Shown piece by piece: positions 1 to 64,000 of a DNA stretch of 64,000 nucleotides. This DNA is from Lumbricus rubellus (lineage: Eukaryota > Annelida > Clitellata > Crassiclitellata > Lumbricidae): assembly GCA_945859605.1 (NCBI GenBank), contig OX243825.1, positions 3,634,215 through 3,698,214 of the forward strand. Reading direction: 5' to 3'. Each line of letters starts with the position of its first letter. Positions within the stretch are counted from its first letter, which is position 1. The notes under the pieces are model-generated. The model did no database searches. It had not been told where the DNA came from and saw nothing but the letters and a program-made list of their open reading frames with translations. The translations under genes and the position numbers were made by a program.

Positions 1-493
1 ATTTCAACGTTTGTCAAAATTAATACTGAAGTTGGCTTTGCATGTAGGCCTAAGGCAACTGTGTTGAAAGATTGAAAAGAATTGTTTGAGTTCAGTCCAT
101 CACTTGGGGCATATTTGTGAGTGCTGAGTGCACTTAACCATGCACAGTAGGCTAGATGGCTGAACTTGAATGAAGTGAACACAAAATGAAGCCACTGGTT
201 GTTTAAAATATCGACTATTGTAAACTTTATGTGAATGCATAGATCACGTGCCCCAATGCATATGATGCACTGTTGCTCCATCTACTGATCTGCACTTGTT
301 ACAAGAGAAAATAATTTTTTATCTGCATCGAAAGTAATTTTCAACTTGTAAAAGTGGCTCAGAAGCAGTTGACCGTCACTTAAGGTTATCTTATGAGGCC
401 TATTCCTATTGGTGAGGAATTGGCATCATTTGGTTTCTTTTCGTAAAACGTTTTCACATTGCAGTCAGATAAGTCATTTATTCAAGAAGATGT
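1..493. other. AT-rich non-coding DNA
   Basis: I see no ORF of note, no recognisable domain and no repeat boundary here. The only texture is the TAGGCCTAAG-type short motif. Confidence 0.5.
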
Positions 494-1429
494 TTGTTAA
501 TAAAATTTACGGCTGATCTCTGTCCTCTACTTGAGTCCCAGGGGCTCCTTCACCAAATCTTTGCTGATGACACTCAAGCTTACATACATTCTAGCCCATT
601 TGACTCAGTTAACACTGTGCGCCTGATGTGCCTGACTGTTGACGTCCTTTCCTCTTGGATGGCGTCAAACCGGCTTCTCTTGAATCCCAGTAAAACGCAA
701 TTCATTTGGCTGGGCGGCCGTCGGCAACTTGAGAATATTGACCTGCCTCTGCTAGCACAACTGTTTCCGGATGTTACTTTCTCTTCTACGGTCCGTGACC
801 TGGGTGTCACCCTTGACTGTGAACTCAGTCTCACCCAGCATGTTAATCTTGTCGCTCGAAGCTGTTATTATCAGCTTCGTCAACTTCGAGTGATTGCTCG
901 CTCTCTCTCCCATGATGCGCTAGTTGTGCTTGTTCACGCTTTTGTAACTAGTCGTATTGACCATTGCTGCTCAATCCTTGTTGGCCTTCCCCTTGGGGTT
1001 CTGGGACGGTTAGACCGGGTTCTACGCTCTGCTGCCCGACTCATCGGGCGAATTCCTAAATTCTCGCCTGTCTCTGCTTACATGCGTGATGTGCTGCATT
1101 GGCTGCCAATAGCCCAACGCATCAATTACCGCATTGCTGCCCTTGTTTCTCGCTGTATTATTGGTTGTGCTCCATCTTATCTGCGCGTCCTCTGTCGTCC
1201 TGTCTCTGACATTGAAGCGCGTTGGGCCCTTCGCTCCGCTGCGAAGGGACAACTGCTTGTTCCACGGGCTCGCTTAGCTACCAGACAGCGCCGAGCCTTC
1301 TCGGTTGTGGGACCGTCAATCTGGAATGACCTCCCCTCAAACCTCCATCTGACCAGTCAATCTCTATTTCTCAAGTCTCTTAAATCTTTTTTCTTTGGTC
1401 GTGGCTGGGCTGGGAGCGCCTCTGAGTAG
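494..1429 (+). CDS. LINE reverse transcriptase, C-terminal part
   Basis: The 311-residue ORF is uninterrupted. It carries the RT catalytic motif as FADDTQAY (about residues 24-31), then the LLLNPSKTQFIWLG segment, the DLGVTLD block with downstream helices (thumb), and the conserved L2/CR1 end block containing LHWLPIAQRINYRIA and FSVVGPSIWNDLP. The upstream fingers, the endonuclease and ORF1 are absent. The ATG at 494 is just the first Met after the truncation point and is not a native start. The lack of stops suggests a fairly young insertion or a recently active family. Confidence 0.85.
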   Translation: MLIKFTADLCPLLESQGLLHQIFADDTQAYIHSSPFDSVNTVRLMCLTVDVLSSWMASNRLLLNPSKTQFIWLGGRRQLENIDLPLLAQLFPDVTFSSTVRDLGVTLDCELSLTQHVNLVARSCYYQLRQLRVIARSLSHDALVVLVHAFVTSRIDHCCSILVGLPLGVLGRLDRVLRSAARLIGRIPKFSPVSAYMRDVLHWLPIAQRINYRIAALVSRCIIGCAPSYLRVLCRPVSDIEARWALRSAAKGQLLVPRARLATRQRRAFSVVGPSIWNDLPSNLHLTSQSLFLKSLKSFFFGRGWAGSASE

Positions 1430-1484
1430 TTTCTTGAAGAGGCGCTATATAAATTCTAATAATGAATGAATGAATGAATAAATG
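494..1484 (+). mobile_element. 5'-truncated L2/CR1-type LINE with microsatellite tail
   Basis: This is the 3' part of a non-LTR retrotransposon. The ORF ends at 1429 and is followed by a very short 3' end reading GGCGCTATATAAATTC, then a (GAAT)n tail at about 1461-1484. Microsatellite tails rather than poly(A) are typical of the CR1/L2 group. The homology begins inside the reverse transcriptase, so the 5' end was lost on insertion. The end segment GGGAGCGCCTCTGAGTAG recurs in many short fragments in this window and in the tails of the tRNA-derived SINEs, which suggests this LINE family mobilises them. I did not find a clear target-site duplication. Confidence 0.85.
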
Positions 1485-2049
1485 GTAAGAATCTCCAAAT
1501 ATTAGGATGGTAATAAGATTGTTAAAGCTCTTTAACTTGTAGGTTACAGTTCGGAAGGAGGGATTTCACTAGCATCAGCCTTCGATCTTACATTGACGAA
1601 GCACGAAGATCAAATTCGAATAAAATCAATTAAATTTTTAATTACTTTTAATCATTAAAAATATATTGGCATTTAAAACAATAGATACCAGGTCTTAGAT
1701 AGTGTTGCATCGTTTTTATTAGATTGGATTACTAATTTTTTCAGAAAAAAATGGATATTTATTAAAATGCAATTTTTTGACAAATCACAATAAAATTAAA
1801 TAATTTCAAGGTCGATGAGGCAAAACTAAACATTACCCAATTTTATTCAAATTTTTTGGGCCATATTTTATTACCAAAAGGAACATAAAAAATCGAGAGC
1901 ACCAGAAAAATTCGACATTTTATTTTTCTGAATCACCCTAATAATCGCGTGCTATTATAATACTGCTCTATGTCCCAAAAATTGTCACCTCTGCCATAAT
2001 TATATATAAATTACTCATATTAAATTTAAATTATGATCAAAATAAACAT
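1485..2049. other. AT-rich intergenic DNA
   Basis: Low-complexity A/T-rich sequence with no supported gene or repeat boundary. Confidence 0.5.
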
Positions 2050-2057
2050 TATGATCA

Positions 2058-3093
2058 CAGAGCCGTTTTAACGCCTAGGCACACGAGGCACGGGCCTGGG
2101 GCCCCACGCAACAGGGGGGCCCCGCGGCGACCCAAAATAATAGACTACATCACATAACAAAATGAGCAGCATGTTGTACGAACTTTGATGTATGTTAAAC
2201 TAACATTTATTTTACACTTTTAATACAAATATTGCTGTGTAAGCAGTGTAATATATCATTAACATAATAGGCCTATGTAACAAAATGGTATACATGCACA
2301 TAGAAGTCATGAATTCTATACTCATTATACTCTATATCTGAGACTGAGAGATTGAGGCGGAAATCGTATTACGTTCAGTGTTTAATCTAGGTATCTTCAT
2401 GGGGAGCTCCACCTAAAAGTGACTACCCAGACATTTGATCAAAATTAAGAGCCTAATAGTTTTTAGTTGCCGTTTACATTAACTAGTGCTATAGCCTACT
2501 CGAGCTCTAGTAGGCCTACCGTGATATCGGGCATAGACTATAGGCCTACAACTGTCTGCAGCTATACATTATACTGCAATGGTCCAGAAGCAGCAGAACT
2601 GATTTGCAGAACTTGATACGCAACGAAATTATTATTGGAAAAAACTAATTGAAATTTTCACCCACTCCTTTTGTCAGCACTGAAATAATATAATAATTTT
2701 GTTAGAATCGCAGCTTACAATGCTACCATTACATTGTGGAAACTGATAAAGAAATTATTATAATTTTAGGCCTATACGAACATTTATTGAAGTCTTAGAC
2801 TATTCAGGTCAGCACTGCAATAGTTGAGAAACTTTGTTAAGATGGCAGCTTAAAATGCTGCCATTGCAATGTAAAAATTCAAAATTTTCTGGTGAGGAGG
2901 GCACATTCCCTCCCCTTGCCCCTCCCCACTCGGCGCTACGCATCTCAGAGATCGACCGGCAAATACTCATTCTCAGTCCCCTAGAAACCTTGATTTACTC
3001 CCAGAGGATGGGAACTAGATGAGACTCATAGCCTTGTTGCGTTTAGAATTAGTGTTTGTGCCTAGGGCCCCAAAATTCTTTAAAACGGCCCTG
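2058..3093. mobile_element. Non-autonomous hAT element (TSD TATGATCA)
   Basis: The element starts CAGAGCCGTTTTAA and ends TTTAAAACGGCCCTG, which are near-perfect terminal inverted repeats. It is flanked by an exact 8-bp direct repeat TATGATCA at 2050-2057 and 3094-3101. An 8-bp duplication with CAG..CTG ends is the hAT signature. There is no transposase; the small ORF at 2834-3022 is a by-product. A segment near 2,830-2,960 resembles one at about 49,620-49,720 inside another hAT, so the two are related. Confidence 0.85.
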
Positions 3094-3225
3094 TATGATC
3101 ATACTAGGGGAAAGCAGTGTTGTCCGAAAATGTAAATTTAATCGCCATCAATGAAACAGGGAAAAACATTTTCGTCACCAAATCTTAAAATTCGTTTTTC
3201 TCAGTTTCGCAAAAAGTGGACATGG

Positions 3226-3597
3226 CAGGGCCGGATTAAGGCATGTTCAACATGTTCGGCGGAACAGGCCCCCCACACTTTAGGGGCCCCCACAAATGTG
3301 TAAAAAAAGTGTTTGAGAAAATTTCGGCCACACGACTATTTTCCCAAAAATTTTGAATGACTAAAAAAATAGGTCATGAACTTTTTGGGCGGATGAAATG
3401 GTATGATTTTCAATGGTATGATTTTCCAAAAAATTACGGCGGATGACTAAAAAAAAAAGGTCGTCAACTTTTTTTGTTGGCGGATGAAATGGTATGATTT
3501 TCCCGAAAAATTTGAAAAATTTTCCGCAAAAAATTCCCGAATAGGGCCCCCACAAAAATTCCCGAGCAGGGCCCCGACATTGCTTAATCCGGCCCTG
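3226..3597. mobile_element. hAT MITE with CAGGGCCGGATTAAG ends
   Basis: Termini CAGGGCCGGATTAAG and CTTAATCCGGCCCTG are perfect inverted repeats. The flanks GGACATGG (3218-3225) and GGATATGG (3598-3605) form an 8-bp duplication with one substitution. The interior carries two copies of a module reading GGCGGATGAAATGGTATGAT, which also occurs in MITEs with different ends at 3,681 and 41,580. Confidence 0.85.
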
Positions 3598-3680
3598 GGA
3601 TATGGAACTATATAATTCTAGCGGCACGATTGTGTTGACAATTATTATAGAAGTCTGGGCGTCAAACATTTATGTCGAGA

Positions 3681-3983
3681 CAGAGGCGGATCCAGGGGGC
3701 CAATCCGGCCATGGCCCGCCCCATTCAGAAATGCCCATCTATCGTGGCCTCCCCCCATTTGGTTTCAACAAGCTTATAATTTGGTATATTTTCAAGGATT
3801 TGGACTTAATGACTTAAAAAAAGTCATAAACTTTTTGGGCGGATGAAATGGTATCATTTTCCCGAAAATTTCGCCAGATGACTGACTAAAAAAGTCATTA
3901 ACCTTTTTGGCGGATACGAAAAAAATTGCAGACCCAAGACCGAGAATTTTTGCCCCCCTCCAAAGTTTCTGTACCCGACCTTG
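3681..3983. mobile_element. hAT-like MITE with CAGAGGCGGATCCAG end
   Basis: The exact 8-bp repeat TGTCGAGA sits at 3673-3680 and 3984-3991. The left terminus is CAGAGGCGGATCCAG. The right terminus, read on the other strand, is the diverged CAAGGTCGGGTACAG. The interior contains the GGCGGATGAAATGGTATCAT module shared with neighbouring MITEs. Confidence 0.75.
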
Positions 3984-3991
3984 TGTCGAGA

Positions 3992-5989
3992 TGATTTCCA
4001 CATTAAGGAGAACCACACCACAACTGACGTTTTGCCTCTCGCGAGCACCATGATAGCATCATTCAACATTAAACAAACCTTATTCACAACTTAATATTCA
4101 GGCTATGTAATATGAGGATGGAGAAGATTTGTCCAAAATGCGATCAACCCTCGTGTCGATGAAGGTAGAAGGCAAGGCAATATGAATCTCTATTATCTCC
4201 CATATAAGATGCGGTATTGAAATTTGAACGTGAGTGGCGTTCATTCCCTCACTTAATTGTGGGCAAACAACTTGTCCAAGTCGTAGCTATCATGTCGCAT
4301 TTACAATTTTGCATGGACCTGGTTAACCGAAAATGAAACTAGATTCAGTCTCGTCGACGGACATTTGGAATTGAACGACATAACAGGATGTAGCCTATCT
4401 TGTGGGGGACTGAACCGCTTGAGTGATAGCAGCTGCAGACTGTGCGATAAATTACGCAGCGAAATACACTTAAAGCAGTTTCGCATCTGATTTGCTAGTT
4501 TTATTGCAACAAACACAGTGACAACTGGACAACCGACTTTAAAGGTCATTGGTTAGAAAAGAGTGAAATGAGGGTAGGCTAACTCCGATGGTCATGTCTC
4601 GTGCGTGTACGAAGGAAGTTGTGAATAATTTTTGAAAACCGAAACCCATCAGCCTCTGTAATTTCTCGAAATTCAAGCGTTAAGTTCAAAGTAGGCCTAC
4701 AGTGCAGTCTGCTTAATCACAGCCTACATGTATAATATCACAATCAACTCACTTACCCTGGACAAATGATCACATTGTAGATCATTATTAACGCATGCGA
4801 CCACTGTATTTCAGAAAACCAAACAAAGCATAAAATTCAATCAGGCCAATAGGACACGAACAATTAGACGGCGTTCGGAACAGGCCTACAGAGGAGGGCG
4901 AAAGCAGAATCCGGATCTAATGAACACACATCAGTGCTGGCGTATATATAGTTCTTATCTCTGGCTACTTTTTAGACAGGGCTCCTAAGAATTTTAACCA
5001 GAAACGCAATAGGCTACCACAGTAGGGCCCACTAGAAGTGCGCTCACGATGATCTGCGTTTATTGTCATTATTGACTAATGGATGTCACACCGCATCCAG
5101 GTAAAACAAATGCAAACGCATTAACAAAATGATGGCAGCCAACAACGGAGCCCACACCATAAAACCCTACTAGGCTATATGGAGACATGTTAAGACATCA
5201 AAATTGATTAAGCTTAGGGGCCCACTGGACAAAACAGAAATTCTAATAGAGGCAATAATAATGTAATTCAGCAAAGTAAAGAAGCGGCAGCAACAAATAT
5301 GCGTCATCCGTCAAATTGATGATGCTAAGTGTTAGAGGAAAAGTTGGGTGCATGCCACTGTATGGGTCACAGTATACATGTAGGTGCTGCAAAAATGCCG
5401 ACCTCGGGGTAAAACGGTCGATTTTTGAATCCCGCTGAGAAGTTCGTATACGCTTACCTTCAGATGTGTTGGAAAACGCAGCTGTTCGTTGTTGAGTTTC
5501 TTCCTAGTAATAAAGCATATAGAGTCCGGTGTCCCTGGACAAATTATCGTAAAAAGCACATTATAATAAGCATCAAGCAAATCATCGTACGGCCACCAAA
5601 ACAGTGCACTATAGTCACATAAATCCGTTTTTTAATTGCTTCAATATAGGATAGGGTACTCTCATTTTCCAGTGTTTGACTAAAATTATGGCTGCTCTGG
5701 TTGCCGACGTTACCCTCCTTCTTTCGCCACACTTGGGAAGTTGGGAGAGGCATCAGTTTACACTTTATGCACAACAGTACTGTAGTAGACCTACTGGTTG
5801 CTACCATGATTTCTTCCAGGGTATGGCATATTTAGATGCCCTCGTATAATTATCTGCAACAGACACCAAAAAGCGGGTTAATCAGATGCTGTAGCCTACA
5901 TGTATACGATGTCGTTTTTCCTTGAGGTTAGTACTCGCTGCATAGTATACCCGCGTATACCCTCGTGTGCAGGACTGGTCTCTTGCCGG
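3992..5989. other. Intergenic DNA without recognised features
   Basis: About 2 kb with no credible coding region, RNA gene or element boundary. The ORFs on both strands are short and overlapping, with no domain similarity I recognise. TAGGCCTAC-type words recur. Confidence 0.5.
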
Positions 5990-7011
5990 TCGAGGCATAA
6001 CTAGACTAGTTGACCCTTGAATGCCAGGCCTCCTCCGATCGTATTATTGGTTCATCAGCGAGCATAAATCCGTTATTCGTTCTTAAGCCTAAACTATTAT
6101 AGGCTATATTAGGCTAGGCAGATTTACTATACAAGACTTGCGAAAGAAGTAAAGCTAAACGAGAGAAAGCTGCTGAAGTGACGTATGGTTCCGACCAAGG
6201 TACCAATTTTGCCACGCCCACGAGAAGGCTTACTATGACGTATTACTTAGGTATCCTAGCTGATGTTCTGAGGTCACTTCCCTGTGATAGCCAAGAACGC
6301 TGCTCCCGGTGTGCACTATCGCACACAAACAGGTTACGCCAGTTCCAACCTTCCCATGAGTAACATGGGAAGCTCCCGTGTACTTCTGGAACAAAGCCTA
6401 CCTCTTGGGTTTGCAACTGTATCTTGCCCACTCCGTGACCTCAGTCAACAATCTAGGATTTTTTAACCGCTATTTACATATTGAAACTACGACAAGAAAG
6501 ACCGTGCGCCAGGTGCTGTGGCGACATCACGGGTTGTAAGTTCTGGTGAAAGCTGCTTAAGCTTCCCATTAAGCTATGAATCCTGACTTGTATTTATGTG
6601 TATGCTTAACGATAGAAACGTTTCTGATTGGCTCAAGCGTCTTTAAAAGCCTAAGACAAGACGCTAAGAAGACAACCGTTGCTATAGCAACGTCGCTTAA
6701 AAACTGAGTCTCCATTCTCCAATAACATAAATTGCTTAGAATAATAATAATTAGTCCTACATGAGAACTTCTGTAGCGCCGTTCGGTAGCTTCTATCCAA
6801 CTAAACAACCGGCTCAAACCCTGCTAGTATAAAACTTCAATAGTTCCACTAGTGAAAACCAACAGCAAGCATGACGTTCGTTGTGTGGTGCAGCAGTTGT
6901 GTATTTACACTATGGTGTGATTTACACGAAATTTCGTCATTATATCAAAGACCATAATTATATAGCCTGTACAATAGGTCTTTGAGACTTTGATTATATC
7001 ATGCATAAGTT
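5990..7011 (+). repeat. X-box repeat (XBR) copy 1
   Basis: First of several copies of a dispersed unit. Ordered landmarks are CAGGCCTCCTCGGATCGTA-like sequence, TTCTTAAGCCTAAAC, GTGACGTATGG, GACGTATTACTTAGGTATCC, AAAGACCGTGCGCCAG, a GATTGGCTCAAGCG CCAAT-like segment, then the palindrome CGTTGCTATAGCAACG at 6677. After it come CTTCTATCCAACTAAACAAC and a TATAAAACT-like stretch, ending at a tRNA-derived SINE. It has no coding capacity. It could be an unclassified LTR-like or non-autonomous element. The same order recurs at 7.2, 8.2, 9.1 and 19.9 kb, and inverted at 37 and 38 kb. Confidence 0.7.
6677..6692. promoter_or_regulatory. X-box-like palindrome (XBR copy 1)
   Basis: CGTTGCTATAGCAACG is a perfect 16-bp palindrome matching the RFX-family X-box half sites (GTTGCY..RGCAAC). 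Occupancy is not shown. Confidence 0.5.
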
Positions 7012-7220
7012 GCAAGGCGCGGCGTGTAGGCTAGTGGGCAAGTTCGTTGCCTTGCAGCCGGAGGGTTGCAGCTTCGAATCCCCCTCAAGTCGCCCCGATG
7101 GGATCTTGAGCAAGTCCATCAATTGCAATTGCTCAGCGCTTCGGCGTAAAACTCCGATGAAGTGTCTGCGCTGTAGTCTGGAGCGCCTCTGAGTAGCTAT
7201 AACAAGTGCACACACAAATG
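7012..7220 (+). mobile_element. tRNA-derived SINE, family A
   Basis: The head reads like a degenerate pol III promoter (GCTAGTGGGCAAG for box A, GCTTCGAATCC for box B). It continues with a conserved body (CAATTGCTCAGCGCTTCGGCG) and a tail GAGCGCCTCTGAGTAG resembling the LINE 3' end. It sits at the same place in XBR copy 1 as another family-A SINE does in XBR copy 4 (20,609), so insertion preceded duplication. Confidence 0.8.
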
Positions 7221-7224
7221 ATAA

Positions 7225-7860
7225 TTACATTAAACTACGATTAGGCAGATTTATTATGACTTCTGAAGCAAGTAATGCTAAATGACAGAAAGCCGTCGAA
7301 GTGACGTATGGCTCCGTTCGAAGATACCAATTTTTGCGCAGGCCCACGAGAAGGCTGATTCTGGCGTATTACTTAGGTATCCTAGCTGATGTTCTGAGGT
7401 CACTTCCTTGTGATAGCTAAGAACGCTGACCCCAGCCGGCGTGCCTATGATCGCACGTGTACCGGATAGGGTAGGCCGGTCCTGCCTTCCCTCACGGGAA
7501 GCTCCCGTGTACTAGGCCTACCCTTGGGTTTGCAGCTGTATCTTGCCCACTCCGTGACATCAGTCAACAGTCTAGGGTTTTTAACCGTTATTTATGAATT
7601 GAAACTACGACAAGAAAGACCGTGCGCCAGGTGCTGTGGCGACATCACGAGTTGTAATTTCTTGTGAAAGCTGCTTAAGCTTCCTATTAAGCTATGAATC
7701 CTAACTTGCATTTATGTATATGCTTAATGGTAGAAACGTTTCTGATTGGCTTAAGCGTCTATGACGCAGCGTAAAGAAGACAACCGTTGCTATAGCAACG
7801 TGTCTTAAAAATTGATACTCTCCAATAATATAAAGTGCTTGGAACAATGAAGCGCCGCAA
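7225..7860 (+). repeat. X-box repeat (XBR) copy 2, short
   Basis: Collinear with copy 1 from the AGGCAGATTTATTATGAC landmark through the palindrome at 7785, ending near GCTTGGAACAATGAAGCG. The segment following the palindrome in copy 1 is truncated here. Confidence 0.7.
7785..7800. promoter_or_regulatory. X-box-like palindrome (XBR copy 2)
   Basis: Exact CGTTGCTATAGCAACG, identical to copy 1 although surrounding bases differ. Confidence 0.5.
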
Positions 7861-7911
7861 GATGTCGTCTTTCGCAGGGCTGTACTGGTAAATATAATTA
7901 AGGTGAGTACT

Positions 7912-8040
7912 GACCGAGGAAAACCCGACTTTTTCGGCCAGAAAATTCTGACGACCTTTTTTTAGTCATCCGGCCGAAATCTGCTGAAAATTTTCACAAT
8001 ATTCCGTCCAAAAAAACTGACGACTTTTTTTTAGTCATTC
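7912..8040. repeat. Fragment of the MITE interior module
   Basis: Two alternating GACGACTTTTTTTTAGTCAT / CGGCCGAAA-type blocks resemble the interiors of the MITEs at 3,226-3,983. No termini or target duplication were found, so this is a fragment. Confidence 0.4.
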
Positions 8041-8224
8041 GCTCACAACTTCAATACAATACGCCTAAATAACAGCGTTTACACTTTACACTAATACACT
8101 TTACCCGCGTATACACTGGTCTTCGGGAGGTAGGTAGGCCTAGGCCTGCAGGTATACAATGCGGTTTTTCTCTGCGCTTATTATTACTCGCTGTATACCC
8201 GCGTATGTCCTCGTGTGCAGGCCT

Positions 8225-9115
8225 GGTCTCTTGCCGGTCGAGGCATAACTAGTTTACCCTTGAATGCCAGGCCTCCTCGGATCGTAGCCTATTATTGGTT
8301 CATCAGCAAACGGCATATGTGTTCTTAAGCCTAAACTACCATTAGGGTATAGGCAGATTTCTTACGACTTGCGAAACAAGTAAAACTAAACGAGAGAAAG
8401 CTGCTGAAGTGACGTATGGTTCCGACCAAGGTACCAATTTTGCCACGCCCACGAGAAGGCTTACTATGACGTATTACTTAGGTATCCTAGCTGATGTTCT
8501 GAGGTCACTTCCCTGTGCTAGCTAAGAACGCTGCCCCCGGTGTGCACTATGGCACACAAACAGGTCACGCCAGTTCCACCTTCCCATGAGTAACATGGGA
8601 AGCTCCCGTGTACTTCGGGAACAAAGCCTACCTCTTGGGTTTGCAACTGTATCTTGTCCACTCCGTGATCTCAGTCAACAGTCTAGGATATTTTTAAACC
8701 GCTATTTATGGATTGAAACTATACGACAAGAAAGACCGTGCGCCAGAGACTGTGGCGACATCACGAGTTGTAAGTTCTTGTGAAAGCTGCTTATGCTTCC
8801 CGTTAAGCTGTGAATCCTAACTTGTATTTATGTGTATGCGCAACGAAGAAACGTTTCGGATTGGCTCAATTAAGCGTTTAATGGGTTAAAAGTCTAAGAC
8901 GCAACGCAAAGACAACCGTTGCTATAGCAACGTCGCTTAAAACTGATACTTTCCAATAATATAATTGTTTGGAATAATAATAACTACATGAGAACTTCTG
9001 TTCACAGCCGTTCGGTAAAGCTTCTATCCAACTAAACAACCGGGCTCAACCCCCTGCTAGTCTAAAACTTCCATAGTTTTACTAGTGAAAACCATCAGCA
9101 AGCATGACGATCCGT
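8225..9115 (+). repeat. X-box repeat (XBR) copy 3
   Basis: Collinear with copy 1, very similar over 8,390-8,690, and continuing through the palindrome at 8917 and the CTTCTATCCAACTAAACAAC landmark to about 9,110, where the next copy begins. A short ORF here is a by-product shared with copy 1. Confidence 0.7.
8917..8932. promoter_or_regulatory. X-box-like palindrome (XBR copy 3)
   Basis: Exact CGTTGCTATAGCAACG in the third tandem copy. Confidence 0.5.
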
Positions 9116-9822
9116 CATGTTCGTTCTTAAGCCTAAACTACTTTTAGGCTAGGCAGATTTAGTACGACTTGCGAAACCAGTAAAGCTAAGCGACAGAAAG
9201 CTGTTGAAATTACGTCTGGCTCCGAGTCTTCGACCAAAGGAAGCTTTAGGAACCAATTTTGCGCAGGCCCACGAGAGGGCGCCTTATTCTGCGCGTATTA
9301 CGTAGGTATCCTAACTGGTTCCGAGGTCACTTCCCTGTGATAGCTAAGAACGCTGCCTCTGGTGTACTCTATCGCACGTGAACCGTGAGCCAGTTCCACC
9401 TTCCATCCCGGAAGCTCTCGTGTTTGGATTGAGGGTTGGCCTACTTCCTAGGAACTAGGTCTACCCCTAGGAATTAGGTCTACCCCTTGGGTTTGCAGCT
9501 GTATTTTGCCCACTCCGTGACCTTAGCTGACAGCCTAGGACTTTATCGGTGATTTTTCGATTGAAACTACGACATGAAAGACCATGCGCCAGAGACTGTG
9601 GCGACATCACGGGTTGTAAGTTCTTGTGAAAGCTGCTTAAGCTTCCCATTATGCTATTAATCTCAACTGTATTTATGTGTATGCTTAACGACGGGAAACG
9701 TTTTGGATTGGCTCAAGCATCTTGAAAAGCAAATGACGCAACGTAAAGAAGGCAACCGTTGCTTATAGCAACGTCGCTCCAAAAGTGATACGTACTTTCC
9801 ATTCTCCAACACCATAAATTGC
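9116..9822 (+). repeat. X-box repeat (XBR) copy 4, left part
   Basis: The copy begins with GTTCTTAAGCCTAAAC and runs to ACCATAAATTGC, where the 10-kb foldback element interrupts it. It resumes at 19,927. Relative to other copies it has several small insertions. Confidence 0.7.
9757..9773. promoter_or_regulatory. X-box-like palindrome with one inserted base (XBR copy 4)
   Basis: CGTTGCTTATAGCAACG keeps both half sites but has one extra T in the centre. X-boxes tolerate variable spacing between half sites. Confidence 0.4.
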
Positions 9823-9960
9823 ATGTGTGTCAAATTAGCAGTCACATTGAGATTGAGATTCAGCAGTCATATTCGAATCGGGTGTGACCTCCCCAAAAGG
9901 CGCACAAGTGACGCACTAGCAAACACGTAATTTGACTTCAAAATTCACATATTTCGACTC
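9823..9960. repeat. Left outer terminal inverted repeat of the foldback element
   Basis: About 138 bp of non-satellite sequence, the near-exact reverse complement of 19,788-19,917. It joins directly to the first 186-bp unit at the TCCATCCAATAACGC landmark. Confidence 0.9.
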
Positions 9961-11015
9961 TATCCATCCAATAACGCTTAACAGGGCCTATTAACACCCA
10001 CCTGGACTACCTAGAACAATAGTTGCTAAAGCGTTTAAATTATTATTGTGCCTATTGTAGCCTTCCAAACTTCACACATGGTCGACTCTGGATTTCAATG
10101 CATCATATGAGCCAAGTTTGACACCTCACATTTCATACTCAGACCTTATCCATCCAATAACGCTTAACAGGGCCTATTAACACCCACCTGGACTACCTAG
10201 AACAATAGTTGCTAAAGCGTTTAAATTATTATTGTGCCTATTGTAGCCTTCCAAACTTCACACATTGTTGACCTTCAATTTCAATGCATCATATGAGCCA
10301 AGTTTGGCCCTTGAAATGTCATACTCAGACCCTATCCATCCAATAACGCTTAACAGGGCCTATTAACCACCTGGACTACCTAGAACAATAGTTGCTAAAG
10401 CGTTTAAATTATTATTGTGCCTATTGTAGCCTTCCAAACTTCACACATCGTCGACTCTGGATTTCAATGCATCATATGAGCCAAGTTTGACACTTCACAT
10501 TTCATACTCAGACCCTATCCATCCAATAACGCTTAACAGGGCCTATTAACACCCACCTGGACTACCTAGAACAATAGTTGCTAAAGCGTTTAAATTATTA
10601 TTGTGCCTATTGTAGCCTTCCAAACTTCACACATCGTCGACTCTGGATTTCAATGCATCATATGAGCCAAGTTTGACACCTCACATTTCATACTCAGACT
10701 CTATCCATCCAATAACGCTTAACAGGGCCTATTAACACCCACCTGGACTACCTAGAACAATAGTTGCTAAAGCGTTTAAATTATTATTGTGCCTATTGTA
10801 GCCTTCCAAACTTCACACATCGTCGACTCTGGATTTCAATGCATCATATGAGCCAAGTTTGACACCTCACATTTCATACTCAGACCCTATCCATCCAATA
10901 ACGCTTAACAGGACCTATTAACACCCACCTGGACTACCTAGAACAATAGTTGCTATAGCGTTTAAACCATTTTTGTCCCTATTGTAGCCCTCTAAACTTC
11001 ACATATTGTCGACCG
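9961..11015 (-). repeat. 186-bp satellite array, left arm (about 5.7 units)
   Basis: The landmark TATCCATCCAATAACGC recurs at 9961, 10147, 10333, 10516, 10702 and 10888. Spacing is 186 bp, except one 183-bp unit that lost three bases. The innermost unit carries variants (GCTATAGCGTTTAAACC, TCCCTATTGTAGCCC) found again, inverted, in the innermost units of the right arm. The two arms are therefore inverted copies of one array. Confidence 0.95.
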
Positions 11016-11974
11016 TGAGTAGTGGTAATGGTGCGGATACTTCCCCCATCTGAAATTAGGCACCGCTAGCGCATCTAGAAAGTATTCTAATGTTGGTAAA
11101 ATTGATATCTCCGCAGATATTGAGCCTAGTTTCGTCTAGCTTAACTGTCCAAATAATAAATGGCTTGAACGCCAAGTATTGAAAATCCGACGAAGACCTG
11201 TATTCGTCTTTCACTCAATCAAACTGGGTAGGTGTAGACTAGGCAGACGTAGACTAGGTGGATGTAGACAAATGTAGATGTAAACGAAGCATAGGTAGAT
11301 GCAGACGGTAGATGTAGACCGTAGATGTAGGTGTAGACGGGGGTAACTAAAATGAGCAAGAATGAAAGGGCGCTCCAGAAGGCGCCGAGGAGGGGGCAAA
11401 GTTTAACTCTACACTTAAAATGCGTCGACCCATCACCCCTACACGCTCGGTGTCACACCAACCAGCGGCTTTGGTATACATCTGGACCGATATGCACAAG
11501 AGGGTATAACTCATACTCTTTGCTTAAACGTGGCCTATGCGGGAGTAGTGGGTAATTTCCGTATGCATGGCTTGTGATTAGCGAATTACGATAGGTATAA
11601 CGTTATTCGAACTCGGAGGCAGGTACAAGCCCGCTACTCCGAAGGTCAACAATAGACAGCCGACTTTGCTGGACCGCGTGAACAATAGGCGGCCGTTGAG
11701 ATTTCCCTGTGGACCGTCTATAGGTCTTGATCTGTTCACCCCACGCTGGCAACGACCGCATATAAATATCTTTCACACATGCGCGCTCAGCTCTAACCTA
11801 TTGAATTTGGGGGAGAGCAAGCGTCATGCATCGTCGGGTGCAAGGAATGTGTAGATTAGTTGTTCACTTCCAATTCTATCTTAATGCATACCGCTACATT
11901 CCAAAGGCTACCTCTGAGGTAGCAATGTCTGGAGGAAGGTCCACCTTTAGCCTACGCTATTCCTACTTATGTGC
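11016..11974. other. Unassigned interior of the foldback element
   Basis: No gene recognised. Positions 11,215-11,345 hold a degenerate minisatellite built on GTAGATGTAGAC. The remainder has short unconvincing ORFs and may be remains of element-specific or captured DNA. Confidence 0.5.
11215..11345 (+). repeat. Degenerate GTAGATGTAGAC minisatellite
   Basis: Imperfect 10-13 bp units built on GTAGACTAGG, GTAGATGTAGAC and GTAGACC repeat about ten times. Confidence 0.7.
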
Positions 11975-12131
11975 ATTTCGGCCCTGGATACACGACACTT
12001 AAGCTAAGGGCGCCATCTTCCTTTCGGACAGGCACCACTGGGGATACCCACTCACTAACGTTAGCTTCCTCGCTTATCAACGCATCAAGCGCACGTTCAA
12101 TTAAATTCCGAGGAGGTATAGGGTGGCGTCG

Positions 12132-13168
12132 TTACGGCTGCCTTACGGGGCGTGCCTCGCCTGTCTCTATCCTATGTGTAGTAATCGACGTCCTACCCAA
12201 GTCTCTATCGCAAAGTGAAAACACATCGCTATGGTCCATCCGAAACTGGTCGAACCGCTTACGGATATCGAAGGAAACCTCCTCCGGCAAATCTGCCATC
12301 AAAGTGTCTCGCAATGTATTTTCTCCGTCTAGCCCTTCGTTCCGCTTTCTTCCCGTCCCCTGTTCTACCTCTACCGGATGCAAGCCACCGAGGAACTGGT
12401 CCTTTGTAAACCTCACTGGTTCCTCGTTTATATTCACTAGTCTCACTCTAGCGGCTGCGCGGTCTCCCACTACCACACGGGCAAGATGCACTCCTGGTTG
12501 AGTCTCCTGGTCTTCGGTCATCCAAGCAGGCGCTGTATTAGTCAAATCTCCATAAATCATCTTAACGGGGACCTCACTTTGACTCTTAGGAGACACCACA
12601 ACCTCCTCAGCCAGTATAACTCTACGGAACCACATAGACCCATTACCTTTTACAAGGGGTATACGTCTACGGCCCAAAAACAATGCCCCATTACCAAAGA
12701 CTAGGCGACAGCGGTGTTCCCGTAGCCAATCCATCCCTAGCATGGGCTCCGTTATCTGGTCAGACACCAAAAGTCCAGTTGGGACCTCAATACCATCACT
12801 GACCTTAATGGACAAGCGGACCTCCCCAAGGACATTAATACTAGTGACATTAGTAGCCATCAGAAACGAGAATAGGGTTGCAGTGTTAACCCTTCGACTG
12901 TCGTAGACGGAACCAGGCTGACTTCAGATCCCGTATCGATCAGGCAAATCTGCGGTCTTCCGTTGATGGTCCCGCGGATGTAGACTGCGTTGCTGCTGGT
13001 TCGGTCCGGTAGTTGGGAGCGCCTCGTATAATTGACCGCCACCGACAAGAGTGGCGTAGGTGCTTCCGTTCCAGTCCTCATGGTTCCGTTCGTCTCGTTC
13101 CATGGGCGTCGAGGCTGTCTGCAGTGACGGGCGAGGTGAACGGCTGGGCCGTAGTTATAACAGGTCAC
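12132..13168 (-). pseudogene. gypsy protease to RT start, interrupted
   Basis: Two adjacent frames. The upstream one (13,168-12,860) has a nucleocapsid-like C-x2-Y-x4-H-x4-C segment, in which the second zinc-binding Cys is Tyr, and then the retroviral-type protease active site LIDTGSEVSLVP. The second (12,860-12,132) has the MLGMDWLREHRC block that follows the protease and the linker DLGRTSITTHRIETGEARPV that leads into RT. Continuation past 12,132 needs a stop to be passed, and the frame is also broken at 12,860. Presumably inactive. Confidence 0.8.
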
Positions 13169-13534
13169 ACCCCGTCTTGAACTCTGCTGTCCGGAATCAC
13201 CAGCGCTGCGGTGTCCGGGGCGATCGTCACGCCCCAGAACCTAGGAGCTCGGCCACGTAGCTCTCGGAAATGATGTTCGATTCGTTGCTCCTTTCTTTCT
13301 GTCAGCGTCGCTGTTCGTCACGCTGCGTCGCCAGGACCCTGTCAAGCGTTGACTGGATCCGGCTGCTTACGTCGGCCTCCTGCGTACCCCTGACTTGGTG
13401 GAAGGGCCTCCTGCGGTCGTAGGAGTCCGGTAGGCCTCGTCCAGATTCTTTGGCTGTCTTTCACGTACCTTGAGTGAAAGTTCGAGGAAACCGTCTTTGG
13501 CGATGATTTCCGTGGTCTCGTTGGAAGGCACAGG

Positions 13535-14122
13535 TTACGCTAACACGACAAGGCGTCGAATGTCGTGTAGCATGTCGCTCAAAGTCTCCTCGGAACGTTC
13601 ACGTCGGTAGTACAGCTGGGCGCCGATGGTTTCCGTCTGTCCCCCTGTAACGTACCTTTGGCGAAGGCGTTCCACGAGCTCCTCGTAGCTGACGTCCCGA
13701 CGTGCGCCGAAGTCCCAGAGTAGCTGCGTGGCGGCTTTCTCCAGCGCACATCGGAGGTAGTCGACCATGTCCACGGCCGTCCACCGGTTGTGACGGGAAC
13801 AGACTTCAAACTGCACCAGGAATGTATCCAGCGATCCCGGCCCATCGAACTTTCCTGGTTTCATTGGAGGCAGTCGGTTCCGTGGCCGGTCTCCGGTCGT
13901 CCCCAGCATCTTCAGGGAGGTCACCCTTTCGTCAGACGTCTCCCGGTAGCTCATCCTCATCGGCCCCCGTCCGTCGACCTGAAGCTCCTCTATCAGTCGT
14001 CTCGGGTCCGATCGCTGCTCTGCCGTCGCACTCCCGTCGGCGAACTGCGTTGAAGAGCTCGTCGGCTGGTCGGCAAACCCTCCAGCTGCGTAGGCGATTG
14101 TGACCTCCTCATCGTCCTCCAT
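13535..14122 (-). CDS. gypsy Gag, N-terminal part
   Basis: 195-residue ORF. An acidic start is followed by a capsid-like segment with the retrotransposon Gag pattern: KPGKFDGPGSLDTFLVQFE (about 88-106), then WTAVDMVDYLRCAL and a YEELVERLRQRY helix pair. The frame is lost after 13,535, before the zinc knuckle. The ATG at 14,122 is a plausible native start, lying downstream of a putative LTR at 14,385-14,692. Confidence 0.75.
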   Translation of the reverse strand: MEDDEEVTIAYAAGGFADQPTSSSTQFADGSATAEQRSDPRRLIEELQVDGRGPMRMSYRETSDERVTSLKMLGTTGDRPRNRLPPMKPGKFDGPGSLDTFLVQFEVCSRHNRWTAVDMVDYLRCALEKAATQLLWDFGARRDVSYEELVERLRQRYVTGGQTETIGAQLYYRRERSEETLSDMLHDIRRLVVLA

Positions 14123-14384
14123 CGTAGGTCAATTTGCGGTTGTTGCTCAGAAGAACTGTGCACCCCACTTCTGGTACAAGTGTCGCGGAAAACTAGTTGT
14201 GAACCCCACTTTCCTCTCAGTGCCCGTTGAGCTAATCGTCAGGATGGCCGTCCAGCGATCAGCGGGAGTAGGGTCTGTCCATATGTCACGCGTGTCGTTT
14301 CAGGGGGGGTGGAAACGCAAGTCCGTCTTCGTCGTCTTTAGAAGGACTGCCAATTCTTCCGATCGATCATACAACCCAACACGA

Positions 14385-14692
14385 TGTTAAGAAGATGGAA
14401 CGTTTTATTCGACACAATCGCAGATCCCACTCGCAGTGTAGACCGTCTAGTCGTCCCTCTTCTTGACGTCCAAGCACTCTAACGACTGATGAACTTCTTA
14501 CGGCCGTCGTACTCTACTACTCTCGACTGTCTCTCTCTCTCTCTCTACTAAAGCTCTGTCTCTAACCTCGACTACGACTGCGACTCACTTTGGCTACGAC
14601 TACTACTCACAACTAACTGACCTGTGGACTGACTGAGCTCCTGCCTATCGGAAAATAGTTTAACGAACGTGTATGACCAAAGGGCCTTTACA
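14385..14692 (-). repeat. Putative 5' LTR of the gypsy element
   Basis: On the minus strand a 308-bp segment begins TGTAAAGG and ends CTTAACA (TG..CA). It contains an AATAAA signal near its 3' part (complement of 14,401-14,412), and lies upstream of gag. No second LTR is present to confirm the limits, and I could not identify a primer-binding site with confidence. Confidence 0.4.
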
Positions 14693-14860
14693 GTCGGAGG
14701 CAGAGTACAACCTCTCACTCCACGTTTATAATGCGACCGAGCCACCCGCAGCAAAGATCCGAGAAATTAATCTCTGATAATCCGACCGACCGGGATTCGA
14801 AACCGGGCCGCTGGCGTGGCGAGCGGGTTACAACCCACTCGGCCACGCAGGATCTCTGTG
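14693..14860 (-). mobile_element. tRNA-derived SINE, family B, copy 1
   Basis: On the minus strand the head reads GCGTGGCCGAGTGGG (box A-like) and GGTTTCGAATCCC (box B with one extra T), resembling a serine/leucine-type tRNA. The body contains GGGTGGCTCGGTCGCAT and ATAAACGTGGAGTGAGAGG and ends CTGCCTCCGAC. It abuts the putative LTR. Confidence 0.75.
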
Positions 14861-14917
14861 CTCCTGCATGAAATGTTCAGGGCTTAACGACACTGTTTCA
14901 TATCGAAGATGATTAGT

Positions 14918-15064
14918 GTCGGAGGCAGAGAACAACCTCACACTCCACGTTTATATTGCGACCGAGCCACCCGCTGTAAAGATCCCCGACCGGGAATTGA
15001 ACCCGGGCCGCCGGCGCGGCGAGCGGGCTACAACCCACTCGACCACGCAGGATCTCCTGCATGT
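14918..15064 (-). mobile_element. tRNA-derived SINE, family B, copy 2
   Basis: Same order as copy 1: GCGTGGTCGAGTGGG, GGGTTCAATTCCCGG, GGGTGGCTCGGTCGCAAT, ending CTCTGCCTCCGAC. The two copies differ from each other by many substitutions, so they are independent insertions or an old tandem pair. This is a different family from the A SINEs. Confidence 0.75.
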
Positions 15065-15094
15065 TAAACTAGCTGCTAAATATACCCTTCTAGA

Positions 15095-15490
15095 AGAGGC
15101 TAGGCCACGAAAAGAGGCAAGGCCAAAAGAGACGAGGCTACGAAAAGAGGCTAGGCCAAAAGAGGCAAAAGGCGCGGAAGAAGATAGGCCACGAAAAGTT
15201 GCTAGGCCAAAAGAGGCAAAAGGCGGGAAAGAGGATAGGCCACGAAAAGTGGCTAGGCCAAAAGAGACTAGGCCACGAAAAGAGGCTAGACCAAAAGAGG
15301 TTACGCCACGAAAGAGGCTAGGCCAAAAGAGACAAAAGGCGGGAAAGAAGCCGGGCGTCGAAAGAGGCAAAAAAAAGCGGAAAAGAAGCTGGGAGTCAAA
15401 AGAGGCTAGACTACGAAAAGAGCATAGGCCAAAAGTGGCTGGGCGGCGAAAAAAACAAAAGGCAAAAAAAAGACATGGGTCCAACCCAAT
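15095..15490 (+). repeat. Purine-rich minisatellite (AGGCCAAAAGAGGC-type)
   Basis: Degenerate units alternate AGGCCACGAAAAG and AGGCTAGGCCAAAAGAGGC. The array leaves open frames on both strands (K/R/E/P-rich on plus, F/S/L/A-rich on minus) purely from repeat periodicity and is not a gene. Confidence 0.85.
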
Positions 15491-15539
15491 TTCGCCACAG
15501 TATGACATTTGAATTGCCCAAGTTGGCTCATTTGATGCG

Positions 15540-18500
15540 TTAAAATACACGGTCGACGATATGTGAAGTTTGAAGGGCTGCTATAGGGACAATAATGATT
15601 TAAACGCTATAGCAACTATTGTTCTAAGTAGTCCTGATGGGTGTCAATAGGCCCTGTTACGCGTTATTGGATGGATAGGGGCTGAGTATGACATTTCAAG
15701 TGACAAACTTGGCTCAAATGTTGCATTAAAATACACGGTCTATGATATGTGTTGATATGTGAAGTTTGAAGGGCTACAATAGGGACAATAATGGTTTAAA
15801 CGCTATAGCAACTATTGGAATAGGTAGTCCAGATGGGTGGTAATAGGCCCTGTTAAGCGTTATTGGATGGATAGGGTCTGAGTATGAAATGTGAAGTGTC
15901 AAACTTGGCTCATATGATGCATTGAAATCCAGAGTCGACGATGTGTGAAGTTTGGAAGGCTACAATATGCACAATAATAATTTAAACGCTTTAGCAACTA
16001 TTGTTCTAGGTAGTCCAGGTGGGTGTTAATAGGCCCTGTTAAGCGTTATTGGATGGATAGGGTCTGAGTATGACATTTCAAGGGCCAAACTTGGCTCATA
16101 TGATGCATTGAAATTGAAGGTCGACGATGTGTGAAGTTTGGAAGGCTACAATAGGCACAATAATAATTTAAACGCTTTAGCAACTATTGTTCTAAGTAGT
16201 CCAGGTGGGTGTTAATAGGCCCTGTTAAGCGTTATTGGATGGATAGGGTCTGAGTATGAAATGTGAAGTGTCAAACTTGGCTCATATGATGCATTGAAAT
16301 CCAGAGTCGACGATGTGTGAAGTTTGGAAGGCTACAATATGCACAATAATAATTTAAACGCTTTAGCAACTATTGTTCTAGGTAGTCCAGGTGGGTGTTA
16401 ATAGGCCCTGTTAAGCGTTATTGGATGGATAGGGTCTGGGTATGACATTTCAAGGGCCAAACTTGGCTCATATGATGCATTGAAATTGAAGGTCGACGAT
16501 GTGTGAAGTTTGGAAGGCTACAATAGGCACAATAAAAATTTAAACGCTTTATCAACTATTGTTCTAGGTAGTCCAGGTGGGTGTTAATAGGCCCTGTTAA
16601 GCGTTATTGGATGGATAGGGTCTGAGTATGAAATGTGAAGTGTCAAACTTGGCTCATATGATGCATTGAAATCCAGAGTCGACGATGTGTGAAGTTTGGA
16701 AGGCTACAATAGGCACAATAATAATTTAAACGCTTTAGCAACTATTGTTCTAGGTAGTCCAGGTAGGTGTTAATAGGCCCTGTTAAGCGTTATTGGATGG
16801 ATAGGGTCTGGGTATGACATTTCAAGGGCCAAACTTGGCTCATATGATGCATTGAAATTGAAGGTCGACGATGTGTGAAGTTTGGAAGGCTACAATAGGC
16901 ACAATAATAATTTAAACGCTTTAGCAACTATTGTTCTAGGTAGTCCAGGTGGGTGTTAATAGGCCCTGTTAAGCGTTATTGGATGGATAGGGTCTGGGTA
17001 TGACATTTCAAGGGCCAAACTTGGCTCATATGATGCATTGAAATTGAAGGTCGACGATGTGTGAAGTTTGGAAGGCTACAATAGGCACAATAATAATTTA
17101 AACGCTTTAGCAACTATTGTTCTAGGTATTCCAGGTGGGTGTTAATAGGCCCTGTTAAGCGTTATTGGATGGATAGGGTCTGAGTATGAAATGTGAAGTG
17201 TCAAACTTGGCTCATATGATGCATTGAAATCCAGAGTCGACGATGTGTGAAGTTTGGAAGGCTACAATAGGCACAATAATAATTTAAACGCTTTAGCAAC
17301 TATTGTTCTAGGTAGTCCAGGTGGGTGTTAATAGGCCCTGTTAAGCGTTATTGGATGGATAGGGTCTGGGTATGACATTTCAAGGGCCAAACCTGGCTCA
17401 TATGATGCATTGAAATTGAAGGTCGACGATGTGTGAAGTTTGGAAGGCTACAATAGGCACAATAATAATTTAAACGCTTTAGCAACTATTGTTCTAGGTA
17501 GTCCAGGTGGGTGTTAATAGGCCCTGTTAAGCGTTATTGGATGGATAGGGTCTGAGTATGAAATGTGAAGTGTCAAACTTGGCTCATATGATGCATTGAA
17601 ATTGAAGGTCGACGATGTGTGAAGTTTGGAAGGCTACAATAGGCACAATAATAATTTAAACGCTTTATCAACTATTGTTCTAGGTAGTCCAGGTGGGTGT
17701 TAATAGGTCCTGTTAAGCGTTATTGGATGGATAGGGTCTGAGTATGAAATGTGAGGTGTCAAACTTGGCTCATATGATGCATTGAAATCCAGAGTCGACG
17801 ATGTGTGAAGTTTGGAAGGCTACAATAGGCACAATAATAATTTAAACGCTTTAGCAACTATTGTTCTAGGTAGTCCAGGTGGGTGTTAATAGGCCCTGTT
17901 AAGCGTTATTGGATGGATAGGGTCTGAGTATGAAATGTGAAGTGTCAAACTTGGCTCATATGATGCATTGAAATCCAGAGTCGACGATGTGTGAAGTTTG
18001 GAAGGCTACAATAGGCACAATAATCATTTAAACGCTTTAGCAACTATTGTTCTAGGTAGTCCAGGTGGGTGTTAATAGGCCCTGTTAAGCGTTATTGGAT
18101 GGATAGGGTCTGAGTATGACATTTCAAGGGCCAAACTTGGCTCATATGATGCATTGAAATTGAAGGTCGACGATGTGTGAAGTTTGGAAGGCTACAATAG
18201 GCACAATAATAATTTAAACGCTTTAGCAACTATTGTTCTAGGTAGTCCAGGTGGGTGTTAATAGGTCCTGTTAAGCGTTATTGGATGGATAGGGTCTGAG
18301 TATGAAATGTGAGGTGTCAAACTTGGCTCATATGATGCATTGAAATCCAGAGTCGACGATGTGTGAAGTTTGGAAGGCTACAATAGGCACAATAATAATT
18401 TAAACGCTTTAGCAACTATTGTTCTAGGTAGTCCAGGTGGGTGTTAATAGGCCCTGTTAAGCGTTATTGGATGGATAGGGTCTGAGTATGACATTTCAAG

Positions 18501-19787
18501 GGCCAAACTTGGCTCATATGATGCATTGAAATTGAAGGTCGACGATGTGTGAAGTTTGGAAGGCTACAATAGGCACAATAATAATTTAAACGCTTTATCA
18601 ACTATTGTTCTAGGTAGTCCAGGTGGGTGTTAATAGGTCCTGTTAAGCGTTATTGGATGGATAGGGTCTGAGTATGAAATGTGAGGTGTCAAACTTGGCT
18701 CATATGATGCATTGAAATCCAGAGTCGACGATGTGTGAAGTTTGGAAGGCTACAATAGGCACAATAATAATTTAAACGCTTTAGCAACTATTGTTCTAGG
18801 TAGTCCAGGTGGGTGTTAATAGGCCCTGTTAAGCGTTATTGGATGGATAGGGTCTGAGTATGAAATGTGAAGTGTCAAACTTGGCTCATATGATGCATTG
18901 AAATCCAGAGTCGACGATGTGTGAAGTTTGGAAGGCTACAATAGGCACAATAATAATTTAAACGCTTTAGCAACTATTGTTCTAGGTAGTCCAGGTGGGT
19001 GTTAATAGGCCCTGTTAAGCGTTATTGGATGGATAGGGTCTGAGTATGACATTTCAAGGGCCAAACTTGGCTCATTAGATGCATTGAAATTGAAGGTCGA
19101 CGATGTGTGAAGTTTGGAAGGCTACAATAGGCACAATAATAATTTAAACGCTTTATCAACTATTGTTCTAGGTAGTCCAGGTGGGTGTTAATAGGTCCTG
19201 TTAAGCGTTATTGGATGGATAGGGTCTGAGTATGAAATGTGAGGTGTCAAACTTGGCTCATATGATGCATTGAAATCCAGAGTCGACGATGTGTGAAGTT
19301 TGGAAGGCTACAATAGGCACAATAATAATTTAAACGCTTTAGCAACTATTGTTCTAGGTAGTCCAGGTGGGTGTTAATAGGCCCTGTTAAGCGTTATTGG
19401 ATGGATAGGGTCTGAGTATGACATTTCAAGGGCCAAACTTGGCTCATATGATGCATTGAAATTGAAGGTCGACGATGTGTGAAGTTTGGAAGGCTACAAT
19501 AGGCACAATAATAATTTAAACGCTTTATCAACTATTGTTCTAGGTAGTCCAGGTGGGTGTTAATAGGTCCTGTTAAGCGTTATTGGATGGATAGGGTCTG
19601 AGTATGAAATGTGAGGTGTCAAACTTGGCTCATATGATGCATTGAAATCCAGAGTCGACGATGTGTGAAGTTTGGAAGGCTACAATAGGCACAATAATAA
19701 TTTAAACGCTTTAGCAACTATTGTTCTAGGTAGTCCAGGTGGGTGTTAATAGGCCCTGTTAAGCGTTATTGGATGGATAGAGTCGAA
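15540..19787 (+). repeat. 186-bp satellite array, right arm (about 22.8 units)
   Basis: The landmark ATGTGTGAAGTTTGGAAGGC recurs every 186 bp (for example 15,941, 16,127, 16,313). Two variants occur: type A (GAAATGTGAAGTGTCAAAC with AATCCAGAGTCGACG) and type B (GACATTTCAAGGGCCAAAC with AATTGAAGGTCGACG). In places they alternate, giving a 372-bp dimer, and elsewhere they run AA or BB. The first two or three units (15,540-15,900) are the most diverged; the rest are nearly identical, as expected from recent unequal exchange. Orientation is opposite to the left arm. Confidence 0.95.
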
Positions 19788-19917
19788 ATATGTGAATTTT
19801 GAAGTCAAATTACGTGTTTGCTAGTGCGTCACTTGTGCGCCTTTTGGGGAGGTCACACCCGATTCGAATATGACTGCTGAATCTCAATCTCAATGTGACT
19901 GCTAATTTGACACACAT
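19788..19917. repeat. Right outer terminal inverted repeat of the foldback element
   Basis: Near-exact reverse complement of 9,823-9,960. It ends CTAATTTGACACACAT immediately before the ATAAATTGC duplication. Confidence 0.9.
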
Positions 19918-19926
19918 ATAAATTGC

Positions 19927-20608
19927 TAGGAAGAATAATTAACTGAGAATTTATGTAGCGCCGTTCGGTAGCTTCTATCCAACTAAACAGGGCCGGATTT
20001 ACATGTAATCCAACTAAGCAACTGCTTAGGGCCTCCGGAATCTAGGGGGCCTCTAAAAGTGAGCTAAAGAAAAAATCATTGGCTCATAAATTATAACTTA
20101 TGAATAAGGACAATTTGTACAGGATAGAAAATATAAATGACATGAAACATTTAATTTTGATTCAATTATAAAATTTTTAGGCCTATATACTTTTAGTTAA
20201 TTGGATGTTAGCCATGTGGCCCCCCTGATGTCCTTCAACTTAGAAAAAGTGGCCCTCATGTCCTCCAACTTAGAAAAAGTGGCCCTGAAGTCAAAAAAAG
20301 GTTGGGAACCACTGCGTTCAACAGTAGTTGATCAAACATGTTGATTACAGGCGCGATATGCATTAGGAATATATCTAGCAACATGCATTTTGTCTGCTTT
20401 TATCCTTAAGTGGGCCTCATAATTGAAATTGCTCAAGCATCTTGTTCAAATCCGGCCCTGCAACTAAACAACCGGACTCAAACACTTTCACTATTATATT
20501 ATAGTGAAAACCACCATCGAGCACGGCGTTCTCATGTGTGATGCAGTTGTGGATTACCTACACCATGGTGTAGTTTACACGCAAATTCGTCATATCATGT
20601 ATAAGTTG
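19927..20608 (+). repeat. X-box repeat (XBR) copy 4, right part
   Basis: Continues copy 4 with TAGCGCCGTTCGGTAGCTTC, matching 6,775-6,795 in copy 1. It is interrupted by a hAT at 19,988-20,460, then resumes through GTTTACACGCAAATTCGTC to the SINE at 20,609, matching the copy 1 order. Confidence 0.8.
19988..20460. mobile_element. hAT MITE with CAGGGCCGGATTTAC ends (TSD CAACTAAA)
   Basis: Starts CAGGGCCGGATTTAC, ends CAAATCCGGCCCTG, flanked by exact 8-bp CAACTAAA (19,980-19,987 and 20,461-20,468). XBR copy 1 has a single CAACTAAA at the equivalent point near 6,800, giving an empty-site control. The interior contains GGTTGGGAACCACTG, the end of another hAT family, so an older fragment is embedded. 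Confidence 0.9.
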
Positions 20609-20835
20609 TGGGGCGCGGTGGTGTAGTGGGCAAGTTCGTTGCCTTGCAGCCGGAGAGTTGCAGGTTCGAATCCACCTCAAGTAGGCTAGCCTCGTAGGGA
20701 CCCTGGGCAAGTCCTTCACTCGCAATTGCTCAGTGCTTCGGCGTGAAACTCCGATTCAGTGTCCACGCGGTAGTCGGGAGCGCTTCTGAGTAAAAATCTT
20801 GAAGGGGTGTAATAACAAGTGGACATAACACATAT
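20609..20835 (+). mobile_element. tRNA-derived SINE, family A
   Basis: Best-preserved family-A copy. Head GGCGCGGTGGTGTAGTGGGC (box A) and a canonical box B GGTTCGAATCC at 20,663-20,673. Then a body with TTGCTCAGTGCTTCGGCGTG and a tail GGGAGCGCTTCTGAGTA..CTTGAAGGGG, like the 3' end of the LINE at 494-1484. It follows XBR copy 4 at the same point as in copy 1. Confidence 0.85.
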
Positions 20836-20906
20836 GTAAGTTATAAATCCTGGCAACAGCCATAATCCTTGACATGAACTGCAATTTGTTGGGACATGTT
20901 GATCAA

Positions 20907-21813
20907 CAGGGACGTAACTAGGATTTTTCGTTTGGGGGGGCTTAAGCCTTAAGTATGACCAATGCTTAAACTGTAAAAAAGAAGTGCCAGGACGCTGTAT
21001 TGTAATTGGTCGTGAGTGGCGGCGCCGAAGGCGCGAAGTTGCGAGTGCCGACGGTACGAAGCCCGTTCCGACTAGGGGGTCTGGGGGAGAGTCGTAAGGT
21101 CCCCCAGCGGGGTCTGGGGCGGAGCCCCAGCGACCAGCGCATTTTTGGCTGTGTCGACCTCAAATGGAGCCATTTTAATGCTCTTGTTTGCCAGCTATTT
21201 GTGAACGGAAAAGTCGCGAAAACTTTAAGAATAAGTCGTTTTTCAGTGTCGCAAAGCTCAAGCTACCAGGATAACAATAAAAATAAAGCTGCTATAGTAT
21301 ACTGTAAAAGAGAAAGGTTTTGTCTTTACCGTAAGCTCCCCCAGCGAGGTCTGGGGCGGAGCCCCAGCGACCAGCGCATTTTTGGCTGTGTCGACCTCAA
21401 ATGGAGCCATTTTAAGGCTCTTGTTTGCCAGCTATTTGTGAACGTAAAAGTCGCGAAAACTTTAAGAATAAGTCGTTTTTCAGTGTCGCAAAGCTCAAGC
21501 TACCAGGATAACAATAAAAATAAAACTGCTACTGTAAAAGAGAACGGTTTTGTCTTTACCGTAAGCTCACCCAGCGGGGTCTGGGGCGGAGCCCCAGCGA
21601 CCAGCGCATTTTTGGCTGTGTCGACCTCAAATGGAGCCATTTGTAGGCAGTCATGACTCATGGCCGGTCGTCCGTAACTGCATGTACGCCGTCCATGCGG
21701 AAGTCTATTTAAATTAGCCGTAAGCATACAACGGCTTGATTTCATTTGGGGGGGCTTCAGCTTCGTTTGGGGGGGCTTAAGCCCCCCCAAGCCCAACGCT
21801 AGTTACGTCACTG
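20907..21813. mobile_element. hAT element with internal tandem repeats (TSD TTGATCAA)
   Basis: Starts CAGGGACGTAACTAG, ends CTAGTTACGTCACTG, and is flanked by exact TTGATCAA (20,899-20,906 and 21,814-21,821). Near both ends GGGGGGGCTTAAGCC occurs. No transposase. The centre consists of a tandem repeat described separately. Confidence 0.9.
21093..21655 (+). repeat. Tandem ~240-bp repeat inside the hAT
   Basis: About 2.3 units, each opening with CCCAGCGGGGTCTGGGGCGG, followed by AGCGCATTTTTGGCTGTGTC and TTTTCAGTGTCGCAAAGC. The unit start is a G/C hairpin (CTGGGGCGGAGCCCCAG). The long plus-strand ORF over it reflects the periodicity. Confidence 0.85.
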
Positions 21814-21821
21814 TTGATCAA

Positions 21822-22325
21822 CCAAAACTGCTAGTTGATCCATCAAAAACTGCTAAAACTAGCCACAGGGCATTTTATAATCACTATTAACCAGAGCCAA
21901 CCCAAACACCAAACCCAACTGCAAAATAACAAAGCACGTAAGTAGCTTTTCACTCTCAATGGCAATCTCAAACCTGTCTAAAACCAGTTTTCATCGTGAT
22001 TTTACACAACCTCTCGATGCAAAGCCATTTGGATCACAATAATAATAATAAGTTACATCGTAAGGATTACGACAGTAACTCTAATCATTTAAAAATAATC
22101 ATTTAGAAATAATCTTCTTCTTTAGTGTTCTGCCCTTAGGCAGGTCCAAGATTCCGACAACACCATTCTTGTCTATTCTGTGCTTTTTGCTTTACCATTT
22201 AAAAATAATACTGATAGCCAAACCTGTCATAAAATAGTTTTTTTAAACAAAAAATTAAGACTTCGACTTTCAATCGTATAAAAAAACCATTTTCTCTCGC
22301 AGTCAATCTTTAACGAACAGCTCAG
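21822..22325. other. Intergenic DNA downstream of the RFX gene
   Basis: No supported gene or repeat boundary. Confidence 0.5.
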
Positions 22326-22331
22326 TTTATT
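22326..22331 (-). terminator. Candidate poly(A) signal for the RFX gene
   Basis: Minus-strand AATAAA about 625 bases past the stop codon. Other A/T-rich variants exist nearby, so the real cleavage site is uncertain. Confidence 0.3.
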
Positions 22332-22612
22332 AAAACACTTTGAAGACATACAATGTTCAATCCGATAAGAATGTTTTTCTGCGCTGAATTATGTCTATCA
22401 GTGTAACCATCGGAAAGATCCGTGTAATGTAATGACTAATGATTAATTTCTGCGACAGGAGACATATAAATTTCCTTAATAAATTACAATGTTCCACTAC
22501 CACTAATACTATGGGGGAAAGATGGCAGCTGTTGCGAAGCTGCCAAGGCTAAGATCTGTTTTTAAAAGAAACCACAGACATTTTTGATGGCAGTGGTAAC
22601 CTGACGCAACCA

Positions 22613-22950
22613 TCCTGTTGAATAACCATCTCGCTAAATAACCATCCCATTCAATAACCATTCATGTCAATAACCATCCCACACAATGACAAGCAGGTCA
22701 ATAACCATCCCGTTCAATAACCATCCCACTCAAAACATCCCACTAATAATTAATCATCCATGCCAACAACTATCCCGTTCAATAACCATCCTAGTCAATA
22801 ACCAAGCAGGTCAATAACCAACCCGAACCATACCCATCCTGTTCGATAGCCATCCTACTCAATAACCACACTCGTCTTGCGTTCAATAACCATCCCAGTC
22901 AGTAACAAGCAGGTCAATCCTACTCAACAACCATCCTCCACAATAACCAC
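22613..22950. repeat. Minisatellite in the RFX gene 3' region
   Basis: Degenerate 13-18 bp units of the form CAATAACCATCCC recur about 20 times and begin within a few bases of the stop codon. In mRNA sense the units read GGGATGGTTATTG. Confidence 0.8.
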
Positions 22951-22955
22951 CCTGG

Positions 22956-25900
22956 TCAATAAGGCCAGCTGAAGTCCATGTTACAACTCGTCGACTGTTC
23001 GTGACTTTCATTATCATCCCCACAAATCCCCCCAAACAATCCCTCGAGACTGCTCGGTGTGTCGAGCGCGGTCGACTGCCCCCCGTCCTCCTCTGGGGGA
23101 AACGCCTCTAGTCCCCCCTTCTCCGCTTTGTCGAACAGCGGCATCTCGCTCGCAAACTCCGGCGACGAATTCTGCGAGAGAGGCGGCGTGCACCCGTCCC
23201 CGATGAACGCTCCACCTCCGGCGTCGGAATGCTCGAACGTTCCGAACTCGGAGGAGGGGAGATCCCCGCAGTGGAGAGCGTCGGAGTACACCAGCGACGG
23301 TTGGAGCTCGACACCGCTGATCAACCGGTCGCGGGACGAGCTGCTCCACGGGAGATCCTTTCCGTGAGCAGAGGAGCGGTCCTGGTCGAGCTTTTCCGTG
23401 GGACGTTTGTTGTCAGAGCAATCGGTCCAGTCGACCTGGGATCCTCCGTGCGACGAGAGGTTCTCTGAGCTTCCTCCGGTCGTGGCGGAAGAGTTGTTTT
23501 CCTCCTCGGTGACGGCGTCGTTCAGCATCTGATCGATCATTTCTTCGAGAGTGAACGCGCAGCCGGTCGGAAGGCAGTTGGCGGGTTCCGACTGACTGCG
23601 TTGGAGCGACGTGACGGACGACTCCTGATTGGCCGAGATGATCTCCTCAACTTCGCCGGCGCCTTCGAGGTCCTGGAAGTCGAAAACCTGTGGCATCATC
23701 ATCGCCCCCGGCATCAGACCCAGCCCGGACGATGATGCGATCCCACCGAAAGCGGTTGACTCCGGCTGGAGTCCCGAGGTTTCTTCGTACCTGTCTTCGT
23801 GAAGTCGAATCCCCTGAGGAAGAAGTTTATTGCATGGGTTCTGGAAGTCGTGCGCCGAATGGTGACGCTGGCGACTAGGGGCTCCACCGTGCCCGCCCCT
23901 CTTCAGAGGTCGTATGCTCGACACGGGGGCAAAGCCACCCGATCTGGTGGCGCTGCTCATCACGGCAACTCGCTGTGACTCGGAGCTTGTGTACGGCACA
24001 AAGCCTCTGGCGTCCGTCGTGAAAGCCGCAGCCAGACTGCGCGCGTCCGCCGGCCTGGACACCATCTCAAAGCCTTCCATCTCGATCTGGTTCCTCTGTC
24101 CGAGCGTCGGTAAGGGTTTGATCGCGGTGCCCGATGGTAGACAATCGGTGATGTGGATTGGCATGAACGCATTCGACTGGTCCAAGTAGAGACTGCAGTT
24201 GCTGAGATTTGATCCGGGGGACGCGCCGGACATCGGGGTCGACCGCTCGCTGCCACGACTCCCTTCGCCCGACGGCTCGTAACCCACCGCGTCCAGGTAG
24301 TAGGTCTCCGGATTGATGCCGGCCACCGTGTTCGGTCTGCTCGGCCGGGTCCCCTGCGACGACAACAACCCGAGACCGGTCTTGTCGTCCCCAAATGCTG
24401 AAGCCGGTCGGCTGGTGCCTGGGTGTGGCTGCAAGTCCCTCTGGTGCTGGCGAAGGAGCTGTGCGTGTTGGATCCTGCGAAGGGTCGACACCTGAGAGAG
24501 TTGCTGAAGGGTGCAGTGCTGGGCGTATTGGTCCTTATAGGGCATCGCGTGCGTCTCATCTCCAGGCGAGTGGAGACGGGTCAGAAGGGAATCAACGACC
24601 TCTCTTTCGGTTCCAACCCTACCCGCCTCTCCCGTGAGGTAATCCACTTTGACGGGAGGACGCTCGACTACTCCCTCCGGCCGATCGTCACCCAGAAGCA
24701 GCTTTTTGATCCCGCAATAGTTCTGCGCGGCGATGTTTCTTTTTACCGATGACCTGCCCAGATTACTGACGCCAACCTGACCTGGTTTCGTAGCTTTGTC
24801 TTCGGGCAGACAGACACCGTAGCCCCGTTGTGTCGACGGCACGGTGTTCTCCAAAAATGTTTTCATTACGGTCAAACTGTCAACTGGTTTGAGTAAGAGT
24901 TGTTGCAGATTAACGCAGTTCGACTGCGACTCCGATGATTGCGACTCCGAAGTCTCAGAAGTCGACATGATCACTGGCACACCGAGAAGTTTGAGACTTT
25001 CCACCAGCGGTCTACCGGAATCGTCGTGGAAAATCCCCTGGCTGACAAAGGACTTGTTTACGGAATCCACCGTTTCGACCCCTGACGTGGAGACGGTAAC
25101 GTGAAAGAAATTGGCACCAGAAGTGAGGTTCGAACCTCCCTGGCTGACGGCGAGCAGCGGTACACCGGACGCCGTCTGCCTTAATGGACTCGATCCGACT
25201 TGACTGATACCCGGATCGAGGAAGCTGAAGATGGAACTACTTTCCGCATGCCGTCGTGATGACTCAAAAGCAGATTCCGACTTTGGCGTGACTGGCGTTG
25301 GAAGAACGAGATGCGGAAGATCGGTCGGTTGGATCAAGCGTACGACCGACTTTGACGAGAGGAGAACCTCGGATATCATTCCGGGGGGATGATGACGCCT
25401 GATGGGGGACTGTGACTGCGAGTCTCCTTCTGTGGGCAGGCCCTGCATTTTATTCCCACAATCAACCGGCTGGGCGAACTGCAGCCCCAGCGACGTTGCC
25501 GATCTCGTGCTCGGAGTTGACGGCACGACGACCTGACCGGTCGATTCAAAAGTGGAACCCGAAGGAAGGACCTGGACGATTTGGATGTTCGGAGAGACGA
25601 TTCCCGCGACCGGGTTGCAGGTGAACGGATTCGACGTGGCGGTTCGATCCAAATCGAGAACCGCAGCAGAGACACCGGTTCCCTGTTCGCCGTCCAAAGA
25701 GATGTTCTTTTCGCGCAGTTCCTTCAAGATCTGAGACACGTTGCGGCTGTCGTTGTAGAACTTGAGCGCCCTGCTAGCGCCCGCACCGCTACTGCACCTC
25801 TGCTCGTCCAGGATCGACGACACCGTCTTTGTTGACGACCTTGAAGGCACGCTGCGACCTCTGCCCTTCGAGACTTGACTTAAGGAACTGGTAGTGGTCG

Positions 25901-27103
25901 CGATTCGAGTTGGTGGCTTCACGCTTGCCGCGTACTGGCTCAGCTGCTCGAGGCGAGACTGGCAGAGGAGCTCTGCCTGGGAGGGAATAATCGGAGAGTG
26001 GGAGTTGTTCTGTGAGGCGTTATTGTCGTCAGATCCGCCGCTATCCATGCCGAAAGGATTCCCATTGTCCAAGAAGGATCCGTTAGGATTCGATGCCTGC
26101 CAGGACGTTGTTGTTGATGGATCCTTACCTGCGTATGGTCCGCAGCCAACGGACCTAGGCGACATCATCATCATCGGATCTTGAACTGACGACGAAGTCA
26201 AACTTCTCGCATCTGTGGCGAGCGTAAACGACCGAACTTCCTGAAAGACTGCAGGCTTCAGAACGTTGCCGATCTCCATGGAAACTCCAAACTGGTTGCC
26301 TTGGCGACCGCTGCCCCCGATGACGTCAGAACAAACGGGTCGCACGCAACCGTTAACGACGCTGCAAACGACCCTGGTGGCATTCCCGTTCTTTTCCACC
26401 GAGCCGGGAAACCCCTGAGAAATTCCGCCCGCCTCCAACAACGAATGCGTTCGGTAACCGGAAAAACCGTCGGAAATGCCCGGGGTGGCTGCAAGAGAAG
26501 TGGTAAACACCATCCCGGCGAGATCACTGGTGCTACGCGGAAGATCGAATCTCACAGGGGCGATGGCCGGTCTTACCCCAATGTTCTTAACGACCGCCTG
26601 AATCGGCAGCCCCCTGGTGTCCATCGAGGGAACATTCTGCGCAAGACTGCTCGAGATGAACACCAACGAACCTGCGGCAGCGTGGACGGGCTGGAGCTGG
26701 GAAGTGCTGGGCGATAGGAGAATGAACTGCGGGGCCTCGACCCTTCGTGGGGCCCTCGGGTCAAGGTCAAGGCGAGTCCCCGCTACGGGTTTCGGAAGAA
26801 GGGTCTTCGGAAGGATCGTCGGGACTGACGGTCGACGCGGATTGCGATCCACGTCGGATCTGGGATTCGGCGTTCGCGAGATCCCAACCAGAGGGTTTCG
26901 CGGCGGCGCCTGGGCGAGAGATGTTGTCGTCTGTTTGGTGGATGTGGTGCCACCTGGTGTTGATGATTCGTGTGTTGCGAGATGGGTGCGCTCTTCTTCC
27001 ATGCGCTGTTTCTGTCGTGCGATCTCGCGTCGTTCCTGCAGTTTGCGTTGGAGCTGGTGACGAGTGTTGAGCTGCCTCTGAGTTGCGTCCTCCTCTGTGG
27101 AAT
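22956..27103 (-). CDS. RFX7: RFX gene, long terminal exon
   Basis: Acceptor GTTGCAG at 27,104 upward. Starts in frame with STEEDATQRQLNTRHQ and runs 1,382 codons to TGA at 22,958-22,956. Uninterrupted, GC-richer than its surroundings and free of transposons. Low-complexity Ser/Gly/Thr stretches and an acidic end (NMDFSWPY) suit an activation region. Confidence 0.95.
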
Positions 27104-30100
27104 CTGCAACGTTGGGAAATTATTTACGTATGGTTATTTGTGTGCATTCTGGTATTGTGTATGTATCCATGTTTATGAGTTAGATATTGGTGCTATAGGA
27201 GTTAATAATTAATAATTACAATAAAACGACAATAGCAATAACAATAAAAATTATGATAATTATTGATAACAATGAATGAAAATAACAATAAAAAACCAAA
27301 ACAATAATTAATAATACTGAAAATGATAATGATTTATATATAAATGAACATGACAATTATTTAATAATAATGAATATGATTAATTAAAAAGAAAAATAAT
27401 AATACGAACAAGAATAATAACAATTTTAAATGATCATGGAAATATTAACTATAATAATTATAAGATAACAATTACGGATCATGATAATTATGATGATTCT
27501 GATAATAAGAATCATAATTTAGGGTAGAATGGAGGTAGAATGGAGGGTACAAAGACAAGAATTTCATGTTACAGAACTGGATGTTGAAGAAGGCTACAGC
27601 AAGTTGAAGAAGCCGGACGATATGACAAATGGCGCCAAGTGTAATAACCTGCCTACAAAAGGCAGCGAACCAAAACAAGACGAATACAAATAATACCAAC
27701 CTTTGCACTTGGTTCCCGCTGTCACGGTAAATGCCTCCTCGGAAACCTGGCTGACGTAGCTCTTTGAGATGAGATGGATCGCCAGATCCTGGATGCTTTC
27801 GAACGGTATGCTCAGCAGTTTGTACGACCATTCGAGGATGAGTTTGGACGCCGCTCGAATTGCTTGATCCTCGACTCGTCCTTCGCTGCGGTTCTTAGCG
27901 CAGTCCATGTCGTCATCGCATGCTTCCTGTACGAAACGAAAACAAAACGCTTGCACGTAACCAATCTTTGCATACGTTTCTCTCTATGGAATGCACTTCC
28001 ACCGTCATAATTGTGGACGAGAAGAAGTGGTTGAAGTAGCATAGATGCAAAAACATAGCCAAAGTAATGCACGCAAATACAGCATTCATGCATGGCCTAC
28101 ATAATGTATGTCTACCTATAATAGGCCATTTATATGGTATTAGGCTACATGATATAGGCTAAATGCAGGGTTATTTCTAAGGAATTTTTAGAACTGCACA
28201 ACCCCATTCTTTTCCTTTCCATCCTCCATGGTAAATTACTTTTAATCGGAGGACAATGACCATTTTTTGCTAGTTTTAAATGTACAGGAGTGCTTTTACA
28301 ACTGCACAAATCCATTTAGAACTACGCACTTTTGTACAACTCCACATTAAAAAAGTCCTGCATGTAACCAATTTTTGTTGTTGTGTTGCACCCATCTGCA
28401 TGCATACGTTTCTCTCTATGGAATGCACTGCACCTCCCTCTCTCTGTCTATGGCAGTCTTTCCTCGTCTTTCTTTTGCCTCAAATCCTAGCTTTCTCTCA
28501 GGGTCGATTGCACTGGGAGCTTGTCATAGGTGGTTTGTGCCAAGTTCATTTGAAAAAGCTAAAATTCATTCATTTTATTTTGTACTTGTTTTTGTCCAAC
28601 ACGAATCAGGTTCACAAGTCACAGCATGGTTGCACGGCGAAATGAAATGAGATAATTAGTGAAGTTGATTAACCGTTCATGGGTGGTTTTGACTGTTACT
28701 TACTTACTTGTGATGATAATTAAACTAGATTTGTCTTAAGCTTTCTTAGTAAACTCATCTTCTGAATATTGAACAGATTTTGTCACATCATCAACTAATG
28801 CTTTAGGCCAGCGGTTCTCAACGGGGGGGTCCGCGGCGACGTGCTTGGGGGTCCGCGAGCAAGTCCTGAAAATTATATATTTCTTAGATAAAAACGTAGA
28901 AACAGTCAAACAGATAAATTTTTGAGCAATTTTTCGATATTTCCTCATTTCAATGGCGACATAAAACTAATAATACGCTGATTAATGACAAATTCATCTG
29001 TTTTAGATGGGTCGGTTTGTTTCACTCTCTAGATAATTAATAGATAGGATAGCCTAATAATAGAGTCGCATAGTCGTGATAATGCGCCAAAGGCGCAAAA
29101 TTTTATTGGGGGTCCGTGACCGTGGCATAAAATTTAAAAGAGGTCCGTGAGTCTGAAAAGGTTGAGAACCGCTGCTTTAGGCTATAGAAGGAATTGATCA
29201 ATGAATTAAAATTTAAAAATACCTGATTGTTGTCGTCATCGAGTTCTATTTTCGGAACTGTAAAGGAGTTGGGCTGCATGAGGAAAGAAATGCCACCAAA
29301 CATGTGCCTGAAGTAAACAAGAGAAACAGAACATGTTAAACTGTGACTATCAATGGTCAAGTGCATGCTGTCATGTGTGATCATGAATTCACATGTCAAT
29401 CGTGTAAGCATATTAAACAGCTTTAGAAGCACTTTCAAAGTAGAATGACTAGAAGGTAGACAGTAATTAATTACAAGTTAGTAATTACCAGTAATTAATT
29501 AGTAATTAATACCAGTATGTCATCGAACAGGCAAACCAGAGATATGAAAACAGCTTATTTACCAGGTATATCTATATTTTGAACCTAAAAGAACCTGCAC
29601 AATGCGCAAATCATCTACAAACACACATAAATTACTGGCTTTACCTAGCAAATGCTGCAGAAATGCATTGATTTGTCAAAAGAATTAAAACGGAGTTCTA
29701 TAGGCAATCAGGCTCTATGGCCCCATCACTGAACTAGACTAGAGGCACTGTATAAATGTTTTACTAGAGCACAATAGTTTTAAGGGTCTTCCAAAATATT
29801 TTCTAGTTTTCATTGGTGTCGTGATTATCTTTATCATCAATATCATAATTATTATCATTATCATAATCATCATCATATTAACATATCATCATCATAATTA
29901 TCATTATTATCAATGCCTCCTCCACCACCACTCTCATCATTGACAAAGGAAAACAATTCAAATGTGTATATGAAAAGATGGGAAGCTCACTTGGCATCTC
30001 CTCGGCTGCCAAGTCGTCGAGTTGTCAACTGCGGAAAGACGGTAAGAAGAATCTTCTTGAAGTCGGATACGGAGACAGGATCGACCAGGTGATGGACGGC

Positions 30101-33100
30101 ACAGAACTTCCTACGTGCATCAAACATCCATAGTAACATCAACAAAAGTATCGGCAGAGAAAAGGGACAACAGGTTGATTACTACGGAGAAAATGAAAAT
30201 CAGAATGTATTATTATTATAATTACTGACTTTTTATATAGGGCACATTCAAGGTAATCTACTCAGAAGCACTCCCAATTCAACAACGGCTAAATAAGGTA
30301 GTTTTTATGTGAGAAAGAAACATAGTGGTGTGGCCTCTAGGCAAAAGAACATGAGTAACACGAAGAAAAGGGGAAAAATTTGAAGCAGCGTTAGTAATAG
30401 TAATTGTAGCAGTCATTAGGATGGTCGCATCTGCAATGGAAATTTTTCAACTTCAGTTTTTCTTTCTTTCTCCAACCTACCATTAGGTGCCAATCAGCAA
30501 AAACTGAGGTAGCCAAAAATCATTTAGGACTAGCACTTGTAGGGTTCTGCGCAGGGTGGATAAAAATCGTGATTTTTTTAATAAAAATCAAAAAATCGGA
30601 TTTTTTTTATTTAAATCGGATTTTTTTGATTTATATCGGATTTCTTTCTTATAGTTCGTATTTTGTATGTAGTGCCCTTTTTGGGGTCTAAAGTCACATG
30701 CTTCATTAGGTAACAGTTATTACCTTTAAATCTACAGCTATACAATACAGGGTGGATAAAAATCATGATTTTTTAACTAAAAATAAAAATCCGATTTTTA
30801 AAATTTAAATCCGATTTCTTTCTACTAGTTCTAAGTTTGTATTTACTGCCTCCATGTGGGTATCAAGCCACTATGCATTATTGCAACTGATATTTGGTAT
30901 TCGGTAACAATTATTACCTTCTTTAGTTTTGCAGTTATACAATACAAATTAACACCTTTGAAGTGGTATATATGTTACAGTCAATGTGTACAATCAGTCA
31001 TTGTATACAATGACTAACATTTTCAGCCAGTTGACACAATGACTGATTCGGTCAGGCATTGTATACAATGACTAAAAAAAACAGCGATTTTACACAATGA
31101 CTGAAAATTTATGGTCCTTATTGTACACTTTGACTGATTCAAGTTAGGAGGTGTGTTGATAATTATTGTAGTGTCTGCGACGGCGGGTGGGGCTAGGCGG
31201 AATAATAATAGGAACTTGAGTCGGTGTGAGGAGGTGTGTTGATAATTATTGTAGTGTCTGCGACGGCGGGTGGGGCTAGGCGGAATAATAATAGGAACTT
31301 GAGTCGGTGTGAGGAGGTGTGTTGATAATTATTGTAGTGTCGGCGACGGCGGGTAGGGCTAGGGGAGGGTAGGAAACTTTTCTGGTAGGAATAATAATAG
31401 GTCTGCCGTGTCAGTGCCATGGAAAAGTATAAAAGTTAAAACTTCCAGCAAGCTCAACGGTAAAACTGAGTTATGGAGAACACAAGCGTTTCTATGGAGA
31501 GTCAATTCAAGGAGAGGTTAGTACATCTGCACACCGGCGATAAGAAATCTGTCTTGATTCCTAAAGATGAGTATTTCACTTTAGTTGACGAAGTGAAGGA
31601 AGCAGAAAAAGAAACAGGGACCTCAAAGACTTGGAGAAACGGTACCAGATTCTGATTTGCGGTGATGTCGAAAAGCTAATCAGAAAGAAAAAGGACGAGG
31701 GGGACGATGTCGTTTATTTCGCTCACAACGATGACATTTTTGACATTATCAAGCGCGTTCACGTTTCTACAGGACACGGTGGAAGAGACAAGATGATGAA
31801 AGTTTTGTCCGTTAAATACGCTAACATTACACGTGAAGTGGTTCCCAGCCCAGTCGAAAAAAGAGGAGGATTTTCTTTTAAATCTTTTAAAAAATTACAG
31901 AAATGATGAATCGCTGATGAATCGTCCTAGATTCCCCCACCCGCCGTCGCCGACACTACAATAATTATCAACACACTTCCTAACTTCAATCAGTCAAAGT
32001 GTACAATAAGGACCATAAATTTTCAGTCATTGTGTAAAATCGCTGGTTTTTTTAGTCATTGTATATGCCTGACCAAATCAGTCATTGTGTCAACTGGCTG
32101 AAAATGTTAGTCATTGTATACAATGACTGATTGTACACATTGACTGTAACATATATACTTAATGTTCTGTTAAACTGTGAAATCAGATCGCTATGTAAGT
32201 GGTTAAGTTACGGAGTCAGTCACACCTTGCAAACTAGAACACTACGGTACTAATATTATTAGGTCACTGCTAGTGCTAGTCACCAGTAACTGTTGTCATT
32301 CAGATGTAAAATATTTTAGTCACAATACAAGTGTTCATCTTCTCCTGCTAATGGCTTCTTGTTCATAAGTTTTAAAAGAAACACCAGCTTTCCAGTTGTG
32401 TGGCTCAAAAGCATTGATTGAAATTTATTTTCCCTATTCGATTTAAATCGTGATTTTTATTACCGATTTAAATAGTGATTTAAATCAATGATTTAAATCA
32501 ACCGATGTAAATCATCTCCACCCTGGTTCTGCGGGAACGAGAGGGAGCAAAACTGAGAATGTGAGGTGGGAATGGCAACAAATTTCTCTCCCCCAAGTCA
32601 CTCACAAAACAGCGTAGAGTTGACGAAATTATGACATATGCACACAGCTGCACAAGTGGAACTTATTGTGGCTGGCCCTGCAACCGGGAATGAGCTCCCT
32701 GTTATTCTTCGTCGAATACTATATTGCTCTTTCTGCTTCATTTCTTGCTGCCCTTAAGACCATCTTATACAACCTGGGGTTGGGCTGGGAGCGCTCATGA
32801 GTAGTTACGTTGAAGGGGCGCTATATCAAATTGCTAGCAAATAAACATGGTGTTGGTAATGTAATCGTACGGTACCTGTAATCGTCGTAAACCTTTTGCC
32901 TGAGTAGAGAGGTCCTTGCATTTGGTGTCAGGTGAGTTTTCATCCAAGAGATCGCCGATGATTCTGCGTCGTTAGAAGTTTTCGTGCGTCTGAAAATGTC
33001 CCACACACGGTCAAAGAAAAACCCTTAATTTTTATGAGATGGCATTATTTTAGATAATTAAAAGTGCTGCAATATGCCGAACAAATTTCTGTCGAGGGCA

Positions 33101-35187
33101 ACGACCTCTGTTGTCATAGGCCCTCGTCAAATTGGAATCCTCCTATTATTTTAGATATTAATATTATTTCTTCACACATCTACGGTTGACTCATCAGTAT
33201 TTTACAGGCTCATTAAGATCCATCTGTATCGCTTCTCTGAGTAGACTTCGGGACAAGGCACTATATAAATCCTTGAAAAAATTAATGAATTATCTGGTTT
33301 AGAAGAGAGGAAGAAAACTGTGCTCAGTAACTCACTTTGCAGTTGAGTTTACGGATGGGACGTGCGTTGGGAGCTGCAGGTAAAGGAACAACTTTTCTAC
33401 GTTTGACAAACGACTGACGTCCGCCTGAAAAGAAAGAATTTCATCGTTCATTCGTTCGTTACACGGAAATAACTAATCTCAGAGCTCTGTCATTTTTTGG
33501 TTTAGAATATCTTGTTTATGCAGTCTGTATGATTACATATTGGGTGAACCTCCCCCAGTGGGATGTTCATCTCTTCAGGACCTACCTTTGTAGCCAATGC
33601 ACTATTATTTTCTGCATTTGCTGTCATTTTGGGTATCTATTGAAACCAGAATCTGGTACTAGAAAGCAAGATGGATCAGTCATGCTTTAGTGAAGTGCTT
33701 ACAAGGAACCCATGGGTGAAACATATGTCTTCATCTCAGTGTTAGTTACATCAAAGACCTCTGATGAATCTGCATGTAATAACCTCTGGTGCTGTTACCT
33801 CTTGTGCAATTACCATATTCTACCCGATTTTGTACCTTATAACCTACGGTGCAACATGATTTCTGCTATCTTATTACTCATGGTGTTTTTTTACTAAAAC
33901 TGTTAACTGAATTTGTACCTTTTGATCTAGTCTTATTACCTTTGGTAATACCTGATTCTGCATTCTATACCTCCGGTGTTATCTGAATTTGTACTTAATC
34001 ACCTCTTGTGTTATTAAATTTTGGTGCTATCTGATTCTGCACCTCTGGTTTGAACTGATTTTGTATCTTTTGACCTATGGTGTTATTACCTATATAAGGT
34101 GTTGGCTGACATTGTATTATATGACATCTGGTCTAACCTTATTTTGCACGTTCTGACCTCATGATTACTAATGGCAATGGAAGAAACTGACATATATAAC
34201 AACTTTAAAGTTCACTTGTTTTTAATAAATTTATGACTAACCAGAATTTTTTCGATTGCCGCTCGTGACTCGGGACTACAAAACAAAATCAAGCACAACT
34301 TTAATTCAAAGTATTTCATTTTAAAATACTTGAATTTAAATGCTTTAACTAAAATACTTTTATTTAAATACTTAAATTTAAGCACTTTAAAATAAATGCT
34401 TTAACTTAAATACTTCAATTCAAGTATTTTAATTTAAACACTTTAACATAAATGCTTTAACTCAAATACTTCAATTTAAATGCTCTAATTTAAACACTTT
34501 AATATAAATGCTTTAATTTAAAAACTAAAATTTAAACACTATCGAAATTCACTGTTACGGCATTCACAACACCGAACGGCGTACATTTAAAACAAGACCA
34601 TTGTAACAAAAACAAAAAGATCTTCACCAAACAAACAGTCAAAAACAAGACCAAGATGAACTCTGCGATGGTACCAACCATATACCAAACACCATGTCTT
34701 AGAGATAGTATGAAAACACCTGGTCATCAGCGTTACTTTCCGGCAGTGGAGCTATATAAATCTTCTATTACCGTTACCAGGTCCACAATCCACATCAAGA
34801 TGGATCAACAACTTTGTCTCTAGAGTCCTTTTCAAGCACATTACTAAAGTGTAGTCTAACTATCGAATCAATTCAATTCCAATAACTGTTATTTACTATT
34901 ATTATTTCAATGTAATTTTTGTCTGTCTCAATGTACCAGGTTGCGGTTTGCCAACCTGCTTTTGCTCATTAAACGAATATCCATATATAGTTTTGATGGA
35001 CCTGTAGTTACGAATACGTGCGTGATGAACGGTAGGTTGTCAAAGGGTGGGACCACTGGAGAGTAATCACAGCACCCGGACACGCACTATTTATTATCAA
35101 GAGTTCAAGCTACCTGATTCCCCTCTCGAGACGTTCCTGTAGCCCTTCGGTCGTAGAGTCCAAACTTCCATCACTGAAAACAGACAT
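22956..35187 (-). CDS. RFX7: RFX5/RFX7-type winged-helix transcription factor (8 joined exons)
   Basis: RFX proteins bind X-box DNA in the nucleus. Joining minus-strand exons 35187-35114, 34275-34242, 33424-33336, 32989-32876, 30110-29991, 29307-29223, 27926-27701 and 27103-22956 gives one continuous frame of about 1,629 residues with GT..AG junctions in matching phase. Residues ~26-56 carry the coiled dimerisation segment ending VEKLFLYLQLP, diagnostic of RFX5/RFX7. Residues ~77-150 are the winged helix (AISWMKTHL, RQKVYDDYR, VFPQLTTRRLGSRG). Residues ~183-240 are the post-DBD helical domain shared by RFX5/7 (LILEWSYKLLSIPFESI). A basic coiled helix (HQLQRKLQERREIARQKQR) follows. The long Ser/Gly-rich tail keeps RFX7-like islands (SPGSNLSNCSL, RQRHHSAHDF, LQRSQSEP). 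Length is close to vertebrate RFX7, much longer than RFX5. Oddity: after SRG the family's KYxYxG reads KHMFGG. Confidence 0.92.
27104..27700 (-). other. RFX intron, AT-rich
   Basis: Between the last two coding exons; ATAATAATA-type low complexity and nothing else recognised. Confidence 0.8.
27701..27926 (-). CDS. RFX7: RFX gene, post-DBD helical domain exon
   Basis: Acceptor CGTACAG, donor AAAG|GTTGGT. Encodes 75 residues including DQAIRAASKLILEWSYKLL and AIHLISKSYVSQVSEEAF, aligning with the RFX5/7 segment after the winged helix. Confidence 0.9.
28809..29174. mobile_element. hAT MITE in an RFX intron (TSD CTTTAGGC)
   Basis: Starts CAGCGGTTCTCAAC, ends GTTGAGAACCGCTG, flanked by exact CTTTAGGC at 28,801-28,808 and 29,175-29,182. 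These ends are typical of animal hAT/Charlie-like elements. GGGGGTCCGYG occurs near both ends. It lies between the exons at 27,926 and 29,223. Confidence 0.92.
29223..29307 (-). CDS. RFX7: RFX gene, wing and linker exon
   Basis: Acceptor TTACTTCAG, donor CAG|GTATTT. Encodes HMFGGISFLMQPNSFTVPKI and an acidic end. The position corresponds to the PxLPxL ankyrin-binding motif of RFX5/RFX7; here only FTVPKI remains, without the first Pro. Confidence 0.85.
29824..29945. repeat. Simple repeat (CATCAT/ATTATC)n
   Basis: Imperfect trinucleotide tract in an RFX intron, just downstream (in transcript sense) of the recognition-helix exon. Confidence 0.8.
29991..30110 (-). CDS. RFX7: RFX gene, winged-helix exon 2 (recognition helix)
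   Basis: Acceptor CACGTAG, donor CCAA|GTGAGC. Encodes KFCAVHHLVDPVSVSDFKKI and VFPQLTTRRLGSRGDA; RRLGxRG is the invariant RFX core of the recognition helix and wing. Confidence 0.93.
30236..30300 (-). mobile_element. LINE 3'-end fragment
   Basis: Minus-strand GGGAGTGCTTCTGAGTAG and a truncated end match the terminal segment of the LINE at 494-1484. Only the tail remains. Confidence 0.5.
31147..31375 (+). repeat. 83-bp tandem repeat in the left arm of the Ginger-like element
   Basis: Units start GGAGGTGTGTTGATAATTA at 31,147, 31,230 and 31,313 (83-bp spacing, about 2.7 copies). The right arm has one unit only, so the arms are unequal. Confidence 0.9.
31473..31906 (+). pseudogene. Truncated Ginger/KRBA2-type integrase
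   Basis: Two overlapping frames, 31,473-31,655 and 31,631-31,906, belong to one protein but are offset. The first has SQFKERLVHLHTGDKKSVL; the second has DIFDIIKRVHVSTGHGGRDK and MMKVLSVKYANITREVV, the H-x-x-x-G-H..N-I-T-R pattern of the integrase zinc-binding N domain in KRBA2-like proteins. The paired cysteines and the whole DDE core are missing; after REVV the frame runs into a Lys/Phe-rich end. Not functional. Confidence 0.65.
32640..32842 (+). mobile_element. LINE 3' fragment
   Basis: The end segment GGCTGGGAGCGCTCATGAGTAG followed by TTGAAGGGGCGCTATAT matches the LINE at 494-1484, with decayed RT C-terminus upstream (CTGCAACCGGGAATGAGCTC). Confidence 0.7.
32876..32989 (-). CDS. RFX7: RFX gene, winged-helix exon 1
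   Basis: Acceptor TTTTCAG, donor ACAG|GTACCG. Encodes the first helices of the DNA-binding domain (SSAISWMKTHLTPNA, LLRQKVYDDY). Confidence 0.92.
33190..33285 (+). mobile_element. LINE 3' fragment
   Basis: CGCTTCTCTGAGTAGACTTC and GGCACTATATAAATCC are the degraded terminal segment of the same LINE family. Confidence 0.6.
33336..33424 (-). CDS. RFX7: RFX gene, dimerisation-motif exon
   Basis: Acceptor CTTTTCAG, donor AAA|GTGAGT. Encodes ADVSRLSNVEKLFLYLQLP plus a short linker, the RFX5/7 N-terminal signature. Confidence 0.9.
33690..34170. repeat. Degenerate tandem repeat in an RFX intron
   Basis: Blocks of the form TTACCTCTGGTGTTA and TGATTTTGTACCTT alternate irregularly for about 450 bp. 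The microexon lies about 70 bp beyond it. Confidence 0.6.
34242..34275 (-). CDS. RFX7: RFX gene, 34-nt microexon
   Basis: Acceptor TTTTGTAG, donor CTG|GTTAGT. Supplies SPESRAAIEKIL, which supplies the helix (SKVDCIL-like) expected before the LYLQLP motif and is the only candidate I found restoring both frame and homology. Confidence 0.8.
34300..34550. repeat. AT-rich degenerate tandem repeat
   Basis: 10-13 bp units such as AATTTAAATACTTT and AACATAAATGCTTT repeat about 20 times, immediately upstream in transcript sense of the microexon. Confidence 0.75.
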
Positions 35188-35254
35188 CTCCCACAAGAAC
35201 CGATTCTACCACATTCCATCCAACTTTCTTACGCCATTGCGTCTTGCAAACTGC
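35114..35254 (-). CDS. RFX7: RFX gene, exon with start codon
   Basis: Acceptor TTTTTCAG, then 67 non-coding bases, ATG at 35187-35185, and donor AG|GTAGCT. Encodes 24 residues beginning MSVFSDGSLDS and ending LQERLERGI, matching the helix that opens the RFX5/7 N-terminal domain. A further 5' non-coding exon must lie upstream. Confidence 0.8.
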
Positions 35255-36600
35255 CTGAAAAAGACAAATTACGTTAGATGTGGTAAGGTAACGTAATAAG
35301 TTAAATAGAATAGCCTATACCTGCTCGCACTGCCAGAAAAATCCCACGCTCTGATCCCTCACTCGGAAGGGCTTCTATACTTGGGTGCCAAACAGTAGAC
35401 ACTACTCCACCTAAATTAACCCTTTTGATGTCGTTTTAAAGTGTCACTGTGTTCAAGTGCTGACTGAACAGTAAGAGTATTATTCGCAGTATGCAACGAT
35501 CTAATTTCCAACAGTCTCCATCTTTTTCTCCACATACCATGACTAAGTCTGCCCTGGATGCTATCCAGGGCATTAACCTCCCAAGTCCTGCTTCGATCTG
35601 AAAACTTTGTTTGTCCCTGTAGCGTAGATCTGCTTGGCCTGCTAATAAAAATCCCCATTCGCCAATCTAAGATTTCTTTGAACGGTTAGAAACTATCAAT
35701 CGCATCAAATCAATCACTTTTATTTGATCTCACCCAATATAACCCATCACCGATACTCCATTATGATAAAAAAAATAATTACTGCGCTATAAAACAATCG
35801 GCCCACAGCTGAGATCAGCCACGTTTACCAACGTCTACACAAGAACTGATCTAACTATTGCCCAGTAAGTGATTTCTGACAAATAATCGCAAATAATAAT
35901 TAATAAGAAAATAAGAATAATTATTCTCTTTGCTGACAAATCACCTGAAAAATCGTTGTTTCTTATGCTATGTTTCACGCGCATGCGCACTGATGCTGGG
36001 TTGGCTCAGAAGCATCGAATGTAAATCTAAATAATGTTTGCGTTTCGAAAATTAATATAGCGCCTTTCATCATATTATAGCAAAGATTTGGCTACCTTCC
36101 TTCAGCGTCCGATGTAGATTTAAATTGATTAGGAACAAAACTTTGACTTCAAGCAAAATTATGCTTATTTACCATTGGACGGGTCTACTTCGTCTTCCAA
36201 AAGGGATGCCAGTTTTGATCACTAGCCTAGGCCTATAGGCCTACCATCATATCCGCCAGCTTGCGTTTCGAAATTACCGGACTCGCATAGGCCTACTACA
36301 CGAATGTGACGATGTGACGAGAGAAGGATTCTATGCTTCATTTACTGTCTTCCAGCGAGGATTGTACCGCTGCGGTGCTACGTGTTTTGCGACCACCAAG
36401 CAGGGACTGAAATATTTCGATCCTAAACTTAACTTAACATCATAGGCTCTATACGAGAAACTTTTCGGCTGTAGCCTAGCCTACTCTTATGGAGTTCATT
36501 CGCTTGTCACTCGTGTTATTTTTTGGCTGCGTGATCACTTTCAGATGACTTTGTCTGCTGTAGCGACTGTTTATTAACATCATAGGCCGCACGCTTTTGT
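35255..36600. other. Upstream region of the RFX gene
   Basis: Should contain a 5' non-coding exon and promoter. The 80-residue ORF at 35,416-35,658 shows no family resemblance. The one specific motif seen is an NRF1-type palindrome at 35,978. Confidence 0.4.
35978..35989. promoter_or_regulatory. NRF1-type site
   Basis: CGCGCATGCGCA is an exact match to the palindromic NRF1 consensus, common in TATA-less animal promoters. It lies about 0.8 kb upstream of the RFX start codon, next to CpG-containing sequence. Confidence 0.45.
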
Positions 36601-36607
36601 GCAAGAT

Positions 36608-36666
36608 ACACACACACACGCACGCACGCACGCTCGCTTGCACGCACGCACGCACGCACGCACGCG

Positions 36667-36734
<68 letters not shown>
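36608..36734. repeat. (CA)n/(CGCA)n microsatellite
   Basis: ACGC-type units give way to CGCG and then uninterrupted CA for about 60 bp. The open frames across it are artefacts. Confidence 0.98.
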
Positions 36735-36737
<3 letters not shown>

Positions 36738-36939
36738 TTCACGAAGTGCCTCATGGAGTCATGGTGGGTCAGCAATTCAGAGTGAAGACTTAGCAAACTT
36801 CAATTAATTAGGTCACTGCATGTCGGCGTGGTGGGGTTGTGGCCGGAGCGGGTCGAATCCTAAATTTCCCGGGCAACGTCGGGTACCCCAGCTAGTAATA
36901 GGCTAATTATAATTCCGACAAATTGTAAAATATAATAAT

Positions 36940-37610
36940 AATTAGTTGGCGTAGCCGTTGCTATAGCAACGTTTGCCTTCAATGTGTCGCATCATAGGTT
37001 TTGTTTAAAGACGCGTGAGCCAATCAGCAACGTTTCTACCGTTAAGCATGCGCTTGCAATGTTATATAAGTTAGGCCTCGTAGTTTAATGGGAAGCTCAA
37101 ACGAAGCTACTTAACTCGTGCTGTCGTCACAACCTCTGTTGCACGAGGAGGTCTATCGTCATTGTTTCAATTCATAAATAGCATTTAAAAGATCCTAGAT
37201 GGTCAACTAAGGTCACGGAGTAAGCAAGATACAGCTGCAAGCCCAGACGGTCTTGAGGTGTATACCTCGAAACCTCTCTAGAATAGGTGCTCCGACCACG
37301 GTCGAGGGTTCACCAGCAGTCCAAATAACATATACACGGGAGCTTCTCGGAAGGGGAGGTGGGAACGGGCTTTGTCCGTTCACGTGCGATAGGGTACACA
37401 GTGGGCAGCGTGCTTAGCGATCACTGTGAAGTGGCCGAGGAACCAGCTAGGATATCAATATAACACGTGTAGTAAAGCCGCATTGGAGGCGCCATCTTGT
37501 GGGACTACGCAACATTAAAGGGGTTTCGATCTCTTTCACTTCACTCCAACTGTTACAGCTCTGGCTAATCTTATTTGCTTGGCTAGTCATAATAAATCTG
37601 TCTGTAGTTT
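36940..37610 (-). repeat. X-box repeat (XBR) copy 5, inverted
   Basis: Reverse-complement order of copies 1-4: palindrome first (36,956), then GAGCCAATCAGCAACGTTTC, GGTCACGGAGTAAGCAAGATACAG, a CACGGGAGCTTC segment, and GTCATAATAAATCTGTCT at the far end. Same family, on the other side of the RFX gene. Confidence 0.75.
36956..36971. promoter_or_regulatory. X-box-like palindrome (XBR copy 5)
   Basis: Exact CGTTGCTATAGCAACG. Confidence 0.5.
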
Positions 37611-37889
37611 AGACAAAGAAATTAATTTTAAAAATAAAATAAAATGTGTGATGCTTGATGATGATGATGAGGAGGAGGAGGAGGAGGATTACGATCTTAG
37701 GCGTAGGAGACGGGGGTGCAGATGGGGCAAATACCCCCAAATTTCGGGCAAATCTGGTTTCGGCCAAGTAGACCCGGTAGGTAGGGAGATGGTTGGACGC
37801 TCTTTTCAGCCACAGCAACGCGTGGCCGGGTACAGCTAGTATTGAATAAACGAACATTACTTACTTACTTAATATTATTCCGGTGAATT

Positions 37890-38575
37890 GACAATATAAT
37901 TTGGCGCATAGACGTTGCTATAGCAACGTTTGTCATCATTGCGTCGCGTCATGATAGGCCTTGATTAAGGACGCACGAGCCAATCAGAAACGTTTATACC
38001 GTTAAGCATACACATAAATACAGTCACGATTCATGGCTTAATAGGCTGCTTAGTGTTTAAGCAGCTTTCACAAGAAATTAAAATCTTAGTCTCAAATTTC
38101 AATTCATGAATAACGATCAAAAAGTATCCTATATAGTCTGTGAACTAAGGTCACTGAGTGAGCAAGATACAGCTGCAAGCAAAGGGTACCAGTGCTTCTC
38201 CAGGATTACCAGGTCCAAGAGTAGTAACTCGGTACCTCTGGTAGGCTACCCCGGTCTCTGGATGGCCAGGGGGTTTACCAGCAATCCAAATCACGGGAGC
38301 TTTCCATGAGGGAAGGTGGGGCAGACCTTGTTGGTCGTAAGTCCGCGTGCGATAGAGCACACAGTGGGCAGCGTGCTTGGCGATCACAGTGAAGTGGCCG
38401 AGGAATCATGCAGCGAGGAAAACAATATAACACGCGTAGTAGAGTTGCCTGTTATGGTGACGCCATCTCTTGGGGCTATGCAAAATCTTCCACTTCACCC
38501 CAGTCATAGCTCTGACTAATCACTCTCAGTAAATCTTCAAGTAATAATAAATCTGTCTATATAGTTTATTAGACA
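37890..38575 (-). repeat. X-box repeat (XBR) copy 6, inverted
   Basis: Same inverted order: palindrome at 37,913, GAGCCAATCAGAAACGTTTA, GGTCACTGAGTGAGCAAGATACAG, GGGAGCTTTCCATGAGGGAA, and GTAATAATAAATCTGTCTAT at the end. Confidence 0.75.
37913..37928. promoter_or_regulatory. X-box-like palindrome (XBR copy 6)
   Basis: Exact CGTTGCTATAGCAACG. Confidence 0.5.
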
Positions 38576-38958
38576 TAATCGCTTAGGAAGCAGTTAACAA
38601 CTGTTAACATGACGTCACAGGAGTCTAACATTCCTCCCATTAGGAAGAAACGTCATCTAAAACCTTGCATCTATTTCCCCAAAATTACCTTAGTGGAGAA
38701 ACACTGGAGATATCAAGTTAAACCATACCCGGTATGGACGTAATTGAAAGTAGCCATATTATAGGGCCTAATATAGGCCAACGTAATGTATCTGTCTCTT
38801 CGCATAGGCCCTACATACAAATATATTCAACAGTTCTCAGACAGAACTGAGAAGTCATTTTTGTCTTGGAATTAGGGAACTCTTCAGGGTATGGTGGTGT
38901 GACAGCAGCTATAGATAATACAGGCTACGTTAAGACAGAATAATATTATTATTATTAT

Positions 38959-39265
38959 GGGCGTCCGCAGAAATTTTTCTAGGGAGGCGCAAAACTTGTA
39001 AATATTTGTCGCATGGTCTAAAAAAATAATCTAATTTTAATGGACCCAGTTTGAATTTCCATATTACCACGAGAAAATCCTATAGACTATAGGCTATAGC
39101 CTATCTATACGTTATGCGCCCAAAGAAAGATAGGTTCAACTTGTAGAACGAATCGATATTCACATTGAAAATCGCGTTGTAACAATCACAACTAAATAAT
39201 CTACATTTATGTGCAACTATGCGAAAAATCCAGGGGGGCGCACTTGCGCCCCCCTGCGGACGCCC
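38959..39265. mobile_element. Probable hAT MITE with GGGCGTCCGCAG ends
   Basis: Starts GGGCGTCCGCAG, ends CTGCGGACGCCC. The flanks ATTATTAT and ATGATTAT are an 8-bp duplication with one mismatch, but the left flank is low complexity, so exact limits are uncertain. The ORFs on it are artefacts. Confidence 0.65.
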
Positions 39266-39952
39266 ATGATTATTATAAGGACTTGCCAAATTCGGCATGA
39301 GGCATATGTAGCCTACAGCCGCCTGAACGTTAGCCTAAAGTTGACGGTAGCGCTACAGAAGTTCTCCTGCCAATGCTACATGTGTTCCGCCAAAAATGGG
39401 AAAGGTCATTCCAAGATGAAAGACGTACAAGATAGGAAATGTAAATGTACTCGGATTTTATATAGCACCCGTATTTTGATGGCGTCGACCCTGTGCATTT
39501 TTTAATGAATTGATATGGCTGAGATCCTTCACCATTGCTGCAGGTCTTCCGTTTGAATGGACGCTACGCCGTTTAGGTGCACGGACCGAGATTTTAAATC
39601 TCTGAAATAAGCCGCCTTCGAGAAGTGAACCGATGTCGATCCGTACGCTTTCTTTTACAGTGTCGCGTAGATACGCGCGGCCAGCGCTCTTGCCGATGTA
39701 GTTAACTGGGCTTGGTATTGGACCATAAGCAGTGTTGAGCCACAGGGATGACAAAATGATGACGATTTAGAGAGCGGAGAGGAGGAGGAGGAGGAAGAAG
39801 AGAAACGTCAGCGGTCCAGTTGGCTTATGATGCAAATGACGTCGTGCTGACGTCATTAATGTGACTGGAACTTTTATATTTTCACCAGTGTTAGACAAAT
39901 ATGTCGGGATTAAAACGGCATTTGAATTGGAAAAATCGCTGATTATTTACTA
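39266..39952. other. Region downstream of the small heat-shock gene
   Basis: A 98-residue minus-strand ORF at 39,458-39,754 has no family resemblance I can name and no convincing splice context. Otherwise empty. Confidence 0.4.
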
Positions 39953-39958
39953 TTTATT
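39953..39958 (-). terminator. Candidate poly(A) signal of the small heat-shock gene
   Basis: Minus-strand AATAAA about 115 bases past the stop codon at 40,074. Confidence 0.5.
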
Positions 39959-40073
39959 TTCATATTTACAAAATCGGTTTCCTTTTTTCCAAAAGATTCG
40001 ACGTCAGTTCAAACATCTTCTGCTAAATGTCTAAATCCTCTGCACTCTCTCCATCAGTTCTTCTTCCTCGTTC

Positions 40074-41209
40074 TTATTCCTCACCGTCCGGAAGCAGCTG
40101 CGCCGTGATCCTCAGCAGACCCTGCTCCGTCAGACCAGCCTTAAGCGTCTTCGAAGAGATCCTCGCCGGTAGATCGAACTCCCTTACGAGGCTGGCCGTC
40201 ATCCGACTACAGTCCGTCACCTCCGTCCTCTCGGCACTAACGACGACCTTCACCGGGTTCCTGACCTTGACCGTCACGTCATCCGACCCAAAGAGCCGCC
40301 CTACATCGACGCAAAGACTGAGGACGTTCACCCCGTCCTTCACCTTGACCACAGGGACGTTCAAAACACTTGGCGACGAGGATGTGGATACAGCAGAGTG
40401 TATGGGACCATGAGTAATGCTGCTGGTACTGCTGCAGTTAAGTGGGTTACTCGTGCGATTGTGATGCTGAGTGATGACTGGTTTCTGATGGAGAAGTGGC
40501 GCTTCGGCGACGATTCTTCCGTCAACTATGGAGCAGCTGAGACCTCCGACATCCACATCCCCTGGCAGCCGTATCCGTCGACTGAATTCGTTCGTCGTCT
40601 TCCGTCCGCCGTCCGAATCCTCTCGGATGGCGTGGATCTCGATCCGCGATCCCGGATGAACCGTCACCGATATGTCCTCGCGGTCGAATCCCTCCGCGTC
40701 GAAGTCCATCCGGAACTTCCGGTGTCCCGTGTCCGAGCAGTCGACGTAGAGACTCGGTTTTCGAGGAGTGTGAAGGAAACCGGAAGCGTCTTCGAAACAG
40801 TCGTCGCTTGAGTCCAACCTTAGGAAGTCATCGCTACCTCTACTCATGAGAGAGTCCAGTCCGTTAGATCTGGGGTGCACTCCGCTGAATGAATTCCCAG
40901 ACCGTGACCTTTGATTCCTGTCCAAGGTGACGGACTGGGACGTCCGGCCTCGACGTTTCGTGGGTTCCTTCGAACTGCGATCATCTAGGTCGCGGAAGAG
41001 GTTCTCAACTGATGAGTCCATCTCCTTTTCCAGGGATATGCTGCCTCGCCTCGATGATGAGGCGTTGCGAGGGAGGTTCTCAAGACTTCCGGTCAGCTCG
41101 TTCCTAAGCCAGGGTCTCCTCGTCGTCAACAGATGACGGATGACGATCGGCTGAGGAACTCGAGCGGAAGTTCCAGTCCGTTGAGCCATGTCCTTCCAGT
41201 ATCGTATGG
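40074..41209 (-). CDS. Small heat-shock protein with two alpha-crystallin domains
   Basis: ATP-independent chaperone fold. From ATG 41,189 the ORF is 371 residues. Residues ~1-150 are a Ser/Arg-rich N-terminal region. Alpha-crystallin domain 1 is at ~153-235 (RKFRMDFDAEGFDREDISV, then EFSRRIRLPGDVDVGGLSCS and DGRIVAEAP). A Ser/His linker follows, then domain 2 at ~278-366 (VNVLSLCVDVGRLFGSDDVT, then SLVREFDLPARISSKTLKAG and QGLLRITAQL). The protein ends seven residues later and lacks the usual C-terminal I-x-I/V motif. The frame stays open upstream of the ATG to a good acceptor (TTGTTTCAG, exon from 41,209), adding IRYWKD, so an upstream coding exon may exist. Tandem-domain sHSPs are known in flatworms but uncommon. 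Confidence 0.85.
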
Positions 41210-41289
41210 CTGAAACAATGACAATGTCTTCTTAAGTCAATGCATTACATGGGTCCTGATAGGCCTTGTTCACTTAGTAGGCCTTTACA

Positions 41290-41490
41290 TAGATTCATAG
41301 ATACATACGTTTACAGAAGGACGGGCGGACGTACAGTTAGACAGACCAGACAGATAGACAGACATGCTGATGGAGGACAGATAGGCTACATGCACATATT
41401 CATTATTAATACTTACAGGCAGAGAAACATGTAGAAGACAGTCTACAAGCAGACAACAAGACAGACCAACGCACACGTCAACAGTGAGAC
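41290..41490. repeat. CAGA-rich simple repeat
   Basis: Imperfect ACAGAC/AGACAG units; the 41,285-41,620 ORF over it is an artefact. Confidence 0.7.
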
Positions 41491-41579
41491 AGGCAGATAC
41501 CCCTTCTCCTTCTCTTTCTCCACCTCTTCTTCCAGAAACGACAGCAACAATAAGAAGAACAGCAACATCACTGCTGACA

Positions 41580-41910
41580 CAGGGGCGGATCCAGGGGGGC
41601 CGGATTGGCCCCCCCCCCATTGAAAACTGCCATGGGACGTGGCCACCCCATTTGGTCCGAAATTAGCAATACGAATATGGGTACAATGGATATTGGCCCC
41701 CCTATTCGGAAAATTGTATGGGACGTGGCCCCCCCGCTCGGTTTTGAAGTTGAGGACTAAAAAAAAAAGGTCATCAACTTTTTGGCGGATGAAATGGTAT
41801 GTTTCTCTCCAGAAAATTTTGGCAGATGACAAAAAAACTTTTTCTTAGAAATTTTCTTGGTTTTTCCCAAGATTTTGGCCCCCCTAAAAACAGCTCTGGA
41901 TCCGCCACTA
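41580..41910. mobile_element. hAT-like MITE with GGCGGATCCAG ends (TSD TGCTGACA)
   Basis: Starts CAGGGGCGGATCCAG, ends CTGGATCCGCCACTA, flanked by exact TGCTGACA (41,572-41,579 and 41,911-41,918). Same end type as 3,681-3,983 and the same GGCGGATGAAATGGTATG interior module. Confidence 0.9.
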
Positions 41911-42865
41911 TGCTGACACGCCTACAGACCAACTGCCACCAGTTTACATCTATGCCAATCAGATCGATGGTCATCAAACGATTTTGTTTAACACATTCAA
42001 ACCGTTTCTTGTTTTTTACAAACAACGATAACAAACTATAGCCTACTCCATAGCGGTATTCCCAATTTACGGCATCCTGCTTTAGACATACTTAAATTGC
42101 TATACATAATAATTAATAAGCATACATACAGGCATACATGCATGCACACATGCAGATAGACTTCCTCCTCCTCCGCCCTCCTCCTCCTCTTCCTCCTTCT
42201 CCTCAGTGCTATTAGTGTAAACAAATAAGTGCCTGGACGCCCCTTACTTTTCCAAAAGAAGTGCCAGGACGCCTCTTACATTTTCAGGTGTGCTGGCCAA
42301 ATAAGTGGCAGGACGGCATAGCCTCCTGAGACCCGACGCTTGGCCTGTGAATTTTTCTAATTTTTTTTTATTTTTCCTAACTAGTTTACATATGAATAGA
42401 CTAGTAACAATGATTTTTTGGCAAGATTATTATAATTTATATAAAATATTTGATGTCCATTTAAATGGACACCGGGTCTCGGTACCATGTGTCCATTATA
42501 ATGGACAATCAAGTATGCTCAAGTACACACACCAGAAAGAAAGTGTAATAATCAGTATTATTTTGTCTAGAAGACAATGCTGAATTGCCACATTATGTAA
42601 GTTGCCAAATCAAACCAAAAAACTTGTAAAATGCTACACATATTTAATATATGTAAAAAAATGTTCAAACTAGAGAGAAAATCTAAATTATGTAAGAACG
42701 CTAGCATGAAATATAAAAAAAATATTGTCTCTTAAACTATTAAGATATGCAGGCACATTTGTACATTTCATAATACTGGTGTCCTGTTCTGTCCACTATA
42801 GATTGTAAAATGCTAAACATATTTCAGATATGTAAACAAAATGTTCAAACTAAAGAGAAAATCAG

Positions 42866-43990
42866 TCATTTCTTATGAAACATCAGAAAACAATTACGCT
42901 CTGATGTCATACACAAGTAAATCTTGCATGTGACACACCTAACTTTGCTCTTGGAAGTGCAATCAGATTTACGACAGCGCATAGCGTTTTTTACATGTGT
43001 CATTTCTGGGAGATGATTCCCCGCAGAAGTGCGCTGTGGAAATGGGGGTACTGCGACGCTGAGGCGGCGACGTTTGTGCGTAGCAGATTGGTCTTCGCTG
43101 TCACTCTGCGACTCGCTGGGTTCATTGGCGAGGTGCACGACACTGCTGCATTCTTTTGCAGCTAAATACGCCAGTGCCACGCTGAGTTTGAAGTCCAGAA
43201 ACTGCAAGATGTATTTTCGTGCCACCAGCTTAGTCATCTGATCTTTTCGATACTGTATCCATGCGTTCACAACGGCAAGATCCACGAAGTGCAAAATTGT
43301 ACGTATTGTCCATTTCTTTGTTCGTGTTTTCCTGCGATATTCTGAAAAACCGATAACATGTCAGTCATTCTCTCACTCAGAAGTGGTATGGCAAAACCCT
43401 TCTGCCAGAATAGCCTAATGCGAGGGTAGCCGACACACGACATGAAGAGGCAGAAACCGATAAACTGTTCTATTTCTGCCGCTGTTGTGTTGAGGCTTCT
43501 CCCGTGCACAGCAACAGGTCACATTAGTACAAGCTGACATGAGGATGAACAATGCCCTATCAATGTATTGTCTCATGTAATCCATTTCCTTCCATTCCGC
43601 ACGATCTTCACCACCATCAGCAGAGTTCTGATATTCGATCACCTTCGGATGGAAAGTTTTAGTTTGTTTCCACTGCGACTTGCTCCTGCTGAGATTGCAC
43701 AATGGCTCGTCATCCCTGTCACTGCAGCAATCAGATGAACTGCTGGAGTCAGACATCCGCTCACGTAGTCCTGCGTTCTCTTCTTCTTCGTCACTGGAGG
43801 ATTCAGATATTTCGGAATTGTCATCATTGACATTTTCCAACATCTTTGGCGCACGTAGAGCACATGCTCTGGCTAATAAAACACAGTAAACGTAAGATGT
43901 AATAATACATTTCTGCATTGATGACAATAATGGGTAAACACGCACACTGAGTGCCCGTACTCCAAACAATACGGCTGCCAACGAATGCAA
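42866..43990 (-). pseudogene. piggyBac transposase lacking the catalytic core
   Basis: Read from 43,990 downward. An acidic N-terminal segment (SEISESSSDEEEENAG) is followed by a linker. After a frame change comes the piggyBac domain start, EIEQFIGFCLFMSCVGYPRI. At about 43,330 it jumps to the distal region (TILHFVDLAVVNAWIQYRKD). The Asp-bearing RNase-H-like core between these is absent. The C-terminus keeps the Cys-rich zinc domain (CRKSDCTSKSKVRCVTCKIY). It cannot cut DNA; the C-terminal DNA-binding part is open for 142 codons (43,294-42,866). Confidence 0.85.
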
Positions 43991-44231
43991 TCAAATTAGA
44001 GCCCGACATTGTTCATCAATTCAGCTTCAATTTCAGCAGAATGACTGCACTAACCCTAAAACTAACCCTAACCGACCCTCACGACGCCTAACCTGAGCCC
44101 TAACCGACCCTCACGCTTTGCATGTTGGGATGCATGTTGCGATGTCGTCGATACGTCGCGCTCTAATTTTATTTCATTCGTTGGCAGCCATATTGTTTGG
44201 AGTACGGGCACTCAGTGTGCGTGTTTACCCA
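43930..44231. mobile_element. MITE nested at the 5' end of the piggyBac transposase
   Basis: Inverted repeats of about 70 bp: GGGTAAACACGCACACTGAG and CTCAGTGTGCGTGTTTACCC, with AATAAT on both sides. Between the arms lies ACCCTAAAACTAACCCTAACC-like sequence. The first residues of the 43,990 ORF come from this element, not from piggyBac. Confidence 0.7.
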
Positions 44232-45301
44232 ATAATGTTCTATTCAAATTGTATTAGTTGTATTGTAGTTGACCATTTACAAAGTGCTTCTCTCTGCAAG
44301 AAACTTTCAGATGCGCTCCTAGTGTGTAGAAAGAGGCAGGATTTCAGGCAAGAGAAAGATGAGAAAACAATACGACAGAGGACAACACATTTAAAAATAT
44401 TAAACATAATTAAATATTAAACAATATTAAATATTGAAACAATATTTATAGATGTGTCATAAATCACAACAACAGCAGAATGAACTTAATAACTTTAAAA
44501 GGACCACGCACTCGCACAGCCGAACCCACTCGCACAGCTGATGCTTTGTCCATTTAAATGGACATGATGTTGCCGAGACCCAATGTCCATTACAATGGAC
44601 ACTGGCGTGATCGCTCACTAAAACTATGCATTACAATTAATGCTAAAAAATTTGCTTCCCGAAGCATCCAGAGATGCAGTAACTTCAAGAAATTATAGTA
44701 ACACATTTTTTTATAGGTCTATATATGATAAAATAATTCACAACCTACCTTTAGATTTTCCATAAAAATCCTCGTGGTCACAGCCGCCATTGCTTTGAAC
44801 AACTATCTATGGTGAAAATTTCTCACAAGGTAAAGTAAGTACAGACTATGTACAAGAGACTGGGCACTTTATTTTAGCAAGTAAGCATGTAAATATGAAA
44901 ATACAGCCTCAAAACGCAATGTCCATTCTATTGGACGCGGGGTCTCAGGAGGTTAAAGATTTGAAAATAAGTGCCAGTACGCCGTCCATGACCGTCCTGC
45001 CACACTTTAAGCCTTGCTCCTCCTCCTCCTCCTCCTCCTCCTTTACTTCAATCTACTCCTCATCAACAGCCCTCCCCCGCCCCATCACAACCATCCTCAC
45101 AATTAAGAAACTCTTCATACATTGGCACGTGTCACTACAGTGTTTGCATTTGAAAGTACTTCAACGTCAACAGCCCATCACACATCAGCCATGCATAGGC
45201 ATACCGCCGAAGTCTAGGACCTACTTCTACCGAAACAAGTTGAAAACAACACAGCCTACGACATTTTACTGGACCAAAGAACGACCAGACCGATTATCAC
45301 G

Positions 45302-45480
45302 ATGACTATTTCATTCATTCATTCGTTCATTCATTCATTCATTCATTCATTCATTCATTCATTCATTCAGTCAGTCGTTCAGTCAGTCATTTTAAATCAA
45401 GACATTGATGCGAAGGCTACTCAAAAGGCTACTCAGAAGCACTCCCAGCCCAGCCATGGCCGAATAGAAAGGACCTGCAG
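45302..45480 (-). mobile_element. LINE 3' end with (GAAT)n tail
   Basis: Minus-strand GGGCTGGGAGTGCTTCTGAGTAG is followed by a repeated copy of the GAGTAG segment and a (GAAT)n tail at 45,307-45,370. Same family as 494-1484. Confidence 0.8.
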
Positions 45481-47380
45481 GGCAACTGGTAGAAGCAGGC
45501 AATTTGGTGAAGGCCCGTACATATTTGACAGTTTCAGAAAACATGCTTCATGTCGTTCTTTAGCGGTTTCTAAATAGCCTAAGCCAAAAACCACTCTGTC
45601 TTCCAGACTATAAAGTTTCAATAATCCAAAAAAAAATTCCATTCGCATTTAATAGAAAAGATAAGAGTCGCGATACGATGAAGTAATAGGCGCAGGCCAA
45701 TGCTAATCGCGAAACATGAGTAGCATGCAGTAACGGCTCATGCAGTGCAAGTTCTGAGTATAAGTTTGGGTCGTTGAGTGTTTAGCACTTCGTTTTCTAG
45801 AAAGGTTAAAACGACAACAACAGTCAGGTGCATAGACCTACCCTTTCATATAGCCTATGAACAGGCTAAAACAGCGATAATTAAGTTCAGTCCTATAGGC
45901 TTACAATCTAGAGGTGTCTGGAAGAATTTTCTCCAGTAATGGGTCTCCCCCCCAAAAAAAAAATCGCAAGGTGTTGTATATATATATTTTTTTTAAATAC
46001 TAAAATGCCTAAAGAAAGCCGTTGGAAAATTCGGATGATGAACATTTCGTCCGCGACCCAGGCGCCCACCGTCCCCCCCAAAAAAACCCAATTCCCCCCC
46101 CCCAAAAGCAGAGAGGACTAGATTAAACACTGCCTACCAATAAACCAACAGTCGTATCAACTATCGCATCTTGCCTCTGAAATGATCGGCCTCCTGAATT
46201 CCGCTCCTCCATCCTTGCTGGTCAGTGGTCACCCAGCATCACCTTCCTCAAGGCTCCTCTACCCATCACTCCTCGAGCTTTCAACTCTTACCCCAGAATC
46301 AGTTCTTAATTTTGCACCCTACAATTCTCGACCTAAACGCTACCCACCCTATAGCAGCTATTCTACCACCTATGATCCTCTGTTAACCGGACTACGACCT
46401 CCTTCAAACTACTCCTTCTGCCAACCCTTCTGACTAAACACAGCGCTCGTGAATGAGCTGGTGCCCAACGCTTGGCTTTCGAGTGACGCTTTAGAAATTT
46501 GGAGAATACGATTACGATTTGTGCAATACCTCGTTGCTGCATAGGCCTAATGTAACTCTACAGCCTACAGAAAGCGAGTTGATGTAGGCCCAGAGAGCTA
46601 CTCCACTGGTCTATCGCTATGCCAATCAGTGTAAGAATTGTGGAAAAATTACTGGGGGTTGGACCATTATCCACTTGGAATCGAGGTGTGAAAAACAGAC
46701 TTTAACATGGGGCTCTAAGAAAGACTGGGAGGTTGAAACCCCCCAAACCCACCGGCAATTCTCACCCTGATGCCAATGAAACAGTAGTATTATGCTCTTA
46801 ACAGGTAGGCCAGGCCAGATATGGTGCATAGCCTACTTAGTACTTACCTCTGTCGTTAAAAATAGTTCATCGACCGGAAAACAGCAAAAACAGCAAGGCG
46901 CACATAACTCTCAACTCACATACAGACCAACTGCGACCATGTTTATAAGTCTGCCAATCTACCATCACACGTCTGCGTTCTGCAGAAAAACACCCAAACC
47001 TTGTTCCCCAAAACAGGAACAACTATATTGATATTCCCAAGCTATCCTAGATGGCTGGCTCTAACCAACTAATGAGTTCCTCTCTGTGTCCACTGTTCGA
47101 AAATTCCGTCCAGATATTATCTGGGAACTGCAAACGATAAGATTGACTCTAGACGTGATTGCGTGCGCTGTGTATAATGTGCATTGGCCAAGCATTATTA
47201 TTAAGTTCGACCTGCTGCCAATAGTAATGTGTCTACTGGTTTATATAATGCGATGCAGACGTGTGTGTTGTGTGGTGTCCATTGCAGTTAGAGCAGAGAT
47301 CTTTGCGGTGGCCTTAGTTGTGTTTACGACGATTATTTATGCAAGGAATGCGTGTCACAGATATATACCAACACAGGTCT
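45481..47380. other. Intergenic DNA without recognised features
   Basis: Short ORFs (for example 46,182-46,433) show no family resemblance. Poly-C/A tracts occur near 45,945-46,110. Confidence 0.45.
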
Positions 47381-47388
47381 AAGTGTTG

Positions 47389-47389
47389 C

Positions 47390-47428
<39 letters not shown>

Positions 47429-47529
47429 CGTGTATGTGTATGTATGTGTTTGAATGTATGTGTGTTTATATGTAGGCCTATGCGTATGATTGAGTGTGGT
47501 ATATTATGTTTGTGCGTGCGTGTGTGCGT

Positions 47530-47606
<77 letters not shown>

Positions 47607-47642
47607 GTGTGCTCATGAGTGTGTGTGTGTGTGTGTGTGTGT
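47389..47642. repeat. (GT)n microsatellite
   Basis: Long GT tracts interrupted by ATGT and CGTG variants and by one TAGGCCTATGCG segment. ORFs on both strands are artefacts. Confidence 0.98.
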
Positions 47643-47729
47643 GTTTATGTAGGCCTATGTAGGCATGTATGTACAATTGTACAATGTACATGTATGCATA
47701 TACTTGTGTATGTAGGCTATGTATATAAC

Positions 47730-47825
47730 TATGGATGGATGGATGAATGGATGGATGGATGCATTGGATGGATGGATGGATGAATAGATAGATGGATCGA
47801 TGGATGGACGGATAGATGGGTGGGT
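47730..47825. repeat. (GGAT)n microsatellite
   Basis: GGATGGATGAAT-type units adjoining the left end of a hAT. Confidence 0.95.
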
Positions 47826-47838
47826 GGATTTATGTGTA

Positions 47839-49892
47839 CATGGGCGCCGACTCTGCGAGGCCCGTGAGTGCTCAGCACCACCAGAAATGGGCCATGCGAG
47901 GCCCGCCTATGCATGGGCACCACCAGAAATTAGCCAGCAAGATGTGCTTTTTAAGAAATTATTTCTCTGTTGGCATTGCTTATCTATAAAATCATCCCGT
48001 CTTTTATATATTTTTAACGTCGGTTAATTAGTCTACTGTCTACCTTATAGTCCTTACTATTACTCCAGTTTTAACCCATCCGGTAGTCTGAACTCCATTG
48101 GTCCTCAACCGATCAGCGAATAGGCCTACGAGAAAACCCCGAAATCCTGCTTATTCGATCCGCTCCCGTCATTTTTTTATTACGTACGAAGGCGACGATT
48201 TTAATGACATTGTTGGGCTATATTGTACTTGCTCATTGCTCAATAATGTTCATCACTGCTCGAGAGTCACCTGCCATCATCATAAAAGCGGGATATTGTT
48301 TTGTCTGCGTTAACAAATCAGCCTTGACTAAATTCGTCCCCTTAGAATTATAATGCTCTATCATAGATTTTTGCAAAACCGAGAAAAACCACTTCAAAGT
48401 TTGGGCACTGTTTTAAGCCAAGAATTTTAAACTAGATTCTTTTGAAGGATGATATCATCATTTCTAGGTTCCCGCTGGTGACTTAATTGCAAAAATAAGG
48501 TTTATTTTCATGAAAACAAGTGAAAAAAATATCGAAAATAGCAAAAAAGTGCAAAAATGCATGTTAGAGCAATATAATTCCAAACGACGAAGTACATGTA
48601 GGCTAGTTGTAATAATGCTCTAAGTTAAACATGCAGCAGCGTTTATTTAATAACGTCCTGAGTATAATATTGCTCTATCATAGTTTTGTAACAGAGAACT
48701 TGGACGCTCTAGCTTGCCAACTTTTTATTTTACCATTCCGGGACAAACGTAACTAATTTGGTGCTATTCAGTAACGTTTTGCTGTAACATGACGAATCCA
48801 GACGCCTATGATAGAGCATTATAATACTAACAAAGTCTATTCAGTAATATGTTTTGCTGTAACATGACGAATCCAGCCTTGTGATTGGATGCTTATGATA
48901 GAGCATTATAAAACTAACAAAATCGATTCACTGAGGTTTTGCTGCAACATGACGAATCCAGCCCTGTGATTGGATGCCAATGATAGAGCAATATAATACT
49001 AACAAAGTCTAGATTGGAAACAGGTTCTCATGATAGAGCATTTAAATACTGACGTATAACTAAGAAACGACCGCTTCGATCAGCTAGCTTCTTTGTCTAA
49101 TGATAGAGCAAATGCTACACTGAAGAGATTGATACCAAACTCGATTTTTTCAAAAATTCATGATAGAGCATTATAATTCTAAGGGGACGAATTGTCTTTC
49201 AAAACTATTTGAAAGACTATAACTAGGCTACATGTATTTGAAAATCTTTTTTCCACAGTGTTAATATTGGCTGACTAAAATAGTGGCCAATGTTGACAGA
49301 AAATTTTGATTTATTCTGCAAAATTTTTATTCTGTTGACCTAATAAGGGGAGAGTGCTCCAATAGATGCCATGCTAACGAAGATTGCGCTTTTCTTCTGT
49401 GTGGATTCCAAGAGAAGTACTTGTTAACCCAAAGAGTGATTTTTTAAACAATTTGAGAAGTCTGAAATAATGTCTTTAAGCAATGAAATAATAGGAAATT
49501 TTGATAAAATAACAGCTTGAATGTCAAATTTTCAGTGTGTAAATTTTTTTAAACAATGGCAAGGATGCTTTTCAAGTCTTAAACCACGACTATAATGAGC
49601 AATTTCGTTAAAATGACAGCTTAAAATACCTCCATCGCAGTGTGACAAAAAATTCAAAAATGCGGAGGAGCACATCCACTCCCCAACCCTTTCCATGCTC
49701 GGCGCTGTGCGCCTCAACGATCGTCCTTTGCGAGTTCGTCCCCTATAAAGCGAGGACCAAATCTCCGCCTTTGAACAGAGGTAATTTCAATAACTCTATA
49801 AAAAAGGGTCCAAAATTTTTTCCGCGCTCACGCGCGGATTTTTTCACATTCGCTTGGGCACCCCCACTCTTCAGGTCAAGTCGGCGCCTATG
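47839..49892. mobile_element. hAT element with CATGGGCGCCGACT ends (TSD TATGTGTA)
   Basis: Starts CATGGGCGCCGACT, ends AGTCGGCGCCTATG, flanked by TATGTGTA at 47,831-47,838 and 49,893-49,900. The flanks are low complexity, which weakens the duplication, but the terminal inverted match is clear. It hosts a second element at 48,331-49,193. Its right third resembles part of the hAT at 2,058-3,093. No transposase. Confidence 0.75.
48331..49193. mobile_element. Inverted-repeat element with repeated TGATAGAGCA motifs
   Basis: Ends are AATTCGTCCCCTTAGAATTA and TAATTCTAAGGGGACGAATT. The TIR continues through ATAATGCTCTATCAT for about 34 bp. The motif ATGATAGAGCA or its complement occurs at least eight times inside, often followed by ATTATAATACTAAC and spaced by GACGAATCCAGCC/TGTGATTGGATGC units. 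Non-coding. The target duplication may be AATT, but this is ambiguous because it is palindromic. Confidence 0.8.
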
Positions 49893-50612
49893 TATGTGTA
49901 TGTATGCACGTATGTACTTTGTATAAATGTTCGATTGTTCGACAATGCTCGTATACGTGCCTGTGGGCCTTTTGTGGGGGGCCTATGCGTGCATGTATGC
50001 GTGTATGTATGCGTATACGAATATGTGCATGTAGTGTGTATGCACTAATACACCATGGGTTAACCGTTAACGCATGCGTGTATGCATGCACATATGCATA
50101 ATGTGTATGCTATGTGTACGTTGTGTATGCTATGTGTACGTTCTGTACGCATGCATACACATAATATGTATGCATGTATGTGTGTGTGCATATGTGTATG
50201 TACGTGAATGAATAGCATACCTGACCCATTTCAATTTTCAATTAAGCGTACACGCGGATTTGTGACCCGTTCACAGTAAATTGACAACAAAGGCCTAAAT
50301 CATGCGTAGGCCTATATTTAGGCCAGACTTATTTTAGGCGCCAGCTGCTCGCTGGACTAAACCGCCAGCCTATAATAGGCTATGGTAGTCCCTTGACAAA
50401 GGCATTGTGTATAGGCTAAGGCTGGCTCAGTGCCTAAGACTCGTGATAGGCCGCCTTCACAACGTCCAGCCACCGACCTAGACGTACGAATCGCTTATAC
50501 GCTCATTGGCTTCAACCTCCATCCAGAAAGCGAGATCATAATAAAGTAGGCTATGTATTCAAAGAAATTTGACTATGTCGTGTGTATAATAATAAAGTTC
50601 GTATGTCGTGTA

Positions 50613-50658
50613 TATATATATATGTATATTATATATATATATATATGTATGTATATTA
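50613..50658. repeat. (TA)n microsatellite
   Basis: ATATATATGTATATTATATA-type tract. Confidence 0.95.
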
Positions 50659-50861
50659 GGCATGATTCTACGAATTACTTTAGGAACTCGGCCGCTGCTT
50701 GCGCTTTGAAAAGAGACCTACCTAGAGGTGCTCCCAACCCAGTACGTCACAGTTTTAGAATGTCGAATTTTATCGACTTAAAAAAAGCAGGAGTTAAGCC
50801 TAGGCGTGATCACCTTCATTAGCGCACTGATTGTAATCGAATTGCATTGTGTGACTTGTGA

Positions 50862-51140
50862 CAGCCTGACAGGCGAGTAGCCAGGAATTTATTATTGGGG
50901 GGGGGGGTAGAGTAGGGTGTTATGGCCTGGCCGGATGCCCTTCCTGACACCAACCCAACAGTATTACAGTGCATAAAAATGGAATAAAGTAACAAAGGGA
51001 ATAAAGTTTTAAAAAACACAATATTGTTACTACAAACAATTGTTTTGTTTTTCATATTTAAGTGATAAATAACCTTTTAAAAATCTTTTTTCTAAGCCAA
51101 TGGGGGTTTAACCCCCTTAACCCCCTTTTATACGCCTCTG
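50862..51140. mobile_element. hAT-like MITE (TSD ACTTGTGA)
   Basis: ACTTGTGA at 50,854-50,861 and 51,141-51,148. Left end CAGCCTGACAGGCGAGTAG, right end ATACGCCTCTG; inverted similarity is limited to CAG..GGCG. G-run near the left end, GGGGGTTTAACCCCC near the right. Confidence 0.6.
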
Positions 51141-51475
51141 ACTTGTGACAGTTTGAGATTAAGCAAGGATTTAGGGCCTATATTTTATTTTTATTCGCTC
51201 TGACTAATGCATGTGGCTAACCATGGTTGGTCTCGTAGTTTTCTACCTGTTGTCCACTGTGGTGCTCGGGTGATGTAAGTCCAAAGCGTAGACATAGGAA
51301 GCAGGAAACATACAATAATAAGCGTTAGGCTACCGGTATATTCAATTATGCCATGCTAATTAAGCAACGTGTACTGGAGGACCGTTTAAGTGTAACTTAA
51401 GTAGCTGCATGCTAATAAGCCAATACTATGCTGCATATACCTTTAAAGAGTGTTTATCTAATTAGTTCCCCTCAG

Positions 51476-52017
51476 ACAAACAGACAGACCAATAGACAGA
51501 CCAATAGACAGACGGACGGACGGACGGACGGACGGACGGACGGACGGACGGACGGACGGACGGACGGACGGACGGACGGACGGACGGACGGACGGGCAGG
51601 CAGGCAGACAGACAGACAGACAAACATACAGACTGACGGACGGACGGACGGACGGACGGACGGACGGACGGACGGGCAGGCAGGCAGACAGACAGACAGA
51701 CAAACATACAGACTGACGGACGGACGGACGGACGGACGGGCAGGCAGGCAGACAGACAGACAGACAAACATACAGACTGACGGACGGACGGACGGACGGA
51801 CGGACGGACGGGCAGGCAGGCAGGCTGGCAGGCAGGCAGGCAGGCAGGCAGGCAGACAGACATACAGACTGACGGACGGACGGACGGACGGACAGGTAGG
51901 CTGGCAGGCAGGCAGACAGACAGACAGACAGACAGACAGACATACAGACTGACTGACGGACGGACAGGTAGGCTGGCAGGCAGGCAGACAGACAGACAGA
52001 CAGACACAGACAGACAG
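51476..52017. repeat. Higher-order tetranucleotide array (GGAC/GGCA/GACA)
   Basis: Blocks of (GGAC)n, then (GGCA)n, then (GACA)n, then the punctuation CAAACATACAGACT or CATACAGACTGAC, repeat about five times with variable block lengths. Every frame on both strands is open for long stretches because all units are 4 bp and lack stops; these ORFs are not genes. Confidence 0.97.
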
Positions 52018-54929
52018 ATTCTTGGCCAGCGATTCCTTGCCCAGTCAACCTAACCAATCATTTTGGTCTTTATTCATTTTATCGCTAATCAATTCGGTAG
52101 ATGGCGCTAGTGAGTCTGACTCGAAATATTCATCTTCTGACTGGGATTTGAGAGTTAATAATATTCGCCCTCTCGTATTTCAAGCTCTTGCTAAAAATGT
52201 TTACTGTGACCATTGTGTTTTGCTCCACCTGCAAAAATATCTGCGGGATAAACCGCTTCGTGGCCTATATTCAAGCATTCTTTTCAATTGTCACAATTTC
52301 AAATAATTACATCATTAAAGTTGGCTTCGTTAGGCTATTGCATGAAAAAGGAACAAGAACGTAACCGCTTAAAAGCTTGCCAAGACTATTGCTGCCTTAG
52401 CAGTTCTGTGGCAGGGTAGGCTAATGACCAGGGCAAAATACTTATTAGCCGGAGCATTTGCCGTGGTTTTTTCTTTTCTAGCGCCACCAATCGAGAGAGC
52501 AAGATATTGTGAACCAGGATCGGATTTGTTAAAGTGCAGTAGGCCTACTGTCGATTTTGAGTGAAAGCAAGGCTTTAACTCATTCCAGCCGGAATTGTTT
52601 TGATAGGCCTATCTATGCTGTGACCCCATCCGGCGGGAATTAAGAGTTAAGACATCAATTATTTTGATCTGAGGGTCATGAACGACGTCCATGCCCTTTT
52701 TCAACTTTAACGCCGTCCTGCCAATTATTATATGCCAAAGCAACCTGGAAATTCAAGGTAGGCCTAATGGATGGGCGTCCAAATAATTCTTGTCCTACAC
52801 TTTAGGCCTATATTAAGCGCTGAGTAAAAAGCACGTGTATGCCTATAGTCGGTGTAGATGAGGGAAATGCACGAGTTTTGTTGAGTTCGCACGATCGATC
52901 ACAGGCTCTTAATCGTAGGCTACTCGTAACATCGCGGGAACCAGTTTATTCACAAGCGCTCGATCAAAACACAATTTCTCAGGCCTCGGCCCGAAGGCCA
53001 AGATCATTCTGGACAGTCGGGAGTAGCCTAGCTCTGCCTACGGCTTACAGAAATCTGATGTAGAACAATATTTACAATAGGACCTAATCTAAGTCTCTTT
53101 GTAGGCCTACGCATATGCACCTAGCCTCTTCTTTTGATTTATCTAATTCAGTGTTTTGTCTAGCTTATTTGTTCATTCCAGAATATCTCGATCTTTTGTA
53201 ATCCTTGGTTTCTTATCCTTTGATTTGATTACGATTTATAAGCTGAATGCATTGAGTTGTTCACTCACTCTTGCAGAAAAACTCTACAAGCTTCAAGTTA
53301 AAACTCTAACTTAAAAGCGAACATCGATAGATGCGCCAGTGCGTGACAGTTGCGGCGCTAAAGAAGTAATTAAATTAAATCCCTCTGATATTTTCAAAAA
53401 TTCATACGGTGCTATAATAGGTTTGTCTGTCTTTCTCTGTATGTCTTCATGTCTACCTATCTCCGTCTCAATCTCTCTTTCCTAACCCTGAGGCTGCGGC
53501 CGTGAAACCCTCTGTGACATATATTCATCGGAAAACGTGGCGCACCTGTAAATATAGTCCGTCAATTTAACCTCGCAAATATCCAGAAAAGCGCATTTTC
53601 TTGAGAGGAAAAATTACTGTTTCAATTCCAGCGTCGTTTTATCTTGTAAATTAATATTTTTGGAGAGTTTTAGAGATGATTTGAATAGGTTGTGAACGCA
53701 AAGGCGGAGTAAGACATTCAGACTGTGCAGTGATCTGGGGCAACAAAGGAGCAGGTCAGAGCGAGAGAGACAGAATAGCGAGCGAGAGAGATAGAGAAGG
53801 GGTTGAAGAACATTATTTAGATGTCAAATTTCGTGGATTCTACCTTGCGTCGTTCCGTCTGCACCCAATCGGATCTGGATTAACGGATTTCATCCATCTA
53901 ACCATCGTGGATTACCGGCGATCAGCGGGTGAGCGACCAGCGGCGGCGGCTTGTTACTAGCGGACCCCCTTCCCGACCCACACAGCATCATTCTGACCCG
54001 TCAAAACGCGTTCGGCCCTAATTATAAATACGGTGTAAAGTCTTCCAATTCTGCCCGTCCTCTGCCCACCCTTAGTATTATATTTTCGCCTGGTAAAATA
54101 CGTGCATCGGGGCCGTGTACGAGAGCGGGATGGATACCTTGTGGGGCTCTTGAAATCAGAGCTAATTATTATGAATCTTACCCTTCTTCTTCTTGCCCAG
54201 CCTCCGCGGTAGATATATTGTGCAGTCACGGTCCTGTGTCGTCGTCCGTCATTCTCGCGATTTCTTGTCGTTTATGTAGAGCATTTTTATGGTCCGCTTG
54301 AAAAGCGACAGACGACAGGTTTGTTGGTTTAGTTGTGAACATGCAGAATGACATTAGCATATGTTTTTCGTGAACGGTAGACGATATTGACAGATTTTCG
54401 ATGATGGTGATCAGAATTGATTGATTTTTCTGCAGTGATGATTGTGAATGTTGATGATGTTGATGGTGATGATGGTAGCAAGAATGGTGATGAAGAAGAT
54501 GATGGTATTCATTGACTATGTTCAATTGTTGATGTTGGCTGTAATGATAGTGATCCCTTCAAAAACAATGTTGCAAAACTGAAAAGTTGCCCACAGTTTT
54601 ATCCAAACCGAATTGTAAATATTAGATGGATTTCTTTGCTCTTTCTTGAAAGAACACTTGACTAATTTTTGCACAACATTATGGTAGACTTGGGCTGCTC
54701 TGTATTTAGTCAAACGGGTGGTGGGATTTTTGACTGACGAGCATCAGAATGTAAAGATTTAAAAGTGGTAGATTGAAATCATTACTGCAAAGTGCATCCA
54801 AAATGGCATTACGTAAACCAGTTTGTGGAGCATATCTTCATATGTCTAAATGTTAGGACATGAGTTTGAAGTGTTGACACTTGACATGTCTTAAGACTTC
54901 AGATTTATACCGATGCCACCATAGAATAA
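52018..54929. other. Intergenic DNA, no supported gene
   Basis: The 94-residue ORF at 52,022-52,306 and others have no family resemblance. A GC-richer stretch at about 53,740-54,130 with AGAGAG repeats could be a promoter or 5' non-coding exon, but nothing in sequence proves this. Confidence 0.4.
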
Positions 54930-54941
54930 TTCAAATATTAG

Positions 54942-55802
54942 ACTTAGACTTAGACTTAGTTCCTCCAGTTCCGATCGGAACATTGGTCGACAAGTCCTCG
55001 CCACTCCGCACGTTCTCCAGCCACCACCTCCGCCTCGTCCCAGCCTAGTCCCATCCGCTCCAGGTCCTTCCTGAAAGCGTGTCTCCAGGTGTTTCTTGGC
55101 CTGCCTCTTTTTCGTTTCCCACCCTCCGGCACCCAGTTCAATGCCGTCCTCGCAATCCTCTCCTGTGGTAGCCTCAGGATGTGCCCAGCCAACCTTCCTC
55201 TTCTTCCCATGATGATGTACTCAAGGTCCCTCGTCCCTGCCATTTTTAACACCTCTTCGTTTCTGATGTGGTCCCTCCATGTGATGCCAAGGATAGATCG
55301 TAGGCATCTCCGGTGGAAGACATTTAGTTGCTTCGTTGTCTTTGCTGTTGTCTTCCAGGCCTCACTTGCGTAGAGCACCACAGGCAACACCAGCGACGAG
55401 TACAGTCGAAGCTTCGCATCTCTGCTCAACGCTCCTGATCTCCACACGGTTCTCATTCTTTGGAAGACCGCCGCTGCCTTGCCAATTCTTGTCTTGACAT
55501 CCATCTCTATACTCCCATCCTCTTCCATATAGCTTCCCAGGTATGAAAAATTGCTGACATAATCTATGGTTTCCTGTCCAATCTTGATGTTCGGATGATC
55601 TATGACTCCGATTTTCATAGCTTTCGTTTTCGCACTGTTGATGTGCAACCCCACTCCCTTCCCTAACTCCTGCAGTCGCGTGGTCATCCTCTGCATGTCC
55701 ATGTATGTTTCGCTTAGCAGTGCTATATCGTCAGCAAAATCCAAATCCTTCAACCTTCTCTGGTTCCAAGTTATGCCAGAGGTAGAATCGTCCATCGCTC
55801 CT
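54942..55802 (-). mobile_element. 5'-truncated non-LTR retrotransposon (RTE-like)
   Basis: An exact 12-bp duplication TTCAAATATTAG sits at 54,930-54,941 and 55,803-55,814. The 3' end (low coordinates) has almost no UTR and a (TAAGTC)n tail, features typical of RTE-clade elements. Everything upstream of the RT palm is missing. Clade call is by inference from the tail and protein texture. Confidence 0.85.
54956..55802 (-). CDS. Reverse transcriptase C-terminal part
   Basis: Open throughout. It has the catalytic LDFADDIALLSETY near the start, LHINSAKTKAMKI, the FSYLGSYMEEDG block, LPVVLYASEAWK, and the RCLRSILGITWRDHIRNEEV and GHILRLPQERIA ends common to this LINE type. The element is truncated inside RT, so no native start remains. 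The frame continues into the flanking duplication. Confidence 0.85.
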
Positions 55803-55814
55803 TTCAAATATTAG

Positions 55815-57681
55815 TTCAGATCTTTTACGACGATAGAACATCTGGAACCAGACTTCAGATTGTATGCCAATGCAGAGTAAGTTGATTAAGAATTATCTAC
55901 AGCCAGCCTGGAGCTATTTCATCGTGTTGCCGAATTTGGCATAATTTTTCGCTTGACCGAGATCTGGAGTTATTATTATTTTAAAATGAATTTTCTATGC
56001 TTGCAAGGTCACACTGAAATGTGATCTGAGGCTGGAGTTTTGGCCCATGTAAATCCGTAGATACGTCCCTAATCTTTTTACACTAGCCGAGTATCCAGCT
56101 AAGGTTCTTCAGCCGCTTTAGCTTGCTAAAGTAAAACAGGGAGGAGACCTGACCGACGCATCTTTTGATCGTAGACTCGGAACCGACCTGGGCTGTTGAA
56201 CCAAAGTCCTCCGTGCCCACCTTCAAGTGGTGCAGACCGTTAGTAACTTTCCTGAAATGGGAAAGTGAACGAACGGGCACGGCAGGCAAAACCAGGGGAA
56301 GGCAATGGCAAACCACCCCTGTCAATATGCCAAGAAAATCGTCATGAAGTAAGGCTGGCCATGACGATCGCTAGAGTTCAACGAACTGACAGAACAAGGT
56401 GACAAGGTGAGGATCCAGCGTCTTGCACCCTACGGTTATTGGCCCCTCTAGTTGAAACCGTATTTTGCAGGAATTGAGACTTGGGCTCTTCCATCTTTTT
56501 CTTCCTCTGTTACAGAATATGCCTCGCATCCATTTTATTCATTGGTGATAGCACTGACTTTGTCAAAAGTGCGTCTGATTCACCGATCGAGTAAATTTAC
56601 AATTAGCAATTTTTCTGGTGGTCAGTTTTAAAAGAAGAATGCAGGCCTTTGCTGTCATCCTAAAAGACAGACATGTGCAGGTGTAAATATCAACTGCATG
56701 TTTGGTGTGGACTTGCAAACTTATCAAAATTTGATGCAATTGTATTCGTTGAGCAGTGCGTGAACTACTGTACTTTGCAATTTCTTGATTACAATTTAAA
56801 AGTTCAAAATGTTAACCCCGTAGTACTAGTAATCACAAGTAAATTGTCCTGCTTACCATATAGGATTGACAAGAGGTTTCCCATGTAGGCCTATATTACT
56901 TTTGATTAGTACACTGTTAAAGGCTAGATGATAATTAATCTATTTTGGGGCAATGGCAAAAAATTTGAAAACATAAAACTGTTAGCGCCATGGAAATTTT
57001 GCAAAAATGGTGCCCCTATAAATTAGCGCCCCAGGCAACTGCCTCCTTTGCCTGTGCTTAAGGCCGGCCCTTCATAGGTGGCCCTTATAAGTGGGACCCT
57101 GGTTCCTTCTCGGTCTTTCTGTTGTATCCACAATGTTACTGTTTATATATGTCGATTGTTTGAACTGGGAGCATTTTGCGAATTGAATTGATTTGAATAT
57201 TATCTGTTTGAAAGCGTGGCAGGCTGAACATGCTGTTATGATGTTATCATCTCAGGGATTGCTTGGACAAATATTGCATGAGGTCGACACTTGTGGCTGG
57301 TTTGCTTTAGTTGTTGTTTTCATGGTGTGGATTTGTTGGCAAATGGTGGTTGAGGAATGCTGCAGGCTGTATTAAACCGACTTTGTTGGATGGGAATACG
57401 TCTCTGAGGATACCACAGCTTTTGAGCAGCATTGCTCAGTGCAGAGCTCGACAGACAAGCTACTTTTGCTTCACTTACAGTGCTCAACCCCTAGCACTTG
57501 TTGTTCCATTACTTACCACTAATAAAGCCGTCGGAGTGTTTCCTTGGACCAAGGCCACACGATAGAGTTCTCCCGGAAGCTGATGATCGAATGCAATGAA
57601 TGTTTCTTATTTGTATAGCACTATATTCTGATTAAGCACTATATTCTGATTATTCTTGTCTTTAAGTTTTACATGCTTATG
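55815..57681. other. Intergenic DNA with one probable dispersed repeat
   Basis: 56,250-56,400 contains AAGGCAATGGCAAACCACCC and ATGCCAAGAAAATCG, strings I recognise as part of widespread invertebrate and vertebrate repeats, but I cannot name the family. 57,015-57,075 ends AAGGCCGGCCCTT like a hAT terminus without a partner. No gene supported. Confidence 0.4.
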
Positions 57682-57880
57682 TATGAGCGCTTGTTATATC
57701 CCCTATTTCAAGATAACTACTCGGAGGCGCTCTCGACTACAGCGCAGACACTGAATTGAAGTTTCACGCCATAGCACATGAGCAGTTGCGAATTAGGGAC
57801 TTGTCCAGGGCCCGCTATGTGGCGGGCTTGAGGTGGATTCGAACCTGCAACTTTCTGGCTGCAAGGCACCGAATATACCC
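57682..57880 (-). mobile_element. tRNA-derived SINE, family A, head-truncated
   Basis: Minus strand: box-B-like GGTTCGAATCC, the body, and tail GAGCGCCTCCGAGTAG followed by TATAACAAGCGC. The tRNA head is cut after the GGTTCGAATCCACC region's upstream part. Confidence 0.75.
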
Positions 57881-58996
57881 CTGTATTATGTTGTTTGTAA
57901 CTCAGAATGCGGTATGTAACTGTCAGTTTAAGTTGATACTTACTTATATAATATTGTTTGGCCTCAGCTTTCAAAGGTTGGGTAGCAGTCATCTTCCTCG
58001 CCATCCGACCCACCCACAGGCGGTGTGTGGTTGGTGTACTCGTTTTTAAGTTCGTACATACGTGAACTTGTTTAGGCCTACTCACACTTGCTTTTACGAA
58101 TGTCTTATTTCATTGATAATTCTTTCATGCACTCTTTAAAAGCTGCTTTCTAACTTGTGTACCTCTAGGGATCTAATCTTTGGTCAGCTTTTTAACGTTC
58201 TCGGTTGTGTTTGTTGGCTGAGCCAAGTGGGGCGTTGTTTCTGTTCACAATGGGATTCGTTCACATCCCTGGATCCTTGATTTCCTACATGGACCATTCT
58301 CAACTCCTCACACATGCACGCACAAGTACGCAGACATATTATACACACAAGTGCACACGCATTTGTACAAACAAACGAAGGCACACCATCTCGGTCGTGC
58401 ATACATGTGCACTCTCAAGTATACACACGTATATACATACGCACATGCATATATATATGTCTATGTATTTATATGTGTATAGATATGTATGCACATACAT
58501 AAATGCATGAATACTCACATCCACATACATGTAATACATACACACACAGTACATACATGTGCATATACATACAGACATGTAGATATACAAAAATACACAT
58601 GCATACATACCTATGGACACACACACACACATACATACATACAACATATAAGCATGCACGCAGACTGACACAGATACACATGTAGACACATAGACAGATC
58701 CGTATACAAAGGCAGACATCCAACAAAACAAAGACACATGCAGCATGCACACCCTTATGCATGTGTGTGTATGTACATATATATATATATATATTTATAT
58801 GTATATATGGTGTGTGTGTATATATATATACGCATGTACAGGCGCACATTATATATAAATATATACATGTATGTAGTATATATATATATATACACGTAGT
58901 ACGTTTTCGCACCTCCTTCTGAGACTCGTTGTTTTCTCGATAGCTTCTAGGTTCGAACAACGTCGATAACCGGCGGCCTCCGCCGACGATTCTCAC
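57881..58996. repeat. Simple-repeat-rich DNA (ACAC/ATAC/TATA)
   Basis: 58,310-58,900 is dominated by imperfect ACATACAT, CACACA and TATATA tracts. ORFs here are artefacts; no gene seen. Confidence 0.8.
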
Positions 58997-59149
58997 CTGC
59001 CAATCATCGCCACCAGCACCATCCACCGTGGTCTCTGCCTCCTCCTTGTCTGTGGCTGTGGCCGTGGCGGCGCACAGCAAGTGCTTGCCAGGGATTAGAG
59101 GCCGCCGTGCCCGGCATACATGTATATACTCACTTCCACCTTTTGTTAT
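58997..59149 (-). CDS. Possible coding exon of an unidentified minus-strand gene
   Basis: 153 nt, open in phase 0. It has an acceptor GCTTGCAG and a strong donor GGCAG|GTGAGA. Encodes SEYIHVCRARRPLIPGKHLL and an acidic/Gly-rich second half ending GGDDWQ. It is GC-rich against AT-rich surroundings. I recognise no family, and no partner exon was found. Confidence 0.25.
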
Positions 59150-59626
59150 CTGCAAGCACCAACCACTCGACGGTTTTCGACGCTGTTTGGATCGGGTCGT
59201 TTATCTTGTGGTGGTTCACTTATTCGGATTCGGAGTCCCAATACCTGTCCGTCTTGTCTTGTCTTTTTTGTGGTATTACCTGGACGGAGGAATCGGCTTT
59301 TGTCTTGAAAGGAAGGCACATCCATTGTCTTTGAGTTTTTGAGACAGTTGTCTGTTTGTGGCATCGGTGTTTAAGGTTGGGTGGAGTTGTTTGTGGGGTG
59401 GGGTAGCCGATTGTCATCTATATTTCCTCATTCATGATTGAAGAACTTTACTGGCTTCCTCACTCTGCCCGTAAACGATTAAAAAATCAATGGTTTACCC
59501 CAAGTTGCTTACTTGGGCCGAACAGATAAATGTTTGCTAATGTGAAACCTCTAGATGAATGTATATTTCGCCAGCTAAATGGTGGTCATAGTGGAACAGA
59601 ATACAAACACCGATCTACATTGTTTG

Positions 59627-59842
59627 TATGTGCACTTGTTATAGTGCTCCTTGACGCTTACTACTCAGAGGCGCTCCCGGCTACAGCGCAGCCACTGAAT
59701 CCGAGTTTCACACAGAAGCGCATGAGTCATTGTGAGTGATGGACTTGTTCAAGGTCCCTACGAGGCGACTTGACGTGGGCTTGAACCTGCAACCCTCCGG
59801 CTGCAAGACAACGAACATAACCACTACACCACCGTGCTCTCT
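59627..59842 (-). mobile_element. tRNA-derived SINE, family A
   Basis: Minus strand: box-A-like GGTGTAGTGGTTATG, box-B-like GGTTCAAGCCC, body TCACAATGACTCATGCGCTT, and tail GGGAGCGCCTCTGAGTAG with TATAACAAGTGC. Confidence 0.8.
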
Positions 59843-59859
59843 ACATAATATATATATTA

Positions 59860-60195
59860 CGTATGCGTAGAGAGACAGATAGACAAAGAGAGAGAGGGAC
59901 AGACAGATTTCTCACAGAAGACAAACAGACAGAGAGGTAGCGAGAAAGAGACAGAAGCAGACAGGGGCAAAGACAGAAAGAGACAGACATACAGATAGAC
60001 AGAGAAAGAGACAGACAGACAAAGAGAGAGAGACAGACACAGACAGACAGCGAGAGAGAGAGAGACAGAGACAGACAGGGCAAAGACAGAAAGAGACAGA
60101 CATACAGATAGACAGAGAAAGAGACAGACAGACAAAGAGAGAGACATAGACAGACAGACAAACTGGGACAGCAGACCGACACAGACAAAGAAAAA
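59860..60195. repeat. GACA/GAGA simple repeat
   Basis: GACAGACAGAGAAAGAGAC-type units with an internal duplication of about 150 bp (AAAGACAGAAAGAGACAGAC recurs). ORFs on the minus strand are artefacts. Confidence 0.95.
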
Positions 60196-60310
60196 TTGGC
60201 GTGGTGTTAATATTGATGTGGTGTTATTGTAGGTGTAGTAGTTTTTGTTGTCGAAGTGTCCCTGCCACCCCTGCCACCACGACGACATCACTGACACCAT
60301 CACTGACAAC

Positions 60311-60364
60311 ATGATGAACGCGACACCAGACAAAGAACTGAGCGATCTACTCGACTTCAGCGCC
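60311..60364 (+). CDS. TCF12: E-protein exon with start codon (AD1 LDFS motif)
   Basis: ATGATG start then 18 codons, MMNATPDKELSDLLDFSA, donor GCC|GTTAGT. The DLLDFS motif recruits co-activators in E-proteins. Confidence 0.88.
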
Positions 60365-63300
60365 GTTAGTCAACTACAGCAGATAATAAATTGCTTTTAA
60401 TTGTTCTAATCTAATTAATTAATTATTACACGTTTCTATTGTTTAGTGTTAAATTAAATTGATTGTGGATCCTCGTGACACGTGTGCTGTCGTCTTTAGT
60501 GTCATTGTTAGATTTGTCACCATCATCATAATTTAGATTAGTGTGATCGTCATCATAATCAACATCATCATCACCGTCGTCGTCACCATCATCATCTGCA
60601 TCATCATCATCATGCTATCTTCATCATCATCATCACCTTCTTCATCATCATCACCATCTCCGTAAGCTATGGTTAATTGGCAACATTTGAAATAATTATA
60701 TTATTAGCGACTTCCTTTTCTTGACCTCAGCATGTACGAGTCAATCGTCTTTCAAGTCCTCTTCCTCGCCATCTCATCCTCCCATCATCAGTTTCCAGAC
60801 AATGTTCTGTAGTCGCTGATTTTATCTTTTGTTTCTTGGTAATTCCGCCGCCGCTGCTGCTGCCCTCCATGCCTTTGATTCTATATTTCTTTTCCATTGA
60901 TCCTCCAATTTTTGATCCATTTCTTCGTTGTCTGTAGATGTTCTCTCCGCCTGTTCCGCCCGGAGCTGACCTGCGCAATGGACCCAACGGATTGGACGGA
61001 GGAGGAGGAGGAGGTGGAGGAGGAGGAGGAGGAGGAAGTGGAGGAGGAGGAGGATATCCAGCTTACAAGACGGTTCCAGGTACTTCAATGGCTTTACACG
61101 GAATTGTTTTTTTTTCTCATTCATTGATCCCGCTCCATGTCCTCAGGCAGGTTGGCAGATAGGTAGGAAGACAGGTAGTAAAGAAGAGAGGAAGGAAGAA
61201 AGGAAGGGAGGAAGAAAGGAAGGAAGGAAGGAAGGAAGGAAGGAAGGAAGGAAGGAAGGAAGGAAGGAAGGAAGGAAGGAAGGAAGGAAGGAAGGAAGGA
61301 AGGAAGGAAGGAAGGAAGGAAGGAAGGGAAGGGAGCAAGAAAGGATGGAAGGAAGGAGGAAGGCAGGTATGAAGATAAGGAAGGAAGGGAAGGGAAAGAA
61401 GGAAGAAAAGTGGGGTGGTCAGAAGGAGGGTAGGAAGGTAGGTAGGTAGGAAGACAGGTAGTATGGAAGGAAGGTGGGAAAAAAGGAAGAATCCTGGGAT
61501 GGAGGAGGACAAGACAAAAATTAATTGTTTAAAATCTTTAACGATTAATTAGTTGAATAATTAATTAATATAATAATTAATTAAATTATATTGACAATAA
61601 GAATGAAATGAATAATGCTCTGACATTGATGTGGGTCATATTCTATTTCCTGCTGACAACGTTACTTTGCATCTTATCAACAATCTTGTTCTTCATGTTT
61701 ATCTTTGTTTTCATATCAGTGATAAAAATATTGTTTGTATACCTGCTTATCAACACTTCCGTTCCTGTTTCATCAACGTATTAATATTTATATTATGTAT
61801 TGTAATTAAGTGTTTCTTTAAACATTGTGTTTCTTTTTATGGCTTGGGTTTCATCGATGTTTTTTTTGGTTGGTTTGATTGATGTATGAGAAGTTGCCTG
61901 GCATCAGACACTGTGGTGGTTTTCTGTGGTCAGTCTGTGTGGTGTCTGATGGACTAGGCTTTACCCATTGTTTTTTTAATATACCTGGGTTCATTGTCTT
62001 CGTGGCCTGTTGTTTACTGTGCATTTTGGTTGATACCTGTCTTGTTGTTCGCATGACTTATATGTCTGGGTTGGTTAAATTTGTTTATCTGGTTACATGG
62101 GGTATTTCTTTTACTTGTATTGTTGTTTATCTTGCTCATTGTTTTCCTGGCTAATTGTTTACCTTGCTCGTTGTTTTCTTGGCTTACTGTCTTTTTGGTT
62201 CACTGTTTACTTGGCTCATTGTTTAACTGGCTCATTGTTTACATCGTCATTGTTTACTTGGATTATTGTTTATATGGTTCATTGTTTACCTGGCTTATTG
62301 TTTACATAGGTCATTGTTTTCCTGGCTCATTGTTTACCTCTGCTCATTGTTTTTGTGACCTATTTTAAAAATTCAAATCGTGGTTTTACCCATTCTCATT
62401 GTTAACCTTGATTTATAGATTTATAATTTGAGTAATTGTTTACCTGGCTTCTTGTTGACCTCGTTCATTGTTTAACTGTCCTGTTTAAAAAAAAATTTAA
62501 TCAGGGTTTGTCTTTGCTCATTGTATACCTGGCTTATTTTTTATTTGAGGAATTATTTTTTACTTGTATTAAATTGTATAAATGAATCATTGCTTATTTT
62601 CACATGAATTATATTGCTTCTTAAAATCTGGCTCATTCTGTAAATGGCCAGTTTTTACGTGGAATATCTTTCCCTGGCTTATTGTTTGCACATAGTCATT
62701 GTTCTGGTGGCTGATTGTATAGAACTTTTTTTATTTTTCCACAGGTCTGGAAGAATCGGACAATGGCTGGACTGGAAATGTCGTTGGACAGCCTGGAGGA
62801 CCCTTCAACAACAAAGTGAGTTCGCTGTGCTTATTCACTGTGCTCAAAGGAATTTGAGTATCACTAGATTCAGAGTACAATATTTTACCTTGTTTTTCTT
62901 ACCATGTTTGACTTGCTGATTTAAGTTAGAAGCGAGTTACAGTGTTCTAAGCAAGAGGAAACCAATGCTTTAGAAATTCTACTGATTGCTCTACAATAAT
63001 TCTGTCTGGCAGTCTCTCCTCTTCCTTCGTTCTTCTCAAAACCTACGTATTCCCATGGGCCTTGTGCACTGGGAGCACCTCTGAACGGTCCATCCTACTA
63101 GAGGTGCTTCACAAATGCTTAAATACACTACACTACTGCTCTTTTTCGCTTGGCCTAGGTCTGGAACGCCTTAGTATGGATCTTGAGGGGGGTACTATAT
63201 AAATTCCAATTTATTGTTTTATTGATATACAATACAACGCAATGCAAAGGATTTGCCTGAGATAGTTTGCCACCGGCGCTGTTGAAGTTGCTGGTAAATA

Positions 63301-63432
63301 ATTACAGATAAACATTACATTGCAGCTTTACATTACATCAATGTTTACAGGGTTACGATGGTCATTCATTTGGCGGTTCTAATGACGTCATGAGCATGTT
63401 TGCCGCCGGCGATATGCCTCCTTCCGTCATTG
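60311..63432 (+). CDS. TCF12: Class I bHLH E-protein (TCF3/TCF4/TCF12/daughterless), first four coding exons
   Basis: E-proteins are nuclear bHLH factors that pair with tissue-specific bHLH proteins on E-boxes. Exons 60311-60364, 60938-61079, 62745-62815 and 63351-63432 join in phase (0, 1, 0, 1) with GT..AG borders. Exon 1 encodes the AD1 signature DKELSDLLDFSA; exon 2 continues MFSPPVPPGADLRNG, exactly where vertebrate E-proteins read LLDFSA|MFSPPV. Exon 3 (LEESDNGWTGNVVGQPGG) and exon 4 (GYDGHSFGGSNDVMSMF) correspond to the next two vertebrate exons in length, phase and Gly/Ser/Pro texture. Exon 2 carries an unusual Gly run. The bHLH domain lies beyond the window. I cannot tell which vertebrate paralogue is closest; invertebrates usually have one. 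Confidence 0.88.
60522..60665. repeat. (CATCAT)n simple repeat
   Basis: Imperfect ATCATCATC tract in intron 1 of the E-protein gene. Confidence 0.9.
60938..61079 (+). CDS. TCF12: E-protein exon 2 with poly-Gly tract
   Basis: Acceptor TTGTCTGTAG, donor CCAG|GTACTT. Opens MFSPPVPPGADLR; a GGA-repeat encodes about 20 Gly with one Ser; ends YPAYKTVP. Confidence 0.88.
61180..61330. repeat. (GGAA)n microsatellite
   Basis: About 30 nearly perfect GGAA units in intron 2 of the E-protein gene. GGAA arrays can bind ETS factors, but no role is shown. Confidence 0.97.
62130..62560. repeat. TCATTGTTTACCTGGCT minisatellite in an E-protein intron
   Basis: About 20 degenerate 16-20 bp units of the form GCTCATTGTTTACCTG fill the end of intron 2. 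ORFs across it are artefacts. Confidence 0.85.
62745..62815 (+). CDS. TCF12: E-protein exon 3
   Basis: Acceptor TTTTTCCACAG, donor AAA|GTGAGT. Encodes (G)LEESDNGWTGNVVGQPGG and PFNNK. Confidence 0.85.
63050..63215 (+). mobile_element. LINE 3'-end fragments
   Basis: GCACTGGGAGCACCTCTGAA and, further on, GGGGGGTACTATATAAATTCC match the terminal segment of the 494-1484 LINE. Two decayed tails or one with an insertion. Confidence 0.55.
63351..63432 (+). CDS. TCF12: E-protein exon 4
   Basis: Acceptor GTTTACAG, donor TTG|GTAAGC. Encodes GYDGHSFGGSNDVMSMF and AAGDMPPSVI, then one base of the next codon. Confidence 0.85.
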
Positions 63433-63559
63433 GTAAGCTTTGTTTTTCTTCTTCTCTTCTACGAGAGAGGTCTCCCCTCTCTCTAGAGGTCTCTCCTATC
63501 TTTGTTGTTCCTGGTTTTAAGATGACCATGCTTGAGAGTCAGACAAGTTTGCGTATTTG

Positions 63560-63775
63560 TTTGTATGTGCACTTGTTATAGCACCCCTTCAAGTTCTCAC
63601 TACTCATAGGCGCTCCCGAATGCAGAGCGGACACTGCATCGGAGTTTCACGCCGAAGCGCTGAGCAATTGTGAGTGAAGGACTTGACCAAGGTCCTTACG
63701 CGGCCAGGTGGATTCGAACCTCGGACCTCCTGACTCCCAAGGCAACGACGCCACCACTAGACCACCGCGTCCCAC
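63560..63775 (-). mobile_element. tRNA-derived SINE, family A, in an E-protein intron
   Basis: Minus strand: head GGGACGCGGTGGTCTAGTGG (box A), GGTTCGAATCC (box B), body GCTCAGCGCTTCGGCGTG, tail GGGAGCGCCTATGAGTAG with TATAACAAGTGC. Confidence 0.85.
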
Positions 63776-64000
63776 ACGTATGAAGTGTTGGCGTCTTCAT
63801 TTACTCGGCCTCAGCTTATGAGGGCGGGTGTCCAGTCCTCATCCTCACCGTCTCGTCTTCCCACCGACAGTGTACGGTCGATGCGCTCATTTGGCTGAGT
63901 TGGCCACAGGGGTTGGAGGTGGAGCAGAAAGCTTGAAAGAAATTTCTGCACTGGCAAGGATTTGAATTGCTGAGCTCTTGATTTATGGTCCATTGCCCTA
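63776..64000. other. E-protein intron, window end
   Basis: No exon recognised; the window ends inside the intron. Confidence 0.5.

Follow-up and report, generated by a model that had tools for sequence, protein, structure and literature searches.

How a 10-kb stretch of earthworm DNA came to carry two arrays of the same satellite in opposite orientation, and whether those arrays belong to a mobile element, are the questions raised by a locus of Lumbricus rubellus that lies within a 64-kb stretch of contig OX243825.1 (assembly GCA_945859605.1; positions 3,634,215 to 3,698,214, hereafter the window). Our analysis indicates that the locus very probably holds a non-autonomous foldback DNA transposon that was moved in trans, most likely by a Mutator-like (MULE/Rehavkus-type) transposase, and that has the satellite array as part of its terminus.

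Results

A 10-kb insertion with identical inverted tips and a 9-bp target-site duplication

The insertion comprises 10,095 bp (9823-19917) between exact 9-bp copies of ATAAATTGC, which occupy 9814-9822 and 19918-19926 on the + strand. The span 9814-19926 takes in both target-site duplications, and the element proper is 9823-19917. Besides the two borders, ATAAATTGC occurs on the + strand of the window only at 6727, in a paralogous site, and at 60386, and it was not found on the - strand of the window. Since a 9-bp match at the exact borders of a perfect inverted repeat is expected at 4^-9 per trial, a chance origin is implausible.

The outer domain of the terminal inverted repeat is a non-tandem tip of 133 bp, and the left tip (9823-9955, + strand) is identical to the reverse complement of the right tip (19785-19917, - strand). 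A sequence-only reading of this DNA had described perfect outer repeats of about 130 bp and a foldback-type insertion with a 9-bp duplication, and both descriptions are confirmed by these tips and by the exact ATAAATTGC copies that flank them. The mirror match between the arms extends beyond the 133-bp domain: the arms first differ at offset 257, counted from the tip, and accumulate six mismatches up to a 3-bp indel at offset 545 that breaks the register. The arms are unequal in length, with 1,191 bp on the left and 4,419 bp on the right of a 4,485-bp core. Long inverted termini with tandem repeats in variable number, together with a target-site duplication and an empty site, are the structural features of foldback elements, and each was observed here.

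Using the tip as a query, we detected two matches in the window (E <= 1e-3), both of them the element's own ends. Relaxed searches for a second tip or monomer copy elsewhere in the window (word size 7, E <= 1) returned only matches of 16-21 bases, and the element was seen as one copy only in these 64 kb. Four exact 22-24-base scans with tip and monomer all gave no matches in viral and prokaryotic contig collections, in which the lack of a sibling with the same tips means little.

The empty site in paralogous host units

A non-coding unit occurs here as several local paralogues, and the element is inserted in one of them. Consistent with the single-copy target that had been proposed from the sequence, the paralogous unit at 6109-7195 (+ strand) contains one ATAAATTGC at 6727-6735 and is collinear with both flanks, matching the left flank (9144-9822) at 75% and the right flank at 81% (19918-19987) and then, past a second insertion, at 92% (20461-20486), 79% (20502-20593), and 81% (20592-20792). 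With CAGGGCCGGATTT at its ends and an 8-bp duplication of CAACTAAA, this second insertion of 473 bp (19988-20460) is taken to be a hAT-like element, for which an 8-bp duplication would be expected. Because the collinear unit spans both insertion sites, one paralogue resolves two separate insertions.

The joined flanks, with one copy of the duplication, were aligned to five other units in all. The unit starting near 6330, for which the collinearity from 6109 to 7195 was measured, and the one starting near 8560 aligned to the left and right of the junction; the former has ATAAATTGC at 6727 and the latter a diverged form near 8961. The unit near 7440 contains ATAAAGTGC near 7830 and diverges soon afterwards, and two units at 37-38 kb aligned on the left side only, with the site itself too diverged to be informative. 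Two further paralogues back the empty site, less fully than the unit at 6109-7195. An idea that the host unit contains a heat-shock element was dropped, the pattern GAANNTTC being absent from the AGAAACGTTTCT stretch of the units.

Composition of the core

The core (11014-15498) has a GC content of 53%, relative to 40% for the arrays. The core contains 20 stop-to-stop pieces that reach 70 aa or more, and all were compared with Pfam, 3 at E <= 0.01 and 17 at E <= 1. None of the 20 pieces in this single copy matched a transposase family, MULE-type DDE and PHD-finger transposases included, which is no more than expected of a non-autonomous copy. Matches below the cut-off to PufX (E 0.003), Pentapeptide_3 (E 0.029), VIT1 (E 0.48), and GLTT (E 0.8) were taken as chance or low complexity.

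Three core pieces on the - strand, which lie in separate frames, look like the broken gag-protease region of an LTR retroelement (12132-14128). The piece at 12132-12923 has 16 related proteins (best E 1.4e-83, 59% identical over 92%), and zinc-knuckle and protease motifs were seen in one of these relatives, P0002. The piece at 12860-13240 gave weak Pfam aspartyl-protease matches (PF13975/PF13650) below the cut-off, and the piece at 13535-14128, without a database match of its own, was assigned to the gag-protease region by position. Among solved structures, the protease piece matched DDI1 only at E 0.21 and 0.52, and self-BLAST of the core revealed no LTR-like direct repeats around the remnant. 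The gag-protease piece may have been captured or be left over from an insertion.

The core also contains two diverged, SINE-like repeats resembling tRNA on the - strand (14693-14856 and 14918-15056), which are 77% alike. Families of this kind matched the - strand at 14981-15054 with E values of 0.0059 and 0.93, below the gathering score, and the strand of the 14693-14856 repeat follows from its alignment to the second copy. A purine-rich minisatellite at 15094-15463 (+ strand) was found by TRF and self-BLAST.

Probable class of the element and similar known elements

A 9-bp duplication combined with long termini of tandem repeats points to the Mutator-like group, and this is the most likely superfamily placement as judged by duplication length and architecture. 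The FB or Mutator-like transposase suggested by the sequence-only reading would be consistent with these data: duplication length and overall plan agree with Tetris, Tm1, and Rehavkus, and no transposase family was matched by the open pieces of the core.

P and hAT elements generate duplications of 7-8 bp, compared to 9 bp here, and the nearby hAT-like element has one of 8 bp; Merlin elements generate 8-9 bp, so their length is compatible with that of the present element. We consider it unlikely that one of these other transposase groups (P/Galileo, hAT, or Merlin) lies behind the foldback structure, although 9 bp need not mean Mutator and foldback termini are described in several groups, most of them Mutator, with exceptions cited that include Galileo in the P superfamily (excerpts of PMC4079207).

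The preferred Mutator-like placement is compatible with the 8-11-bp range of duplications given for MULEs in excerpts of PMC6446971. The same excerpts describe Rehavkus elements of arthropods and annelids as having 9-bp duplications, a PHD-finger transposase, terminal inverted repeats (TIRs) of 26-400 bp, and a minisatellite before the 3' TIR. The present element shares the duplication length of 9 bp and the presence of satellite repeats in or close to the termini; in contrast, its arms are longer than the Rehavkus TIRs, and no transposase was matched in its core pieces of at least 70 aa. A close likeness by description is to Rehavkus-1_TC of Tribolium castaneum, a 9.5-kb DNA transposon that contains the 164-bp TCsat23 in its inverted termini, in short arrays mostly of 5 and 8 monomers (excerpts of PMC10218199).

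Tetris, a foldback element of Drosophila virilis, has tandem repeats of about 220 bp in variable number within its termini and 8-10-bp duplications, and was itself assigned to Mutator on duplication length and terminal architecture (excerpts of PMC4079207). As described there, Tetris and the present element have in common a single-copy flanking domain, tandem repeats in inverted termini, and a middle without apparent coding capacity. Tetris termini, however, reach at most 1,735 bp and have few repeats per arm (two alleles of one left arm have 3 and 4), whereas the arms described here span 1.2 kb (6 units) and 4.4 kb (23 units). In the Mutator/foldback family Tm1 of Meloidogyne, composite termini also carry tandem repeats of variable number, duplications of 8-10 bp, most commonly 9 bp, were reported for 45 of 53 elements, and some copies encode a Phantom-like Mutator transposase (excerpts of PMC3169594). 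Tm1 resembles our element in its variable-number terminal repeats and its 9-bp duplication, but according to the same excerpts its repeat unit is about 14 bp, compared to 186 bp here, and its extreme ends are non-inverted 7-bp motifs.

A word-based rather than sequence-based literature search recognised no description of the present element. Long inverted termini of tandem repeats are also known from the Drosophila FB and sea-urchin TU elements, with units shorter than those found here. Our search by words for the sea-urchin elements yielded nothing besides Tetris, and foldbacks of both Drosophila (FB) and sea urchin are named in excerpts of PMC4079207.

Inverted satellite arrays as part of the termini

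TRF (period 186) and unit alignment defined a left array on the + strand (9956-11013) with five units of 186 bp, one of them 183 bp, and a truncated inner unit of 131 bp. The right array on the - strand (15499-19784), delimited by TRF, unit alignment, and typing, has 23 inverted units, the two innermost of which are degenerate. All 29 matches to a monomer query in the window (E <= 1e-3) were inside the element, where the left array accounts for six and the right array for 23. These matches bear out the earlier proposal that inverted 186-bp arrays stand on both sides with the satellite inside the inserted unit. As far as a single locus allows, the inserted unit, its tips, the duplication, the empty site, and the location of the arrays within the unit are all established.

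Two monomer types were distinguished, with 11 differing columns between the reference monomers of types A and B. The 29 monomers included 15 A, 10 B, one B/A chimera, and three degenerate edge units. Neighbouring pairs of clear type alternated in 17 of 22 cases, yielding 372-bp dimers. Counted inward from the tips, the order of types is A B A A A edge on the left and, over the first twelve units, A B A B A A B A B A A chimera on the right, which places the chimeric monomer at position 12.

The two arms have unusual variants in common at their innermost monomers. Six of the nine edge-only variants of the truncated left unit are common to the second-innermost right unit and five to the innermost right unit, and such shared variants were found in none of the 26 bulk units. 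Random placement reached six shared edge variants in 6 of 100,000 trials, a figure that is a guide rather than a strict probability because the monomers are related. Compared end to end, the left edge unit is 90-91% identical to the right edge units and 91-93% identical to the bulk; since it is not closer overall to the former, the argument for mirrored edges rests on the six shared variants. The outer part of this unit is bulk-like and the inner part is edge-like. The unusual variants common to the two arms suggest that these were formerly mirror images; if the termini were once mirror copies, arrays included, the array would belong structurally to the terminus. From these sequence comparisons, the array looks like an old, mirrored component of the termini, and it may also have grown after insertion.

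These data bear on whether a plain transposon captured a pre-existing genomic satellite at its ends, with the satellite arising first and being carried along. Whether array or transposon comes first is treated as an open question for satellites in transposons, such as TCsat23 in Rehavkus-1_TC (excerpts of PMC10218199). For the present element, however, we assign a low probability to capture: the inner-edge variants common to both arms indicate that an array was present in mirrored form while the termini still matched, the window contains no satellite outside the element, and the tip, when reverse-complemented, shows a weak likeness to monomer A, absent for B and in one of four scoring schemes, that would fit an origin from the terminus.

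Assembly is difficult where tandem or inverted repeats reach kilobase length, and copy numbers may be wrong, but an assembly artefact in the form of an inverted misjoin or a mis-sized array is highly improbable, because the two arms are unequal in length and in the order of their monomers, the flanks are distinct and align collinearly to a single paralogue that runs through the junction, and the 9-bp duplication is exact, none of which a misjoin yields.

Discussion

Model for insertion and array evolution

We propose a model for the foldback transposon in which the terminal inverted repeat consists of the 133-bp single-copy tip followed by the array of 186-bp monomers, and in which a transposase encoded elsewhere, most likely of the MULE or Rehavkus type, would recognise the tips. 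The whole 10-kb unit was inserted, presumably by cut-and-paste, into a copy of a non-coding repeat that is duplicated locally, and 9 bp of the target were duplicated. The arms would have begun as mirror images, arrays included, after which unequal exchange and duplication may have homogenised the bulk and shifted copy number, giving rise to 6 versus 23 units, mostly alternating A and B monomers, and the chimera. The inner edges would then remain as relics of the former mirrored arrays, and the core may have served as a catch-all that holds the old gag-protease fragment and the tRNA-like repeats.

Possible satellite spread by mobile elements

Because Tetris and Rehavkus-1_TC share its plan, the present element, likened to them by description, belongs to a known kind, of which it is a further example. 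That satellites spread via mobile elements is likewise not a new idea: in 2014, Tetris repeats were argued to have founded satellite arrays (excerpts of PMC4079207). Satellite spread by the present element is a hypothesis with this precedent, with the difference that free arrays are demonstrated for Tetris in those excerpts, whereas the satellite described here is known from within the element in the 64-kb window.

Small non-autonomous DNA transposons provide a related case. Monomers in or from such elements are described for the MITE-linked satellites Xstir of Xenopus and the pearl-related satellites of bivalves, and further satellites derived from transposon termini are named in the same review (excerpts of PMC9659126); these involve small MITEs, compared to the 10-kb element with arrays in both arms described here. 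The locus thus offers a clean single-locus case of satellite-array termini, with an exact duplication and a collinear paralogous empty site, and it is notable for the length of its right array and for inner edges that mirror each other. If siblings exist, comparing inner-edge and bulk monomers among copies would distinguish ready-made arrays from growth after insertion.

Relationship of the monomer to the tip

In its broadest form, the proposal would be that the satellite was born from the terminus of the transposon and evolves within it as an A/B dimeric array homogenised across arms, that each transposition plants several kilobases of higher-order satellite, and that the satellites of the genome descend from such insertions. 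We regard this full scenario as unlikely. The likeness between tip and monomer was examined in 16 tests, covering both monomer types and both orientations under four scoring schemes, with window segments of similar GC content as the comparison. Only the reversed tip against monomer A stood out, its score being reached by 4, 5, and 3 of 1000 segments in three schemes and by 153 of 1000 in the laxest. Against monomer B, the reversed tip showed no excess, with 133, 437, 266, and 647 of 1000 segments reaching its score in the four schemes. Derivation of the monomer from the tip is a lead only. In a shuffle test, the score was reached in 29 of 500 shuffles for the last 40 bases, 81 of 500 for the forward tip, and 4 of 500 for the reversed tip.

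Repeated units at the insertion site

Locally repeated units in which no genes were recognised occupy 6053-9822 (four units on the plus strand) and 36956-38408, at 37-38 kb (two units on the minus strand). Every one of the six units carries a single copy of the palindrome GTTGCTATAGCAAC, which resembles an RFX X-box. One copy has an extra T, and an ATTGGC box lies close to the palindrome in all six. These units may be duplicated promoters. The foldback element, the 10,095-bp insertion at 9823-19917, lies 50 bp beyond the X-box-like palindrome of the fourth unit, and its right flank holds a nested hAT-like insertion of 473 bp (19988-20460) with ends CAGGGCCGGATTT and an exact 8-bp duplication, CAACTAAA; both insertions fall within one host unit.

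When the 133-bp outer tip of the foldback element (9823-9955) was reversed, the A monomer of the 186-bp satellite showed weak collinearity with it over ~100 bp, with many gaps, and the B monomer showed no such collinearity. The likeness to A is a possible sign that the satellite originated from the end of this transposon.

Other features of the window

A dispersed family with members of ~200 bp (6996-7195, 20592-20792, 57682-57873, 59616-59837, and 63564-63776), roughly 77-81% alike and with a head judged by eye to be tRNA-like, is probably a SINE. On the minus strand, a 1,387-aa open frame (22956-27119), possibly one large exon, gave no Pfam match at E <= 0.01. Also on the minus strand, a 385-aa open frame (40074-41231) has two stretches of the Hsp20/alpha-crystallin type (Pfam PF00011, E 1.5e-15), and a protein search found five relatives of this frame.
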